A stretch of 64,000 bases of DNA from Bacteroidota bacterium (GTDB lineage Bacteria; Bacteroidota; Bacteroidia; Flavobacteriales_E; Vicingaceae): contig JACPDX010000013.1 in NCBI GenBank assembly GCA_016183805.1, positions 1-64,000 of the forward strand. The letters run 5' to 3'. The notes beneath the pieces were generated by a model. It was not told where the DNA came from, ran no database searches, and worked only from the letters and a program-made list of their open reading frames with translations. A program made the translations under genes and the position numbers. This document shows, in pieces, positions 1-64,000 of the stretch (the first letter of the stretch is position 1; the number at the start of each line of letters is the position of its first letter).

Positions 1-606
1 GCCTTTTTGCGGGTGGCTGTACCACACCCAGTCAATACCAGGATATACCTCTTTAATGGTGATTTTCTCGTATTCTTTTACGCCATAAATTCCTTCTGGA
101 CAGTGTGAGTAGAATGAGTTGAAGTTGGTTTGACCAGCTCCTTCTTTAATTATGTTTTCTTTTTGAATGTTCGCTCCTTTTAGTTCTACATCTATTCGCT
201 CCCAATCGAAATATTTTTTTGTTTTGGGTTTTCCGAATCGTTTGGCTTTATCTCGTTCAGTCAGTTCATTTTCGGGGATGGGTTCTTTGCGTAACCGCAA
301 GGTTTGCATGGTAATACCAGTTTCGGTAATCCACAGGTTTAACCCGGGTGCTCCTGCTTTGAAGAGAACAAAGGGTATAGGATTGCCTTTCATATCCATC
401 ATCTGTCCTTGGTTTTCCAAAAAGTTGTTTTCGTTCTTTTTTTCAAGCCATTCTTTTGCTTTGGCACTCAGTGCAGGGTCATTATTTCCTGCAAAGACAG
501 TAATTAAGGAAAGCAACCAAATGATTACAGTAGCGGTTGTAAAAATGACAAATCTGTTTACTGCCTTTGGTGCATTAAAGGGGTTGTTGCAAAAGAACTT
601 CTTCAT
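1..606 (-). CDS. Secreted DUF7948-type N-terminal domain protein (3' end outside window)
   Basis: An uninterrupted minus-strand frame starts at ATG 606 and stays open for 202 codons to base 1, so the gene is cut by the window edge. Residues about 20-40 are hydrophobic and end near VFAGNN, which fits an export signal preceded by an unusually long N-region. The mature start carries ENQGQ, and near the edge EVYPGIDWVWY. Both fit the N-terminal domain (DUF7948) that precedes SBBP beta-propeller repeats or PKD domains in large T9SS-secreted Bacteroidota proteins. The C-terminal repeats and sorting signal would lie outside the window, so the cargo assignment is inference. Its upstream region shares an ECF-like promoter element with the sigma-factor gene near 5.4 kb. 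Confidence 0.8.
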   Translation of the reverse strand, partial: MKKFFCNNPFNAPKAVNRFVIFTTATVIIWLLSLITVFAGNNDPALSAKAKEWLEKKNENNFLENQGQMMDMKGNPIPFVLFKAGAPGLNLWITETGITMQTLRLRKEPIPENELTERDKAKRFGKPKTKKYFDWERIDVELKGANIQKENIIKEGAGQTNFNSFYSHCPEGIYGVKEYEKITIKEVYPGIDWVWYSHPQKG

Positions 607-648
607 GGTGTTTTTTTAATAATTCCTGTATTATGTTTTTTGTTTAAT

Positions 649-670
649 TTAAGACGTTAGTGTTTTTAAT
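649..670 (-). promoter_or_regulatory. ECF-like promoter element shared with the sigma gene (copy A)
   Basis: Read on the minus strand this is AAAAACACTAACGTCTTAA, ending 42 nt upstream of the secreted-protein start at 606. Nearly the same element lies upstream of the ECF sigma gene (5571-5592), and both are followed, about 15-30 bases further upstream, by ATCGAGAA. CGTC is the classical -10 core of ECF sigma factors. No clear conserved -35 spacing could be fixed from two copies. Confidence 0.45.
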
Positions 671-714
671 TTTTTACCAGTTGAGTTCTCGATATGATTT
701 AACTCCGCTACCCA

Positions 715-2412
715 TTATTGATTTTTAATAAAGTCTTTTTTAGTAAAATTGGATTTGCTGTTAGTGGCTTTGATAATATACGAGCCTGAAACCAATGAGG
801 AAGTATTAATACTTAATGTAGTCAATCCTTTTAGTATGTTATATTGTTCGTTAATCAGAATTCTTCCTAATACATCAACTACTTGTAATGAAAGCACGTC
901 ATCTGAACTGCTTCCAATAATTAATGTAATTTGTTCGTTAGCAGGGTTAGGATAAAGATTGATAATATCTAATTCATTTAAAAACACCACACGAACATCA
1001 GAATAAGAAAATGCTCCATCAAAATCGGTTTGTTTTAAGCGATAGTAGGTAATACCTCCTCTGTAAGGATGTTTATCATAATCCACATAATCAATAACAC
1101 TATTTGAATTTCCTGCACCTTGTCGTGTTTTTATTTGCTCAAAATTAATAGCATCTAAACTACGCTCAAGCGTAAAAAAATCATTATTAATCTCCGTAGC
1201 TGTTGTCCAATTGAGGCGTACATGTTGGTTATTTTCATCTTGCTGGGCAGTAAAAGAAAGAAGTTCGATTGGCAAAGGTGTTACGCAGGTATTCATCTGT
1301 ACAGGAGTCCATCTGTCAGTATTGGTGCCGTCTCCTAATTCTCCATAAAAATTGTATCCACAAGCCCAAGCTGTACCGTTACCTTTCAGAAAAAGAGAAT
1401 GGTAGTATCCAGCGGCAATAGTGGTTACGGTATTGCCCAAAGAAGCCACCTGTACAGGAGTGGTTCTAGTAGTAGTAGTGCCGTCTCCTAATTTGCCATA
1501 TTGACCGTCTCCGCAAGCCCAAGCGGTACCATCGTTTTTCAGAAAAAGAGAATGATCTCTTCCTCCTCCTGCAATAGCAGTTACCGTATTGCCTATAGAA
1601 ACCTGTATTGGAGTCGATTTATCAGTAGTAGTGCCGTCTCCTAATTGACCAAACCAATTGTATCCGGTAGACCAAGCCGTACCATTACTTTTTAGGAAAA
1701 GAGAATGATACCACCCACCGGCAATAGCGGTTACGGTATTGCCCAAAGAAGCCACCTGAACAGGATTCAATTTGTTAGTAGTGGTTCCGTCTCCTAATTG
1801 ACCCAAAGCATTGTATCCAGTAGACCAAGCTGTGCCATTACTTGCTAAAAAAAGGGAATGATAATATCCTGCAGCAATAGCGGTTACTGTATTGCCTATC
1901 AGCACGGGGGTAGTTCTTTGGGTAGTAGTGCCATCTCCTAACTGACCAAATGAATTCCTTCCGCAAGCCCAAACCGTACCATCGCTTTTCAAAAAAAGAG
2001 AATGCTGCCCTCCTGCGGCAATAGCAATTACAGTACTACCTAAAGAAGCTACCTGCACAGGTGTAGGTCTGTCAGTAGTAGTACCGTCTCCTAATTGACC
2101 ATTGCCATTCCATCCACAAGCCCAAACCGTACCGTTACTTTTCAAAAAAAGAGAATGTGCATCTCCTCCGGCAACAGCGATTATTGTATTACCCAAAGAA
2201 GCCACCGGCACAGGAGTCCATTGGTCAAGCCAAGTACCGTCTCCTAATTGTCCGTTAAATTCATTTAATCCGCAGGTGCGTACTGTCCCATCGCTGCATA
2301 CGGTTATTGAATGAGCTCCACCTCCTGCAATGCCTTGCGAAAAGGCATTGTACGAAGCACTAAATATGAGGTACAATGTAAGAACTGCTGAAAGAAGTTT
2401 TTGTGTTTTCAT
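715..2412 (-). CDS. RCC1-repeat T9SS type A cargo protein
   Basis: The 565-residue protein has a signal peptide (residues 1-26, ending AFSQ). It then has seven RCC1-type repeats of about 48 residues with the core [24 protein letters not shown], expected to fold as a seven-bladed beta-propeller (residues about 27-375). A linker domain resembling those next to sorting signals follows ([12 protein letters not shown]). The end is a T9SS type A sorting domain ([12 protein letters not shown] ... SGSYIIKA). It should be exported by Sec, then carried across the outer membrane by T9SS and attached to the surface or released. The repeats are very alike at DNA level, which suggests expansion by duplication. 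Its ligand is unknown. It lies in the same direction as the small secreted protein upstream, about 40 nt away. Confidence 0.9.
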
Positions 2413-2452
2413 AGTGGTTGATATTGGTTAACGTGGGTTTGATATTATTTTA

Positions 2453-2797
2453 TTATTCAATAAAAACTGGTTCTTTATTGTCTATATTTTTCACTTTAAC
2501 ACTTATTGTTAAAAAAGCCTTTTCTAAATCTTCATACTTCATACCTTTTGTGGTGATTATATGTATTTTATCGTTTTTAAAGTCATTAAATTCAATATCT
2601 AGTATACCTTTTGTATCACTTAAATAAAGATAAATATTATTGATTACTTGTGGTGGTAATACAGTAATTCCTTTAAAAGTGTAATTAACAACCCCTGACG
2701 ATGTTTCGATAGTTTTACTTACAAAAGTGATGTGGTTATTTTGTGCTACTAGTGCCATACCAAAAAATATAGTTGTTAACATTATCATGGTTTTCAT
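2453..2797 (-). CDS. Small secreted protein of unknown function
   Basis: The 114-residue protein has a signal peptide (MKTMIMLTTIFFGMALVAQ). The mature part of about 95 residues looks all-beta and is rich in Val, Ile, Lys and Asn. I recognise no domain. It lies between the PD40/OmpA sensor gene upstream and the RCC1 cargo downstream, all on the same strand with gaps of about 40 nt, so co-transcription from the sigma-factor promoter is possible. No sorting domain and no lipobox Cys are visible, so it is probably periplasmic. Confidence 0.65.
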   Translation of the reverse strand: MKTMIMLTTIFFGMALVAQNNHITFVSKTIETSSGVVNYTFKGITVLPPQVINNIYLYLSDTKGILDIEFNDFKNDKIHIITTKGMKYEDLEKAFLTISVKVKNIDNKEPVFIE

Positions 2798-2843
2798 AAA
2801 AAGTTAGTTTTTTGTAATTGTTATTTCTTTTAGGCATCAGTAT

Positions 2844-4862
2844 TTAATTCTCAATAATTTTAATTTCAGTTCTTCTGTTTTGCTGGTGAGCATCTTCTTT
2901 TTCTTCTTCGTTGCTCATTTTGTTTATTTCTTCATCCGTTACAATAAGTTGCTGTTCTCCATATCCTTTGGCTATGAGTCGGTCTTTATTTATGCCTTTG
3001 TTGGTTATTAAGTAATCCAAACAGCTTTGGGCCCGTTGTTGCGATAGGTTTAAGTTGTAAATATCACTTCCCCTGCTATCGGTATGAGCCGACAATTCAA
3101 TTTTAAGTTCTGGATTTTGCACCATCAAATCATAAAGGCGATCTAACTCGTTAATAGAAGAACTTCTAAGTGTAGCTTTATTGTAATCGTAGAAAATGTT
3201 TTTGAGAACAATTTTTGCCCCTGATCTTAATTTATCGAGCAATACGGTTTTGATAATTTCTTTGTAGCCGGCACTTTCCGGGATGTTCATGTTTTCGGAA
3301 AAAAACAAATAGCCTTGTTTTTTCACGTTAATTCCGTAGTTTTTACCTGAAGGCAACGACATTAAGAAGTTTCCGGTAACCGCATTTGATTTCAATTGAC
3401 TGATGACTTCATTTTTTTCTAGGTCTATAATTTCAATTTCTGATTCCAACGGTTGTGAAGTTTCCTTGTCAATCACTACTCCTTTAAATAAGGTTAACTG
3501 TCCAATTTTTTCACTTTCTATCGTATGCGTTATCAGTTCAACTTTATAAATATCTTTTTCACCGAAACCATCACTTTTTGCAGAAGTATAATAAGCGGTC
3601 TTTCCATTCGCTTCCATTACAAAATATACATCATCTTCGGGGGTATTAATCGCATCTCCTAAGTTGATAGGTTTACTCCAATGGTTATTTTCGAAGCGGC
3701 TAAAGAAGATATCATAACCTCCCATCCCTTTGTGTCCACGAGAACTGAAATACAATGTTTTTCCATCAGGATGAATAAATACCCCTTCTTCTTTTAAGGG
3801 CGTATTTATTTCTTCCCCAAGGTTAATGGCTTCTCCCCACTTCCCTTGTTTGTTTTTGGTACAATACCAGATGTCTAAATCACCTTTGCCACCAGGGCGG
3901 TTACTTACAAAATAAAGTGTTCGCCCATCAGGAGAAATGCTTGCAGAAGTTTCCATATGTTCACTATTGACAGGTTCGGGCAGCTTTTTTGGGGTACTCC
4001 AATCTTTTCCATTTAAAATCGATTCATAGATATCCCCATTTCCGTACTTATCATCCCTATAAAGCAACATCTGTTGTCCATCATTAGAAAGAGCTATTAT
4101 TGAGTTAAACCGATTAGCCATATTAACTGGAGAAGGTAATTTTACGGAAGTCTTCCACTTTTTAGTAATAGCATCAAAAGAGGTATAATAAATATTCTCG
4201 GTCGATTCTATTTTTTTCTTTTTCTCCTTTTCAGTAACCGGTCTTCTCGAAGTAAAATACATTTCCGTTCCATCGGCATTAATAATTGGGGCATAATCAG
4301 AAAAAGATGAATTAAGTTGTTGCCCCATATTGGTGATGATAGTTTTTACAGAATCTTTACCAATATATGCCGATTTTACAGAATATTCGAGATAGGAGGG
4401 CGTGCTGTTAGTGTTAATAGTTGTTTTGGAAGTGCTGATAATTACATCAGCGGTGTTGGTGGCGAAATTATTTGAGGTTTCAAGTTTGAAGTTTGAAGTT
4501 TGTCCCACCCCAACCCTCCCAATGGGAGGGAGATTCCCCTTCCCGAGTACTCGGGAGGTTAGGGGAGGATTTGAGGTTTGAAGTTTGTCAATTGAGATTT
4601 GTGTTTTGTTATTTGTTATTTGAGATTTGTTATTTGAGGTTTTTGTGTTGCTCCAAGGGTTGAAAATAAAAAGCAAGGCAATAGCCACCATGCTAATCCC
4701 CGAAAAAATAAGCTGAAAGCGAAACAACAATGTTTTCTTTTTTTTCTGTTCGTTAAGCATGTGTTTCATCAATTTCCAATCTGCCTCCTTTTGTGCAAAT
4801 TCAAAATCACTCAACTTACTTTGAAACAGTTCGTCAATAGTTTTTTTGCTCATTTGTTCCAT
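2844..4862 (-). CDS. Membrane-anchored PD40/OmpA protein with anti-sigma-like N-terminus
   Basis: The 672-residue protein does not start with a signal peptide. A charged cytoplasmic segment (residues 1-45, core DFEFAQKEADWKLMKHML) is followed by one transmembrane helix (about 49-67). Next come a repeat-derived linker (about 73-129), a PD40/WD40-like beta-propeller (about 180-430, motifs TLYFVSNRPGG and TLYFSSRGHKGMGGYDIFFS), a carboxypeptidase-regulatory-like domain (about 450-540) and a C-terminal OmpA peptidoglycan-binding domain (ELSAHTDSRGSD). The gene overlaps the ECF sigma gene by 29 nt (20 nt if the Met at residue 4 is used). That layout is typical of a sigma and anti-sigma pair, so I infer an inner-membrane sensor that holds the sigma factor and reads the cell envelope. 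The N-terminal segment matches no anti-sigma family I can name, so this role is inferred from context. Confidence 0.8.
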   Translation of the reverse strand: MEQMSKKTIDELFQSKLSDFEFAQKEADWKLMKHMLNEQKKKKTLLFRFQLIFSGISMVAIALLFIFNPWSNTKTSNNKSQITNNKTQISIDKLQTSNPPLTSRVLGKGNLPPIGRVGVGQTSNFKLETSNNFATNTADVIISTSKTTINTNSTPSYLEYSVKSAYIGKDSVKTIITNMGQQLNSSFSDYAPIINADGTEMYFTSRRPVTEKEKKKKIESTENIYYTSFDAITKKWKTSVKLPSPVNMANRFNSIIALSNDGQQMLLYRDDKYGNGDIYESILNGKDWSTPKKLPEPVNSEHMETSASISPDGRTLYFVSNRPGGKGDLDIWYCTKNKQGKWGEAINLGEEINTPLKEEGVFIHPDGKTLYFSSRGHKGMGGYDIFFSRFENNHWSKPINLGDAINTPEDDVYFVMEANGKTAYYTSAKSDGFGEKDIYKVELITHTIESEKIGQLTLFKGVVIDKETSQPLESEIEIIDLEKNEVISQLKSNAVTGNFLMSLPSGKNYGINVKKQGYLFFSENMNIPESAGYKEIIKTVLLDKLRSGAKIVLKNIFYDYNKATLRSSSINELDRLYDLMVQNPELKIELSAHTDSRGSDIYNLNLSQQRAQSCLDYLITNKGINKDRLIAKGYGEQQLIVTDEEINKMSNEEEKEDAHQQNRRTEIKIIEN
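4481..4647. repeat. Interspersed palindromic repeat inside the PD40/OmpA coding sequence
   Basis: The segment holds word-like repeats (TTTGAAGTTTG, TTTGTTATTTG) around nested palindromes: CCTCCC-AAT-GGGAGG at about 4516-4530 and CTTCCCGAGTACTCGGGAG at about 4539-4557. The same repeat style occurs between genes elsewhere (13.4 and 53.7 kb). Here it is read in frame as residues about 73-129, a Ser/Thr/Asn/Lys/Gln-rich linker right after the membrane helix. Confidence 0.7.
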
Positions 4863-5457
4863 GATTAAATTTTTTCTTTTCTATCAATTGAATTACTTTT
4901 TCTTTTAAAATGACACGTGCATTACTTAAGTGCCATTTAGAAGTTCCTGTGCTAATTTTTAATTTATCGGCTATTAATTGGTGGGTGTAACCATCTATGG
5001 CGTAAAGATTAAAAACGGTACAAGTTGCCGGAGGAAGTTCTTTTATCAGTTTAAATAAGTCGTTGGCTGAAATTGATGTAGCTGCATCCCACCAATCGTC
5101 CATATTATTTTCATCTTTTGGTTCACCATACAGTGAAAATTCATCTGTAGTAATAAATTTTTTTTTGTAAGTCTTTTGTGATTTTATTACATCCAAACAG
5201 GTATTGATGGTTATCCGCCTAATCCATACTTCCAAATTTCCTTCGGCTTTGTATTGTTTAATTTTTTCAAATATTTTTAAAAATGTACGGTTCAAAGCAT
5301 CCAACGCATCATCTTCATTGTTGAAATAACGGCAACAAACCACCAGCATTTTTTTTTGATATTTACCAAATAACTGCTTTTGAGCGTCTTGATTTTGTTG
5401 CAAGCAGCCTTTAAGCATGGTTTGTTCGTTATCTATCAAAGGAATGATTCGTGTCAT
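4834..5457 (-). CDS. ECF-type RNA polymerase sigma-70 factor
   Basis: The 207-residue protein has region 2 (about residues 24-92, with CCRYFNNEDDALDALNRTFL and WIRRITINTCLD) and region 4 (about 135-185, helix-turn-helix YTHQLIADKLKISTGTSKWHLSNARV). There is no region 3 and no extra C-terminal domain, so it is a standard Bacteroidota ECF factor. It would direct RNA polymerase to a small regulon. Its 3' end overlaps the membrane PD40/OmpA gene, the likely anti-sigma sensor. An ECF-like CGTC element lies about 114 nt upstream of its own start and a second copy precedes the secreted protein at 606, which suggests autoregulation. Confidence 0.88.
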   Translation of the reverse strand: MTRIIPLIDNEQTMLKGCLQQNQDAQKQLFGKYQKKMLVVCCRYFNNEDDALDALNRTFLKIFEKIKQYKAEGNLEVWIRRITINTCLDVIKSQKTYKKKFITTDEFSLYGEPKDENNMDDWWDAATSISANDLFKLIKELPPATCTVFNLYAIDGYTHQLIADKLKISTGTSKWHLSNARVILKEKVIQLIEKKKFNHGTNEQKNY

Positions 5458-5570
5458 TTTAAAGTTTCTAGTTTAAAGTTTAGAGTTACGAATTTTTAAT
5501 TACTTATGCCTAATTCCTAACGCCTCATTTACACATTGTTATATTTACACATTAATAACATTTCTGTAGA

Positions 5571-5592
5571 TTAAGACGTAGGTGTTTTTAAA
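5571..5592 (-). promoter_or_regulatory. ECF-like promoter element of the sigma gene (copy B)
   Basis: On the minus strand it reads TTTAAAAACACCTACGTCTT followed by AA. It shares AAAAACAC(C/T)(A/T)ACGTCTTAA with copy A at 649-670, and ATCGAGAA lies further upstream in both. It points towards the sigma gene start at 5457, with a leader of about 110 nt. Confidence 0.45.
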
Positions 5593-5707
5593 TGGTTGGG
5601 TAAAAAGTTTGATTTTCTCGATACAATCTGTCAGTTATCAGATTGAAACATACAAAGATTAGTACCAAAAACTAAATATACACAATCGATTAATAAAATA
5701 TATAATT

Positions 5708-5740
5708 TACATTTGACTATCGATAGTAAATAGTCAAATG
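5708..5740 (+). promoter_or_regulatory. -7 box with overlapping inverted repeat before dtd
   Basis: TACATTTG at 5708-5715 fits the Bacteroidota -7 box TAnnTTTG. CATTTGACTA (5710-5719) and TAGTCAAATG (5731-5740) form a perfect 10-bp inverted repeat with an 11-nt spacer. A second perfect palindrome, ACTATCGATAGT (5716-5727), is nested inside. The repeat covers the expected transcription start, so it is either a repressor operator or a hairpin at the 5' end of the mRNA. It ends 20 nt before the dtd start. Confidence 0.5.
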
Positions 5741-5760
5741 AATGTAATTGAAGTTATTTA

Positions 5761-6213
5761 ATGAGAACAGTTATCCAAAGAGTTTCTTCTGCATCGGTTG
5801 AAATAAATCAACAAATCAATAGCAAAATTGGTATTGGACTGCTTATTCTATTAGGTATTGAGCATGATGATACAATAGAAGATATTGAATGGCTTTGTGG
5901 TAAAATTGCCCGATTACGTATTTTTGGAGATGAAAACGGGGTAATGAATTTGTCCGTTCAAGACATAAAAGGTGAAGCTTTAGTAGTAAGTCAATTTACT
6001 TTACATGCCAGCACAAAAAAAGGAAACCGACCATCTTATATAAAAGCGGCTCATCCGGAAGTTGCCATTCCTATCTGTGAACAATTTATTGCAACTTTGC
6101 AAAAAGAGTTAAATAAACCAATAAAAACCGGCGAATTTGGTGCAGACATGAAAGTTTTGCTTGTAAACGATGGGCCGGTAACCATAATAATAGACTCAAA
6201 AAATAAAGAATAA
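5761..6213 (+). CDS. dtd: D-aminoacyl-tRNA deacylase
   Basis: The 150-residue protein has full length for Dtd. It starts MRTVIQRVSSASVEI and carries the two family signatures SQFTL (about residue 79) and NDGPVT near the C-terminus, which form the cross-subunit active site of the dimer. It hydrolyses D-aminoacyl-tRNAs, and Gly-tRNA(Ala), protecting translation from mischarging in the cytoplasm. The gamma-carbonic-anhydrase gene follows after one base, so the two are translationally linked. An inverted repeat covers its promoter. Confidence 0.97.
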   Translation: MRTVIQRVSSASVEINQQINSKIGIGLLILLGIEHDDTIEDIEWLCGKIARLRIFGDENGVMNLSVQDIKGEALVVSQFTLHASTKKGNRPSYIKAAHPEVAIPICEQFIATLQKELNKPIKTGEFGADMKVLLVNDGPVTIIIDSKNKE

Positions 6214-6214
6214 C

Positions 6215-6727
6215 ATGGCACTAATAAAAACAGTAAACGGAGATACTCCCGAATTTGGTGAAAATTGTTTTTTAACTGAAAACGCTACCATTACGGGTAA
6301 TGTAAAAATGGGAAATGAATGTAGTGTTTGGTTTAATGCGGTAATTCGTGGAGATGTTCATTACATTAAAATGGGCAATAAAGTAAATGTTCAGGATGGA
6401 GCTGTAATTCATGCCACGTATAAAAAATCGCCGACTAATATTGGTAACAATGTTTCAATCGGACACAATGCGTTAGTTCATGGGTGCACCATAAAAGATA
6501 ATGTATTGATAGGCATGGGTGCAATAATTATGGATGATGTAATTATTGAAAGCAATTCCATCGTTGGTGCCGGAGCTGTGGTTACCAAAGGAACGCATAT
6601 TGAAAGTGGAAGTGTTTACGCCGGTAATCCTGCGAAGAAAATTAAAGCTATTGACCAGCATTTAATTGAAGGGGAAATTAATCGAATTGCTGATAGTTAT
6701 GTAATGTATTCGGAATGGTACAAGTAG
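6215..6727 (+). CDS. Gamma carbonic anhydrase family protein (hexapeptide repeat)
   Basis: The 170-residue left-handed beta-helix protein is built from hexapeptide repeats ([LIV]GxxxxV pattern, residues about 15-150). The family's three metal-binding His positions are recognisable in GDVHYIKMG, IGHNALVHG and the spacing between them, so zinc or iron binding in a trimer is likely. Family members act as gamma-carbonic anhydrases or as YrdA/PaaY-type proteins, and activity cannot be told from sequence. It starts one base after the dtd stop codon, so the two genes form an operon. Confidence 0.92.
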   Translation: MALIKTVNGDTPEFGENCFLTENATITGNVKMGNECSVWFNAVIRGDVHYIKMGNKVNVQDGAVIHATYKKSPTNIGNNVSIGHNALVHGCTIKDNVLIGMGAIIMDDVIIESNSIVGAGAVVTKGTHIESGSVYAGNPAKKIKAIDQHLIEGEINRIADSYVMYSEWYK

Positions 6728-6762
6728 TGCGATGGGTAGTGAGTGATGAGTGATGGGAAAAA

Positions 6763-7284
6763 TTATTTACTTGACTTAATTTTTTCTTCAATTTTTGAAG
6801 TAGAAAATCCGGGAACAAACGAAATAACTTCTACTTTTCCTCCATTGGCTTTAACCACATCAGAACCAACAATATATTTCTTATTCAATTTATCAGAACA
6901 ATTTGCATCATAATCACCACCCTTTATTAAAATATCTGGTACTAGTAGTTGAATTAATTCTAAAGGAGTTGGTTCATCAAAAATAATCACCGCATCAACA
7001 AAACTTAATGCAGAAATAATTAAAGCTCTTGAATATTCATCCTGGATAGGTCGAGAACTTCCTTTATCCAAACCTTTCACCGATACATCAGAGTTTATGG
7101 CAATAATTAGTCTATTCCCAAAATCGGCTGCTTGAGCTAAATATTCCACATGGCCACGATGCAAAATATCGAAACAACCATTAGTAAAAACTACTTGTTG
7201 GTAATCCTTTTTCCAACCTGAAACCAATTGTTTAAGTTGATTTCTATCTACAATTTTGTTTTTTATTTTACTTAGTTTGTTCAT
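6763..7284 (-). CDS. rfaE2: D-glycero-beta-D-manno-heptose 1-phosphate adenylyltransferase
   Basis: The 173-residue nucleotidyltransferase carries FTNGCFDILHRGHVEYL (about residues 33-49), with the HxGH nucleotide-binding motif, and KGGDYD near the middle. The kinase half found in bifunctional HldE is absent, so this is the stand-alone RfaE2 type usual in Bacteroidota. It forms ADP-heptose for the lipopolysaccharide inner core. It converges on the gamma-carbonic-anhydrase gene with 35 bases between stops and is divergent from the histidine kinase. Confidence 0.93.
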   Translation of the reverse strand: MNKLSKIKNKIVDRNQLKQLVSGWKKDYQQVVFTNGCFDILHRGHVEYLAQAADFGNRLIIAINSDVSVKGLDKGSSRPIQDEYSRALIISALSFVDAVIIFDEPTPLELIQLLVPDILIKGGDYDANCSDKLNKKYIVGSDVVKANGGKVEVISFVPGFSTSKIEEKIKSSK

Positions 7285-7325
7285 GTATAATTGTTAGACT
7301 GCCAAGTTATTGTTTTTTTATGAGT

Positions 7326-7341
7326 CCCGATAGCTATCGGG
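7326..7341. repeat. Palindromic repeat CCCGATAGCTATCGGG
   Basis: This perfect 16-bp palindrome lies between two divergent genes. Partial copies lie nearby (GCTATCGGGATTA at about 7371) and at about 38997 (CCCATAGTTATCGGGAAG). It is likely a small interspersed hairpin repeat of this genome rather than a terminator, because neither flanking gene ends here. Confidence 0.55.
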
Positions 7342-7400
7342 AGTAAAAAAATGTGCATATTTGTCTTGGTGGCTATCGGGATTAACGCCCCACTCAATGC

Positions 7401-9230
7401 ATGAAAAAATTAATACTTCTTTTTTTTATTGTTATCTCTTGTCAACTATTTTCTCAATCTAATTACATAGATAGTGTAGAACAGTCTATTGTTTCGTTAC
7501 CAAAGGACAAGCAACTCGAAATAATATTGAATATCCCGTACGATAAAATGGTTGCCAATACTACAAAGGCGGAAGCTCTTTTTTTTAAAGCACTTACCAT
7601 TGCTAAAAATCAAACAAATCAAAATTTTGAAGCTGGAGTTTATAATCAACTTGCACTAGTTTATGCATTTTTAGGAAATTTCGACAAACAATTAGCAAAC
7701 AATCTAAAAGCTATTAAGATTTACGAAACCATTGGCAACAAATCAAAAGCCGGAACAACTTATGCGGATTTAGCTTATTCGCTAAAAACTAGATCTATTG
7801 AAAAGGCTAAAACCTATATGCAAAAAGGGATTCGATTATTAAAAGAAGAAAATAATTTTGTTCTCCTAAACTCTGTTTATGACAATTATGGCGTTATTCA
7901 AGAAATTTCCGGAAATATAGATAGTGCGATTTTTTATTACAATTTAGCTCTCGATTTAAAATATAGTCAAAATGATAGCATTGGAATTCCATTCGCTTTG
8001 GGTCATTTGTCGGGAGCTTATTCCATTAAAAAAGATTTTAAAAAAGCTAAAGCATATTTGGATGAATCCTACCTAATTCGAAAAAACAGAAACGATATTT
8101 ATGGAATTGCAGAATGTTTGGTGCTTTATGGCGACTTATTTTATGCACAAAAAAATTATAAAGAGGCTTTAACTTGGTTTAGTGAAGGCTTTTCTGCTGC
8201 CGTTGAAAACAAATACATTCATTTGGCACAATATGCCGCAGAATTTTCAGCAATCTGCTACGAAAAATTAGGCGACGTTACCAATACCGTTAAATTTTTA
8301 AAAATTCAACAAGCACTTAAAGATTCATTATTAAACGAAACAACCAACAAAGCCATTGCAAAATTGGAAGTTCAGTTTGAAACAGAAAAAAAAGAAAAAC
8401 AATTAGCCGAACAGGAGGTGCTGATTACTAAAGAACAATTGCGGGTAAAACAAAGAAATTATACATTAATAGGTTTAGGTTTATTATTGATTTTCGTATT
8501 AATTTTAGGAAGGTACGTTTACCGACAACAAAAATTTAAACAACAAAAATTAATAGAAGAAAATCGTTTAAAAGATGAATTAGCTAAAATTACACTACAA
8601 AACGAATTATATGAAGAACGCTCTAGAATATCGAGAGATTTGCACGACAATATTGGTTCTCAACTTACCTTTATCATTTCATCGGTAGATAACTTGAATT
8701 ATATAGCAAAAACGACGGATAATAAATTAAAAGAAAAACTAAGCGGAATTTCTAATTTTAGTAGAACCACCATCACACAATTGAGAGACACTATTTGGGC
8801 ATTAAACAAAGATGAAATTAGTTTTGATGACTTAAAATTAAGATTGTTGAATTATATTGAATCTGCCAAAATAGCCGATGAAAATATTTCTTTTAAATTT
8901 GATGTAGACATACAACAAAATATTAATTTTAATGCTGTACAAGGAATAAATATTTATAGAATTGTTCAGGAAGCCATTAATAATGCATTAAAATATGCTG
9001 TTGCTACCAGTATTACTGTTAGTTTAAAAGAAACAAATGAACAAATACAGTTAAAAATTGAAGATGACGGAATAGGATTTAACATCAATGAAGTTAACTT
9101 AGGAAACGGATTAGAAAACATGAAAAACAGGGCTTTAACAATTAATGCCCGGTTTCAGTTCGATTCTGCTCCGGAAAAAGGTACAGCAATTACCTTAATC
9201 ATTCCAATAAATAAGACAAATGCCGTATAA
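7401..9230 (+). CDS. TPR-containing sensor histidine kinase (NarL-type partner)
   Basis: The 609-residue protein has a signal peptide (about 1-19). A periplasmic tetratricopeptide-repeat region follows (about 50-310), then a short coiled coil and one transmembrane helix (about 352-372, YTLIGLGLLLIFVLILG). The cytoplasmic kinase core holds the HisKA_3 phosphoacceptor His415 in SRISRDLHDNIGSQL and an HATPase_c domain with NALKYA, DDGIGF and GNGLENM. The TPR domain probably senses a periplasmic protein or peptide. The response regulator follows 41 nt after the stop and is the expected partner. The stop codon lies inside the first copy of the regulon operator, so the regulator has its own promoter at the kinase's 3' end. 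Confidence 0.93.
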   Translation: MKKLILLFFIVISCQLFSQSNYIDSVEQSIVSLPKDKQLEIILNIPYDKMVANTTKAEALFFKALTIAKNQTNQNFEAGVYNQLALVYAFLGNFDKQLANNLKAIKIYETIGNKSKAGTTYADLAYSLKTRSIEKAKTYMQKGIRLLKEENNFVLLNSVYDNYGVIQEISGNIDSAIFYYNLALDLKYSQNDSIGIPFALGHLSGAYSIKKDFKKAKAYLDESYLIRKNRNDIYGIAECLVLYGDLFYAQKNYKEALTWFSEGFSAAVENKYIHLAQYAAEFSAICYEKLGDVTNTVKFLKIQQALKDSLLNETTNKAIAKLEVQFETEKKEKQLAEQEVLITKEQLRVKQRNYTLIGLGLLLIFVLILGRYVYRQQKFKQQKLIEENRLKDELAKITLQNELYEERSRISRDLHDNIGSQLTFIISSVDNLNYIAKTTDNKLKEKLSGISNFSRTTITQLRDTIWALNKDEISFDDLKLRLLNYIESAKIADENISFKFDVDIQQNINFNAVQGINIYRIVQEAINNALKYAVATSITVSLKETNEQIQLKIEDDGIGFNINEVNLGNGLENMKNRALTINARFQFDSAPEKGTAITLIIPINKTNAV

Positions 9231-9258
9231 CATTATCTGTTTTTACAGGGTACATTTG
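9210..9258 (+). promoter_or_regulatory. Regulon operator-promoter copy 1 (response regulator)
   Basis: The operator AATAAGACA-AA-TGCCGTATA lies at 9210-9229, then exactly 21 nt, then a perfect -7 box TACATTTG at 9251-9258. The ATG at 9272 is only 13 nt after the box, so the leader is very short. The operator overlaps the last codons and the stop of the kinase gene. It is one of five copies with identical geometry. Confidence 0.8.
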
Positions 9259-9271
9259 CTAAAAAAATATC

Positions 9272-9925
9272 ATGAACATTAAAATTTCCATAGCCGAAGA
9301 CAACAATTTTTTAGCTCAATCCATTGAAGAAAAGCTAACCTTTTTTGATGATTTTAAGTTTAAATATAGAGCGAAAAATGGAGCTGAATTAATTGGAAAA
9401 TTAGAAGCAGACCATAATGTTGATGTTATATTAATGGATATTCAAATGCCCGAAATGGATGGTATAAAAGCTACATCATTAATTAAAAACAGATATCCTC
9501 AACTAAAAATAATAATGCTTACTGTTTTTGATGATGATGATAATATTTTTAATGCTATAAAAGCCGGTGCTGATGGCTATTTGTTAAAAGAAGTTAATCC
9601 TGAAGGCCTACACAGTGGTATTTTGCAAGTATTAGCCGGTGGTGCAGCCATGACTCCATCTGTGGCATTAAAGACATTAAACTTGCTTCGCTTTCCCGAA
9701 AAATTGACCAAAGATAAAATTCAAGTAGAAGAAATTTCACTTTCCAAAAGAGAGACCGAAATTTTAGAGCAATTAGCTAAAGGACTAAACTATCAGCTCA
9801 TTGCCGATAATCTGTTTATTTCTCCACCGACTGTTCGTAAACACATCGAAAATATTTACAAAAAACTGCAAGTTCACAACAAAATGGAAGCTGTACAAAA
9901 AGCTATCAAGAACAATCTTATTTAG
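9272..9925 (+). CDS. NarL/FixJ-family response regulator
   Basis: The 217-residue protein has a receiver domain (1-125) with acidic pocket E9/D10, phosphoacceptor D56 in LMDIQMPEMDG and the conserved Lys in GYLLKE. A LuxR-type helix-turn-helix follows (about 152-217, LSKRETEILEQLAKGL ... TVRKHIENIYKKL). It is the presumed target of the upstream TPR kinase and would bind DNA as a dimer when phosphorylated. The gene is preceded by one of five copies of a 20-bp palindromic operator, so I infer autoregulation and that it (or the small HTH paralogue downstream) is the regulon's activator. Confidence 0.94.
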   Translation: MNIKISIAEDNNFLAQSIEEKLTFFDDFKFKYRAKNGAELIGKLEADHNVDVILMDIQMPEMDGIKATSLIKNRYPQLKIIMLTVFDDDDNIFNAIKAGADGYLLKEVNPEGLHSGILQVLAGGAAMTPSVALKTLNLLRFPEKLTKDKIQVEEISLSKRETEILEQLAKGLNYQLIADNLFISPPTVRKHIENIYKKLQVHNKMEAVQKAIKNNLI

Positions 9926-9969
9926 TCAGTTTTCAATCTTCAGTTTATAATCGCAAATCTACAATCCTA

Positions 9970-10018
9970 AATACGACAAATGCCGTATTGAATGGTTATC
10001 TATTTTTAATGTTCTTTG
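9970..10018 (+). promoter_or_regulatory. Regulon operator-promoter copy 2 (stand-alone HTH gene)
   Basis: AATACGACAAATGCCGTATT at 9970-9989 is the most symmetrical copy: half-sites AATACGACA and TGCCGTATT pair at 8 of 9 positions around a 2-bp centre. After 21 nt comes a weaker -7 box, GTTCTTTG (10011-10018). A strong activator site with a weak -7 box fits activator dependence. Confidence 0.8.
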
Positions 10019-10026
10019 TTCTCAAT

Positions 10027-10242
10027 ATGGAAAAACTCACAAATCATCCGATAACCGAACGAGAAAAAGAAGTGATTTCTTTAATATATAAAGGATTAAC
10101 CTACAACGAAATAGCGGATAATTTAATCATTAGTCCGGCTACTGTTCGAAAACACACCGAAAACATTTATAGAAAATTAAGTGTGCATAATAAAGTAGAA
10201 GCTATTCATAAATGTATTGAAAAAAAAATACTGAAATTCTAA
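10027..10242 (+). CDS. Stand-alone LuxR/NarL-type HTH regulator without receiver
   Basis: The 71-residue protein is just a LuxR-type helix-turn-helix (ITEREKEVISLIYKGL, then TVRKHTENIYRKLSVHNKVEA), closely matching the C-terminal 65 residues of the response regulator just upstream. An in-frame ATG exists at 9988, but it lies within the operator and upstream of the -7 box, so the ATG at 10027 is the credible start. That leaves only about 8 nt between -7 box and start codon, hence a nearly leaderless mRNA. Without a receiver it could bind the same operator constitutively, as helper or competitor of the full-length regulator. It looks like a partial duplicate of that gene. Confidence 0.82.
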   Translation: MEKLTNHPITEREKEVISLIYKGLTYNEIADNLIISPATVRKHTENIYRKLSVHNKVEAIHKCIEKKILKF

Positions 10243-10243
10243 A

Positions 10244-10292
10244 AATAAGTCAAATGCCGTATGGTAAATTTTTTCTATTAAACAAACCTTTG
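10244..10292 (+). promoter_or_regulatory. Regulon operator-promoter copy 3 (T9SS cargo)
   Basis: Operator AATAAGTCA-AA-TGCCGTATG (10244-10263), 21 nt, then -7 box AACCTTTG (10285-10292). The leader to the cargo start at 10423 is about 125 nt and contains a GC-rich short ORF. The site starts directly after the HTH gene's stop codon. Confidence 0.8.
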
Positions 10293-10345
10293 TGAAAGTT
10301 AATGATAAAATTGTTTCAACAAATAAAAATAAAAAAATAAATTAA

Positions 10346-10399
10346 ATGGAGGCGAGTAGCCATCACAAACAGGGCGGAACCGAAAAGCCAAAAGAGTAG
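10346..10399 (+). CDS. Possible 17-residue leader peptide in the cargo mRNA
   Basis: ATG GAG ... TAG encodes MEASSHHKQGGTEKPKE inside the 5' leader of the cargo gene, 23 nt before its start. The stretch is about half G+C whereas the surrounding leader is almost pure A/T, so something is being kept here. It may be a translated leader peptide or a structured RNA element (GGC and GCC around the GGAACCGAAAA loop). Low certainty. Confidence 0.35.
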   Translation: MEASSHHKQGGTEKPKE

Positions 10400-10422
10400 G
10401 AGAAATAAAAAAATTTAAACTT

Positions 10423-11658
10423 ATGAAAAATGTTACTTTAATTATGTTTTTGTTCATTTCAATGCTTGGATTCGGACAAACCTGGAATCAATTGCCATAC
10501 TATTTTCCACAAACCCCTCAGAGTACTCCAAAAATTTTTACATCTCCTAATGATGTATTGGTGGCAGGGATTAGTTATAATTCGGCCCCCACATCACACA
10601 TTTCATTAGATGGAGGCTCTACATGGCAATTGATATTCGCAGATAAGCCAATCGCTTCTGCCGAATTTGGACCAGACGGTACCATCTATTTCATTGCTAC
10701 AAAAAGATACTTAACCACATCCAACTACTATACAGACACCTTATTTACCTCTACCGATGGTGTTAATTGGACGAATATGGGGTATAAATTGAAAGACGGT
10801 TACAATGAATACAATTTTACTATTTCGGGTAATAACACACTCTTGTTCCCCAATCTCTCAAATATTAATGGAAAGTTTTTTAGTAAATCAACAAATAATG
10901 GAGTAGCATGGACAAATACCGCTGTCGAAGCAAGCCAAGTTACTTGCAATCCTTCCGCAGACACCATAATAATCAGCTTCACTTCTCCTTGGCCAGGAGG
11001 CATTAAATATTCCCATGATGGAGGTGTAACCGTAAACACTGCAACAGGTATTGCTGCAGGAGGAACAATTCCTATCTGGCTACCTAATGGAGATATTTAT
11101 GCAGCTGCGGTAGGGCAAATTTATAAATCAACCGATGCAGGGGTTACATTTACCCAAGTTCCCCTGAATCCATCAGTAGTTCAAATTCAAGAATTTTTGT
11201 ATGGTACAAATGGTAAATTCTATATTAGAGTCTTGAATGGTATTTGGGAAACAACAGACTTTACTAATGTTACGGCGATAACTTCAACCCTGCCAGACTA
11301 TAATCTTATAAAGGACATGGACATTAGTGATAATTATATCTACGCCATTACAGATACCAACCTTTACAGATTACCACTTAGTTCTGGAACTTCAATTTCG
11401 GAATCTGGAAAAGAGGTAGCTTTTGAAATTTTTCCAAACCCTACAAAAGAAAATCTGTCGATAAAAAGCCCTTTTAGCGGAAATGCCGTAGTTGAAATTT
11501 ATGATTTGCAAGGAAAAAGAGTGCTGAATACTACCATTTTATTAGAAGAAAATAAAGCTACTAACCTAGTTTTACCAAAAACACTGCACGGATTGTATGT
11601 AATTAGGATAACTAATAAAAAAGGAGAAACACAACATTATAAAATTAGTATTGAATAA
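10423..11658 (+). CDS. T9SS type A cargo with sialidase/BNR-like propeller
   Basis: The 411-residue protein has a signal peptide (MKNVTLIMFLFISMLGFGQ). A beta-rich body follows with BNR/Asp-box-like turns (SLDGGSTW, STNNGVAW, SHDGGVTV, STDAGVTF), which indicates a sialidase-fold propeller. It ends in a type A sorting domain (EIFPNPTKENLSI ... LHGLYVIRI). There are no catalytic residues I can assign, so it is probably a binding or structural surface protein. It is transcribed from operator copy 3 and resembles the cargo at 21520 in architecture. Confidence 0.87.
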   Translation: MKNVTLIMFLFISMLGFGQTWNQLPYYFPQTPQSTPKIFTSPNDVLVAGISYNSAPTSHISLDGGSTWQLIFADKPIASAEFGPDGTIYFIATKRYLTTSNYYTDTLFTSTDGVNWTNMGYKLKDGYNEYNFTISGNNTLLFPNLSNINGKFFSKSTNNGVAWTNTAVEASQVTCNPSADTIIISFTSPWPGGIKYSHDGGVTVNTATGIAAGGTIPIWLPNGDIYAAAVGQIYKSTDAGVTFTQVPLNPSVVQIQEFLYGTNGKFYIRVLNGIWETTDFTNVTAITSTLPDYNLIKDMDISDNYIYAITDTNLYRLPLSSGTSISESGKEVAFEIFPNPTKENLSIKSPFSGNAVVEIYDLQGKRVLNTTILLEENKATNLVLPKTLHGLYVIRITNKKGETQHYKISIE

Positions 11659-11672
11659 CGTGTTGTTATCCA

Positions 11673-11711
11673 ATAGAGGCTATTCACAAATCTATTGAGA
11701 AAAAATCTTAA
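11673..11711 (+). pseudogene. Relic of the HTH gene 3' end
   Basis: The frame reads IEAIHKSIEKKS then stop, matching VEAIHKCIEKK at the end of the HTH gene near 10.2 kb. DNA similarity continues through the operator, the promoter and the following A/T-rich leader (10199-10345 against 11676-11820). The whole block of 3' end plus promoter was therefore duplicated to a place in front of the next gene. Confidence 0.7.
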
Positions 11712-11720
11712 AATTTTAAA

Positions 11721-11769
11721 AATAGGGCAAATGCCGTATTGTGAGTTTTTTACACAAACCGAATCTTTG
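11721..11769 (+). promoter_or_regulatory. Regulon operator-promoter copy 4 (FGE-like gene cluster)
   Basis: Operator AATAGGGCA-AA-TGCCGTATT (11721-11740), 21 nt, then -7 box AATCTTTG (11762-11769). A -33 TTG (11739-11741) overlaps the operator end with 20 nt to the -7 box. It lies 51 nt before the start of the FGE-like gene and in the duplicated block. Confidence 0.8.
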
Positions 11770-11820
11770 TAAAGATTAATAATAAAATTATTTCGACGAA
11801 TAAAAATAAAACATAGACAA

Positions 11821-13347
11821 ATGAAACATTCAATACTTAAAACTACAAGAAACATAACAGTAGCAATATTGTTAATGGCTATTTCTACAGTAGGTAAATT
11901 ATCTGCAAATAATATTGCTGTAGCCAATACATCAATTATTGCTCAAAATACGGCAAGTAATTATACTCATGTAAAATTTGATGTGAGTTGGGAAAACTCT
12001 TGGAGAACTTCAACATTAGAAAGTAACTGGGATGCTGCTTACGTTTTTGTAAAATATCGAATACCACCAATGAACACCTGGTACCATGCTACTTTAAATT
12101 ATGTAGATGGAACAGCTACAAATGATGGTAATACAGAGCCGGCAGGAGCTACTATTAATACCACCTCTGATGGCAAAGGTGCATTTTTATATAGAAATGC
12201 TAATGGTATTGGTAATGTAAACTTTACTGATGCTCGTTTACGTTGGGATTATGGTGCTGATGGATTAAATGATGAAGACAGTGTAGAGGTTTGTGTGTTT
12301 GCTATTGAAATGGTTTATGTTCCTCAAGGTGCTTTCTATTTGGGAGATGGCTCTGTTACATCTGTACAAGGTAATTTTGAAGCTGGAACAACTGGAAATC
12401 CTTTTTATTTAACATCAGAAGCAGCTTTAACTCTTGGGGGTGGAGGTGTTGGTTCTTTAGGCAATAATCACAGAGCTGGTATGTACTCTCCTACTGCAGA
12501 AGATTTTCATGATGCCGCATCAGTTGCTCTGCCTGCTGCTTTTCCTAAAGGGTTTAATGCATTCTATTGTATGAAATACGAAATAACACAGGGACAATAT
12601 GCCGATTTTTTAAACAAATTAACCTTAACTCAAGCCACTGCAAGATATATGGGTGGATACAACGCATTAACTCAATCCATCACAGGAACTCATCCAAACT
12701 ATGCAGCTGGTTCGCCAGATAGACCTTTAATGTTAACCAATTCTAATGATTTTTATACTTATCTAGATTGGACTGGCCTACGACCAATGACTGAATTGGA
12801 ATACGAAAAAGCTTGTAGAGGATCAAGAGGTATTGGGTTTTTACCCACTCCTGATGAGTTTGCTTGGGGAGATGTATCAATTAAAGCAGGTCCTGGCTAT
12901 ACTATCACAAATGCCGGACTTCCGAACGAAACGGTAAATGCAGTAAACACCATTGGAAATGTAGCTTATGTTTTAACCAACAATTCTAGACCTTACAGAG
13001 CTGGAGTTTTTGCAGCAAGTTTGGCTACCCCTAACAGAGTTGAAGCAGGAGCCTCTTACTATGGTATTATGGAAATGACAGGGAATCAATGGGAATATGC
13101 TATAACTGTTGGTAGAGCAGAAAGTAGAACATTTAATGGCTCTCATGGTGATGGAAAAATTGATGCCGCAGGTTACTATGATGTTTCAAACTGGCCTACC
13201 AGTTATTTAGGATTAGGTGCTCGTGGTGGTTCTTATGATAATGCAGCTACCGAGTTAAGGGTATCTTCTAGATATATAGGTCATTATTTTGGAACTGCTG
13301 GTCGTGTGACTCAATACAGCGGAAGAGGCGTAAGAACAGCTCAATAA
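11821..13347 (+). CDS. Secreted formylglycine-generating-enzyme-like (SUMF1) protein
   Basis: The 508-residue protein has a signal-like N-terminus (about 1-29). A beta-rich N-terminal domain follows (about 40-160), then an FGE-sulfatase/SUMF1 fold (about 165-508) with FYCMKYEITQGQYADFLN, RPMTELEYEKACRG, MEMTGNQWEYAITVG and the C-terminal ARGGSYDNA. In true FGEs the stretch after RGGS carries the copper-binding catalytic cysteines. Here no Cys is present in it, so the domain is probably non-catalytic and used for binding or structure. It is expressed from operator copy 4 and precedes the giant type B cargo and its PorP/SprF partner, so it may belong to one surface complex. Confidence 0.85.
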   Translation: MKHSILKTTRNITVAILLMAISTVGKLSANNIAVANTSIIAQNTASNYTHVKFDVSWENSWRTSTLESNWDAAYVFVKYRIPPMNTWYHATLNYVDGTATNDGNTEPAGATINTTSDGKGAFLYRNANGIGNVNFTDARLRWDYGADGLNDEDSVEVCVFAIEMVYVPQGAFYLGDGSVTSVQGNFEAGTTGNPFYLTSEAALTLGGGGVGSLGNNHRAGMYSPTAEDFHDAASVALPAAFPKGFNAFYCMKYEITQGQYADFLNKLTLTQATARYMGGYNALTQSITGTHPNYAAGSPDRPLMLTNSNDFYTYLDWTGLRPMTELEYEKACRGSRGIGFLPTPDEFAWGDVSIKAGPGYTITNAGLPNETVNAVNTIGNVAYVLTNNSRPYRAGVFAASLATPNRVEAGASYYGIMEMTGNQWEYAITVGRAESRTFNGSHGDGKIDAAGYYDVSNWPTSYLGLGARGGSYDNAATELRVSSRYIGHYFGTAGRVTQYSGRGVRTAQ

Positions 13348-13366
13348 TAAGAAATAGAAATTTGTT

Positions 13367-13440
13367 GGAAGACCGAAGACCGAAGTCGGCATTGTACGAA
13401 GGCTTCCCCTCTTTAGAGGGGTAGGGGTGTGTTTTTAGAA
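13367..13440. repeat. Interspersed repeats between the FGE-like and adhesin genes
   Basis: Two repeat types in tandem: GAAGACCGAAGACCGAAGTC, then the hairpin CCCCTCT-TT-AGAGGGG followed by TAGGGGTGTGT. The second block, from GGCATTGT onward, recurs nearly unchanged at 53687-53740. The first type recurs at 30754, 50652 and 62502. Some could act as transcript-attenuating hairpins, but they look like genome-wide parasites. Confidence 0.7.
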
Positions 13441-13472
13441 GACAGATAACTAAATAACTGCAAACTGTAAAA

Positions 13473-16400
13473 ATGACTAAACATTTCATATATATATTGT
13501 TGTTACTACTTTGTAGTTCCAATTTAATGATGGCTCAAAACAATGCTATTTTTAATGGAGGAAGTACCGATGGTCATACCAAAGATTGTTATGCTCAACC
13601 TAGCAATTTAAACACTACCTTATCAAAGGGCGGAAACGGAGATGGTCATAGCAAAGATTGTTACGTTCAAACCTCTAACCTAAATCCGGCACTTTCTGCT
13701 GGTGGTAATGGAGATGGACACAGCAAAGATTGTTATACTCAAGTGTCAAACCTTCATGTAATTAATTATGGGGGTGATGGTGATGGTTCTGCAAAAGATT
13801 GCTACACACAATCACCAGTATTAACTGTGAATTTTAGTGGTGGTAGTAATGATGGAGCGGCAAAAGATTGCTACACTCAAGCTTCTAACTTAAACCCAAT
13901 TTTTAGTGGAGGTGTTGGAGGTGATGGACAATTAAACGGTTGTGCTAATGAACCTTTAGGTTGTTTTCTTGCCATTAATTTAGGTAATGATACTACATTT
14001 TGCGCAGGTCAAACACTAACATTAGATGCAGGGGGCTTTCCTGGAGGAGCAACTTACGAGTGGCAAGATGGTTCTTCCTCTCAAACTTTTGTAGTTGATA
14101 CTACTGGAATTTATTATGTTTTTGTAACAGATACTGCAGGTTGTACCGGAATTGATTCTATTGTGGTTACCGTAAATCCAATTCCTGTTGTGAATTTAGG
14201 TAACGATACAGCTTTTTGTGCCGGAAACAATTTAATACTAGATGCGGGAAATGCTGGAGCGACATATGTATGGCAAAACAATGCTATACCAGCCTATCAA
14301 AATCAAACATTAACAGTTAACTCTACAGGAATATATTTTGTAACTGCAAGTTTTGGCACTTGTACCGATACTGATTCCATCACGGTAACAGTAAATCCAA
14401 TTGTTACAACCAATTTACCGGATTCCATCATTTGTCAAGGCGATAGTGCTTTAATTTTTGGGGTATATCAAAATGTTGCTGGAACTTATCGTGATACCGT
14501 TTTGGCAAGTACAGGTTGTGATAGTATTTTAGTTCAACAATTAAATGTTAATCCAACCTATAATCAAAACTTAGGAACAGTAACCATCTGCCAAGGTGAT
14601 AGTGCTTTAATATTAGGCAACTACGAAACCGTTGCTGGAATATATTCCAATACTTACCAATCTATAAACGGTTGCGATAGTATTGTTTCACAGACATTAA
14701 ATGTAAGTCCAATTCATTTAGTTAATTTAGGTAACGATACTGCTTTCTGTGCAGGAAATAGTTTATTATTAGATGCAAGTGCTGGTGCATCTTCATACCA
14801 ATGGATGAATGGAGTTGGGTTTCCATATAATCAACAAACCTTCACTGTTTCAAGTACCGGAACATATTATGTAGTAACTACACTTGGTGCTTGTACAACT
14901 TCGGACACCATAAATGTAACCGTAAATCCTATAGTAACCACTAACCTTTCGAACGAAATAGTTTGTCAAGGCGATAGTGCACTGATTTTCGGAAACTACC
15001 AAACCGTTGCAGGTAATTATTACGATACGTTAACTGCATCAACAGGTTGTGATAGTATTTTGGTAAAACAACTCATTGTAAACCCAATTTATAACATCAA
15101 CTTAGGAACTACAACCATTTGTAATGGCGACAGTGCTTTAATATTAGGAAACTACGAAACTGTTGCGGGAACATATTCTGATACATTAACAAGTATTAAT
15201 GGTTGCGATAGTATTGTTTCTCAAACATTAAATGTAAGCCCAAGTCACAATGTTAATTTAGGGAATGATACCGCATTCTGTGCTGGAAATAGTTTATTAT
15301 TAGATGCAAGTGCTGGAGCAAGTTCTTATCAATGGATGAATGGAGTTGGATTCCCATACAACCAACAAACATTTACTGTTTCAAGTACAGGAACCTATTA
15401 TGTAGTAACTACTTTGGGTGCTTGTACAACTTCGGACACCATAAATGTAACGGTGAATCCAATTGTAACCACCAACTTAGCCAACGAAGTGGTTTGTCAA
15501 GGCGATAGTGTATTAATTTTTGGAAACTACCAAACCATTGCAGGTAATTATTACGATACACTAACTGCATCTACAGGCTGCGATAGCATTTTGGTAAAAC
15601 AACTTATTTTAAACCCAACTTACAACCAAAATTTAGGAACAATAACCATTTGTAGTGGTGATAGTGCACTGATTTTTGGAACTTATCAATCAGTTTCAGG
15701 CACATATTCTGATACATTATCTACAGTTAATGGTTGCGACAGTATCGTTAATCAAACATTATCAGTATTATCTAACTCAAGTGTAAATTTAGGAAACGAT
15801 ACATCTTTCTGTGCAGGAAATAGTTTATTGTTAGATGCAGGTAGCGGAAACAGTTACTTGTGGCAAGATGGATTTACTAATTCTCAAACGTATTTAGCAA
15901 CAACGTCAGGTCTTTATTATGTAACAGTTTCTTTAGGGGCTTGTTCGGCTACTGATAGTATTAACATCACTGTAAATCCAATTGTGACTACCAACTTAAC
16001 CAATGAAGTAGTTTGTCAAGGAGATAGTGCCTTGATTTTTGGAAACTACCAAACCATTGCTGGTAACTATTACGATACATTAACCGCTTCTACAGGTTGC
16101 GACAGTATTTTGTTGAAACAGCTTATCGTAAATCCAACTTACAACCAAAACTTAGGAACCGTAAACATTTGCCAAGGCGATAGTGCGTTAATTTTGGGTA
16201 ACTATGAAACTGTTTCAGGAACATATTCTGATACATTAATCAGCATAAACGGTTGCGATAGTATTGTTTCTCAAACATTAAATGTAAGCCCAAGTCACAA
16301 TGTTAATTTAGGGAATGATACAGCTTTTTGTGCAGGAAATAGTTTATTATTAGATGCAAGTGCTGGAGCATCTTCATATCAATGGATAAATGGAGTTGGC

Positions 16401-18644
16401 TTCCCTTACAACCAACAAACCTTCGCTGTTTCAAGTACCGGAACATATTATGTGGTAACTACTTTGGGAGCTTGCACCACTTCTGATACTATTAATGTAA
16501 CAGTAAATCCAATACAAACTACTGTTATTGGTAGCTATACCATCTGCCAAGGCGATAGTCAATTGATTTTTGGAAACTACCAAACCGTTGCAGGATTTTA
16601 TAATGACACTATTGTAGCTTCAACAGGTTGTGATAGTATTTTAAGTGAACAACTCATTGTGAATCCTGTTTATAATTACAGTCTTTCTCCTGTTTCAATT
16701 TGCCAAGGTGATAGTGCTTTAATTTTCGGTAATTACTATTCAGTGGCGGGAGCTTATTACGATTCAACAACTACCATTTTTGGTTGCGATAGTATTGTTG
16801 CTCAAGAATTAATTGTAAATCCTTATCATGTGATTGATTTAGGGGCTGATACCGCAATTTGCGAAAACTCAACTATAATTTTAGATGCAGGTGCTGGAGC
16901 AGATACTTATATGTGGCAAAGTACTCCTTTACCTGGATACATGAACCAGACTTTTGGAGCTGCTAGTGCAGGAATGTATTATGTAGTAGCTACCATAGGT
17001 GTTTGTTCTTCGTCAGACACCATAAATGTGAGTGTAATACCTACAGTTTATACTAACTTAGCAAATGTAGAAATCTGTCAAGGCGATAGTGCATTGATTT
17101 TTGGAAATTATGAAACGGTTGCAGGAACATACAATCAAGTTCTTGTTGCCTCAACAGGTTGCGACAGTATTTTAGTTCAACCATTAATTGTTCATCCAAA
17201 CTATGTTGTACCACAATCTTTTGCCATTTGCCAAGGTGATAGTATAATGCTTGGCGGGGTTTATCAAAATAGTGCAGGAACTTATTTCGATACTTTACAA
17301 TCGGTGAATACTTGTGACAGTATTATTGCAACAACATTAATTGTAAACCCTACTTATACTGTAAACACGTTAGCTACTATTTGTGATGGCGACAGTATAT
17401 TGTTAGGTGGCTCTTATCAAACCATTGCTGGTGTTTATACTGATATTTATAGCAGTATTAACGGCTGTGATAGTACAGTAAACACAACACTAATTGTTAA
17501 CCCTGTTTATGTTATCAATCAAAACATAGAAATATGTGCTGGCGATAGTATTTATTTAGGTGGAGCATATCAAAATACAGCTGGAGTTTATACTGACGTT
17601 TACATCTCAATATTTGGTTGTGATAGTACCGTTGTTACTACATTAGGAATAAAACCAATTGCTACAAATACGTTAACTCCAATAACTATTTGCGACAACG
17701 ATTCTGCTTTAATTTTTGGAAACTACCAAACCGTTGCAGGAATGTATTCTACTGTGATACCAAACGGGGCTGTTAACGGTTGTGATAGCATTGTTTATCA
17801 AGAATTAATGGTAAATCCTACTTATCAAATTGTTGCAAACGCAACCATTTGTAGTGAAGATAGTATTTTCCTAGGCGGAGCTTACCAAACTACGGCAGGA
17901 ATTTATGTTGATGTTTATGCTTCAAGTTTAGGGTGTGATAGTACAATTACAACAACGCTAAGTGTAATAAACAGCTTTACGATAAATATCAACGACACCA
18001 TTTGTGCAGGAGATAGTATTTTATTGGCAGGGGCTTATCAAACTGTAGCTGGAACTTACACCGAATTATTTTTGTCAACTGGTGGCTGCGATAGTTTAGT
18101 AATTACCGAACTTTATGTAAATCCATTACCAATAGTTACGCTAACTGCTGACCCTGAGCTAATCTTATCAGGTCAATCATCGCAATTAACTGCAACAGGT
18201 GGTGGATTATACAATTGGACTCCAACAACAGGCTTATCTTGCTCAAACTGTGCAAACCCAGTGGCTTCACCATCAGAAACTACCTTATACACTGTTGAAG
18301 TTAATTTAAGTGGTTGTATGGTTTCCGATACCATTACCATAAGTGTTGATTCGGAGTTTAAAATTCCAGAAGGATTTTCACCAAATGGCGATGGCGTAAA
18401 CGATGTTTTCGAAATCGTTGGTATTGGTCAATTCCCAAACAATAAAATAATGATTGTTAACCGTTGGGGAAATAAGGTATTTGAAGCTGCTCCCTATAAA
18501 TCAGATTGGGATGGAACAAGTCAGTTTGGAATTACGATTGGCGAAAAATTACCATCAGGAACTTACTTCTACATCCTCGATTTAGGTAAAACAGGTCCAT
18601 CAGGTTCTCAAGAAATTAAAGGTTACATATACATAAATAGATAA
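13473..18644 (+). CDS. Giant T9SS type B (gliding-motility-associated CTD) repeat protein
   Basis: The 1723-residue protein has a signal peptide (MTKHFIYILLLLLCSSNLMMAQ). Six short repeats follow (about residues 25-165) with core GGxxDGxxKDCYxQxSNL. A long array of Ig-like modules alternates two units, LGNDTAFCAGNSLLLDA...YxW and ICQGDSALIFGNYQTVAG...GCDSI, each about 70 residues with conserved Cys. It ends in a type B sorting domain (FSPNGDGVNDVFEI ... NRWGNKVFE). It is a likely secreted filamentous adhesin. The PorP/SprF gene follows 2 nt after the stop, the usual partner of such cargo. Several modules are almost identical in DNA, so copy number may vary. Confidence 0.92.
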   Translation: MTKHFIYILLLLLCSSNLMMAQNNAIFNGGSTDGHTKDCYAQPSNLNTTLSKGGNGDGHSKDCYVQTSNLNPALSAGGNGDGHSKDCYTQVSNLHVINYGGDGDGSAKDCYTQSPVLTVNFSGGSNDGAAKDCYTQASNLNPIFSGGVGGDGQLNGCANEPLGCFLAINLGNDTTFCAGQTLTLDAGGFPGGATYEWQDGSSSQTFVVDTTGIYYVFVTDTAGCTGIDSIVVTVNPIPVVNLGNDTAFCAGNNLILDAGNAGATYVWQNNAIPAYQNQTLTVNSTGIYFVTASFGTCTDTDSITVTVNPIVTTNLPDSIICQGDSALIFGVYQNVAGTYRDTVLASTGCDSILVQQLNVNPTYNQNLGTVTICQGDSALILGNYETVAGIYSNTYQSINGCDSIVSQTLNVSPIHLVNLGNDTAFCAGNSLLLDASAGASSYQWMNGVGFPYNQQTFTVSSTGTYYVVTTLGACTTSDTINVTVNPIVTTNLSNEIVCQGDSALIFGNYQTVAGNYYDTLTASTGCDSILVKQLIVNPIYNINLGTTTICNGDSALILGNYETVAGTYSDTLTSINGCDSIVSQTLNVSPSHNVNLGNDTAFCAGNSLLLDASAGASSYQWMNGVGFPYNQQTFTVSSTGTYYVVTTLGACTTSDTINVTVNPIVTTNLANEVVCQGDSVLIFGNYQTIAGNYYDTLTASTGCDSILVKQLILNPTYNQNLGTITICSGDSALIFGTYQSVSGTYSDTLSTVNGCDSIVNQTLSVLSNSSVNLGNDTSFCAGNSLLLDAGSGNSYLWQDGFTNSQTYLATTSGLYYVTVSLGACSATDSINITVNPIVTTNLTNEVVCQGDSALIFGNYQTIAGNYYDTLTASTGCDSILLKQLIVNPTYNQNLGTVNICQGDSALILGNYETVSGTYSDTLISINGCDSIVSQTLNVSPSHNVNLGNDTAFCAGNSLLLDASAGASSYQWINGVGFPYNQQTFAVSSTGTYYVVTTLGACTTSDTINVTVNPIQTTVIGSYTICQGDSQLIFGNYQTVAGFYNDTIVASTGCDSILSEQLIVNPVYNYSLSPVSICQGDSALIFGNYYSVAGAYYDSTTTIFGCDSIVAQELIVNPYHVIDLGADTAICENSTIILDAGAGADTYMWQSTPLPGYMNQTFGAASAGMYYVVATIGVCSSSDTINVSVIPTVYTNLANVEICQGDSALIFGNYETVAGTYNQVLVASTGCDSILVQPLIVHPNYVVPQSFAICQGDSIMLGGVYQNSAGTYFDTLQSVNTCDSIIATTLIVNPTYTVNTLATICDGDSILLGGSYQTIAGVYTDIYSSINGCDSTVNTTLIVNPVYVINQNIEICAGDSIYLGGAYQNTAGVYTDVYISIFGCDSTVVTTLGIKPIATNTLTPITICDNDSALIFGNYQTVAGMYSTVIPNGAVNGCDSIVYQELMVNPTYQIVANATICSEDSIFLGGAYQTTAGIYVDVYASSLGCDSTITTTLSVINSFTININDTICAGDSILLAGAYQTVAGTYTELFLSTGGCDSLVITELYVNPLPIVTLTADPELILSGQSSQLTATGGGLYNWTPTTGLSCSNCANPVASPSETTLYTVEVNLSGCMVSDTITISVDSEFKIPEGFSPNGDGVNDVFEIVGIGQFPNNKIMIVNRWGNKVFEAAPYKSDWDGTSQFGITIGEKLPSGTYFYILDLGKTGPSGSQEIKGYIYINR
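14715..16510 (+). repeat. Near-identical tandem modules within the adhesin gene
   Basis: Blocks starting at about 14715, 15248 and 16298 share long stretches of almost identical DNA over the Ig-like modules (for example AATAGTTTATTATTAGATGC in all three). Silent differences are few compared with other modules, so these are recent duplications or are kept alike by recombination. Assembly collapse is a risk here. Confidence 0.75.
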
Positions 18645-18646
18645 CC

Positions 18647-19579
18647 ATGCGAAATTTTATAACCATCATATTATCTCTTTTTATTTCTTGTGTGACTTAT
18701 GCACAACAAGAAGCCATGTTTACTCATTACATGTTTAATAAATTGGCTATAAACCCAGGCTATGCAGGTACTGTCGATGCCATAAGCATTACGGGTATTC
18801 ATCGTTCGCAATGGACTTCGTTTAAAGGAGCGCCTACTACACAAAATTTAACGGCCCACATGCCAATTGATGGTAAAAATATTGGAGTTGGATTTTCTGT
18901 ATTAAACGATCAAATTGGACCAACACAGAATGTTGGTTTAGCTGGGGATTTTGCTTATAAAATAAAAATTAATGATAGAGATAAACTCTCATTAGGACTA
19001 AAAGCTTCTATCAATTTTATTTCAACCAATTTAACCGCATTAGAGATTATTGACCAAAGTGATGCTTCTTTTTCTCAAAATATAAGCAGTGGAACATTAC
19101 CCAACTTTGGATTTGGTGCATACTATTACAACAAAAAATATTTTGCAGGAATATCTACTCCAAAACTATTACAAAATGGTTTTGATGCAAGCAATCCGGC
19201 AGGAACGTCAATAGCCATTTCGAACGACCAACGTCATTATTTTTTAATGGGAGGAACTGTTTTTAACCTTACCTCTGACGGGATGTTTAAATTAAAACCA
19301 ACCTCTTTTGTAAAAATAACAGGTGGGGCTCCTATTCAAATGGACATTACTTCATCAGTAATTTACAACGACAAATTCTCGGGTGGCTTATCGTGGAGAA
19401 CAGGCGATGCTTTAGGCTTACTATTAGGTGTTAATTTAAACGACCAATTTATGTTTGGTTACTCGTTTGATTTCTCTTACACCAATACTACATTTAACTA
19501 CAATGGTGGTAGTCACGAAATAATGTTGCGTTACGACATTGTTAAAGACAAAGAAAAATCGGTTCCAAGCCATTTTTAA
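18647..19579 (+). CDS. PorP/SprF family T9SS outer-membrane protein
   Basis: The 310-residue protein has a signal peptide (about 1-20) and the family start AMFTHYMFNKLAINPGYAG. It is expected to form a beta-barrel of about 14 strands in the outer membrane. Proteins of this family act with type B CTD cargos; SprF is needed for surface delivery of SprB. The gene follows the 1723-residue cargo after two bases, so the two are surely co-expressed, and this copy is likely its dedicated anchor or export partner. It differs from the single core PorP of the PorKLMN machinery, which is not in this window. Confidence 0.93.
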   Translation: MRNFITIILSLFISCVTYAQQEAMFTHYMFNKLAINPGYAGTVDAISITGIHRSQWTSFKGAPTTQNLTAHMPIDGKNIGVGFSVLNDQIGPTQNVGLAGDFAYKIKINDRDKLSLGLKASINFISTNLTALEIIDQSDASFSQNISSGTLPNFGFGAYYYNKKYFAGISTPKLLQNGFDASNPAGTSIAISNDQRHYFLMGGTVFNLTSDGMFKLKPTSFVKITGGAPIQMDITSSVIYNDKFSGGLSWRTGDALGLLLGVNLNDQFMFGYSFDFSYTNTTFNYNGGSHEIMLRYDIVKDKEKSVPSHF

Positions 19580-19602
19580 CTTTAGACTAGATAAGCCATA
19601 TT

Positions 19603-19651
19603 TATACGACAAATGCCGTATTGATTTTATTTTGTATTTGATGAATCTTTG
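19603..19651 (+). promoter_or_regulatory. Regulon operator-promoter copy 5 (590-residue protein)
   Basis: Operator TATACGACA-AA-TGCCGTATT (19603-19622), 21 nt, then -7 box AATCTTTG (19644-19651), with a -33 TTG at 19621-19623. The start codon at 19685 is 33 nt further. No relic of the HTH gene precedes this copy. Confidence 0.8.
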
Positions 19652-19684
19652 TATTGTTAATTATTCTAAACTTAAAAAAATATT

Positions 19685-21457
19685 ATGAATAAAAGAATCA
19701 TCGCTGGTCTGTTTGGTTTTGCCATTATATGCTCAGCTAGTGCACAAATAGCACAAGAAAAAACGGTAGAACTAACCGGAAAATCAAAAAACAAAGGTTA
19801 TTTAGGTAACGTTGTTGTTGACGATGTAAAACAACAATTCGATATGGTTTTTGTAACCAAAGACAACAACCGAAAAGTGGAATATGAAGTATATCAATTC
19901 GACTACGAGTTTAATTTACTAAACAACTTTAAAGAAGCCGAACGAAAAGTTAGATCTCGTTCAAAAAATAAAACCTACAAAGGCGACTATCAAGAAATAA
20001 TTGGTGTAACTGCTAGTCCAAACATGACTGGCAAATTGGTTTTACGCAAAACATTATACATCAACCAATGGAACTGGTGGAAAGGTGGTTATGAAACCAC
20101 TAAAAAGTTGTTAGATAAAGAAAAACCAAAAGAAATTGGTGGTGATGGTGACGATAAAAAACGTAAGTTGTTTTATACCGCTCATAAAGATATTGCTGAC
20201 AAAGGAGAATTATTGGTTTGTGCATTAGTAAACAAAGGAATCATGTCTATGTCGAAAGAAGCTGACAGAGAATATTTGTTAATGCACATTGACAAAGATT
20301 TAAATATTGTGAAAAAAACGCCAATTAAATTTGACCATCCTCAATCCTTATTGTTATCAAAAGAATTGGAAGATACCGACGAATGGATTTTAGTATTTGC
20401 ACCATTTAGTGCCGCTGGCATGGGTAAATTAGCCGATTCGAACCCCAATAATCTAACTTACATTAGAATTGACGAAGCAGGAAATGTTAAGGAACGATTT
20501 AACTTTAACAGCAAATGTAACGAATGGGCTATTTTTGATGCCTATGCAATTGGAAACGATGTATATTTCTATGGACCTGGAAATATCAATAAACCTGAAA
20601 AAAATTACACCAAAGCTCCTTTTAGTCTTACCAATGATGCTTATCCAACGGCTGGCGATGAAAGCGTGAGAATGGCGACTCTTGAAGGAATGAAATTTGG
20701 ATACCTTCAAATTGCAAAAATTACCGGAGGAAAAGCTGAATTTGTTTCTGCTGTATCAATAGATGAAATAAACACCAAAGGAATTAAACCTGCCAGTCAG
20801 AAAAAATTACGTGAATTTGACGGTAAGAAATTCATCTTAAATGGTGTTAACATTACTTCAAATGGCGATGTATTTGTATCTGGTCAAGATTTTAAAATTG
20901 ACAACATGGGCGATGTTAAAGGTAGAGTTTACAAAGATTTAATGATGTTTCAATTTGATAAAACCGGTACATTTAAACGTTATTATGGTATAGAAAACAC
21001 GGCAAAACCGGCAGGATTGTTTGGTGGTGCTGGCGGAGCAAAATCATTCCCTTCTGAATTTGCTCTTTACGAAGCTCCAAACGGAAAAGACTTATTTTGG
21101 AATGTATTTTTAGTTCAAGATGTAGATGTTGACTGCTCTTCTGAAACATCAACCAATTACTTGGCAGGTACAAGAACCACCACCACGACTTGTGTTTATA
21201 CCCCATTATACCAAGGTAAATTCGGTAAAATTGATATAACTTCAGGCACAGTTTCAGATTTTACCACTTTTGGAGGAAAAGACTACTTTCTATACATTGA
21301 CTTAGAAGACAACGGTAAAGGAAAAGATTCTCCTTACTTCAGTATCAATGGTGGCAAACAAGTGGTTTATGTTGCTCGTCAACGTAAGGGTGGTATTAGT
21401 GGTAGCGAACGTTGGGGAAATAGCCTATGGTTTGGTAAATTCGACCCAACTAAATAA
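19685..21457 (+). CDS. Secreted protein of unknown function in the operator regulon
   Basis: The 590-residue protein has a signal peptide (MNKRIIAGLFGFAIICSASAQ). The body is rich in Lys, Asp and Asn with many beta-hairpin-like segments and lacks a T9SS sorting domain, lipobox or transmembrane helix, so it is probably periplasmic. Segments such as DLNIVKKTPIKF and YIRIDEAGNVKERF look like propeller blades. I do not recognise the family. Its promoter carries operator copy 5, and a strong hairpin terminator follows, so it is a single-gene unit under the same control as the adhesin cluster. Confidence 0.8.
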   Translation: MNKRIIAGLFGFAIICSASAQIAQEKTVELTGKSKNKGYLGNVVVDDVKQQFDMVFVTKDNNRKVEYEVYQFDYEFNLLNNFKEAERKVRSRSKNKTYKGDYQEIIGVTASPNMTGKLVLRKTLYINQWNWWKGGYETTKKLLDKEKPKEIGGDGDDKKRKLFYTAHKDIADKGELLVCALVNKGIMSMSKEADREYLLMHIDKDLNIVKKTPIKFDHPQSLLLSKELEDTDEWILVFAPFSAAGMGKLADSNPNNLTYIRIDEAGNVKERFNFNSKCNEWAIFDAYAIGNDVYFYGPGNINKPEKNYTKAPFSLTNDAYPTAGDESVRMATLEGMKFGYLQIAKITGGKAEFVSAVSIDEINTKGIKPASQKKLREFDGKKFILNGVNITSNGDVFVSGQDFKIDNMGDVKGRVYKDLMMFQFDKTGTFKRYYGIENTAKPAGLFGGAGGAKSFPSEFALYEAPNGKDLFWNVFLVQDVDVDCSSETSTNYLAGTRTTTTTCVYTPLYQGKFGKIDITSGTVSDFTTFGGKDYFLYIDLEDNGKGKDSPYFSINGGKQVVYVARQRKGGISGSERWGNSLWFGKFDPTK

Positions 21458-21467
21458 AAAATTAAAC

Positions 21468-21504
21468 TCACCTTTTCCAAAGATAATTACTTTGGAAAAG
21501 GTGA
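21468..21504 (+). terminator. 15-bp stem-loop terminator after the 590-residue gene
   Basis: TCACCTTTTCCAAAG and CTTTGGAAAAGGTGA pair perfectly around a 7-nt loop, 11 nt after the stop codon. It is followed by an A/T-rich tract rather than a pure T run. It ends 16 nt before the next start codon, so it could also shield the start of the next gene. Confidence 0.75.
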
Positions 21505-21519
21505 TTAATTAAAAAAATT

Positions 21520-22743
21520 ATGAAAAAAATTAGCCTACTCATTTCTATTTCAATTTTGTCTGTAACTAGCTTAAAAGCACAGTGGACACAGGTTAACTCT
21601 GGTATATCAGATTTAACTCAAGGTGCAGTGACATTAGCTCCTTCGGACACCTATCTATTCTCTGGAGCAAATGCAAAAATGTATCGAAGTAATACAGATG
21701 GAAATTCATGGACGGAAATTCAGCCTCCTATTCCATTAAATGTTCCTGTATGTGGTTATTTCTATAATGGAATTTATTTTGCCGGGATGAATGCGTCAAC
21801 CAGTTGTATCTATTACAGTTCTGACAATGGTTCGAATTGGAATAGTACCAATGGAGCACCAACAGCTTCGGTTGTTCGTGGGTTTATCTACCTCTCATCA
21901 AACCTATTTGCTTATACATCAAATCTTGGTGTTTATAAATCAACAGATGGCGGTTTAATTTGGAATCCATCAAATACGGGGTTAACTAACCTCAATATAA
22001 TAGATATGGAAACCATTAACAATAAGCTTATTGCTACAACTATTGGTGGCGGTGTTTTCATATCATCCGACAATGGTAATAATTGGATTCAAAGCAATAC
22101 TGGCATAGGAAGCGGTGAATTAAATGGTACCTTAACCTGGAGAATGGGAACTAATCTTTACTACATTGAGCAAGGTGGAGCTTCATACATCAGCGCCAAT
22201 GAAGGTCTAAATTGGACAACTTGGACAAAACCTCAAATGATGGGTTTAAATCCACTCGAAGTTCATAGAAAAGGGAACAATATTTATGTGAAATCCCGTC
22301 ACCTCGATATGACTGTTTTTCAATTAAAAGACAGTATTTATCTATCACAAAATGAAGGTATTAGCTGGGATAACATTACAAGTGATTTACCCAGCAATTT
22401 AAACGGTTCGGGGTTATTTGAATTTAACAACTTTGTTTATATAGCTTTTAACAATATATCTCCAGGATTAGGAATTTACCGAAACGGTATTAATAGTACT
22501 GCTATTGAAAAAAACTTAAACACTCAAAAAACATTGTTGTACCCTAATCCTTTTCATCATCAACTAAATTTAAGTAATCAAGTAGAAAAAATCCGAATTT
22601 ACAATATTCTTGGAAAAGAAATTTTATATCTTACCAACCCTTCAAAATCTATCAACACAACATTCCTGGACAATGGAACTTATGTTTTAGAAATAGAATT
22701 AACCAACAAATCAAAACATATACAAAAGCTTATTAAGAATTAA
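21520..22743 (+). CDS. T9SS type A cargo with YCF48/BNR-like propeller
   Basis: The 407-residue protein has a signal peptide (MKKISLLISISILSVTSLKA) and repeated turns of the Asp-box type (SSDNGSNW, STDGGLIW, SSDNGNNW, SANEGLNW). These indicate a sialidase-fold propeller like photosystem assembly factor YCF48. A type A sorting domain (LLYPNPFHHQLNL ... NGTYVLEIEL) ends it. It has the same architecture as the cargo at 10423, though without a visible copy of the operator in front of it. Hairpins lie on both sides, so it is probably transcribed alone. Ligand unknown. Confidence 0.87.
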   Translation: MKKISLLISISILSVTSLKAQWTQVNSGISDLTQGAVTLAPSDTYLFSGANAKMYRSNTDGNSWTEIQPPIPLNVPVCGYFYNGIYFAGMNASTSCIYYSSDNGSNWNSTNGAPTASVVRGFIYLSSNLFAYTSNLGVYKSTDGGLIWNPSNTGLTNLNIIDMETINNKLIATTIGGGVFISSDNGNNWIQSNTGIGSGELNGTLTWRMGTNLYYIEQGGASYISANEGLNWTTWTKPQMMGLNPLEVHRKGNNIYVKSRHLDMTVFQLKDSIYLSQNEGISWDNITSDLPSNLNGSGLFEFNNFVYIAFNNISPGLGIYRNGINSTAIEKNLNTQKTLLYPNPFHHQLNLSNQVEKIRIYNILGKEILYLTNPSKSINTTFLDNGTYVLEIELTNKSKHIQKLIKN

Positions 22744-22768
22744 AGTTTAGTTAGTTTTTCAGAAAAGG

Positions 22769-22796
22769 TGCCTGTGTAACAGCAGGCATTTTTTTT
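22769..22796 (+). terminator. Intrinsic terminator after the YCF48-like cargo
   Basis: TGCCTG and CAGGCA pair around an 8-nt loop and are followed directly by eight T residues. It lies 25 nt after the stop codon. Confidence 0.8.
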
Positions 22797-22827
22797 AAAC
22801 AAAATGAATTTTTAAAAACAGAAAAAA

Positions 22828-24366
22828 ATGAAACATCTTGTCTCTCTTTTATTACTAACTTGTTTTTCAAGTTTATTCTTTGCACAAGAACCTATCGTTT
22901 TTGATGCTGAACCTGAAAATTTAGGAAACAAAGTAAACTCTGAATATTCCGATATTTCTCCAACTATTTCTCCTGACGGAAAAACACTTTTTATTACCCG
23001 CTATCCACCAGACAACGGAGGAAAAAACAACATTTGGGTTTCGTATTTACAAGCTAATGGAGAGTGGAGTTTAGCCCGTAACATCGGCACGCCTTTAAAT
23101 GTTCCGGGTTCGTCAACCTCTGTGCAATCCATTACCCCTGATGGCAACACCATTTTACTTTCCAACCTATACAAATATTTCGATGGAAGTATCACAGGTG
23201 GAGGTTGTTCGATAAGCTCCCGACTACGAGGTGGATGGAATTTCCCAAAAGGACAAGTCATTGAAAAATACGAAAACCTCAACCAATACGTAAATTATTA
23301 CCTTTCAAATAGCGGACAATATTTGTTAATGGCTATTGAAATGAAAAAAGGATTTGGAGAAAAGGATATCTATGTTTCTTTTAGAAACCCCAAAGACCCT
23401 AATGGTTGGACAAAACCATTAAATTTAGGAAACGTCATTAACACAAAAGCAGGCGAATTCGGACCATTTTTAGCCGCCGATGATAAAACCTTGTACTTTG
23501 TTTCGAGCGGACAGGCTGGAGGTTATGGCGATGCCGATGTGTGGATGAGCAAACGATTAGACGACACGTGGACCAATTGGAGTAAACCTGTTAACTTGGG
23601 CGAAAAAATTAATTCTAGCGGATTTGATGCTTATTTCAGTATTGATGCCTCGGGCGAATATGCCTACTTTACCTCAACCAAAAACTCTTACGGAAGTAGC
23701 GATATTTTTAGAATAAAAATGCCAACTGCTGCAAAACCAGACCCCGTTGTATTAATTTACGGTAAAGTAATCGACCAAAAAACCAACCAACCGATAAAAG
23801 CAAAAATCAGTTACGAACAATTGCCTTCGGGCAAAGAAGTAGGTACAGCCGTTACCAGCCCCGAAGACATGATTTATAAAATTGTTTTACCTTTTGGCGA
23901 AAACTATGGTTTTATGGCTTCTGCCGATAATTATTATTCGGTTACCCAAAACCTCGACCTAAGCAAACTGGAGGCTTACCAAGAAATGGAAGTAAATTTA
24001 TATTTGGCTCCAATACAAAAAGACGAAGCGATAAGACTAAACAACATTTTCTTTGAATTTGGCAAAAGCGTGTTAAAGGAAGAATCTTATCCCGAACTCA
24101 ATCGTTTGGTAAAATTACTAACCGACAACCCTGCCATTACCATTGAAATAAACGGACATACCGACGATGTTGGTGCGGATGCCGACAACCTTAAACTTTC
24201 GCAAGAAAGAGCAGCTGCGGTAGTTGCATACCTAACCTCTAAAAAAATAGGTGGCAACCGATTATCGTCAAATGGTTTTGGCGAAACAAAACCCCTGGCC
24301 GACAACAAAACCGAAGAAGGACGACAACTCAACCGACGTGTGGAGTTTGTCGTGAAAACGAAATAA
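22828..24366 (+). CDS. PD40 propeller/OmpA-domain envelope protein
   Basis: The 512-residue protein has a signal peptide (MKHLVSLLLLTCFSSLFFAQ). PD40/WD40-like repeats follow (about 40-300, with SPTISPDGKTLFIT and YFTSTKNSYGSSDIF), then a carboxypeptidase-regulatory-like domain (about 305-385) and a C-terminal OmpA domain (about 400-510, FFEFGKSVLKEESYPEL, EINGHTDDVGADADN, RRVEFVVK) that should bind peptidoglycan. Domain order matches the sensor at 2844 except that this one has a normal export signal. Proteins of this type often accompany PorP/SprF genes of T9SS, which fits its position at the end of the secretion cluster. Confidence 0.9.
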   Translation: MKHLVSLLLLTCFSSLFFAQEPIVFDAEPENLGNKVNSEYSDISPTISPDGKTLFITRYPPDNGGKNNIWVSYLQANGEWSLARNIGTPLNVPGSSTSVQSITPDGNTILLSNLYKYFDGSITGGGCSISSRLRGGWNFPKGQVIEKYENLNQYVNYYLSNSGQYLLMAIEMKKGFGEKDIYVSFRNPKDPNGWTKPLNLGNVINTKAGEFGPFLAADDKTLYFVSSGQAGGYGDADVWMSKRLDDTWTNWSKPVNLGEKINSSGFDAYFSIDASGEYAYFTSTKNSYGSSDIFRIKMPTAAKPDPVVLIYGKVIDQKTNQPIKAKISYEQLPSGKEVGTAVTSPEDMIYKIVLPFGENYGFMASADNYYSVTQNLDLSKLEAYQEMEVNLYLAPIQKDEAIRLNNIFFEFGKSVLKEESYPELNRLVKLLTDNPAITIEINGHTDDVGADADNLKLSQERAAAVVAYLTSKKIGGNRLSSNGFGETKPLADNKTEEGRQLNRRVEFVVKTK

Positions 24367-24370
24367 TATA

Positions 24371-24397
24371 AAGGCGAGAAGAACTTCTCGCCTTTTT
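24371..24397. terminator. Strong terminator between convergent genes
   Basis: AAGGCGAGAAG and CTTCTCGCCTTT form a perfect stem with a tiny loop, followed by T residues. It ends the OmpA gene on the plus strand. The complementary A run means it may also stop transcription from the minus-strand unit. Confidence 0.85.
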
Positions 24398-24398
24398 G

Positions 24399-24817
24399 TT
24401 AAAATTTAATCCCCATCACCAAAATATCGTCGGTTTGAGGTTCTTCTTGTTTCCAATTACTTCTCTAATTTTTATGGAATTAAACATGTTTTCGATTGAT
24501 TTAATGAAATCACCTTATTGAAAAAATGCACTTGCTATTTTGGTGTATGTATTAGCAACACCTTTATTCCAGCCTTTAGTTTTACCAATTGTAAGTGATT
24601 CAGCTAGAGTAAGTGCGACATAACTAGAATTTAATTCTTTTTCATAATCATCAGCATCTTCATATTCACCACCCAACTTTAAAAGAAGATTCTCCTTATT
24701 AGTATCTTCCTTAGCAGTTTTTAGGAGTGTTAAAAGAGAGTCAATTTTTGAAATTTGGCAATTAGCGGTTGATACACCAAATACAAAGAACAATAGTAAA
24801 TATTGTATTATTTTCAT
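24399..24817 (-). pseudogene. Decayed TPR protein, probably of SpoIIE-phosphatase type
   Basis: The first 100 codons (24817 to 24515) give a signal peptide (MKIIQYLLLFFVFGVSTANC) and the start of a TPR region (KIDSLLTLLKTAKEDTNKEN, then GWNKGVANTYTKIA), then a stop at AFFQ. Such starts belong to much longer sensor kinases, cyclases or phosphatases. Beyond the stop, another frame (24458 to 24399) reads NWKQEEPQTDDILVMGIKF then stop, which resembles the extreme C-terminus of SpoIIE/PP2C-type phosphatases. So the middle of the gene appears deleted and the ends joined with a frame change. It lies 21 nt after the Sel1-repeat gene. A short expressed N-terminal protein cannot be excluded. Confidence 0.65.
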
Positions 24818-24838
24818 ATTAAAAAGATTAAGGGTTAT

Positions 24839-27121
24839 TTAATTAATTTGCTTAATCAATTGTCCTGGATAATAATTTCCTGAACCTTTAAACACTGTAT
24901 ATTGTTGTTCAGGAAGTCTACCTTGTTGTCTTAACACCGTTGTTTCTTCTCGGGTTAAACTGTTATCCCAAATTTGTGAACCATCAACTGTAATGATACC
25001 AACGCGTTTATAAATGGTTCGACCTTCTTTATCAATTTCTTGTTGTAAAACTTCAAATTTATCACCTGCTTCTAACCCTTCTTTAACTCCTATTTTTGCT
25101 GATAATGGTTCAACAGAATATAATGGAGTTTTTGTTCTAAATTCTTCATATTGTCTTTCTAACTTTGCGATAGCTCTATCGGTAGCCTTAACAGTTGCCA
25201 TCCTTATTAGCTCTTCTTCGCTTTTATTTGTAAAAATTGAAGATTGAATATCAGCTCCAGCAGTTTGGAAACCAACATAATGTAATTTAAAATTATTCGA
25301 ATTTTTAAAAGCAGTTACTTTTTTAGGGTCAAAGTTATTATCATCCGTCCAGTAATTATTGTAGAAAATAGCAGCAGCTTCTTCATTCCATACCAAACGA
25401 TATAAATAAGAGGTTGTTTTGACCAAATACCCTTTTCCAGCAACAGCAATTCCAGCCGTTGCTATAGTTGTATAATTGCTTATGTCAACACCAGCTAAAG
25501 AGCTTGCTGCGCCTAGAATGTTTAAAAATCCATTTGTTTTTTTTGCTATTTCTTCTTTGCTAGTAAATTTATAATCATTTACAATAATAAAGGTGTTTCC
25601 AATCAATTCCTCACCTGCATCCTTAAGCATAGCATCACCTCTAGCTGAAGAACTTGCTATTACTTTACTCATTTCAGAAGCATCATACATTCCTCTATTA
25701 GCAATTAAATCCATGTTAAATTTACCATCATCGGTTTTATTAAACCATTTAGCAACAATATCTTGGGCTATGTTGTTGGAGTTTAAGTAATTTGTGATGG
25801 CATTTGATTGATCGGGTAGGTTTGCTTGTCCATCTATTATGTATGGACCGATGTTGTGGTCGTTAAATTTTTGAGGAATAACAGAATTTCCAAAAGCATC
25901 TAAAATTACATTTGCATGTAATCTTGACTGATCATTAATCATTAAGGTGTACAAAGAACTTCTTCTATATTTTAAATCTTTTCCTAGTAAATTTTCAGTA
26001 GAATTTTTAATAGTTTCATTGGTCGTATTGGTTTCTATTGAGTCTTGTATTTTTTCTGTAGAATAATCTTTTTTAGACATTCGAAGAAGTTCTGTTTCAC
26101 GAAGATTAGACCTTTTAACCATTGTTCCTGTAGAAGCCTTTAAATAATCTTGTTTATTGTTATTGTTTTTCTTCATTTCTTCAAGCACAACAATGGCAAG
26201 GGTATTTCCTTTGTTGGCTGCTTTTGTAAACCAATTCGTTGCTTTACTCTGATTTAAAACAACACCTTGTCCATTATAATACATTACACCAATATTATAC
26301 ATAGCATTAGCATTTCCTTTGTCTGCTGCTTTTGTAAACCAATTCAAGGCTTCTGTATAATTCAACTCGACACCTTGACCATTATAATACATTATTCCAA
26401 TATTATACATAGCTAAAGGTTTTCCTCTATCAGCAGCTTTTTGATACCAGTTCAAGGCTTCTATATAATTCAACTCAACACCTTGACCATTATGATACAA
26501 TATACCAATATTATACATAGCTAAAGGTTCTCCTCTATCAGCAGCTTTTTGATACCAATTCAAGGCTTCTATATAACTTAACTCAACACCTTGTCCATTA
26601 TAATACATTACTCCAATATTTGACATAGCTAAAGGGTCTCCTTTATCGGCTGCTTTTGTAAACCAGTTTAAGGCTTCATTATTATTTACCTCTACACCTT
26701 GACCATTTTGATACATGACACCAATATTAAATATAGCATGAGTATTTCCTTTATCAGCTGCTTTTTTATACCAGTTCAAAGCTTCTGTATAATTTAATAT
26801 AACACCTTGACTGTTATAAAACAATCCGCCAATATTATACATGGCTAAAGACTCACCTTTATCAGCAGCTTTTTGATACCAGTTCATTGCTTCAGTATAA
26901 CTTACCTCAACACCTTGTCCATTTTGATACATTACACCAATAACATACATAGCTTTTTCATTTCCTTTGTCAGCCGCTCTTAAAAACCCATTCATCGCCT
27001 CGATATAATCTTTAGCTAAATATGCTTTTTTAGCTTCGTCAAATGTATAATCTTGTGCGAACGTAAATGGAACGATGACAATAATTAAAACTATATTTAG
27101 TAGTATTTTTTTCATTTTCAT
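24839..27121 (-). CDS. Secreted Sel1-repeat protein with unknown C-terminal domain
   Basis: The 760-residue protein has a signal peptide (about 1-22, ending FTFAQ). Seven complete 36-residue Sel1 repeats plus a degenerate eighth follow (about 45-330, core KAADKGNxxAMYNIGVMYYNGQGVEL). The C-terminal part of about 400 residues is one I do not recognise, with EPLSAKIGVKEGLEAGDKFEVLQ near the end, a pattern resembling small beta-barrel modules. The 108-bp repeats are highly alike, so repeat number may vary. Sel1 arrays mediate protein-protein contacts, here probably in the periplasm. It has its own promoter at 27141-27168 and precedes the decayed TPR gene on the same strand. Confidence 0.85.
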   Translation of the reverse strand: MKMKKILLNIVLIIVIVPFTFAQDYTFDEAKKAYLAKDYIEAMNGFLRAADKGNEKAMYVIGVMYQNGQGVEVSYTEAMNWYQKAADKGESLAMYNIGGLFYNSQGVILNYTEALNWYKKAADKGNTHAIFNIGVMYQNGQGVEVNNNEALNWFTKAADKGDPLAMSNIGVMYYNGQGVELSYIEALNWYQKAADRGEPLAMYNIGILYHNGQGVELNYIEALNWYQKAADRGKPLAMYNIGIMYYNGQGVELNYTEALNWFTKAADKGNANAMYNIGVMYYNGQGVVLNQSKATNWFTKAANKGNTLAIVVLEEMKKNNNNKQDYLKASTGTMVKRSNLRETELLRMSKKDYSTEKIQDSIETNTTNETIKNSTENLLGKDLKYRRSSLYTLMINDQSRLHANVILDAFGNSVIPQKFNDHNIGPYIIDGQANLPDQSNAITNYLNSNNIAQDIVAKWFNKTDDGKFNMDLIANRGMYDASEMSKVIASSSARGDAMLKDAGEELIGNTFIIVNDYKFTSKEEIAKKTNGFLNILGAASSLAGVDISNYTTIATAGIAVAGKGYLVKTTSYLYRLVWNEEAAAIFYNNYWTDDNNFDPKKVTAFKNSNNFKLHYVGFQTAGADIQSSIFTNKSEEELIRMATVKATDRAIAKLERQYEEFRTKTPLYSVEPLSAKIGVKEGLEAGDKFEVLQQEIDKEGRTIYKRVGIITVDGSQIWDNSLTREETTVLRQQGRLPEQQYTVFKGSGNYYPGQLIKQIN

Positions 27122-27140
27122 TAATTAAATTATATAATAT

Positions 27141-27168
27141 CAAATGTAAACAATATTTAGGTTGCCAA
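27141..27168 (-). promoter_or_regulatory. Promoter of the Sel1-repeat gene
   Basis: On the minus strand, TTG (27168-27166), 17 nt, then TACATTTG (27148-27141), a good match to the Bacteroidota -33/-7 promoter. It ends 19 nt before the start codon. Confidence 0.65.
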
Positions 27169-27241
27169 TTTTAAATAGACTTATTATAGAAACTACCATT
27201 ATTTAGAATGATTCTAAATAGAAAAAACATGATTTTTTACA

Positions 27242-27271
27242 TTGTTTCAAATAATACAATGTATAAATTTG
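27242..27271 (+). promoter_or_regulatory. Promoter of the sdhCAB operon
   Basis: TTG (27242-27244), 19 nt, then TAAATTTG (27264-27271) matches the Bacteroidota consensus TTG-N(17-23)-TAnnTTTG. The sdhC start codon is 33 nt downstream. Confidence 0.7.
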
Positions 27272-27304
27272 ACCTCTCAATTAATATTTATTTAAACTAA
27301 AATT

Positions 27305-27994
27305 ATGAGTCAAGGATTTTCAAAATCTTCAGTAGGAAGAAAAATTTTGATGGCCCTTTCAGGGTTCTTTTTGTTGTTATTTTTATTCCAACATTTTCTC
27401 ATCAATTCTCTTTCTGTAATAAGTGCCGATGCATTTAATGAAGTGTCTTTTTTTATGGGCACAAACCCACTGATTCAATATCTGATTCAGCCCATTTTGT
27501 TGTTTGGTATAATTTTCCATTTAATCATGGGAATTACCTTGGAACTTAAAAACAAAAGTACCCGACCAATACCTTATGCCATGAATAAACCAAGTGAAAA
27601 TGCCTCTTGGATGAGTAGAAATATGGTAATTACGGGTATTATGGTTTTATTGTTTTTGGGTCTGCACTTTTACGATTTTTGGATTCCTGAAATTAAAACA
27701 AAGTTTATTGAAGGTAACATGAGTGGCTTAAACGAAAGCGGAGAATTACGTTTCCACGAGGAACTTTTACATAAATTTACCGACCCCATCAGAGTTGGAT
27801 TGTACATTTTATCATTCGTTTTCTTATCATTACATTTACTACACGGATTCCAGTCTGCATTCCAATCGGTTGGATTCAATCACAGAAAATACACGCCGAT
27901 AATTAAAAAATTAGGTAATTTATATGCAATTTTTATCCCACTTGGATTTATTCTAATTGCATTATTTCATTTTCATGTCAAAATTAGATTCTAA
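27305..27994 (+). CDS. sdhC: Succinate dehydrogenase cytochrome b558 subunit
   Basis: The 229-residue integral membrane protein has five predicted transmembrane helices and candidate haem-ligand His residues in [24 protein letters not shown] and LHLLHGFQ. It is of the single-subunit b558 type (Bacteroidota, epsilon-proteobacteria, Bacillus), which replaces separate SdhC and SdhD. It anchors SdhAB to the inner membrane and passes electrons between succinate and menaquinone. Its 3' end overlaps sdhA, and the three genes form a standard sdhCAB operon. Confidence 0.95.
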
Positions 27995-29978
27995 AATACC
28001 AGAAGGTCCAGTAGCTCAAAAATGGACTAATTATAAAAATCACATCAATTTAGTAAATCCAGCAAACAAACGTAATATCGATATTATTATTGTTGGTACA
28101 GGACTTGCCGGAGGTTCGGCAGCTGCTACTTTGGCAGAGCAAGGTTACAATGTTAAAACATTTTGTTACCAAGATTCGCCTCGTAGGGCACACTCTATTG
28201 CAGCTCAAGGTGGTATTAATGCGGCAAAAAATTATATGGGTGATGGTGATTCTACCTACCGTTTATTTTATGATACCGTAAAAGGTGGCGATTATCGTTC
28301 ACGTGAAGCCAACGTTCATCGTTTAGCTGAAGTTTCTGCAAATATTATTGACCAATGTGTTGCTCAAGGTGTACCACTAGCTAGAGATTATGGAGGATTG
28401 TTAGACAATCGTTCTTTTGGTGGAACATTGGTTTCCAGAACTTTTTACGCTAAAGGTCAAACAGGTCAACAATTGTTGTTAGGTGCTTATTCTGCAATGA
28501 ACCGTCAAATTGCTCGTGGAAAAATTCAAATGTTCAATCGCCACGAAATGATGGATGTAGTAATTGTGAATGGTAAAGCACGAGGAATTATTGCTCGTAA
28601 CATGATTACCGGTGAAATTGAACGCCATTCAGCACATGCTGTAGTTATTGCTTCAGGTGGTTATGGTAATGTTTATTATTTATCAACCAACGCCATGGGA
28701 TCTAATGGCTCTGCAGCATGGAAAGCACATAAAAAAGGAGCATTTTTTGCTAACCCATGTTTTACACAAATTCATCCAACCTGTATTCCTCGTTCGGGCG
28801 ATTATCAATCAAAATTAACGTTGATGTCGGAATCATTGAGAAATGATGGGCGTATTTGGGTACCTAAAAAAATAGAAGATGCTAAAGCTATTCAACAAGG
28901 AAAATTAAAACCCATTCAAATAGCTGAAGAAGATAGAGATTATTACTTGGAAAGAAGATACCCATCGTTTGGTAATTTAGCTCCACGTGATATTTCATCG
29001 CGTGCAGCCAAAGAACGTTGCGACGCCGGATATGGTGTTAATGCAACTGGTGAAGCTGTTTATTTAGATTTTGCAACAGCCATCAATCGTTATGGAAAAG
29101 AAAAAGCACTTATTTTAGGAATTCAAAGTCCAACGAAAGAAAAAATTATTGAATTGGGTGAAAAAGTAATCGAAGAAAAATACGGAAACTTGTTTCAAAT
29201 GTATGAGAAAATTGTTGACCAAAATCCATACAAAACACCAATGATGATTTATCCTGCAACCCACTATACCATGGGAGGATTATGGGTAGATTACAATTTA
29301 ATGACAACTGTTCCTGGATTGTATTGTATTGGTGAAGCCAATTTTTCTGACCACGGAGCAAACCGTTTAGGTGCATCGGCTTTAATGCAAGGATTAGCTG
29401 ATGGTTATTTTGTACTTCCTTACACTATTGGCGATTATTTAGCTCCCGATATTAAAACTGGACCAATACCAACAAACAGTACTGAATTTGATGAAGCTGA
29501 AAAAGCAATAAAAGAAAAATTAACATTTTTCATTAACAATAAAGGAGAGCATTCTGTTGATTATTACCACAAAAAATTAGGAAAAATTATGTGGGATAAA
29601 GTGGGTATGGGTAGAACGGTAAAAAGCTTAGAAGAAGCCATTGTTGAGATTCAACAAGTTCGTGATGAGTTCTGGAAAAACGTTAAAGTTCCCGGACAAA
29701 TGAACGAACTGAACCCAGAATTGGAAAAAGCTACAAGAGTTGCCGATTTTATGGAGTTAGCAGAGTTATTTGCAAAAGATGCATTAAACCGTAATGAATC
29801 ATGTGGTGGTCATTTCCGTGAAGATTTTCAAACCGAAGATGGCGAAGCATTAAGAGACGATGTAAACTATGCTTATGTTGCTGCTTGGGAATATACAGGA
29901 AAACCTAGTGAAGCAATTTTACACAAAGAAGAATTAAAATTTGAAGAGTTAGAATTTAAAACTCGTTCTTATAAATAG
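27975..29978 (+). CDS. sdhA: Succinate dehydrogenase/fumarate reductase flavoprotein subunit
   Basis: From ATG 27975 ([11 protein letters not shown]) the protein is 667 residues. A start 18 nt upstream (MHYFIF) is possible but would deepen the overlap with sdhC from 20 to 38 nt and has no support. It has the FAD-binding [17 protein letters not shown] near the N-terminus, the [14 protein letters not shown] segment around the covalent-flavin His, and active-site motifs such as [10 protein letters not shown] and [15 protein letters not shown]. It oxidises succinate to fumarate in the TCA cycle, or runs in reverse. It has the long form typical of b558-type enzymes. Confidence 0.97.
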
Positions 29979-29985
29979 AAATGTT

Positions 29986-30744
29986 ATGAATATGAATTTA
30001 ACACTAAAAGTTTGGCGCCAAAAAAATGCTCAAGATAAGGGTAAAATGGTGGAATATAAAGTAACAAACATATCCGATCACATGTCGTTTTTGGAAATGT
30101 TAGATGTACTTAACGAAGATTTGGTTAACAAAAATGAAGAACCTGTTGCTTTTGACCACGATTGTAGAGAAGGTATTTGTGGAATGTGTTCCTTACACAT
30201 CAATGGTGAGGCTCATGGACCAGACAGAGGTGTAACTACTTGTCAGTTACACATGCGAATGTTTAAAGATGGACAAACTATTTATATTGAACCATGGAGA
30301 GCAAAAGCTTTACCTGTAATTAAAGATTTAATTGTTGATAGAAGTGCATTGGAAAGAATTCAACATGCTGGAGGCTATATTTCAGTAAATACTTCAGGAA
30401 ATACACAGGATGCAAACGCTATTTTGATTCGTAAATCTGATGCAGATAAAGCAATGGATGCTGCTTCATGTATTGGTTGTGGTGCTTGTGTTGCTACTTG
30501 TAAAAACTCATCAGCCATGTTGTTCGTAGCAGCTAAAGTTTCGCAATTCTCATACTTGCCTCAAGGACAAATTGAACGTAAAGAACGTGTGATGAACATG
30601 GTTGAACAAATGGATAAAGAAGGTTTTGGTAACTGTACCAATACGGGTGCTTGTGAAGTTGAATGTCCAAAAGGAATATCTTTAGAATTTATTGCCCGAA
30701 TGAATAGAGAATATTTTGGAGCAAAAATAGTTTCTGAAAAGTAG
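29986..30744 (+). CDS. sdhB: Succinate dehydrogenase/fumarate reductase iron-sulfur subunit
   Basis: The 252-residue protein has an N-terminal [2Fe-2S] ferredoxin domain ([19 protein letters not shown] and a later Cys). The C-terminal part holds the [4Fe-4S] ligands [11 protein letters not shown] and the third-cluster Cys in [14 protein letters not shown]. It transfers electrons from SdhA flavin to the cytochrome b subunit. It begins 7 nt after the sdhA stop; an alternative ATG lies two codons later. The operon is followed by an interspersed repeat rather than an obvious terminator. Confidence 0.96.
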
Positions 30745-30753
30745 AAAAAATTT

Positions 30754-30812
30754 GTCCGAAGTCAGAAGACCGAAGTCAGAAGCACATCGGTATTCTGCCT
30801 TTCTGCCTTTTT
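30754..30812. repeat. Interspersed GAAGTC/GAAGACC repeat after sdhB
   Basis: GTCCGAAGTCAGAAGACCGA followed by AGTCAGAAG, then TTCTGCCTTTCTGCC. It belongs to the same family as the repeats at 13367, 50652 and 62502. The AGAA and TTCT arms could form a weak hairpin before a T run, so it may double as the sdh terminator. Confidence 0.6.
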
Positions 30813-30816
30813 TTAA

Positions 30817-30933
30817 CTATTCCATAAAATACAAAATAATACCCCCAATAATAAATACCACTATTATCAATAAGTATTGCCAAACATCTAAAAAGTAAGG
30901 ATAGTATTCGCTCCAAAGTTTTTTAAACCCCAT
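30817..30933 (-). CDS. Small single-helix membrane protein (38 residues)
   Basis: ATG at 30933 opens a 38-codon frame: MGFKKLWSEYYPYFLDVWQY, then a hydrophobic helix (LLIIVVFIIGGIILYFM) and a final Glu. The sharp change from a charged and aromatic N-terminus to a clean transmembrane segment, ending right at a stop, makes chance unlikely. It is antisense to the tail of the sdh operon region. Function unknown. Confidence 0.5.
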   Translation of the reverse strand: MGFKKLWSEYYPYFLDVWQYLLIIVVFIIGGIILYFME

Positions 30934-31009
30934 CGTTTCTTGAATTTATCCGACAAAGTTATTCCTAATGAATTTGAAAAGGGTAACTTTATAAAATAAA
31001 TTTTAACCA

Positions 31010-31372
31010 ATGAAAAAAACACTCATTTTAGGTGCAAGTTCAAATCCCGAACGATATGCTTACAAAGCAACTGTAAAACTGGCTCAACACGGTCATGAAG
31101 TTGTTCCTGTAGGTTTAAAATCAGGCAACATTGAAGGGTATGAAATTCTTATCAATAATCCAATAGTTGTAGATATAGATACCGTTACTCTTTATGTCGG
31201 ACCAAAAAATCAACCAATATATTACGATTATATTTTAAACCAAATTCATCCAAAACGCATCATTTTTAATCCGGGAACTGAAAATTCCGAGTTAGAGAAA
31301 TTGGCTAATGAACAGGGAATAGAAACTGAAGTGGCGTGTACATTGGTATTGTTATCGTTGGGAGAGTACTGA
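31010..31372 (+). CDS. CoA-binding domain protein (YccU type)
   Basis: The 120-residue protein is a single Rossmann-like CoA-binding domain: TLILGASSNPERYAYKATVK (nucleotide-binding loop), PVGLKSGNIEG in the middle and PKRIIFNPGTENSELEK before the last helix. It resembles the CoA-binding module of succinyl-CoA ligases but lacks ligase parts. Its role in the cell is not established for this family. It stands alone, 77 nt downstream of a divergent small membrane-protein ORF. Confidence 0.88.
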   Translation: MKKTLILGASSNPERYAYKATVKLAQHGHEVVPVGLKSGNIEGYEILINNPIVVDIDTVTLYVGPKNQPIYYDYILNQIHPKRIIFNPGTENSELEKLANEQGIETEVACTLVLLSLGEY

Positions 31373-31405
31373 TATCAAAAAAACAGATTTTTTATGGAAT
31401 AGTAA

Positions 31406-31543
31406 TTTAGTGAGTCCTCTACTTGTCAAAAAGGTAAATTATTCATTAAAACTCAATGCCCTGCCCTACAAGAATATAATCAGCTTGTTTCACCCGGCGA
31501 AGTTAAATATTGCAACTTAACCCCAAAAGAAAAGGGAGAATAA
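31406..31543 (+). other. Possible coding fragment without a start codon
   Basis: A frame open from 31406 to the stop at 31541 reads FSESSTCQKGKLFIKTQCPA and ends SPGEVKYCNLTPKEKGE. The composition is protein-like with three Cys, but there is no ATG, GTG or TTG start at its beginning and stops lie just upstream. It may be the C-terminal remnant of a small lost gene. A second open frame overlaps it, so coding status is doubtful. Confidence 0.2.
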
Positions 31544-31551
31544 TTTCTCCC
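31534..31551. terminator. Stem-loop between small ORFs
   Basis: GGGAGAA-TAAT-TTCTCCC is a perfect 7-bp stem with a 4-nt loop. It lies 42 nt after the stop of the minus-strand 83-residue gene and could end it. T-richness on either side is modest. Confidence 0.5.
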
Positions 31552-31592
31552 CCAACTTACTATTAACTAAACTAAACTTATTATTCAAAAAC

Positions 31593-31844
31593 TTATTCAA
31601 GACAAATACGAGTTCTATTGCTATCAAGGATTTTTCTTCTAAAAATACGTTTATAAAACTGCTCCCCTGTTTTTGTAAATTGTATTTTACTGTATTCCTT
31701 GATTACAATCTGACAAGGCTGTTGGTTATTCATGTCTATTCTTTTAATAGTTCCAACAATTTTTTTTATCATATGCATATCAATACTTTCAGAGTTAGTA
31801 TATCTTACAATTATTTGGTGTGAAATTTTATAAATTGATATCAT
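31593..31844 (-). CDS. Small basic protein of unknown function
   Basis: The 83-residue protein has no signal peptide and a high Lys, Arg and Ile content (MISIYKISHQIIVRYTNSES ... RRKILDSNRTRICLE). I recognise no motif. It begins next to an A/T-rich region with few features. A small cytoplasmic nucleic-acid-binding role is conceivable from the charge alone but is not supported otherwise. Confidence 0.45.
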   Translation of the reverse strand: MISIYKISHQIIVRYTNSESIDMHMIKKIVGTIKRIDMNNQQPCQIVIKEYSKIQFTKTGEQFYKRIFRRKILDSNRTRICLE

Positions 31845-32420
31845 TTTTTGTAATTATAATTTAAATGTTCATATATAATAAAGAGTAATACGATCGTTTT
31901 TTAATAGAGTCACTTTTAATTGTTTTTAACTATTTTATCTTTCTAAAATAACAATTGTACAATCCCTGTAAAAAGTAAAGAAAAAATTCCATTATTAGTC
32001 CATACTAAATATAACATTAACCCAGAAAGGACAGGAAATGTGACAATTATTATGTTGTTGCTCATCTTAATTTAATGTCTTATTAATGAATCAAATGTAT
32101 TGAATAAACAGGAGGTTTTTTAATAAAAATGAATAAAATATTAGGAATCAAACTTAAATATTAGATACAAAAAATACTTTATAATCATTATATAATAATG
32201 GTTTTGAGAAAATAGAAAATTAGCATTCTAAATAACAAATGTTATCAAAATATACTTTATTTTCCCTGGCTGTTATTTTTTGAAAATCATAACAGAACAA
32301 AAATTCTATCTCAGAACAACTGATAAATATGTTTAGCAAACTAATCTAATTTTTTTATGGAAAACAAATCATAAAGACATCAACCTTCCAAAAAGAAATT
32401 ATTTACAAAAACCTACAACT
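31845..32420. other. Long A/T-rich intergenic region
   Basis: It holds only one candidate coding stretch, a 40-codon membrane-protein ORF on the minus strand (31943-32065). The rest, about 350 nt before the vWA gene, is A/T-rich with no clear -33/-7 pair, terminator or known RNA. ATTATATAATAAT at about 32197 is a short palindrome-rich stretch of low information. Confidence 0.5.
31943..32065 (-). CDS. Possible small membrane protein (40 residues)
   Basis: ATG at 32065 opens a frame with two short hydrophobic stretches, IIIVTFPVLSGLMLYLVW and GIFSLLFTGIVQLLF, and ends on Phe. The length and composition suit a two-helix hairpin membrane peptide. In such A/T-rich DNA hydrophobic frames also arise by chance, so certainty is low. 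Confidence 0.3.
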   Translation of the reverse strand: MSNNIIIVTFPVLSGLMLYLVWTNNGIFSLLFTGIVQLLF

Positions 32421-34364
32421 ATGAAAACAACAAAAACACAAAAGTTCCTTGCCATGCTGCTTGGAATTATCTTTATGAGCATCATCAATTACTCAAAAGC
32501 TCAACAAACATCAAAAGCAATTTTAAAAGGTATTGTTACAGAAAATGGTACAAATCAAGCATTATCTAATGTAAATGTTACGTTAAAAACTTCGGAAGGG
32601 AAACCTGTTAAATCAACTATCACAGGACTTAACGGAAATTACGAATTCAATTCCTTGAATGCTGGTAGTTATACCATAACTTTTGTTTTAACCGGCTACA
32701 AAGCTGCTGCTAAAACTTCTGTTTTGCTTAAACCATCAGAAACCAAAACATTAAACATTGTGTTACAACAAAATGCACCTGTTAAATTGGTTGACGAACT
32801 TGAGGAACAAAAGAATAATCAAATATTATCACCAATGGAAAAAAGTAGAGCCAAGAAAGATTATAAGATGCAGGAGGCTCCAATGGCAAGCGGTTATTCA
32901 ATGAGTATGAACAGTGTTTCTCAGGATAATTTTAACACAGAAGCATACAGCTCAATTACCGAAAATGATTTTAAAAATGCGTTGATGAACCCACTTTCTA
33001 CTTTTTCTATTGATGTAGATGCGGCTTCCTATTCTAACGTTCGAAGGTTTATTACCAGCGGACAAAACCCACCTGCCGATGCAGTTCGAATTGAAGAAAT
33101 GATTAATTATTTTAACTACGATTATCCACAACCAAAAGATGAACATCCATTTTCTATATCCACTGAAATGAGTGATTGTCCATGGAATACTAAAAACAAA
33201 CTCGTACACATTGGCTTACAAGGTAAAAAAATAGACCTAAGCGAATTACCTTCAAGCAACTTAGTGTTTTTGTTGGATGTTTCAGGCTCTATGGATTCAC
33301 CAAATAAATTACCGTTGTTAAAAAAATCATTTAATCTGTTGGTAGACAATTTAAGAGAAAACGACCGTGTAGCAATAGTTGTTTATGCCGGAGCAGCAGG
33401 GTTGGTGCTGCCTTCAACATCAGGAAACGACAGAGAGAAAATTTTAGAAGCGTTAAATAATTTAAGTGCTGGCGGTTCTACAGCTGGTGGTGCAGGAATT
33501 AAGTTAGCATATAAAATAGCTCAGGAAAATTTTATAAAAGGCGGAAACAACCGAATTATTTTAGCAACCGATGGTGATTTTAATATTGGAGCAAGTAGCG
33601 ATGGAGAAATGACTAAATTGATTGAAGAAAAAAGAAAATCGGGAGTGTATTTAACTTGTTTGGGTTTTGGAATGGGCAATTACAAAGACTCGAAAATGGA
33701 AACCCTTGCCGATAAAGGAAATGGAAATTATGCCTACATCGACAATATTTTAGAAGCCAAAAAAGTGTTGGTTACCGAAATGGGCGGAACATTATTTACC
33801 ATTGCTAAAGACGTTAAATTGCAATTGGAATTTAATCCAAACAAAGTAGAATCGTACAAATTAATTGGCTACGAAAACAGGTTGTTGAATCCCGAAGATT
33901 TTAACGACGATACCAAAGATGCTGGAGAATTAGGTGCAGGACACACTGTTACAGCCTTGTACGAAATTGTGTTGAAAGGCAATGGAACTGCTCCATCAGT
34001 TGACCCACTTCGTTACCAAAATTTAACCGAATTGGTTCCTAAACCATCCCATAACGAGTTGTTAACCGTTAAATTTCGTTACAAAAAACCAACGGAAGAA
34101 ACCAGTAAGTTGATTGTAAATCATTTAATGGACAAGTCTATTCCACTTGCTAAAACCTCTGATAATTTTAGATTTTCTGCTGCTGTTGCCGAGTTTGGAA
34201 TGTTGTTGAGAAATTCTAAATACAAAGCAAATGCAACCTACAAACAAGTTGTTGAATTAGCAAAAGCAAGTAAAGGAACCGATGAACATGGCTATAGAGC
34301 CGAATTAATAAGGTTGGTAGAAATGAGTGAGATGCAAGCAAGTGCGTTTTTAAAAGAAGAATAG
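32421..34364 (+). CDS. von Willebrand factor A protein with carboxypeptidase-like domain
   Basis: The 647-residue protein has a signal peptide (about 1-27, ending YSKAQ). A carboxypeptidase-regulatory-like domain follows (about 33-115), then a vWF-type N-terminal region (DFKNALMNPLSTFSIDVDAASYSNVRRF). The vWA domain (about 280-455) has the MIDAS motif DVSGSMDSP. A C-terminal region like DUF3520 (about 460-640) completes it. It is homologous to YfbK-type proteins, periplasmic or surface metal-dependent adhesion modules of unknown partner. A strong terminator follows, so it is probably monocistronic. Confidence 0.92.
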   Translation: MKTTKTQKFLAMLLGIIFMSIINYSKAQQTSKAILKGIVTENGTNQALSNVNVTLKTSEGKPVKSTITGLNGNYEFNSLNAGSYTITFVLTGYKAAAKTSVLLKPSETKTLNIVLQQNAPVKLVDELEEQKNNQILSPMEKSRAKKDYKMQEAPMASGYSMSMNSVSQDNFNTEAYSSITENDFKNALMNPLSTFSIDVDAASYSNVRRFITSGQNPPADAVRIEEMINYFNYDYPQPKDEHPFSISTEMSDCPWNTKNKLVHIGLQGKKIDLSELPSSNLVFLLDVSGSMDSPNKLPLLKKSFNLLVDNLRENDRVAIVVYAGAAGLVLPSTSGNDREKILEALNNLSAGGSTAGGAGIKLAYKIAQENFIKGGNNRIILATDGDFNIGASSDGEMTKLIEEKRKSGVYLTCLGFGMGNYKDSKMETLADKGNGNYAYIDNILEAKKVLVTEMGGTLFTIAKDVKLQLEFNPNKVESYKLIGYENRLLNPEDFNDDTKDAGELGAGHTVTALYEIVLKGNGTAPSVDPLRYQNLTELVPKPSHNELLTVKFRYKKPTEETSKLIVNHLMDKSIPLAKTSDNFRFSAAVAEFGMLLRNSKYKANATYKQVVELAKASKGTDEHGYRAELIRLVEMSEMQASAFLKEE

Positions 34365-34685
34365 TAATTTAAAAAACACATCACTTACCAACTTTAGCCT
34401 AGAAGCAAAGCTCTTTAAAAAAGCTTTGCTTCTTTAATTTTATTTACCGGCATAACTTTTATACTACATTTTACCTCTATAACCATCATGATAATTATAT
34501 TTTATGTTTTGTATCATATTAATAAATCAAAACTTAATTCTTAATATGTTGTTATTTAAAGTATAATAAATCGATTTTACTAGTTTTATCAACACAATAG
34601 AAACTTTGTTAAAAAACTGTACGTAAAAATACTCAAGTTTACGTCAACCGTGTTCTTTCACTTACTAACTAATATACTAAAAGCC
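34365..34685. other. Intergenic region before the SprB-repeat cargo
   Basis: It contains the vWA gene terminator (34401-34437) and then A/T-rich DNA. Near 34603 GAAACTTTG loosely resembles a -7 box, and TTTACGTCAACC at about 34639 contains ACGTC as in the ECF-like elements at 649 and 5571, but the flanks do not match. No gene is seen. Confidence 0.45.
34401..34437 (+). terminator. Terminator after the vWA gene
   Basis: AGAAGCAAAGCT and AGCTTTGCTTCT form a perfect 12-bp stem with a 9-nt loop, followed by TTAATTTTAT. It lies 36 nt after the stop codon. Confidence 0.85.
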
Positions 34686-37600
34686 ATGAATCGAATTTCC
34701 ATTCTTCAAAGGCTAAAATTACTAACAGTTGTTTTAGCCACCTTACTTACCAGTGGCAACCTTTTTGCCACGCACGCCCAAAGTGCTGACATTACTTATC
34801 AATGTTTAGGCGGCAATCAATATCAAATACAAGTATCTTTTTATAGAGATTGTGCTGGTGTTGCTGCTCCAAATACGGTGAGTGTAAATCTTTCTTCTGC
34901 CTCGTGCAGTCAAAACTTTAACGCAACTTTAAATAAAATACCAGGAACCGGAATTGATGTTACTCAAGTTTGTAATACCATCAATACGCAATGTAATGGA
35001 GGAACTTATCCAGGTGTTCAAGAATATATTTATCAGTCAGTTGTTACACTTCCTGCACAATGTACCGATTGGGTTTTTAGCTTTTCGTTGTGTTGTAGAA
35101 ACAATGCCATCAATACCATTAATACTCCAGGTAGTGAAAATATTTATGTTGAAGCTGAATTAAATAACCTTGATTTCCCGTGTAACAGTTCTCCAAGCTT
35201 TTCAAATCCTCCGGTTTCTTATCCTTGTATCGGGCAAACCTCTTGTTTTAACCATGGAGCAATTGATGTTGATGGAGATTCGTTGTATTACTCACTTTTA
35301 CCTCCAGCAACTAGTGCAACAACCACTGTAACTTATGTGGCGGGTTATTCTGCCACACAACCTTTAATCTCTAGTCCGTTAATTAGTTTTAATCCAAACA
35401 CTGGTGATATTTGTATGACTCCAACCCTGCTTGAAGTAACCGTTTTAGCGGTTAGAGTAGAGGAATGGCGTAATGGGGTTTTTGTTGGTAGTGTTATTCG
35501 TGACATTCAATTGAGAACGGTTTTGTGCAACAATACTTTACCAACTGTTTCAGGAATTGATGGAACTGGGCAATTTTCTACAACTGCTTGTGTGGGTTCA
35601 AATTTATCATTTACTATTCCTTCACAGGATGTAGATGCTGGCCAAACTGTTACTTTAACATGGAACAACGCCATATCTGGAGCAACATTTACATCAAACA
35701 ATTTACAAATTCCGACAGCCACATTTAGTTGGACTCCAACCTTAACAGATGTTAGTACTGTTCCTTATTGTTTTACGGTTCAAGTTAAAGATAATAATTG
35801 TCCTTTAAATGGAGTTCAAGTCTACTCGTTTTGTATAACTGTTTCTGCCTTAAACATTACAACCAGTTCAACCACGGCTAACTGTGGAGCATCCAACGGT
35901 TCAGCAACAGTTTCAGTACTAAATGGAACAGCACCTTATACCTATCAATGGTCGCCAAGCGGAGGAAACAATGCCACAGCAAATGGATTACTTGCAGGAA
36001 ATTATACGGTATTAGTTACCGATGCTGCAGGTTGTTCAGCTAGCCAAACAGTTACTATCGGAAGTGGTGCTGCACCTGGAAATGTGATTATTTCCTCAAC
36101 AAATGTTACTTGTTTTAGTGCAAATAATGGAACTGCTCTGGCAAATGCAAATGGAGGTCAGCAACCTTACACCTACTTATGGTCGAATGGTGTAACAACC
36201 GATTTTATTCAAAATTTAGCTCCCGGAATCTATCAAGTAACAGTTACCACAGCAAACGGTTGCGTTACCATAGCATCAGTAACTATTACAGAGCCTTTAT
36301 TGCCTTTAACAGCAGCAATTTCAACTACACCAGTAACCTGTTTTGGAGGGAATAATGGTACAGCAACAATTGTAGCTTCTGGAGGAACACTTCCTTACCA
36401 ATACAGTTGGAATACTACCCCAATTCAAACCACATCAACAGCAAATAATTTAACAGCCAATAATTATAGCGTTACGGTGGTAGATGCAAATGGATGTTCT
36501 ACTGTTGGAGAAATAATGGTAACTCAACCTAGTGCTTTATCGTTAACACTTTTAAACCAACAAAATGTTACGTGTTTTGGTGTAAATGATGGAGTATTAA
36601 GTGTAAATGTGAATGGAGGAACAGCACCTTACCAGTACAATTGGAATAGCGGTTCTTTACCTAATACAGCAACAATAAACAACTTAACATCAGGTAATTA
36701 TAATTTGATAGTAGTTGATGCAAACGGTTGTACTCAATCTGTAAATTACGCCATAACTGAACCTACATTGCTAAATACTGTCGTTTCAAATCAAACCGAT
36801 ATTAATTGTTATGGCTTAACCAACGGAAGTATTACCTCCATAACTACTGGAGGAACAACTCCCTACACTTATTTATGGAGTAATGGAGGAACCACTCCTG
36901 ATATCAATACATTGAGTGTTGGAACTTATAACTTATTGGCAACCGATGCAAACGGTTGTACTAATACGCTTTCGGTAAACATTACAGCTCCCTCATCTCC
37001 TTTAACATCAACTATTTCCACTACACCAGTAAATTGTTTTGGAGAAAATAATGGTACAGCAACAGTTTTGGCTTTTGGAGGAACACCTCCTTACCAGTAC
37101 AGTTGGAATACTACTCCAATTCAAACCACACCAACAGCAAATAATTTAACAGCTAATAACTATAGTGTAACCATAACCGATGCAAATGGATGTTTAACAG
37201 TTGGGAATGGAATAGTTACTCAACCCACCTCTTTATCATTAACATTACTCAACCAACAAAATGTTTCGTGTTTTGGAGTAAACGATGGGGGGGTAAGCGT
37301 AAATGTAAACGGAGGAACTGCTCCTTATCAATACAGTTGGAATGGTGGCTCTTTACCTAACACAGCAACCGTTAGTAACTTAAGCCCTGGAAATTATAAC
37401 CTTAACCTTATTGATGCAAACGGTTGTAGCCTAACAGCAAGTTATAGTATTTCAGAACCCATTGTTTTAACCAATGTCATTTCAACTCAACAAAATATTT
37501 CTTGTTATGGCTTAACCAACGGAACCCTTACTACCACAGCAACAGGAGGGACAACACCTTATACTTATCAATGGAGTAATGGAGCAACAACTTCAACCGT

Positions 37601-38942
37601 AAATAATTTAGGTATTGGAACTTATTACTCATGGGTAACTGACGCAAATGGCTGTTCGTCGGTAACATCTACAAACATTACACAACCAGCAGTAATTTCA
37701 ACCACAGTATCAAATAATGTGATGATTTGCCCAAATGAACAAACCACATTACAAGCTTTTTCTACTGGAGGAACTGGAATTTTAACGTATCAATGGAGTA
37801 ATGGTTTGAGTGGGCAAAATGCAATTGTTTCTCCAACTTCAGAAACAACCTATCAAGTTTATAGTATCGACGAAAATGGATGTGTCGGAAATACTGCTAC
37901 AACAATCGTTTCGGTAAACGATATTAATCTGGCATTATTAGATGTTTTTGGCGATGATGCTATATGTGTTGGAGAAATTGCAGAAGTATATGCTACCTTT
38001 AAACCAGGTTTAGGCACTTATACTTTTGCATGGGATAACGGATTAGGAACAAGTTTAATCCCAATTGGAGTATCTCCAAACACAACTACCAACTATACCA
38101 TTACCGTTACCGATGATTGTGGAAATACGCTTTCAGATGGTGCTTTGATTGAAGTGCATCCTTTACCTGAAGTTGGATTACCACCTCAAACAGCAATGGA
38201 TTGTGGAGAAGTAAACTTTAATTTTCAAAATAACTTTGGAAACCCATCTGGTTCAACATACAACTGGAATTTTGGTGATAATTCGTTTTCAACCAATCAA
38301 ACATCAATTAAAACCTATAGTCAAACAGGAAGTTACACGGTAACGCTAATTGTTACTACACCTTTTGGATGCACCGATTTAGCTACAACAACCATTAATG
38401 CCGTTGTTAATCCTGTAGCTCGTGCTGGATTTGATTTTACGCCTGATGAGGAATTAAATGCCAACAACGCAACACTTTATTTTACTAATTATTCAACAAA
38501 CACCTCTGTATATAAATGGAATTTTGGTGATGGCGGAACATCAACTATTGCAGAACCTGTTCATACCTATTTAGATAAAGGAGAGTACATAATTACCCTA
38601 ATTACTAACAATAATTTTAATTGTGCCGATACGTTGAGTAGAGTAATTAAGGTAGATCCTGCATACAATTTTTACATCCCAAATGCTTTTACACCTGACA
38701 AAGATGGTTTAAATGAAATATTCACTGCTGTTGGAGAAGAAATTAAAGAGTTTAGTATGCAAATTTTTAATCGATGGGGAGAAAAAATATATGAAACTCA
38801 CGATTTAGCTAAAGGCTGGGATGGAAAAGCTAAAGATGGCAGTGAAATTGCTCAACAAGATGTTTATGTGTATGATATTCGATTAAGAGATTTTACCGGG
38901 AAATTGCACACCATGCAAGGAAAGGTTACATTGATAAAGTAG
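34686..38942 (+). CDS. T9SS type B cargo with SprB and PKD repeats
   Basis: The start at 34686 (MNRISILQRLKLL) places the signal peptide directly at the N-terminus. An upstream in-frame ATG at 34650 would add 12 residues before it. The 1418-residue protein has an N-terminal domain of about 240 residues with paired Cys (TYQCLGGNQYQIQVSFYRDC). A region around 260-400 follows, then about nine SprB repeats (VTCFGGNNGTATI, GGTxPYxYxW, LxAGNYxVxVxDANGC), two PKD domains near the end (NFGDGGTSTI) and a type B sorting domain (IPNAFTPDKDGLNEIFTAVG). It is a likely cell-surface adhesin of the SprB kind, involved in gliding or attachment. No PorP/SprF gene lies next to it. Confidence 0.92.
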   Translation: MNRISILQRLKLLTVVLATLLTSGNLFATHAQSADITYQCLGGNQYQIQVSFYRDCAGVAAPNTVSVNLSSASCSQNFNATLNKIPGTGIDVTQVCNTINTQCNGGTYPGVQEYIYQSVVTLPAQCTDWVFSFSLCCRNNAINTINTPGSENIYVEAELNNLDFPCNSSPSFSNPPVSYPCIGQTSCFNHGAIDVDGDSLYYSLLPPATSATTTVTYVAGYSATQPLISSPLISFNPNTGDICMTPTLLEVTVLAVRVEEWRNGVFVGSVIRDIQLRTVLCNNTLPTVSGIDGTGQFSTTACVGSNLSFTIPSQDVDAGQTVTLTWNNAISGATFTSNNLQIPTATFSWTPTLTDVSTVPYCFTVQVKDNNCPLNGVQVYSFCITVSALNITTSSTTANCGASNGSATVSVLNGTAPYTYQWSPSGGNNATANGLLAGNYTVLVTDAAGCSASQTVTIGSGAAPGNVIISSTNVTCFSANNGTALANANGGQQPYTYLWSNGVTTDFIQNLAPGIYQVTVTTANGCVTIASVTITEPLLPLTAAISTTPVTCFGGNNGTATIVASGGTLPYQYSWNTTPIQTTSTANNLTANNYSVTVVDANGCSTVGEIMVTQPSALSLTLLNQQNVTCFGVNDGVLSVNVNGGTAPYQYNWNSGSLPNTATINNLTSGNYNLIVVDANGCTQSVNYAITEPTLLNTVVSNQTDINCYGLTNGSITSITTGGTTPYTYLWSNGGTTPDINTLSVGTYNLLATDANGCTNTLSVNITAPSSPLTSTISTTPVNCFGENNGTATVLAFGGTPPYQYSWNTTPIQTTPTANNLTANNYSVTITDANGCLTVGNGIVTQPTSLSLTLLNQQNVSCFGVNDGGVSVNVNGGTAPYQYSWNGGSLPNTATVSNLSPGNYNLNLIDANGCSLTASYSISEPIVLTNVISTQQNISCYGLTNGTLTTTATGGTTPYTYQWSNGATTSTVNNLGIGTYYSWVTDANGCSSVTSTNITQPAVISTTVSNNVMICPNEQTTLQAFSTGGTGILTYQWSNGLSGQNAIVSPTSETTYQVYSIDENGCVGNTATTIVSVNDINLALLDVFGDDAICVGEIAEVYATFKPGLGTYTFAWDNGLGTSLIPIGVSPNTTTNYTITVTDDCGNTLSDGALIEVHPLPEVGLPPQTAMDCGEVNFNFQNNFGNPSGSTYNWNFGDNSFSTNQTSIKTYSQTGSYTVTLIVTTPFGCTDLATTTINAVVNPVARAGFDFTPDEELNANNATLYFTNYSTNTSVYKWNFGDGGTSTIAEPVHTYLDKGEYIITLITNNNFNCADTLSRVIKVDPAYNFYIPNAFTPDKDGLNEIFTAVGEEIKEFSMQIFNRWGEKIYETHDLAKGWDGKAKDGSEIAQQDVYVYDIRLRDFTGKLHTMQGKVTLIK

Positions 38943-39052
38943 TAAGGGGTTAGTTATTAAACGATTATTTTATCCAGAGTAGCGAGGAGCAGCCTGTCCC
39001 ATAGTTATCGGGAAGTATATAGAGAACCCAAAAACTTGATTACCTTTGACGA

Positions 39053-40204
39053 ATGAAAGAACAAAAACAATTCTTCGACAAACTGGCTTCAGGTTTTAAC
39101 GACAACAGTTTTGTAAAAATAACATTAAGCAAACCCGCTTACAAAGGTGATGGATTGCTGAACATTTACATTCGTCCGGTTGAGGTAAAAAGCGAATTGG
39201 TTTTTTCGTGTACTTATCATTATCAAACCAACGATCAGGTAAAAAACTTTACATTGGTTGAAATAGAAAACTTGTTAAAAGAATTGCTCAATCAAAAATT
39301 TAAAGTAGCAACCTTATTTACTTTAAAAGAAGATTTTACACTACAATTTTCTAAAAAAGGAAAAGTAAGTACCCGAACTGCTGCTCCAAGTTTTGAACAA
39401 AAACCTCCGGTAAGTCACGATAAACCAAAAGCTGGAAGAGCTAAATTGGGTAAATATTTGGAGTTACTTGGTGTTACTGAAGAAAATGGTTTAGTTATTC
39501 CTAAAATGGCAGATAAGTTTAAACAAATAAACAAGTACTTGGAAATTATTGACAACTTACTAAAAAATACCGATTTACAAAAAAAAATAAAAGTAGTTGA
39601 CATGGGTTCAGGTAAAGGGTATTTAACGTTTGCGTTATACGATTATTTGGTGAACCAAAAGAAAATGGAAGCCACTTTTTTGGGTATAGAATCCAGAAAA
39701 GAATTGGTGGATTTTTGCAATAAAACAGCCCAAGATTGTGGTTTTGAAAACTTAACTTTTGAAAACAAAACTATTAACGAATATAAAGCTAAAAAAATAG
39801 ACATCTTAATCGCTTTACACGCCTGCGATACTGCTACCGACGATGCTATTTTCAAAGGAATGCAAGCTAACGCAACGCTGATAGTAACTGCCCCTTGCTG
39901 TCATAAACAAATACGACAACAACTAAAAGGCAAGGAACCACAAAATCCAATATTAAAATATGGTATTTTTAAGGAGCGCCAATACGAAATGGTTACCGAT
40001 ACCTTGCGTGCTTTAATTATGGAGCAACACCAATACAATTCGCATATTTTTGAATTTATATCAAACGAACACACCCGAAAAAATGTAATGTTGGTGGGAA
40101 CCAAAAGCAATAAAAAAGTGGATTCGAAAGCATTGAACAAAAAAATAGAAGAAGTAAAACAAGCTTTTGGCATTGAACAACATTATTTAGAAACACTGAA
40201 TTAA
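39053..40204 (+). CDS. Class I SAM-dependent methyltransferase (Methyltransf_32 type)
   Basis: The 383-residue protein has an N-terminal region of about 170 residues without recognised motif. A Rossmann methyltransferase domain follows with motif I VVDMGSGKGYLTFALYDYL (about residues 181-199), FLGIESRKEL and the family-typical HACDTATDDAIFKG ... APCCHKQIRQQL. Eukaryotic relatives include GSTCD-like proteins, and RNA is a plausible substrate, but this is not shown. A -7 box TACCTTTG ends only 4 nt before the ATG, so the mRNA may be leaderless. It converges on dprA with 2 nt between stops. Confidence 0.85.
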   Translation: MKEQKQFFDKLASGFNDNSFVKITLSKPAYKGDGLLNIYIRPVEVKSELVFSCTYHYQTNDQVKNFTLVEIENLLKELLNQKFKVATLFTLKEDFTLQFSKKGKVSTRTAAPSFEQKPPVSHDKPKAGRAKLGKYLELLGVTEENGLVIPKMADKFKQINKYLEIIDNLLKNTDLQKKIKVVDMGSGKGYLTFALYDYLVNQKKMEATFLGIESRKELVDFCNKTAQDCGFENLTFENKTINEYKAKKIDILIALHACDTATDDAIFKGMQANATLIVTAPCCHKQIRQQLKGKEPQNPILKYGIFKERQYEMVTDTLRALIMEQHQYNSHIFEFISNEHTRKNVMLVGTKSNKKVDSKALNKKIEEVKQAFGIEQHYLETLN

Positions 40205-40206
40205 TT

Positions 40207-41313
40207 CTACTTTACTTTAAACATTTTTCCAGGCAACGATTTTACCAAGTTTTTAAACTCCATTTCAAGTAAAATTGAACCTGTTTTACTCATGGGCAAT
40301 TTTGCCAACAAAGAAATATCATCAATGGCAACTTTATCTTGTCGATTTAATATATCGTAAATTAATTTTTCCTCGTTGGTTAATTCCACAAACAACTTAG
40401 TTTGATTAGATGTTACGGTTTCTTCGGCTTTCCATCCCATAATATATTCGATATCTTTCGCCGATTGGATTAGGTGTGCTTTATTTTGTTTAATCAACGC
40501 ATTACAACCTTCCGATTGCATATCATTAATCCTACCTGGCAATGCAAAAACATCACGGTTGTAGGTATTTGCTAATTCCGCAGTAATTAATGAACCTCCT
40601 TTATTGCTTGATTCTATTACTATGGTTAAATCGGATAATCCTGCAATTATCCGATTTCGTTTCGGAAAATTTTCTCTATCGGGATTCGTTCCGCTTCTAA
40701 ATTCTGAAACTAACCCTCCATGTTGAACCATTTGTTTTGCGGTTGAAGCATGAATAGTCGGATAAATTCTGTCTAGCCCGTGAGCCAAAACACCTACGGT
40801 TGGCAAATTGTTTTTGAGAGCGGCTTTGTGTGCACAAATATCAATACCAAAAGCCAATCCGCTTACTATTAGTGGTTTGTGAGAAGCCAAATCATTCATT
40901 AATTTTTCGCAAAAATCCTTACCATAATCGGTAGCATTTCTAGTCCCAACAATACTAATTACTTTTTGTGTATTAAAATTAAATTCACCGTTTGAAAAAA
41001 TAACCAAAGGACCATCTTCGCAATGGATTAACCGTTTAGGATAATTATCATCTAAAAAGGAATATGCTTTAATGTTATTTTTTTCGATAAAGGCTAATTC
41101 GTTTTGTGCCAAACTTAAAGCAAAATCTTTGTTTTGAGTAATGTTTTGTGCATTAACCTCTCCTATTCCTGGTATTTTTTCTAAAGCCGATTTTTTATCG
41201 CTAAAAACCTGATTTACAGAGCCTGTATATGCTATTAATTTTTTAGCAGTTATACTTCCAATATTAGGTATGGTCGTAAGGGCAATGTAGTATAGCAAAT
41301 TTTTATCCACCAA
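40207..41313 (-). CDS. dprA: DNA-processing protein DprA
   Basis: The 368-residue protein has an N-terminal helix-hairpin-helix segment (about 10-75). The DprA/Smf Rossmann domain follows (about 80-290, SIVGTRNATDYG, SGLAFGIDICAHKAAL, SEFRSGTNPDRENFPKRNRI), then a C-terminal winged-helix domain (about 300-368). DprA binds incoming single-stranded DNA and loads RecA during natural transformation. No other competence gene is in the window. It converges on the methyltransferase gene with stops only 2 nt apart. Confidence 0.95.
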   Translation of the reverse strand: MVDKNLLYYIALTTIPNIGSITAKKLIAYTGSVNQVFSDKKSALEKIPGIGEVNAQNITQNKDFALSLAQNELAFIEKNNIKAYSFLDDNYPKRLIHCEDGPLVIFSNGEFNFNTQKVISIVGTRNATDYGKDFCEKLMNDLASHKPLIVSGLAFGIDICAHKAALKNNLPTVGVLAHGLDRIYPTIHASTAKQMVQHGGLVSEFRSGTNPDRENFPKRNRIIAGLSDLTIVIESSNKGGSLITAELANTYNRDVFALPGRINDMQSEGCNALIKQNKAHLIQSAKDIEYIMGWKAEETVTSNQTKLFVELTNEEKLIYDILNRQDKVAIDDISLLAKLPMSKTGSILLEMEFKNLVKSLPGKMFKVK

Positions 41314-41446
41314 TAGAAAAGGTTAATTTAAATGGTAAAAATAATAATTAGTCAAACCTTAAAAAGCTTTTGCGAAATTACTTTTTCGATAACTTTAAAC
41401 TTTCCAAAAGTTTAAAAAAGGTTGAATACACGATACCGAGAATAAC

Positions 41447-41479
41447 AAAAGAGCCACAAAATTCAGTTGCAGCTCTTTT
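41447..41479 (-). terminator. Terminator after gyrB
   Basis: AAAAGAGC and GCTCTTTT pair around a 17-nt loop, 28 nt past the gyrB stop on the minus strand, with T-rich sequence following on that strand. Confidence 0.65.
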
Positions 41480-41507
41480 ATTATTCGTTATTTCAATCGA
41501 TTTAATA

Positions 41508-43457
<1,950 letters not shown>

Positions 43458-43608
43458 TTATTTAAATTTCGCTTTTTTTAAAGAGTAACAAATATAAGCA
43501 TTACAAGGGGTTAATTGAGAAATTTTATTGATTAGATACGTGTATTTATTAACACAAAAATTAACAGCAGTAGAATGGTGTTAATAGCAATAAATTAAGG
43601 GGTAAATC

Positions 43609-44283
43609 TTATTTGTTTAGAGATAATTCTTTCAGTAAATCAGTTATTAATCCCTGATAACAATTGGTAAGAGAGTGGGCTTTTAAACACTTTTCTTCAA
43701 TCATAGCAACCGATGGAAATTCGCCACAATTGAGTTTCACATTACCTTTTCCAATAATTTTTTCTTTTTTGTTATTGTAAACATCAAAATCAATTTTGTG
43801 TAATGAAAAAGAATTTCGCTTATTATTATCTCCGATATAAGCGGTGTGAACAGTTTTTTCTATGTTATACCAATTAACAAATAGTATATATTCTGCCTGA
43901 TATTGACTTAAAAGCTCAGCAAGTTTATCAGCTTCAACTAAATTCAAATTACTTGCATTGTATTTTTTTCCTTTAAATTTTTCTATATCGTATTTCATGA
44001 GTTTTTTTAACGACAAATAATCAATTTCGGCAATCATTTCAAATTCAAATTGTTCATTTTTATAGCTTGAAAATGCATCCGATAAACTTTTAGTGTATTG
44101 ATTAAAAACTTCTTGTTCGGTAACATTGTTAATTTGTGCTATTTCCGATAAATTGTATTCCGACACAAACTGAAAACGGGTATAAGGAACTACAAGAATT
44201 TTTTGTTTTTGGGCAAAAATATCTTGAGTATCTCCAAAAATCAACAACACAATAACAACTATTATTTTGATTAAATTTTGCAT
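43609..44283 (-). CDS. Secreted protein of unknown function downstream of tyrS
   Basis: The 224-residue protein has a signal peptide (about 1-24, ending DIFAQ) followed by ILVVPYTRFQFVSEYNL and an alternating alpha/beta body. Two Cys pairs are possible (KLNCGEF, EEKCLKAHSLTNC). I recognise no family. Its start codon overlaps the tyrS stop (TAATG), so it is translationally coupled to tyrS, an odd pairing of an envelope protein with a tRNA synthetase. Probably periplasmic. Confidence 0.75.
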   Translation of the reverse strand: MQNLIKIIVVIVLLIFGDTQDIFAQKQKILVVPYTRFQFVSEYNLSEIAQINNVTEQEVFNQYTKSLSDAFSSYKNEQFEFEMIAEIDYLSLKKLMKYDIEKFKGKKYNASNLNLVEADKLAELLSQYQAEYILFVNWYNIEKTVHTAYIGDNNKRNSFSLHKIDFDVYNNKKEKIIGKGNVKLNCGEFPSVAMIEEKCLKAHSLTNCYQGLITDLLKELSLNK

Positions 44284-45563
44284 TAAATCGTTTTGATTAA
44301 ATAATAATTCTTCTTCCCTTTTTGAATTAAAATGTATTTTCCTTGTATCAAATCTTCTGAACTTAACATTTTTTCTTCGCCAACTTTAATTTTATTTACA
44401 CTTATGGCATTTTCTTTTAATGCCCTTCTGGCTTCGCCATTGGATGCTAAAAAATTAGTTTTTGAAGCCAATGCATCAACAATACTTAACCCAGATTGGA
44501 CTTCTTTCAAGCCAACTTCAGCTTGAGGAACGCCATCAAAAATATCGTTAAAAATCTCCTCTGAAAGTGCTTTCAAAGCAATCAATGCTTCCTCATCTTT
44601 TTTAAATAAAATCTCCGAAGCATTTACGGCTGCCTCATAATCTTCAACAGAATGTACTCTTGTGGTAATGTCTTTAGCCAATTCTTTTTGTAACAAACGT
44701 AAATGTGGGGCTTCGGCATGTTGTTTTTCCAACAATTCAATTTCTTGTTGTGTTTTCAACGTAAAAATTCGGATGTATTTTGAAGCATCTTCGTCGGAAG
44801 CATTAATCCAATACTGGTAAAATTTGTACGGCGAAGTTTTGGTTTTATCCAACCAAACATTTCCGCCTTCGGTTTTTCCAAACTTGGTCCCGTCTGCTTT
44901 TTTTATGAGTGGAGTGGTTACAGCAAATGCTTCTCCTCCTGCTTTTCGTCGAATCAATTCTGTACCGGTAACAATGTTCCCCCATTGATCGGAACCACCC
45001 AACTGAACCGTACAATTTTTGTTTTTCCACAACCAGTAAAAATCATAACCTTGAACCAATTGGTAGCTAAATTCGGTAAACGACATGCCCGTTTCCATTC
45101 TGCTTTTCACCGAATCTTTAGCCATCATGTAATTTACGGTAATGTGTTTCCCCACATCACGAATAAATTCTAAAAAGCTCATACCTTTAAACCAATCGTA
45201 ATTGTTAACCATTTCGGCAGAATTTGCTCCACAATTAAAATCTAAAAATTGTTCGAGTTGTTTTTTTACTCCGTTTAAGTTGTGTTGTAGTGTTTGGTCG
45301 TCTAATAAATTTCGTTCAGCCGATTTTCCTGAAGGATCTCCCACCATGCCGGTAGCACCACCAACCAATGCAAACGGTTTATGTCCGGCTTTTTGTAAAT
45401 GCACTAAAATCATAATTTGCACCAAACTACCAATGTGCAGCGAGTCGGCAGTAGGGTCAAAACCAATGTAAGCCGAAGTCATCCCTTTAGCAAATTGTTC
45501 TTCCGTTCCGGGCATCATGTCTTGTATCATGCCTCTCCATTTCAGTTCTTCAATAAAGTTCAT
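44283..45563 (-). CDS. tyrS: Tyrosyl-tRNA synthetase
   Basis: The 426-residue class I synthetase has the HIGH-like [12 protein letters not shown], the tyrosine pocket ([21 protein letters not shown]), the KMSKS equivalent KFGKT and a C-terminal S4 RNA-binding domain (about 355-426). Charges tRNA(Tyr). A -7 box TATTTTTG lies on the minus strand at 45594-45587, 23 nt before the start. The gene for a secreted protein overlaps its stop codon. Confidence 0.97.
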
Positions 45564-45601
45564 TCTGATTCTAGTTTTTTGATGGACAAAAATAAGTTTT
45601 T

Positions 45602-45699
45602 AACCGCAAAGAATTCAAAGAAAAATTACGCAAAGAATGATAAGAATTTGATTTTGCGTTCTTAGTGAACTTTGTAACTTCTTGGTGTTCTTTGTGGTT
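45602..45699. repeat. Imperfect inverted repeat of the AACCGCAAAGAA type
   Basis: The left arm AACCGCAAAGAA...TTACGCAAAG and the right arm CTTTGTAACTTCTTGGTG then TTCTTTGTGGTT are imperfect inverted copies spanning 98 bp between tyrS and the mazG-like gene. It looks like a small non-coding mobile repeat (MITE-like). It contains no ORF. Confidence 0.6.
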
Positions 45700-45705
45700 A
45701 TTTTT

Positions 45706-46032
45706 TTACCTTAATTTTTCGTTGTTATGATGTCGTTCACTATCTCGAGCAGTCTTTTTTTCGAGGTTTTTTTGAAGTGCTTGAGTTAAGTCAACCCCTG
45801 TTTGATTAGCTAAGCAAATAAGTACAAACAAAACATCTGCCAATTCTTCACCTAAGTCTTTGTTTTTGTCGCTTTCTTTTTCGGATTGTTCACCGTATCG
45901 TCGGGCAATAATTCGGGCTACTTCACCAACCTCTTCAGTTAGCATTGCCATATTGGTGAGTTCATTAAAATAACGAACTCCATGTGTTTTTATCCAATCG
46001 TCAACGAGCTTTTGGGACTGTTCTATGGTCAT
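45706..46032 (-). CDS. MazG-like nucleotide pyrophosphohydrolase
   Basis: The 108-residue all-alpha protein has the metal-binding EEVGEVARIIARRYG and EELADVLFVLICLAN motifs, the ExxE and ExxD pattern of the MazG/iMazG superfamily. It likely hydrolyses a nucleoside triphosphate to the monophosphate for pool cleaning; the exact substrate is unknown. It lies next to the repeat protein upstream with about one base between them, and probably in the pgk transcription unit. Confidence 0.9.
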   Translation of the reverse strand: MTIEQSQKLVDDWIKTHGVRYFNELTNMAMLTEEVGEVARIIARRYGEQSEKESDKNKDLGEELADVLFVLICLANQTGVDLTQALQKNLEKKTARDSERHHNNEKLR

Positions 46033-46033
46033 G

Positions 46034-46372
46034 TTAGAATTTTAACAAATGTGCTTTGGATTGATTATTCCAACCTACTTGACTTTCATAATCGACAAAG
46101 AAAATTTTAAGATCGGCTTGGCTTTCGTAATCTACAAAATATACTTTTTTGTTGGCTTGAGATTCGTAATCAACAGCATACCAAAGTCCATCTTTATTGG
46201 CTTGGCTTTCGTATTTAACCATAAAAACTTTTAAATCGCACTGCGACTCATATTTTACAATGTAAACTTTAAGGTCGGCCTGACTTTCGTATTGTACTTT
46301 ATAAATTTTTTGTGCAGAAACACTTGTTGTAGCAAAAGCTAAAAACAAGAAAATAGGAATAATGTACTTCAT
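46034..46372 (-). CDS. Secreted YESQAD-repeat protein (DUF6150-like)
   Basis: I prefer the ATG at 46372, which puts a signal peptide (MKYIIPIFLFLAFATTSVSA) at the N-terminus; an in-frame ATG at 46393 adds seven residues. The mature protein of about 90 residues is almost entirely six copies of a 13-15-residue repeat, core (V)(K/D)YESQADLKVYI. The fourth unit is interrupted by KDGLWYA. It resembles the DUF6150 family of short Bacteroidota repeat proteins. The strict spacing of Tyr, Glu and Gln suggests a short beta-solenoid or stacked sheet. It lies between pgk and the mazG-like gene on the same strand. Confidence 0.75.
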   Translation of the reverse strand: MKYIIPIFLFLAFATTSVSAQKIYKVQYESQADLKVYIVKYESQCDLKVFMVKYESQANKDGLWYAVDYESQANKKVYFVDYESQADLKIFFVDYESQVGWNNQSKAHLLKF

Positions 46373-46406
46373 AACAAATTGTTTTTTAATCAAATGTAAT
46401 CAATTC

Positions 46407-47597
46407 TCAATTCAAAATCGCTGCAATTCCTGGCAACTCTTTTCCTTCTAAATATTCTAACATAGCACCACCACCAGTGCTAACGTGGCTAACTTTATCA
46501 GCAAGGTTATATTTATTAACAGCAGCAACCGAATCGCCACCACCAACTAAAGTAAAAGCACCTTTTTTAGTTGCCTCTGCAACAGCCATTGCGATGGATT
46601 TTGTTCCATTTTGGAATTTATTCATCTCAAAAACACCAACTGGTCCATTCCATAAAATGGTTTTAGAATCTAAAATACAATTGGTAAACGAAGCAATGGC
46701 TTTTTCTCCAATATCCATTCCCATCCAGCCATCAGGAATGTTATTGGTATCACAAACTTGTGTGTTTGCTTCTTCGCTAAATTTATCGGCAGCTAAGGTG
46801 TCTTCTGGCAATAAAATGGTTACCTTTTTGTTTTTTGCTTTTGCTAATATATCCAATGCCGTTTCTAAAAAATCCATTTCAACCAATGAACTACCAATGT
46901 TTCCTCCTTGAGCTTTTGCAAAAGTATAAGCCATTCCTCCGCCGATAATAATGTTGTCCACCTTATCTAACAATTGTTCCATGATAACTATTTTACTCGA
47001 AACCTTTGCACCGCCAACTATAGCTGTTATTGGAGAAACACCACCTTTCAGCACTTTCGAAACACTAAAAATTTCTTTTTCTATCAAATAGCCAAACATT
47101 TTGTCTTTTGGAAAAAATTGAGCTATTATGGTTGTTGATGCATGAGCCCGGTGAGCCGTTCCAAAAGCATCGTTTACATAAACATCGCCCAATTTGGCTA
47201 ATTTTTCGGTAAAATCTAAATCACCTTTTGTTTCACTTGTATAAAATCTTAGGTTTTCTAGCATCAACACCTCTCCTGGCTTTAAACTTGCTGCCAATTC
47301 TTTTGCTTCTACTCCTATACAATCTGGGGCAAATTTTATGGGCTGACCAACCAATTTTTCAACTTCCTTAACAATGTGTTTTAACGAAAATTTATCTTCA
47401 TAACCACTTTTAGGGCGACCCAAATGCGACATTAAAATAACGGCTCCTCCGCCTTTCAACACTTTTTTAATGGTTGGAACTGAAGCTGAAATTCTGGTGT
47501 TATCCGTTACCTCAAATTTATCGTTTAAAGGCACGTTAAAATCAACTCTTATCAATACTTTTTTTTCTGAAAAATTGTAATTATCAATATTTTGCAT
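46407..47597 (-). CDS. pgk: Phosphoglycerate kinase
   Basis: The 396-residue protein has full length for PGK. It has the N-terminal 3-phosphoglycerate site ([33 protein letters not shown]), [18 protein letters not shown] in the middle, and the nucleotide-binding GGAKVSSKI and [11 protein letters not shown] of the C-terminal half. It catalyses ATP formation from 1,3-bisphosphoglycerate in glycolysis. It is first of a likely pgk/DUF6150-like/mazG-like unit. Confidence 0.98.
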
Positions 47598-47641
47598 GGC
47601 ATATATATTTTAATTGTTTCGTTTTTAACCACATTTTATTT

Positions 47642-48105
47642 AACCACATAGATACATAGTTTTAATACCTAGGTAACTGCTTAAAATACTCATTTACATA
47701 GGTTTTTTGTCCTTCGTTAAAAATATTGTTACAGTTAAAATTAACTAAAAGCCCTTTTGGAGCTTTTAAATTTAAAAGTTTCATATAGTTTAGAAGCTGT
47801 GCTTCATAATTATTTGAAATATCTTGCACGGCTTTTAATTCAAGAACCAAGCAATTTTCTATAAACATATCACACCTAAATCCAATTTCTAATTCTTTAT
47901 CCCTATAAATAACGGGAATCTTAAACTCTGTTAAAAAATTTATTTTTCTATGTCGCAACTCTTCTTTTAAACACTCTTGGTAAACATTTTCCAATAATCC
48001 TCTACCCATAGATTTATGGACTTCTATAACTGCACCAAGAACCTCATAAGTCAAATCATCTAAATATTTTTGAGATAAGTCCAATTTCTATGTGCCTATG
48101 TGGTT
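47642..48105. mobile_element. Inverted-repeat-flanked GxxExxY cassette
   Basis: AACCACATAGATACATAG (47642-47659) and CTATGTGCCTATGTGGTT (48088-48105) are inverted copies matching at 16 of 18 positions, and they tightly bracket a single gene. A further AACCACATTTTATTT lies just left. The unit sits between pgk and the holB-like gene. No transposase is present, so it would have to be moved in trans. Confidence 0.55.
47662..48084 (-). CDS. GxxExxY family protein
   Basis: The 140-residue protein has the family signature GRGLLENVYQECL and the PD-(D/E)XK-like core (EIGFRCDMFIENCLVLELKA, QLLNYMKL, GLLVNFN), so a nuclease-like fold without shown activity. The start must be TTG (48084), because an in-frame TAG, supplied by the flanking repeat, lies two codons upstream and the next ATG would cut into the domain. 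Such genes are scattered through Bacteroidota genomes as single nomadic units. The inverted repeats on each side fit that behaviour. Confidence 0.85.
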   Translation of the reverse strand: MDLSQKYLDDLTYEVLGAVIEVHKSMGRGLLENVYQECLKEELRHRKINFLTEFKIPVIYRDKELEIGFRCDMFIENCLVLELKAVQDISNNYEAQLLNYMKLLNLKAPKGLLVNFNCNNIFNEGQKTYVNEYFKQLPRY

Positions 48106-48182
48106 AAATCTTTTCTGTACAAAGGTAAAATTTATAACTAAAAAACGAAGGTTCGCATCATAATAATTACTTTTGAAAAACT

Positions 48183-49331
48183 ATGTTGTTTAGCGAAATA
48201 ATTGGTCAGGAAGATTTAAAAAAACGATTGATTGCCTCTGTAAAAGATGGTAGAGTTAGTCATGCTCAATTGTTTTTGGGTGAAGAAGGTACTGGAAACC
48301 TTCCATTAGCATTGGCTTATGCACAATATATTATGTGTGAAGACAAACAAAATCAAGACGCTTGTGGCGTTTGTAGTTCTTGTATCAAAAATCAAAAACT
48401 TGTTCATCCCGATTTGCATTTTGTATTTCCTACCGCTAATACCGAAAAAGCGAAGAGCAAACCCGTTAGCGATATTTTTTTAGAAGAATGGCGAGAAATT
48501 GTTTTGGATAACAATGCGTATTTTTCCATTAATCAATGGCAAGAAAAAATTCAAACCGAAAACAAAGCTCTATTAATTCCTGCCGAAGAAAGTAGCGAAA
48601 TACTTAAAAAATTAAGTTTAAAAACATACGAGTCGGAATACAAAGTGATGATTATTTGGTATCCCGAAAAGTTTAACAACTCATCAGCCAATAAACTTTT
48701 AAAAATATTAGAAGAGCCAGAGCCTAAAACACTGTTTATTTTAGTTGCTCACGAATCGGAACAGCTTATCCCAACCATATTATCGAGAACCCAAACGTTT
48801 AAGGTCAATAAAATTGAAACCTATGATTTGTCAAATAGCTTGGTAAAACTGTTTCAATTTTCGACAGTACAAGCAACAAGTATTAGTTTATTAGCCGACG
48901 GAAATTTTTTGGAAGCCAAAAAAATTATTGAAACATCAGAGGCAGAAGAATTTTTTTACAACCTTTTTACCAATTGGATGCGTGCAGCTTTTAAGGCAGA
49001 TGTGATTTCATTGATAAAATTTTCAGACGATATTCAGAAAATAGGTCGTGAAAAACAAAAACAATTTATTTCATATTGTTTACACATTTTCAGAGAAAGT
49101 TTAATCAATAATTTTGGATCAAAGGAATTAAATAAAACCACCTCAACCGAGTCTCAATTTTTGGTAAAATTTGCTCCATTTATTCATGGTGCCAATTGTT
49201 TGGAAATTATTGAATTATTTAACGATGCCTATTATCATATCGAGAGAAATGCCAATCCAAAAATTTTATTTTTAGATGTTTCGTTTAAACTTACCAAATT
49301 GTTGAGGGTAAAAACTCTTGTTTTCGAGTAA
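48183..49331 (+). CDS. DNA polymerase III delta'-type clamp-loader subunit
   Basis: The 382-residue AAA-fold protein opens with IIGQEDLKKRLIASVKDGRV. The Walker A position reads GEEGTGN, lacking the Lys, as is typical of the non-hydrolysing delta' subunit. The zinc module CGVCSSCIKNQ follows, then KLLKILEEPEPKTLFIL with the SRC region altered to SRT. It helps load the sliding clamp at replication forks. The -7 box TACTTTTG ends 7 nt before the ATG, so the leader is very short. It could be named holB by analogy. Confidence 0.88.
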   Translation: MLFSEIIGQEDLKKRLIASVKDGRVSHAQLFLGEEGTGNLPLALAYAQYIMCEDKQNQDACGVCSSCIKNQKLVHPDLHFVFPTANTEKAKSKPVSDIFLEEWREIVLDNNAYFSINQWQEKIQTENKALLIPAEESSEILKKLSLKTYESEYKVMIIWYPEKFNNSSANKLLKILEEPEPKTLFILVAHESEQLIPTILSRTQTFKVNKIETYDLSNSLVKLFQFSTVQATSISLLADGNFLEAKKIIETSEAEEFFYNLFTNWMRAAFKADVISLIKFSDDIQKIGREKQKQFISYCLHIFRESLINNFGSKELNKTTSTESQFLVKFAPFIHGANCLEIIELFNDAYYHIERNANPKILFLDVSFKLTKLLRVKTLVFE

Positions 49332-49383
49332 GAAAAATTTTTCTCAAAACCAATTTCTCGTTAATTTTTCTGATTAAGAATAG

Positions 49384-49438
49384 TATATTTGTTGTCCGTC
49401 AGTTGACGGATTGTTTAACAAGTTCGGTTTTATACCGA
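49384..49438 (+). promoter_or_regulatory. Promoter and double-hairpin leader of the PSP1-gldH-PBP unit
   Basis: The -7 box TATATTTG (49384-49391) is followed at the expected transcription start by the perfect palindrome TCCGTCA-GT-TGACGGA (49395-49410). A second hairpin, TCGGT-TTTAT-ACCGA, lies at 49424-49438. The start codon is at 49457, so both hairpins are in the 5' leader. They may stabilise the mRNA or be bound by a regulator. Confidence 0.5.
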
Positions 49439-49456
49439 TTTAAGATATAAAAAATT

Positions 49457-50647
49457 ATGGGATGTAGTAGTTGTGGCTCTGATGGAGGTTGTGGTTCAGG
49501 AGGTTGTGGGTCTTCAAGCGGAGGTGGTTGTAGCAAAAGTGGTTCATGTAGTAGCTATAAATTAAATGTTTATGATTGGCTTAGTGATATAGAATTACCT
49601 CATGGACAAGTTATTTTTGATTGTGTTGAAGTTCGTTTTAAAAACAGCCGAAAAGAATTTTTTAGAAACGTGAATAATTTATCGCTAAATGTAGGCGATG
49701 TTATTGCTGTTGAAACTACTTCGGGGCACGATATAGGAACCATTACCATGACAGGTGAATTGGTAAAAAAGCAAATGAGAAAAAACAAAGTTGCTTTTGA
49801 TTCGCCTGAGATAAAAAAAATCTATCGACTTGCCAAGAAATCCGATATCGATAAATGGATTGAAGCTCAAAAAATGGAAGTGGGTACTATGTACAAAGCT
49901 AGAACTATAGCTATTGAACAAGGATTAGACATGAAAATTAGTGACGTTGAATATCAAGGAGATAAAACCAAAGCTATTTTCTATTATACAGCCGAAGCCC
50001 GTGTAGATTTCAGGGAATTAATTAAACGATTGGCCGACGAGTTTAAGGTAAGGATTGAAATGAAACAAATTGGTGTTCGTCAGGAAGCCAGTAGATTGGG
50101 TGGAATTGGTTCGTGCGGAAGAGAATTGTGTTGTTCTACTTGGTTAACCGATTTTCGTTCAGTTTCAACATCTGCTGCTCGTTACCAACAACTTTCGTTA
50201 AATCCACAGAAATTGGCCGGACAATGTGGTAAATTAAAGTGTTGTTTAAATTATGAATTAGACGCTTATACCGATGCATTAAAAATATTTCCTGATACGA
50301 ACATCAATCTTGAAACCGAAAAAGGAACAGCCTTTTATCGTAAAATGGATATTTTTAAACAAATGATGTGGTATTCGTACAAACACGAAGCCTTACAATT
50401 TATTGAAATTAAAGTGGAACGTGTAAATGAAATTATTGCCTTGAACAAAAAAGGTCAAAAACCTGTCGATTTAGTTGAATTTGTTGAGCCTGTGAAAAAA
50501 GAGTTTGTTGAACCTAGTTATGCCAATGTCGATGGTCAGGATAGTTTAACTAGATTTGACAATCAAAATAAGAAAAAGAAAAACAACAATAACAGAAATA
50601 GAAACAAGAAAAATTTTCATAAAAAAAATGAAGCTGGTAAACAATAG
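49457..50647 (+). CDS. PSP1-domain (RicT/YaaT-like) protein
   Basis: The 396-residue protein begins with a Cys- and Gly-rich stretch (residues 1-33, twelve or more Gly and eight Cys). The PSP1 domain follows (about 45-290) with RVDFRELIKRLADEFKVRIE, GIGSCGRELCCSTWL and LAGQCGKLKCCLNYE, whose conserved Cys suit an iron-sulfur or metal site. A Lys/Asn-rich tail ends it. The Bacillus homologue YaaT (RicT) forms a complex affecting RNA processing and carries Fe-S clusters with partners. The N-terminal Cys cluster and basic tail are additions. The gldH frame overlaps its last 20 nt. Confidence 0.9.
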   Translation: MGCSSCGSDGGCGSGGCGSSSGGGCSKSGSCSSYKLNVYDWLSDIELPHGQVIFDCVEVRFKNSRKEFFRNVNNLSLNVGDVIAVETTSGHDIGTITMTGELVKKQMRKNKVAFDSPEIKKIYRLAKKSDIDKWIEAQKMEVGTMYKARTIAIEQGLDMKISDVEYQGDKTKAIFYYTAEARVDFRELIKRLADEFKVRIEMKQIGVRQEASRLGGIGSCGRELCCSTWLTDFRSVSTSAARYQQLSLNPQKLAGQCGKLKCCLNYELDAYTDALKIFPDTNINLETEKGTAFYRKMDIFKQMMWYSYKHEALQFIEIKVERVNEIIALNKKGQKPVDLVEFVEPVKKEFVEPSYANVDGQDSLTRFDNQNKKKKNNNNRNRNKKNFHKKNEAGKQ

Positions 50648-51173
50648 AGTGAGAAGTCCGAAGTCGGAAGTCCGAAGATTTTGTTTGCGACTTCCTTTTT
50701 TCGACTTCGGCCTTCGGTCTTCGGTCTTCGGTCTTCTCTTATTTCTTTTTTCTTGTGATTCAAACAAAGTATTTGACCAATACATAGAAGTCGAAAATGC
50801 AAACTGGAAACGAGAAAATATTGCCAAGTTTTCGGTTGATATTACTGATACAACAACGGCTCACAACCTTTACATAAACATTAGAAATAAAGGAAATTAT
50901 CCATACAGTAATTTATATATGTTTGTAAAAATTGAAGGTCCGGATGGTAATTTTTCGGTAGATACTGTAAATTGTATTCTTGCTGATAAAAGTGGCAAAT
51001 GGTTGGGTAAAGGAATTGGAGATTTGTGGGATGTACAAGTTCCTTATATTGGAGGATTTAAATTTGCAAAATCAGGTAACTATCAGTTTTCATTCGAACA
51101 AGCCATGCGAGTAGAAAATGGATTGGAAGGCATTACTGATATTGGTTTACACATTGAACGAAAAGAAGATTAA
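50628..51173 (+). CDS. gldH: Gliding motility lipoprotein GldH
   Basis: The 181-residue product from ATG 50628 has a lipoprotein signal ending in lipobox LFSC (Cys43) and the family start CDSNKVFDQYIEVENANW. GldH is needed for gliding and T9SS-linked surface functions in Flavobacterium and is anchored in the envelope by lipid. Residues 9-37 of the signal region are encoded by an interspersed GAAGTC/GGTCTTC repeat, giving the odd SPKSEVRRFCLRL and GLRSSVFGL. A TTG at 50685 (residue 20) would give a more usual 24-residue signal, also repeat-encoded. The order PSP1-gldH-PBP1A fits the arrangement I recall from related genomes. Confidence 0.88.
   Translation: MKLVNNRVRSPKSEVRRFCLRLPFFDFGLRSSVFGLLLFLFSCDSNKVFDQYIEVENANWKRENIAKFSVDITDTTTAHNLYINIRNKGNYPYSNLYMFVKIEGPDGNFSVDTVNCILADKSGKWLGKGIGDLWDVQVPYIGGFKFAKSGNYQFSFEQAMRVENGLEGITDIGLHIERKED
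50652..50738. repeat. Interspersed GAAGTC/GGTCTTC repeat inside gldH
   Basis: Left arm GAAGTCCGAAGTCGGAAGTC and right arm GACTTCGGCCTTCGGTCTTC with further GGTCTTC units form a long imperfect inverted repeat. It is the same family as at 13367, 30754 and 62502. Here it starts in the first bases after the PSP1 stop codon and is translated as the GldH signal peptide. Confidence 0.75.
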
Positions 51174-51188
51174 TCCACACTAGATATT

Positions 51189-53639
51189 ATGTCTAAAAAA
51201 TCTAACACATCCATCAATCAAAAAAAGATAATTCTTTATTTCTGGGGGTTATTTGTGGTATTGCCCATTTTTATGTTTTTTGTTATCATGTGGTGTGCAA
51301 AAACAGGCTCTTTGGGTTTCGATGATTTACCATCATTACAAGAACTTGAAAATCCAAAAAGTAATTTAGCTTCCGAAATTATTTCTTCCGACGATAAATT
51401 GTTGGGCAAATATTTTAAAGAAAACCGTACCAATGTAAAATATGAAGAGCTATCACCCTATTTGATTTCTGCTTTAATTGCTACCGAAGACGAACGGTTT
51501 TTAAATCATTCAGGAATTGATTTTAGAGGCTTAGTACGTGCATTTGTGAAATTGGGTAAAGCTGGTGGAGCAAGTACCATTACCCAGCAGTTGGCTAAAA
51601 TGATGTTTCACGACCGGAAAGGTGGATTTATTAATAAAGTAAAACAAAAATTACAAGAGCAAATTATTGCAGTAGAACTTGAAAAAAGATATACCAAAGC
51701 AGAGATATTAACCATGTATCTTAACAAGTTTGATTTTATTAATAATGCAGTTGGAATAAAATCGGCAAGTAATGTTTATTTTAATAAAGAGCCAAAAGAT
51801 TTAAAAATTCAGGAAGCTGCAATGTTGATAGGAATGGCAAAAAACCCTGCACTTTACAATCCATTACGACGCCCCGAAATGACCCAAACCCGAAGAGAGG
51901 TGGTGCTAAAACAAATGGTTAAAAACGATTACATTACAGAAACACAATACGATTCTTTAAGAGTTTTACCTCTGGAACTAGATTATAAAATTGTTGACCA
52001 TAAAGAAGGATTAGCTCCATATTACCGTGAAATTTTAAGAGGAGAACTTCAAAAAATGTTCGAACAAAAAGATGAGGATGGAAAATACATTTATGCTAAA
52101 AAGGACGGTACACCATACAACATTTACAGTGATGGCTTAAAAATTTACACCACCATCGATTCCAGAATGCAAGCTTATGCTGAATGGGCTGTACAAGAGT
52201 ATATTGGCAAAACACTTCAACGACAGTTTTTTGCTCATTTAACAAAATATAGAAAAAGTAAATATCCGTTTGATAATAGAATTTCTGATGCACAGTATGA
52301 GCAAATTATGCAAACTGCACGTTTAAGGACAGCCCGTTATCAAATTTTAACCGGAAAAGAATGTGAAAATTGTGGCAGAAGAGGTAGTTTTATTAATAAA
52401 ATTGGTCATTATTTTCAGTGTAATGCCGAAGACTGTAATTTTAAAAGATGGGCACCTACAAAAGACTCGATTAAAGTAATCTTTAACCAGCCAACTCCGA
52501 TGAAAGTGTTTACTTACCAAGGTGATAAAGACACCATTTTATCACCAAACGATTCTATTCGTTATTACAAAAGCTTTTTACAAGCCGGTTTAATGTCGGT
52601 TGACCCACATACAGGTTATATTAAAGCTTGGGTTGGCGGAACAAACTTTACCAATTTTTCTTTCGACCACGTTAAAACCTCTCGCCGTCAGGTAGGATCA
52701 ACATTTAAACCTTTTGTTTATGCTACAGCCATTCAAAATGGGTATTCTCCATGCTTTGAAGTAACCAACACCCGTTATACTTTTAATAAAGGTGAATTTG
52801 GTATATTGCAGAGTTGGACACCAAAAAATTCTGATGGTATCTATGGTTGTAATGTGTCTTTAAAATATGCCTTAGCTAATTCCATGAACTCCATTTCGGC
52901 ATGGATAATGAAACAATTTGGACCTCAAGCTGTTGTTGATCAGGCAAAAGCAATGGGTATTACCAGTCCGTTGGAAGCTGTGCCATCACTTTGTTTAGGG
53001 GTTGCCGATTTAAGTGTTTACGAAATGGTTGGAGCAAATGCTACCATGGCTAACAAAGGTGTTTGGATAGAACCAACCATGTTTACCAGAATTGAAGATA
53101 AACACGGTAATGTAATAATAGATTTTAAACCAAAAACCAACGAAGCCATGAGTGAAGAAACTGCTTATGTGATGTTGGATTTAATGAAAGGAGTTGTAGA
53201 TGGAGAAAGAAACAATTGTATGGCAAGTTTAATGAAACGACCAGTATATGTGAGCGGAACCGGAATGAGATTGAGAGGAACAATAACCGAATCCCGACCT
53301 TATGTTGGTCACCGTTACCCAATAGCCGGAAAAACAGGTACTACACAAAACAATTCCGACGGATGGTTTATGGGTTTAACTCCTGATTTAGTTACCGGAG
53401 TTTGGGTTGGAGCCGAAGAGCGTAGTATTCGTTTTGCTACTACCGATATGGGGCAAGGAGCAAATACAGCTTTGCCTATTTGGGGTTATTTTATGCAAAA
53501 AGTACATGCCGACCCTACTATAAAAATATCATCAGGCGATTTTGAAAAACCCGAAAAACCTTTAACAATTGAACTCGATTGTGTTAAATACAATTTGGGT
53601 AAAAATTTAAATACCGATTATAATGATACACCATATTAA
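51189..53639 (+). CDS. Class A penicillin-binding protein (PBP1A)
   Basis: The 816-residue protein has an N-terminal cytoplasmic tail and membrane helix (about 15-37). The GT51 transglycosylase follows (about 60-240, TEDERFLNHSGIDFRGL and GGASTITQQLAKMMF), then a transpeptidase (about 470-770) with the SxxK Ser in GSTFKPF, SMNS and the KTGTTQNNSDGWFMG motif. Between the two, at about 392-415, is a CxxC...CxxxxC unit (CENCGRR ... CNAEDC) that looks like a zinc ribbon. It polymerises and crosslinks peptidoglycan. It begins 15 nt after gldH, same transcript. Confidence 0.95.
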   Translation: MSKKSNTSINQKKIILYFWGLFVVLPIFMFFVIMWCAKTGSLGFDDLPSLQELENPKSNLASEIISSDDKLLGKYFKENRTNVKYEELSPYLISALIATEDERFLNHSGIDFRGLVRAFVKLGKAGGASTITQQLAKMMFHDRKGGFINKVKQKLQEQIIAVELEKRYTKAEILTMYLNKFDFINNAVGIKSASNVYFNKEPKDLKIQEAAMLIGMAKNPALYNPLRRPEMTQTRREVVLKQMVKNDYITETQYDSLRVLPLELDYKIVDHKEGLAPYYREILRGELQKMFEQKDEDGKYIYAKKDGTPYNIYSDGLKIYTTIDSRMQAYAEWAVQEYIGKTLQRQFFAHLTKYRKSKYPFDNRISDAQYEQIMQTARLRTARYQILTGKECENCGRRGSFINKIGHYFQCNAEDCNFKRWAPTKDSIKVIFNQPTPMKVFTYQGDKDTILSPNDSIRYYKSFLQAGLMSVDPHTGYIKAWVGGTNFTNFSFDHVKTSRRQVGSTFKPFVYATAIQNGYSPCFEVTNTRYTFNKGEFGILQSWTPKNSDGIYGCNVSLKYALANSMNSISAWIMKQFGPQAVVDQAKAMGITSPLEAVPSLCLGVADLSVYEMVGANATMANKGVWIEPTMFTRIEDKHGNVIIDFKPKTNEAMSEETAYVMLDLMKGVVDGERNNCMASLMKRPVYVSGTGMRLRGTITESRPYVGHRYPIAGKTGTTQNNSDGWFMGLTPDLVTGVWVGAEERSIRFATTDMGQGANTALPIWGYFMQKVHADPTIKISSGDFEKPEKPLTIELDCVKYNLGKNLNTDYNDTPY

Positions 53640-53686
53640 TTTACCAATGTGAAAATGTAACAATGTGAAAATTGACAACTGAAACT

Positions 53687-53740
53687 GGCATTGTGCGTTG
53701 GCTTCCCCTCTAAAAAGAGGGGTAGGGGTGTGTTTTTGGA
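53687..53740. repeat. Interspersed CCCCTCT/AGAGGGG hairpin repeat before scoA
   Basis: GGCATTGTGCGTTGGCTTCC, then CCTCT-AAAA-AGAGG and GGTAGGGGTGTGTTTTT. It is nearly the same as 13388-13440. On each side lie other word-like repeats (ACAATGTGAAAATT; AAAACTGTAAACTG). Confidence 0.7.
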
Positions 53741-53809
53741 ATATAGAAGTTTGAAAACTGTGAGCCGAAAACTGTAAACTGATAACTTATAAACTATTAA
53801 CTTATAAAA

Positions 53810-54514
53810 ATGGCAATAAACAAAGTGGTTGCAAATGTTGAAGAGGCAACAAAAGGAATAAAAGACGGAATGACCTTGATGGTAGGTGGATTTGGCTTAT
53901 GCGGCATACCGGAAAATTGCATTGCACAATTGGTTAAGATGAATGTGAAAGGAATAACCTGTATCTCCAACAATGCAGGAGTCGACGATTTTGGTTTAGG
54001 ATTGCTTTTGCAAAACAAACAAATCAAAAAAATGATTTCATCTTATGTTGGTGAAAATGATGAATTTGAACGCCAAATGTTAAGTGGCGAATTAGAAGTT
54101 GATTTAATTCCACAAGGCTCGTTAGCAGAACGTTGTAGAGCTGGTGGAGCCGGTATTCCTGCATTTTTTACACCGGCAGGTTACGGAACTGAAATTGCCG
54201 AAGGCAAAGAAGTTCGTATTTTTAATGGAAAACCACATATTTTAGAAGCAGCTTTAACGGCTGATTTTGCCATTGTAAAAGCTTGGAAAGGCGATACTGC
54301 CGGGAATTTAGTTTTTAAATACACAGCCGCAAATTTTAATCCTGCTATGGCTATGGCTGGAAAAATTACCATTGCTGAGGTGGAAGAATTAGTTCCGGAA
54401 GGAACGTTAGACCCCAATCACATTCATACTCCTGGAATTTTTGTACAACGAATTTTTCAAGGTGCAAAATATGAAAAACGAATAGAACAACGAACAGTTC
54501 GCTCACGCTCATAG
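53810..54514 (+). CDS. scoA: 3-oxoacid CoA-transferase subunit A
   Basis: The 234-residue protein has the family start [49 protein letters not shown] and the glycine-rich [13 protein letters not shown]-type region (here [17 protein letters not shown]). With subunit B it moves CoA from succinyl-CoA to acetoacetate or similar 3-oxoacids. The partner gene lies 470 nt downstream, separated by a four-helix-bundle gene. Normally the two subunits are adjacent, so the gap is an insertion. Confidence 0.94.
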
Positions 54515-54537
54515 ATTCAATGTAGCAATGAAACTAA

Positions 54538-54979
54538 TTTAACAATGTAACAATAGAAAAAAGGAGAATATGGAACTGAAGGAGAATGTAATTGTAACTA
54601 AAACTATAAATTTTTCATTGTTAATTATTGAGTTTTGTGAGGAGTTAGAATCAAAACGAAAATTTGTTGTTGCAAATCAATTGCTTCGTTCAGGAACATC
54701 AATTGGTGCAAATGTACACGAGGCTCAAAATGCAGAAAGTAAAGCCGATTTTATTCATAAAATAAAGATTGCAGCTAAAGAACTTGAAGAAACAAAATAT
54801 TGGTTGATTTTATGCAAAAAGGCAAAAAATTATCCTTTTAATGAGGCATTGGAAAATCAGATTAAAGAAATTGGATTAATCATTTATAAAATATTAAGCA
54901 CAAGTAAAAAATAATTAGCAGTTTTTTTATTGCTAAATTGTTACATTGGTAAATTGTTACATTGGTAAATTGTTACATT
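54538..54979. mobile_element. Inverted-repeat-flanked four-helix-bundle cassette inside scoAB
   Basis: TTTAACAATGTAACAAT at 54538-54554 is inverted on the far side as AAATTGTTACATTGGT, which is present there in 2.8 tandem copies (54935, 54951, 54967). The pair brackets one gene and lies between the two subunits of a CoA transferase. No transposase is visible. A related string (ACCAATGTGAAAATGTAACA) precedes scoA. Confidence 0.55.
54570..54914 (+). CDS. Four helix bundle (S23-type) protein
   Basis: The 114-residue all-helical protein of the family is also found encoded within 23S rRNA intervening sequences (S23) and related to Avd of diversity-generating retroelements. Signatures are LLRSGTSIGANVHEAQNAESKADFIHKIKIAAKELEETKYW. 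Function is unknown. Elsewhere these genes occur as lone insertions, often next to repeats, as here. No reverse transcriptase or variable repeat is nearby, so no retroelement role is supported. AAGGAG occurs 9 nt before the start, a rare strong ribosome site for this phylum. Confidence 0.88.
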   Translation: MELKENVIVTKTINFSLLIIEFCEELESKRKFVVANQLLRSGTSIGANVHEAQNAESKADFIHKIKIAAKELEETKYWLILCKKAKNYPFNEALENQIKEIGLIIYKILSTSKK

Positions 54980-54986
54980 AATTATT

Positions 54987-55640
54987 ATGTTAGACAAAAC
55001 AGGAATTGCAAAACGAATTGCACAAGAATTAAAAGATGGTTGGTATGTAAATTTAGGAATTGGTATTCCAACCTTAGTTGCCAACTATGTACCAAAAGAT
55101 ATTACCGTAGAATTTCAATCAGAAAATGGAATTTTGGGTATGGGACCATTCCCTTTTGAAGGAGAAGAAGATGCCGATTTAATCAATGCCGGTAAACAAA
55201 CGGTAACCTTACAGCCCGGAGCTTCAATTTTTGACTCTTCCACCAGCTTTGCTATGATTAGAGGACAACACGTTCAATTAACCGTTTTAGGAGCTATGGA
55301 AGTTTCTCAAAACGGAGATATTGCCAACTGGAAAATACCCGGTAAAATGGTAAAAGGCATGGGTGGAGCTATGGATTTAGTGGCTTCGGCAAAAAATATT
55401 ATTGTTGCCATGATGCACACCAACAAAGCTGGAGAAAGCAAAATTTTACCTGAGTGTACCTTACCGTTAACAGGTGTGGGTTGCGTAACCAAAGTAGTAA
55501 CCGAATTAGCTGTAATGGAAATTAAAAATGGGGCTTTTTATTTAATCGAACGTGCTCCGGGTGTTTCTGTAGAGCAAATAAAAATAGCCACTTTAGGCAA
55601 ATTGATTATTGAAGGGGATGTGCCTGAAATGAAGTTATAG
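54987..55640 (+). CDS. scoB: 3-oxoacid CoA-transferase subunit B
   Basis: The 217-residue protein has the catalytic Glu in FQSENGILGMGPFP (about residue 46), which forms the covalent glutamyl-CoA intermediate. GKQTVTLQPGASIFDSSTSF and GGAMDLVASAKN follow. It pairs with subunit A upstream. Its start lies 7 nt after the tandem repeat that ends the inserted cassette, so it may need read-through from scoA or a promoter in the cassette. A strong terminator follows. Confidence 0.94.
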   Translation: MLDKTGIAKRIAQELKDGWYVNLGIGIPTLVANYVPKDITVEFQSENGILGMGPFPFEGEEDADLINAGKQTVTLQPGASIFDSSTSFAMIRGQHVQLTVLGAMEVSQNGDIANWKIPGKMVKGMGGAMDLVASAKNIIVAMMHTNKAGESKILPECTLPLTGVGCVTKVVTELAVMEIKNGAFYLIERAPGVSVEQIKIATLGKLIIEGDVPEMKL

Positions 55641-55708
55641 TGCGGATAAATTTACCCATGCGTTGTTTTTGTTTTTTTCTTGTTTATAATTGTTCCATTT
55701 TAATACCA

Positions 55709-55772
55709 AAGAAAATCCCTACCCATTTAAAATACTACTGTGATTAAAATAAATATGGGTAGGGATTTTCTT
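55709..55772. terminator. Bidirectional terminator between scoB and the efflux operon
   Basis: AAGAAAATCCCTACCCAT and ATGGGTAGGGATTTTCTT form a perfect 18-bp stem with a long T run on the plus-strand side. It lies between convergent genes and can serve both. Confidence 0.9.
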
Positions 55773-55795
55773 AGGTTTTTTTTTTTTTGAATATT

Positions 55796-57103
55796 TTAAT
55801 TCCAGCCTCCTCCTAAAGCCTTGTACATATTAATTTTTGCATTCATTTGTTTCATTTTTATTTCAATAAGCTCCATTCTAGATTCTAATGCTTCACGTTG
55901 TGTTAACAATACTTCCATATAATCTGCTCGTGCCGATTTGAAAAGATTATTGGAAATGGTAATAGATTGAGAAAGTATCTCCACTTCATTCGATTTTGTT
56001 TGGTAACTTTTTGCAAAGTTGTTAATTTTTGAAAGCTCATTAACAACTTCGACATACGCATTTAAAATAGTACGTTCGTAATTATAAACGGCTTGAATTT
56101 GCTTAGCATTTGCACTAAAATAAGCTGCCTTAATTGCATTTCGATTAATTAATGGGGCTACTAAATCTCCTGCTAACGAAAAGAACATAGATTCCGGCTC
56201 AACCAAGTGCTTGGGATTAAATGCCTGATATCCTACATTAGCTTTAATTCCAATAGAAGGATAAAAATTGGCTTTAGCAACCTTAACATCTAACTTGGTT
56301 GCAGTTAGTTCCAACTCGGCTTGGCGAATATCAGAGCGGTTTTCTAGAAGTTGAGAAGGAAGCCCCTCATAAATAGCATCAAATACAATATCATTGAAGG
56401 TTTTTGATGTACGTTGTACAGGTTGAGGAAAACGACCAATTAAAAAATTTAGTTTATTTTCAGTCTCAATTATCTTTTGCTGAATTTCGTATTGTAAATT
56501 TTGAGTGTTTAAAAGTTGGGCTTCAAACCTATTTACGGCTAATTGAGTAACTTTGGCAGCTTCTTTTTGCTGTATTATTGTTTGCAGAACATTGCTTTGA
56601 ATTTCAATGTTTTTTTGGACTATTTCTAATTGATTATCAAGTGCTATCAATTCATAATAAGAATGAGCAATTTCTGCAATAAGATTTGTTACCATAAAGT
56701 TTTTACCTTCAACACTCGATAAATATTTTGCTACAGATGCTTTTTTAGCGTTTCGTAATTTTTTCCAAATATCTAATTCCCATGAAGCAGAAATACCCAT
56801 CATAAAATCAGGCATAGGATCAGGAAAATCCGTTGTTCCTGGGTCGATATTTATATTCTCATCCACTATTCCATTTCTTGTAAATTTACTGCCCTTATCA
56901 ATACCCGCTCCACCGCCTATATTAACAAATGGCAGGTATTCTCCTTTTCTTGCTTTTACTTCATTTTTACTAATTTCAATCTCCTGTAAAGTAATATTCA
57001 ATTCCTGATTATTTTTTAATGCAGTATCAATTAAAGCACTCAGGTTTTGGTCGGTAAAATAATCTTTCCATTTGATTTTTGCATTATTGGTCGAATCCTG
57101 CAT
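55796..57103 (-). CDS. TolC-family outer-membrane efflux protein lacking its signal peptide
   Basis: The 435-residue protein has two outer-membrane-efflux domains (repeated coiled-coil pattern, WKDYFTDQNLSALIDTALKNNQEL ... ASWELDIWKKLRNAKKAS ... ENRSDIRQAELELTATK). The first ATG starts directly at MQDSTNNAKIKWKDYF, with no export signal or lipobox. Upstream the same frame stays open for some 16 codons (NKNYKKKWQKTSF), which resembles the NYKxPxxxxPxxF that follows the lipobox in relatives, but a TAA ends it inside the pump gene. The first 64 nt overlap the pump gene. Either a deletion removed the signal or the protein is no longer exported. Confidence 0.82.
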   Translation of the reverse strand: MQDSTNNAKIKWKDYFTDQNLSALIDTALKNNQELNITLQEIEISKNEVKARKGEYLPFVNIGGGAGIDKGSKFTRNGIVDENINIDPGTTDFPDPMPDFMMGISASWELDIWKKLRNAKKASVAKYLSSVEGKNFMVTNLIAEIAHSYYELIALDNQLEIVQKNIEIQSNVLQTIIQQKEAAKVTQLAVNRFEAQLLNTQNLQYEIQQKIIETENKLNFLIGRFPQPVQRTSKTFNDIVFDAIYEGLPSQLLENRSDIRQAELELTATKLDVKVAKANFYPSIGIKANVGYQAFNPKHLVEPESMFFSLAGDLVAPLINRNAIKAAYFSANAKQIQAVYNYERTILNAYVEVVNELSKINNFAKSYQTKSNEVEILSQSITISNNLFKSARADYMEVLLTQREALESRMELIEIKMKQMNAKINMYKALGGGWN

Positions 57104-60100
57104 GAATGATGTCTTTTGCCATTTCTTTTTGTAATTCTTGTTAATATTTTTTTAATTAGAGATATATCTGATTTATCCTCAACAAAGGCTTCACTTAATG
57201 GATTTTCATCTTCGCCTCTTATCAATTGTTTACCCTCTGATAGTTTACCGAAGATGTAATATAACCCAGGTACTATTACTACTCCAAAAATGGTTCCGAA
57301 TAACATGCCACCAAGTGCTGACGCACCAATTGTGTGGTTACCAACAGCACCAGGTCCAGTGGCAATTACCAAAGGAATTAATCCGGCAATAAACGCAAAG
57401 GAAGTCATTAAAATTGGGCGAAAACGGGCTCGTGCTCCTTCAATAGCTGCATCAAGCACAGTTGCTCCTTTCTGGTGTTTTTGAACGGCAAACTCTACAA
57501 TCAAAACCGCATTTTTACCGAGCAATCCCGTCAACATAATTAGTCCTACTTGTGCATAAACATCATTGGTTAAACCCATCATTTTTAAAAGCAAAAATGA
57601 CCCAAATATTCCGGGAGGAATAGAAAGAAGTACTGCAAATGGCAGCAAAAAGCTCTCGTATTGTGCAGCAAGAATTAAATACACAAATAGTAATACTACC
57701 AAAAAGATGTAAATTGCTTCATTTCCTCTTCTTGCTTCATCATACGAAAGCCCTTCCCAAGCAATGTCATAACCTTGCGGTAATGATTGCTTTGCAACTT
57801 CTTGTATAGCCTTAAGTGCATCTCCAGAAGAGTATCCTGGAGCAGGCGTTCCATTAATTAAAGAAGAGGTATATAAATTGTATCGAGATATTTCATTTGG
57901 TCCTTGAGTCTTTTTCATGGTCATGAATGAAGAATAGGATACCATTTCGCCCATATCGTTTTTTACAAACAAATTCAAAAGATCCGATGGTTGTTTTCTG
58001 TATTCAGGGGCAGCTTGTGTATATACCTTGTAATAATTGTTGAACCGTATAAACCCTTGTTCGTAAGTACTACCAATCATAATATTCAGGTTTTCCATGG
58101 CTTTTCCTATAGAAACTCCCTTTTGCATAGCTAGAGCATTATCTATGATTAATTCGTACTGCGGATACTTAGCTGAGTAAAATGCAAATAACCCGCTCAA
58201 TTCTTTTCTTTTTTTCAATGCAGCCACAAACTCACTGTTCACTTTATCAAACGCCTGATAATCCACATCACTGCCTTTGTCTAATAAACGCAATGCAAAA
58301 CCAGCAGAAGATCCATAGCCGGGTACAGCAGGTGGCTCAAAGTATTCAACAATAGCTGCAAGGTCTTTTGTTTTTTCTTCTAGTTCTTCAATTATTTGTT
58401 TTACAGAATGTTTTCGCTCCGACCAATCTTTTAGATTAATCAAACAAGTTCCGGCATTAGAGCCTCTACCTTCGGTAAGAATCTCAAAACCAGCAAGAGA
58501 AGATACCGATTGAATGCCTTCTACTTGCTTAGCAATAGATTGAAGCTTTCTTGATATTTCATTGGTTCTTTCAAGTGTTGTTCCAGGTGGTGTTTGTATA
58601 ATAGCATAAATCTGCCCCTGATCTTCATTGGGGATAAATCCTGATGGCAGAATTTTGTTTACTCCTAAAATACCTAAACCAAATACAATCAGCAATCCGT
58701 AAGTAACAACTCTACGGTCAACTATCAATCGAAGCACTCCAGTATATTTTCCGGTAATTTTTTCGAAGTTTTTGTTAAACCAGTCCAGAAACATATTTAC
58801 CGGAGTTTTTCTTTTTGGTTTTCCATGATTGTTCTTTAATAATATTGCACAAAGCACTGGTGTAAGAGTAAGAGCAACCACACCAGAAAGCACAATGGCA
58901 CTAGCCATAGTAATAGAAAACTGGCGGTAAAGTACGCCAACTGGTCCTGTCATAAATGCAACAGGAATAAATACGGCAGTCATTACTAATGTGATGGCGA
59001 TAATAGCACCACTTATTTCTCCAAGCACTTTTTTTACAGCATGGAGAGGCAACAAATGCTCTTCTTCCATTTTTGTATGCACAGCTTCCACTACCACAAT
59101 GGCATTATCTACCACTATACCAATAGCTAAAACTAGTGCAAACAGTGTTATCAAATTTATGCTTAACCCAAATAGTTGCATAAATGCAAACGTACCTATA
59201 AGCGATACTGGAACAGCCAAAATAGGGATAAGTGTGGAACGCCAGTCGCCCAGAAAAATAAATACTACCAGTGCAACCAGTATAAAAGCTTCTAGTAAGG
59301 TGTGAAGGACTTTTTCGATAGAAGCATTAACGAATTTCGAAACATCGTAGTTGATTTCATAATCCATTCCGGGAGGAAAATCTTTCTTTAACTTTTCCAG
59401 TAATACTTTTGTATCCGCAATCACCGTATTGGCATTAGTACCAGAATTTTGTTTTAGCAAGATAGCGGTGGAAGGATAGCCATCTTTATTAGAGTATATA
59501 TCAACGAATTCGCTACCTGCTTCTACTTCGGCAATATCTTTTAGTTTTAGTAACTCACCATCGGGATTAGCACGAATGATAATCTCTTTATATTCTTCTG
59601 GTTTATTATACCAACCTTTATAGGAAAGAACATACTCCAGAGATTGTGCACTTTTACCCGAACTAAGTCCTACTCTTCCAGGTCTTCCAATTACACTTTG
59701 TTCATCAATAGCTTCCATAACATCCTCTGCTGAGATATTATATGCTCTCATCCTATCTGGTTTTAACCAAACTCGTATAGCAAAAGAACGACTACCAATT
59801 GCTTCGGCTCTACCCATTCCGCTTATCCTTTTAATTTCAGGTAAAATGAAGGTATTAGCATAATTGAACAAAAATTTTTCGTCAGCATTTTTATCCGTAC
59901 TGTAAAGGTTGACAAACATCAACATACTGGGTTGTATAGGAGTAATTATCACTCCTTCTCTTTGAACCAATGGAGGGAGATTGGTCATTACTTGGTCAAC
60001 CCTCATTTTTACTCTAGTTGCTGCAATGGTAGGGTCAGTTCCCGGTTCAAATATAATCGAAATAGTTGCCTCACTGGCACTCGTTGCATCCGATAGAATA

Positions 60101-60330
60101 TATTGCATACCTTGAACACCATTGATGGCTCTTTCTAAAATAGTTACAGTAGATTTAATCAATACCTCTGCATTTGACCCTGGAAATTCAATAAAAATAC
60201 TAACCCTTGGGGGAGCAATATCAGGGAATTGAGCTACTGGACTAGTATTCATCGTCATCAATCCAAGAAAAACTATTCCTAGTGATATGACTATTGATAA
60301 TACCGGTCGTTGAATAAACTTATTAAACAT
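57040..60330 (-). CDS. RND efflux transporter, HAE-1 family
   Basis: The 1096-residue inner-membrane pump has twelve helices and two large periplasmic loops. It has family start FIQRPVLSIVISLGIVFLGL, IPNEDQGQIYAIIQTPPGTT, the TM4 segment GIVVDNAIVVVEAV (second acidic position of the AcrB proton relay is Asn) and TM10 GLLGKNAVLIVEFA with the relay Lys. It exports drugs or other amphiphiles by proton antiport. The last 35-40 residues (from about SLIKKILTRITKRN) look unlike the family and cover the place where the TolC gene's signal sequence should be. It lies 25 nt after the adaptor gene. Confidence 0.93.
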   Translation of the reverse strand: MFNKFIQRPVLSIVISLGIVFLGLMTMNTSPVAQFPDIAPPRVSIFIEFPGSNAEVLIKSTVTILERAINGVQGMQYILSDATSASEATISIIFEPGTDPTIAATRVKMRVDQVMTNLPPLVQREGVIITPIQPSMLMFVNLYSTDKNADEKFLFNYANTFILPEIKRISGMGRAEAIGSRSFAIRVWLKPDRMRAYNISAEDVMEAIDEQSVIGRPGRVGLSSGKSAQSLEYVLSYKGWYNKPEEYKEIIIRANPDGELLKLKDIAEVEAGSEFVDIYSNKDGYPSTAILLKQNSGTNANTVIADTKVLLEKLKKDFPPGMDYEINYDVSKFVNASIEKVLHTLLEAFILVALVVFIFLGDWRSTLIPILAVPVSLIGTFAFMQLFGLSINLITLFALVLAIGIVVDNAIVVVEAVHTKMEEEHLLPLHAVKKVLGEISGAIIAITLVMTAVFIPVAFMTGPVGVLYRQFSITMASAIVLSGVVALTLTPVLCAILLKNNHGKPKRKTPVNMFLDWFNKNFEKITGKYTGVLRLIVDRRVVTYGLLIVFGLGILGVNKILPSGFIPNEDQGQIYAIIQTPPGTTLERTNEISRKLQSIAKQVEGIQSVSSLAGFEILTEGRGSNAGTCLINLKDWSERKHSVKQIIEELEEKTKDLAAIVEYFEPPAVPGYGSSAGFALRLLDKGSDVDYQAFDKVNSEFVAALKKRKELSGLFAFYSAKYPQYELIIDNALAMQKGVSIGKAMENLNIMIGSTYEQGFIRFNNYYKVYTQAAPEYRKQPSDLLNLFVKNDMGEMVSYSSFMTMKKTQGPNEISRYNLYTSSLINGTPAPGYSSGDALKAIQEVAKQSLPQGYDIAWEGLSYDEARRGNEAIYIFLVVLLFVYLILAAQYESFLLPFAVLLSIPPGIFGSFLLLKMMGLTNDVYAQVGLIMLTGLLGKNAVLIVEFAVQKHQKGATVLDAAIEGARARFRPILMTSFAFIAGLIPLVIATGPGAVGNHTIGASALGGMLFGTIFGVVIVPGLYYIFGKLSEGKQLIRGEDENPLSEAFVEDKSDISLIKKILTRITKRNGKRHHSCRIRPIMQKSNGKIILPTKT

Positions 60331-60355
60331 TTCTATTATTTTTTAGGTGGTTGCC

Positions 60356-61441
60356 TTATTCGGCATGTAAATGATTTATTTCCGATAATACTTGTTGTAA
60401 AAGCACAAAATCATACTTTATTTTCTGATTATTTTTAACCTTAGTCAAGCCTTCCAAAAGGATTTTGTCGGTTGTGGATAAGCCACCCGTTACTACATAT
60501 AAGTGTGATACTTCTTCACCAACGGTAATTTGCCTTGATTTAACCACATTGTTTTTATCTAACACAAAAACAAATTTCTTGTCAAGAATATCAAATGTTG
60601 ATTTTTGGGGAATAATGAGTGCATTTTTGTAGAACATAGGCATTAGAATATTTCCTGTTTGTCCATGTCTTAATATTCCATTTGGATTTGGAAATGTTGC
60701 TCTGAATGCAATATTTCCGGTTTCATTATTAAAATCAGCCTCAATGGTTTCCACTATTCCATCATAATCAAACATTTTTTTATTTGCCATTTGTAGTTTT
60801 ATTTTTAATGGCTCGTCAGATTTTTTTTTTGTTATATAATCTAAATACTCGGCTTCAGGCACATTGAAATAAACCCACATTTTACTATTGTCGGAAAGTG
60901 TTGTAAGTAGTTCTCCTTCATCAATTAAACTTCCCAATCGCACATAGAAACGACCCATTATACCATCAAAAGGTGCTCGGATTTCTGTAAAACCTAAATG
61001 TGCCTGAGCTAAAGCCAATTCTGCCTTTACTTTATCAAAATGAGCTTTAGCCAAAGCAAGTTCATTTTTTGATACAATGTTACTATCAGCAAGACTTTTG
61101 GTGTTTTGGTACTCTATTTCTGCAAAATTTGCTTCAGCCTGTGCTTTATTCATTTCTGCCTGATACATCAAAGGCATAATCTGAAACATGAGCTGACCTT
61201 TTTTTATGAACTGACCTTCATCTACATAAATATTTTGTAAATAGCCTCTTTCTTGTGACCTTAATTCAATGTGACTAATAGAATGTATCTGGGATACATA
61301 TTCATGAAAAAAAACAGTATCCTTTTGCATTGGATTAGTTACCAAAAATTTAGCTTCTTCTTCATGGTGTTCATTTTTTGAATTACAGCCAATGCAGCAC
61401 AAAAAGATACATAAGTTGAAAAGCATGAGAATTTTCCTCAT
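60356..61441 (-). CDS. RND efflux periplasmic adaptor lipoprotein (MFP)
   Basis: The 361-residue protein has a lipoprotein signal with lipobox CCIGC (Cys19) or nearby. A biotinyl-lipoyl-like domain is split around a helical hairpin (YVDEGQFIKKGQLMFQI ... LGFTEIRAPFDGIMGRFYVRLGSLID). Beta-barrel and membrane-proximal domains complete it. It connects the RND pump to the outer-membrane channel. The gene lies first of the three core efflux genes, 25 nt before the pump gene. Confidence 0.93.
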   Translation of the reverse strand: MRKILMLFNLCIFLCCIGCNSKNEHHEEEAKFLVTNPMQKDTVFFHEYVSQIHSISHIELRSQERGYLQNIYVDEGQFIKKGQLMFQIMPLMYQAEMNKAQAEANFAEIEYQNTKSLADSNIVSKNELALAKAHFDKVKAELALAQAHLGFTEIRAPFDGIMGRFYVRLGSLIDEGELLTTLSDNSKMWVYFNVPEAEYLDYITKKKSDEPLKIKLQMANKKMFDYDGIVETIEADFNNETGNIAFRATFPNPNGILRHGQTGNILMPMFYKNALIIPQKSTFDILDKKFVFVLDKNNVVKSRQITVGEEVSHLYVVTGGLSTTDKILLEGLTKVKNNQKIKYDFVLLQQVLSEINHLHAE

Positions 61442-61599
61442 AATAATTTAGTTTTATTTATTTTTTGAAAAATGATGATTTATTAATTTTTAAAGAAAAA
61501 TCAATAAAAACTATAGTTTCCTATGATATATATATACATTATATATTAGGACTTACGACCGACAAATTCTTTGTTAACGAGAAAGATTGATCATTAAAA

Positions 61600-62010
61600 T
61601 TATACAAGGAATATTTTCCAACAATGATGTAGAACAAAAAGAGAAACTAGCTCGCGATTGTCTAGCTTCTGTTTGATTTGATAGATTGTTTGTTTAAAAG
61701 AATTTGACTCATAGCTATTTTTTAAGAAGATACTTAGAAAAGTATGTGAATGACTAAAATCATCTTCCTCAAAAGTTTCCTCTTCAACATTCTCTCTAAA
61801 TTCAGAGAGTAAGTAATTTTTTTCTACTGGAAGATAACGAGGATTAAATTCAAAATCAGCTGTTTTTTTTTCTACTCTAAGAGATAATTGAGATATGGTG
61901 TCACAATTAATTATTTGATAAAAATTAACCGAGCCTAAAACATTAATAGAAACAATAGCAATAAAAATTAAAAACAAATTTATTATTCGATTTTTCATTT
62001 TTATTCTCAT
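61600..62010 (-). CDS. Small secreted protein upstream of the efflux operon
   Basis: The 136-residue protein has a signal-like N-terminus (MRIKMKNRIINLFLIFIAIVSINVLG). An acidic middle follows (ENVEEETFEEDDFSHSHTF), and the C-terminus ends HHCWKIFLV. I do not recognise the family. It lies on the same strand as the efflux genes, 158 nt before the adaptor gene, and may be its leader gene or an independent unit. The His/acid-rich centre could bind metal, which would be worth knowing for the efflux substrate, but this is only suggestive. Confidence 0.6.
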   Translation of the reverse strand: MRIKMKNRIINLFLIFIAIVSINVLGSVNFYQIINCDTISQLSLRVEKKTADFEFNPRYLPVEKNYLLSEFRENVEEETFEEDDFSHSHTFLSIFLKNSYESNSFKQTIYQIKQKLDNRELVSLFVLHHCWKIFLV

Positions 62011-62372
62011 TTTTAATTGTAATTATTTTCATGACAAAGGTCATAAATTGATTTCAATTAGGGTGTTTAATTAGGATTTTTTATGAATTTTTATGTTGAA
62101 GGATAATGTTTCTTATAGTATAAAGCTGCTAACGAACAGAGAAATTATAGTAAACAGTTGGTTGTCAGCTTCTGTTGCCGGTAGAGATAATAGAATTGAA
62201 TCTATCAAAAGAAATAATTCAGCTTATTTAAGGTCATCTATTCTTTTAAATCTATAAACTTTTTTTGATTAAAACAGGTAGCAGTTTTATAAAAACCTGT
62301 AATGAAATCGTGATTAATAAAAAAACCCGCAAAACAAAATTACTGTTTGTACGGGTTTTAAAGTTTTAAAAG
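62011..62372. other. Intergenic region before the efflux operon
   Basis: No gene seen. ATGAC-AAAG-GTCAT (62031-62044) is an inverted repeat over the only -7-like string (GACCTTTG on the minus strand), 21 nt before the small-protein start, so it is a candidate operator. Further on, ACAGGT and ACCTGT (about 62275-62300) form a weak hairpin. The tRNA terminator occupies the right end. Confidence 0.45.
62320..62361 (-). terminator. Terminator of tRNA-Gln
   Basis: AAAACCCG and CGGGTTTT pair around a 22-nt loop. On the minus strand a T run follows. It starts 11 nt after the tRNA 3' end. Confidence 0.75.
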
Positions 62373-62445
62373 TTGTCCGACTAGGGCTCGAACCTAGACT
62401 CTTCTGGACCAAAACCAGACGTGTTGCCAGTTACACCATCGGACA
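62373..62445 (-). tRNA. tRNA-Gln (anticodon TTG)
   Basis: The 73-nt cloverleaf on the minus strand has acceptor TGTCCGA/TCGGACA with discriminator A. The D arm is GTGT...ACAC, and the anticodon stem TCTGG/CCAGA holds loop TTTTGGT (anticodon TTG). The T arm is CTAGG/CCTAG around TTCGAGC. CCA is not encoded. It stands alone, followed by a terminator. Confidence 0.96.
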
Positions 62446-62501
62446 ATTGGACGGCAAAAGTAATAAAATATTTTTTCTGCACAACAATTTTGGTTTTTTT
62501 T

Positions 62502-62545
62502 AAGTCGGAAGACCGAAGTAACTTTCCTCTTCGGTCTTCCGACTT
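62502..62545. repeat. Interspersed GAAGACC inverted repeat between tRNA-Gln and the DUF2723 gene
   Basis: AAGTCGGAAGACCGAAG (62502-62518) and CTTCGGTCTTCCGACTT (62529-62545) are a perfect 17-bp inverted repeat with a 10-nt loop. This is the cleanest member of the family seen at 13367, 30754 and 50652, and best defines its palindromic unit. Confidence 0.8.
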
Positions 62546-62631
62546 CTGACTTTTTTTAACATAGATTAACATCCTTTAACAATTAATCGTTCAGAATTTC
62601 ATAAATTCGCTTCTTATAAAATTATTACACG

Positions 62632-64000
62632 ATGGATTATAAAAAATGGAACAATAGTTTAGGCTGGTTGGTATGGGCAGTGGCTTCTGCGGTATATTTA
62701 TTAACCATGGAATCAACGGCAAGTTTTTGGGATTGCGGTGAATTTATTGCAACAGCCTACAACTTAGAAGTTGGTCACCCACCAGGAGCACCATTGTTTA
62801 TGGTAATCGGAAGATTTTTTACCATGTTTACTTCTGCCGAAAATGCAGCTCTCGGAATAAATGCACTTTCTGCGTTGAGTAGTTCGTTTACCATTTTGTT
62901 TTTGTTTTGGAGTATTACAGCCATCGTAAAAAAATTAGCATTAAAATCGGGCGAATTAACTCAAGGAAAAACGATAGCCATATTAGGAAGTGCTTTGGTT
63001 GGTTCGTTGGCTTATACCTTTTCCGATTCGTTTTGGTTTTCGGCTGTCGAAGGTGAGGTTTATGCCATGTCATCATTATTTACCGCAGCAGTATTTTGGG
63101 CTATTTTAAAATGGGATGCTGTTTCCGGCGAAAGCCACAGTACTCGTTGGATGGTGTTGATTGCTTACTTAATGGGCTTGTCTATTGGCGTCCATTTATT
63201 AAACTTACTGGCAATTCCTGCTATGGTGTTTTTGTTCTATTTTAAAAACAAAGAATTGTCTATTAAAAGTTTTTTTGTTGCAATGGGATATTCTGTGTTG
63301 ATATTAGGTATTGTTCAGTTTGGAATTATTCCAGGAACGTATAAAATAGGTTCCATGTTCGAAATTCTTTTTGTAAACTCTTTTGGGTTACCTTTCCATT
63401 CAGGATTAATTTTTTATGTAATTTTATTAATAGCTGTAGTTAGCTATGCTTTATACATTACACAGAAAAAAGGCATGGTGGTTTGGAATACTATTTTGTT
63501 ATGTTTTACTGTAATTTTAATTGGTTATTCAACCTATGCAGTTATCATGACTCGTTCGGCAGCTAATCCTCCAATGGATGAGAACAATCCTGAAAATGTA
63601 TTTAGTTTATTGTCGTACTTAAATCGTGAACAATATGGCTCAGCACCGTTTTTAACTGGTCAATATTTTAATACCCCTTTAGATGCCCGTGAACCTTACA
63701 AGGAAGGAAAACCGGTTTATTTTCAAAACAAAGAAACAGGTAAATACGAAATAACCAACAAAGGCGAAAAAAACGAACCAAACTACGATAGCAACACTTC
63801 CGGATTTATGCCACGTATGTGGAGTGCTCAATCACACCATGTTGATGCGTATAAAACTTGGAGTAACTACAAAGGTAAAAGAGCCAAAGCCGGAAACGGA
63901 GAAACCATTCAGGTACCAACTTTTGGCGAAAACTTGGCTTTTTTGTTCAACTACCAATGGGGTCATTTGTACTGGCGTTATTTCATGTGGAACTTTGTAG
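62632..64000 (+). CDS. DUF2723 membrane protein (3' end outside window)
   Basis: The frame from ATG 62632 (MDYKKWNNSLGWLVWAVASA) stays open for 456 codons to the window edge. It contains the family signature ESTASFWDCGEFIATAYNLEVGHPPGAPLF and many transmembrane helices. DUF2723 proteins resemble protein O-mannosyltransferase-type GT-C glycosyltransferases, with catalytic Asp/Glu in the first loop (WDCGE here). They are about 1000 residues in Bacteroidota and probably glycosylate exported substrates. No partner gene is visible. Confidence 0.9.
   Translation, partial: MDYKKWNNSLGWLVWAVASAVYLLTMESTASFWDCGEFIATAYNLEVGHPPGAPLFMVIGRFFTMFTSAENAALGINALSALSSSFTILFLFWSITAIVKKLALKSGELTQGKTIAILGSALVGSLAYTFSDSFWFSAVEGEVYAMSSLFTAAVFWAILKWDAVSGESHSTRWMVLIAYLMGLSIGVHLLNLLAIPAMVFLFYFKNKELSIKSFFVAMGYSVLILGIVQFGIIPGTYKIGSMFEILFVNSFGLPFHSGLIFYVILLIAVVSYALYITQKKGMVVWNTILLCFTVILIGYSTYAVIMTRSAANPPMDENNPENVFSLLSYLNREQYGSAPFLTGQYFNTPLDAREPYKEGKPVYFQNKETGKYEITNKGEKNEPNYDSNTSGFMPRMWSAQSHHVDAYKTWSNYKGKRAKAGNGETIQVPTFGENLAFLFNYQWGHLYWRYFMWNFV

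Follow-up and report, generated by a model that had tools for sequence, protein, structure and literature searches.

An operator repeated five times in the window (the whole 64-kb stretch of DNA analysed) very probably places surface-protein genes under the control of an adjacent two-component system, made up of a TPR-repeat histidine kinase and a NarL-type response regulator (RR) acting as a class II activator; judged from sequence, the five sites are probably shared with a solo HTH protein. Binding and activation are inferred, as are the solo protein's role, the grouping of genes into operons and the signal. In the proposed circuit, a dimer of the output domain would bind the 7-2-7 palindrome ATACGnCA-AA-TGnCGTAT, centred near -43.5, and with the downstream half-site merged with the -33 TTG, the bound regulator would touch RNA polymerase and, in the manner of a class II factor, activate a sigma-A promoter that is weak by itself (nAnnTTTG). 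The gap between site and promoter is fixed to the base, which argues for direct polymerase contact and hence for activation. The system would turn on the RR gene itself, the solo HTH gene (likely a feed-forward or amplifier loop), a T9SS type A cargo, an operon for an FGE-like protein, a type B adhesin and PorP, and a 590-aa protein together with a PorE-like OmpA protein. If the solo protein is an activator, its position under the operator would add positive feedback. Together, the targets look like a cell-surface adhesin module.

A repeated site at a fixed distance from the promoter

The 12-bp core CAAATGCCGTAT occurs five times in the 64-kb window, always within one 10.4-kb stretch, and a pattern search found no further copy in the 3.47-Mb genome. 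An order-2 Markov model predicts 0.011 exact 12-mers in 64 kb (P about 1.5e-12 for the five found) and about 0.6 chance copies genome-wide. The sequence-only reading had placed copies at 9210, 9970, 10244, 11721 and 19603, each a 20-mer followed by 21 nt and an 8-nt box; all five are found there, and the layout is exact in every one. The 18-bp operators and their boxes, all on the + strand, are as follows.

9211..9228, +, operator copy 1, ATAAGACAAATGCCGTAT, in the 3' end of the kinase gene and upstream of the RR gene; same gap kept in RR orthologues
9251..9258, +, -7 box of the RR promoter, TACATTTG
9971..9988, +, operator copy 2, ATACGACAAATGCCGTAT, upstream of the solo HTH gene; kept in genomes G035 and G032
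10011..10018, +, -7 box of the solo HTH promoter, GTTCTTTG
10245..10262, +, operator copy 3, ATAAGTCAAATGCCGTAT, upstream of the T9SS type A cargo gene, in a block duplicated with copy 4
10285..10292, +, -7 box following copy 3, AACCTTTG
11722..11739, +, operator copy 4, ATAGGGCAAATGCCGTAT, upstream of the FGE-like, adhesin and PorP genes; kept before FGE orthologues in G032, G035 and G003
11762..11769, +, -7 box following copy 4, AATCTTTG
19604..19621, +, operator copy 5, ATACGACAAATGCCGTAT, upstream of the 590-aa gene; operator and gap kept before orthologues
19644..19651, +, -7 box following copy 5, AATCTTTG

Aligned as 20-mers, the copies are invariant at 0-based offsets 1-3, 5 and 7-18, and TTTG always starts at +45 of the 20-mer, which is 26 nt past the 18-mer. 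The palindrome is a little less regular than the 8 of 9 positions first counted: the best 18-mer has 7/9 matching pairs and the 20-mer at 9970 has 8/10. When up to three mismatches to the full palindrome are allowed, the five window copies are the best matches in the genome; the sixth-best relaxed-palindrome site (C3:260) lies within a narH-like coding sequence and was dropped as a chance match. The scan for random scatter that the sequence-only reading had set against itself placed all hits in this cluster. The copy at 9210 doubles as the last kinase codons (NKTNAV-stop), so that a share of its conservation could reflect coding constraint.

The boxes had been described as TAnnTTTG-like. TTTG is indeed present in all five, but the full TAnnTTTG only at 9251; the other four lack the T of TA, and three of these keep the A. 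Across genomes, a profile of 48 sites, built after removal of near-identical flanks, reads ATACGnCAAATGnCGTATTG, 20 unconserved bases and then nAnnTTTG. TTTG was partly a selection criterion for these sites, whereas G at -33 (37/48) and A at -11 (44/48) stand in columns that played no part in site choice. The right half-site merges at its end with the -33 TTG of a promoter of the Bacteroidota sigma-A type, and both promoter features, the TAnnTTTG -7 box and a TTG near -33, appear in the column profile, with the full TA in one of the five window copies. The operator itself has the NarL-type 7-2-7 layout, ATACGnCA-AA-TGnCGTAT: the profile TACGnCA-AA-TGnCGTA shows inverted 7-bp half-sites, a 2-bp spacer and TAC...GTA outer bases. 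The NarL consensus half-site is TACYYMT; the inner bases here are GnCA instead of the YYMT of E. coli, and the operator is therefore not an E. coli NarL site proper. In F. psychrophilum, TAnnTTTG spans -12 to -5 (PMC9723704). Assuming the same numbering, the predicted operator centre falls at -43.5, within the class II range (near -41.5 to -44.5, at a fixed distance from the -10/-7 box), with the centre computed from the box position; a NarL-type palindrome in a class II position near -42, as originally suggested, thus holds. The predicted operator-promoter architecture is unusually rigid and widely conserved.

Genes of the cluster

The cluster holds the following genes and elements.

7401..9230, +, histidine kinase, TPR repeats, HisKA_3 and HATPase_c (Pfam), 609 aa
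9272..9925, +, NarL/FixJ-type response regulator (RR), Pfam Response_reg and GerE, 217 aa, recognition helix TVRKHIEN
10027..10242, +, solo LuxR-type HTH protein (Pfam), 71 aa, helix TVRKHTEN
10341..10406, +, DUF805 RNA (RF03081), candidate cis-regulatory RNA in the cargo gene leader, 63.8 bits (gathering 51.1)
10423..11658, +, T9SS type A cargo protein (Por_Secre_tail), 411 aa
11821..13347, +, FGE-sulfatase-domain protein (Pfam PF03781, 2.2e-13), predicted exported, 508 aa
13473..18644, +, large adhesin, Ig_7-like repeats and type B T9SS C-terminal domain (CHU_C / Bac_Flav_CTERM), 1723 aa
18647..19579, +, PorP/SprF family outer-membrane protein (PF11751, 1.5e-79)
19685..21457, +, 590-aa protein, predicted exported, without a Pfam family; recurrent target
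21520..22743, +, T9SS type A cargo with Sortilin/BNR-like repeats
22828..24366, +, PorE-like protein, PD40 and OmpA, 512 aa; in relatives it comes after the 590-aa gene

The RR has the domain order of the NarL/FixJ type (receiver PF00072, 1.7e-24, then PF00196, 7.4e-20), and its gene adjoins that of the HisKA_3/HATPase_c kinase. The solo HTH protein is 56% identical to the RR output domain and is predicted to share its operator. An 84-aa ORF with a TTG start at 9988 would lie partly on its own promoter, and the likely start of the solo gene is ATG 10027 (71 aa). The resulting start is nearly leaderless, a feature shared by relatives. The DUF805 RNA occurs once in the genome, and a search of 12 related loci gave no match to it.

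PorP-like and PorE-like proteins are proposed to anchor type B proteins (PMC9143113), and with TIGR04131, PF11751 and PD40 plus OmpA all represented, the cluster reads as one surface-adhesin module; no TPR part of PorE was seen in the 512-aa PorE-like protein. The Sortilin/BNR-like cargo gene, for which no operator of its own was found, probably shares the operon of the 590-aa gene. The model of the 590-aa protein is all-beta and propeller-like at low confidence (pLDDT 62.5), with propeller-like PDB matches at a TM of only about 0.3, and was for this reason left out of functional inference. The cluster had been put forward as a secretion regulon; its targets are secreted or surface proteins plus one adhesin-PorP-PorE-like module, but not the secretion machine, and adhesin/surface-protein regulon is a better name than secretion-machine regulon.

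Recurrence in related genomes

RR orthologues with 74-93% identity are present in three genera of the family, with more distant ones in G018 and G028, and orthologues with 66-74% identity in Polaribacter, Lutibacter, Kordia and Algoriphagus. Most close orthologues have the operator, at the 26-nt gap, in front of the regulator gene, and an operator upstream of the organism's own RR gene is seen in several genera of the family, in Polaribacter and Lutibacter and in other groups. With the same gap it also precedes orthologues of the solo HTH, FGE-like and 590-aa genes, as well as further genes for lipoproteins and secretion cargos, in many cases on a different contig. The predicted targets (T9SS cargos, the solo HTH gene, the FGE-like gene and the 590-residue protein) are found again in relatives behind the operator at its gap, and the suggested look beside orthologues in related genomes returned the regulator as well as its targets. 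In G000, G032, G035 and G006/G019, the operator lies upstream of the solo HTH gene too.

Two genomes show variants. In G018, with an RR of 54% identity, the inner operator bases differ and ATACG/CGTAT with the gap is kept at two of three sites; in G065, the operator copy in front of the 590-aa gene is followed by a -7 box that differs from TTTG by one base. A family-wide search for the exact 12-mer gave mostly one match per genome, and the matches followed were those near RR orthologues or targets. Among 46 family genomes, the 590-aa gene is present in 10, all with the RR, while 30 have neither and 6 have the RR alone (Fisher P 2e-6, relatedness ignored).

Recognition helix and gap

All 15 scanned regulators that have an upstream operator at a gap of 25-27 carry the helix RKHxEN after TV or TI; this helix is present in 22 of the regulators scanned (15/22 with the operator), and no operator was found upstream of scanned regulators with other helices. 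The association has a Fisher P of 5e-9, with L185 counted against the link. Seven RR orthologues with RKHxEN (in Polaribacter, Lutibacter, Kordia and Algoriphagus, and at L089 and L090) have no upstream operator with an exact TTTG; in Polaribacter and Lutibacter the operator is present with a -7 box that differs by one base. At identities below about 45%, the RRs scanned are NarL regulators of other kinds, whose helices differ and which lack the operator. Within the genome itself, which has 12 GerE matches, RKHxEN occurs only in the RR and the solo protein among those that are readable (L235 and L240 excluded).

We also looked for ATACG-N8-CGTAT followed by TTTG at gaps of 12 to 40 nt in 46 genomes of the family and 295 of the class. 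In the family, a gap of 26 accounts for 29 of 85 hits, where the other gaps average 1.8; in the class, leaving family members out, it accounts for 31 of 139 among the hits listed, against a mean of 3.6. Because the class hits are listed in part and are phylogenetically non-independent, P values from the gap test are only indicative, and class-wide gap-26 hits may belong to several regulators. A second operator type, ATACC-N8-GGTAT, occurs at the same gap in a divergent pair at C22, one copy of which precedes a type A cargo gene, and hints that the predicted geometry is general. We lean slightly towards the view that a 7-2-7 operator fused to the -33 TTG, with 26 nt to TTTG, is a class-wide architecture for NarL-type activation, in which half-sites such as ATACG..CGTAT and ATACC..GGTAT would be read by the recognition helix. 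If so, regulators could be matched to their regulons from sequence alone.

Alternative readings

The repeats could instead have multiplied through local duplication or with a mobile element and have no regulatory role, and for one pair duplication is clear. Copies 3 and 4 (10244 and 11721) share a homologous block of about 185 bp, and upstream of copy 4 lies a relic of the solo HTH C-terminus:

11676..11711, +, relic EAIHKSIEKKS-stop, EAIHKCIEKKILKF, a mark of the duplicated operator segment

This relic indicates that copies 3 and 4 arose by duplication, leaving four independent copies only. In G035 and G032 the RR gene is followed by an operator, the solo gene, a second operator and the FGE-like gene, without a cargo gene in between, so that the cargo gene of the window sits between two copies of the duplicated segment. 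The other pairs share little flank similarity outside the operator region, however, and the same unit, gap included, stands before orthologues of the targets on contigs unrelated to this one and in further families. Repeats without function are strongly contradicted by this conservation outside the duplicated block, and we give that explanation almost no credence.

That the main activator is the solo HTH protein instead of the phosphorylated RR, which would mainly start or tune the loop, is a possible but rather improbable arrangement. The two proteins have the helix residues TVRKHxEN in common and 56% identity over the output domain, the solo gene lies under the operator in the genomes named above, and isolated NarL output domains can be constitutive at some promoters (PMC4549865). 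Many relatives, however, have the operator and the RR with no solo gene found beside the RR, where the RR must suffice. A repressor that covers the -33 element until the kinase signals is unlikely: a site overlapping the -33 TTG could repress, but a base-exact gap across families would be needless for a repressor, the -7 boxes are weak and NarL at the same position activates. As the assignment of the operator to the RR and solo protein is a prediction, an unlinked regulator of another family might read the sites instead; this we consider very unlikely, given the NarL 7-2-7 layout, the way in which the site tracks the regulator gene across genomes and the lack of a matching helix in any other readable GerE-type protein of the genome (L235 and L240 excluded). 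Activation by the adjacent two-component system, probably with the solo protein at the same sites, is the reading that we prefer.

Comparison with known systems

NarL-type two-component systems are numerous in Bacteroidota. The literature searched held no match to the operator, no equivalent LuxR-type regulon in Bacteroidota and no described operator of any Bacteroidota NarL-type two-component system. The kind of control, NarL-type class II, is known, and its Bacteroidota instance appears undescribed in that literature. The analysis yields a concrete operator, its promoter position, a candidate regulon and a link to the recognition helix; the sharp peak of the gap across the class points to a search rule by which regulons could be sought for many uncharacterised systems controlling adhesins and T9SS cargo.

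The closest parallels in promoter layout are the single-site class II promoters of E. coli NarL (ogt1052, napF and yeaR), with the same 7-2-7 heptamers, TAC...GTA outer bases, a centre at about -42.5 to -44.5 and a GerE-type output domain. NarL activates alone from -44.5 at ogt1052 (PMC9314961), and at napF it activates from a site covering -40 to -49 (PMC4549865). The present system differs in its inner bases (GnCA vs YYMT), in the Bacteroidota -33/-7 promoter with the site merged with the -33 TTG, in its predicted targets (surface proteins instead of nitrate genes) and in the solo HTH copy that would form part of the loop. Porphyromonas gingivalis FimS/FimR is likewise a Bacteroidota two-component system tied to surface-structure genes and, according to the part of PMC1974823 consulted, directly activates mfa1 and the gene that opens the fimA cluster; that part gives no operator motif, and the predicted targets here are T9SS-exported adhesin parts. 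The kinase matches the FimS model NF053520 weakly over its full length (59.8 bits), far below the cut-off of 600, a likeness that falls short of FimS membership. Two-component control is also linked to the T9SS in the PorX/PorY/SigP pathway, which, in the part of PMC4800418 consulted, controls the T9SS machine via an ECF sigma factor; on that account it differs from the NarL-type regulator, sigma-A type promoter and cargo/adhesin genes proposed here. Finally, the type B adhesin, PorP and PD40-OmpA PorE-like protein resemble the PorE-PorP-type B CTD anchoring complex (PMC9143113), to which the present cluster adds 590-aa and FGE-like partners and a dedicated putative operator.

Candidate RNA-level control and possible related regulatory systems

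The leader of the T9SS type A cargo gene at 10423, downstream of operator copy 3, contains a candidate regulatory RNA that occurs only once in the genome:

10341-10406 (+), DUF805 RNA (RF03081), candidate cis-regulatory RNA

Because this element lies downstream of the operator copy and upstream of the cargo gene, the gene may be under dual control, at the transcriptional and at the RNA level. A second type of palindrome is present elsewhere in the same genome (C22), as a divergent pair:

Locus L161, 2475 (-) and 2820 (+), ATACC-N8-GGTAT palindromes

The gap to the TTTG is 26 nt, as for the window operator, and one of the two copies precedes a type A T9SS cargo gene. These palindromes are likely operators for a different regulator. 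A short dispersed palindrome, ATCCGTCAGYTGACGGAT (49394-49411 in the window and further genome sites, e.g. loci L241-L252), is mostly intergenic, with some copies inside terminator-like hairpins, and is unrelated to the operator.

In G285, a compared genome from another family, numerous ATACGTATAAATACGTAT-like sites with a gap to TTTG of 26-27 nt occur on several contigs (e.g. locus L213), an abundance that suggests a bigger regulon under a related regulator. Compared genome G003 encodes a distant paralogue of the 590-residue exported protein (~26% identity):

G003:C6:25106-26596 (locus L225), paralogue of the 590-residue protein

Its gene adjoins a different NarL-type regulator, which suggests a second system with the same layout.
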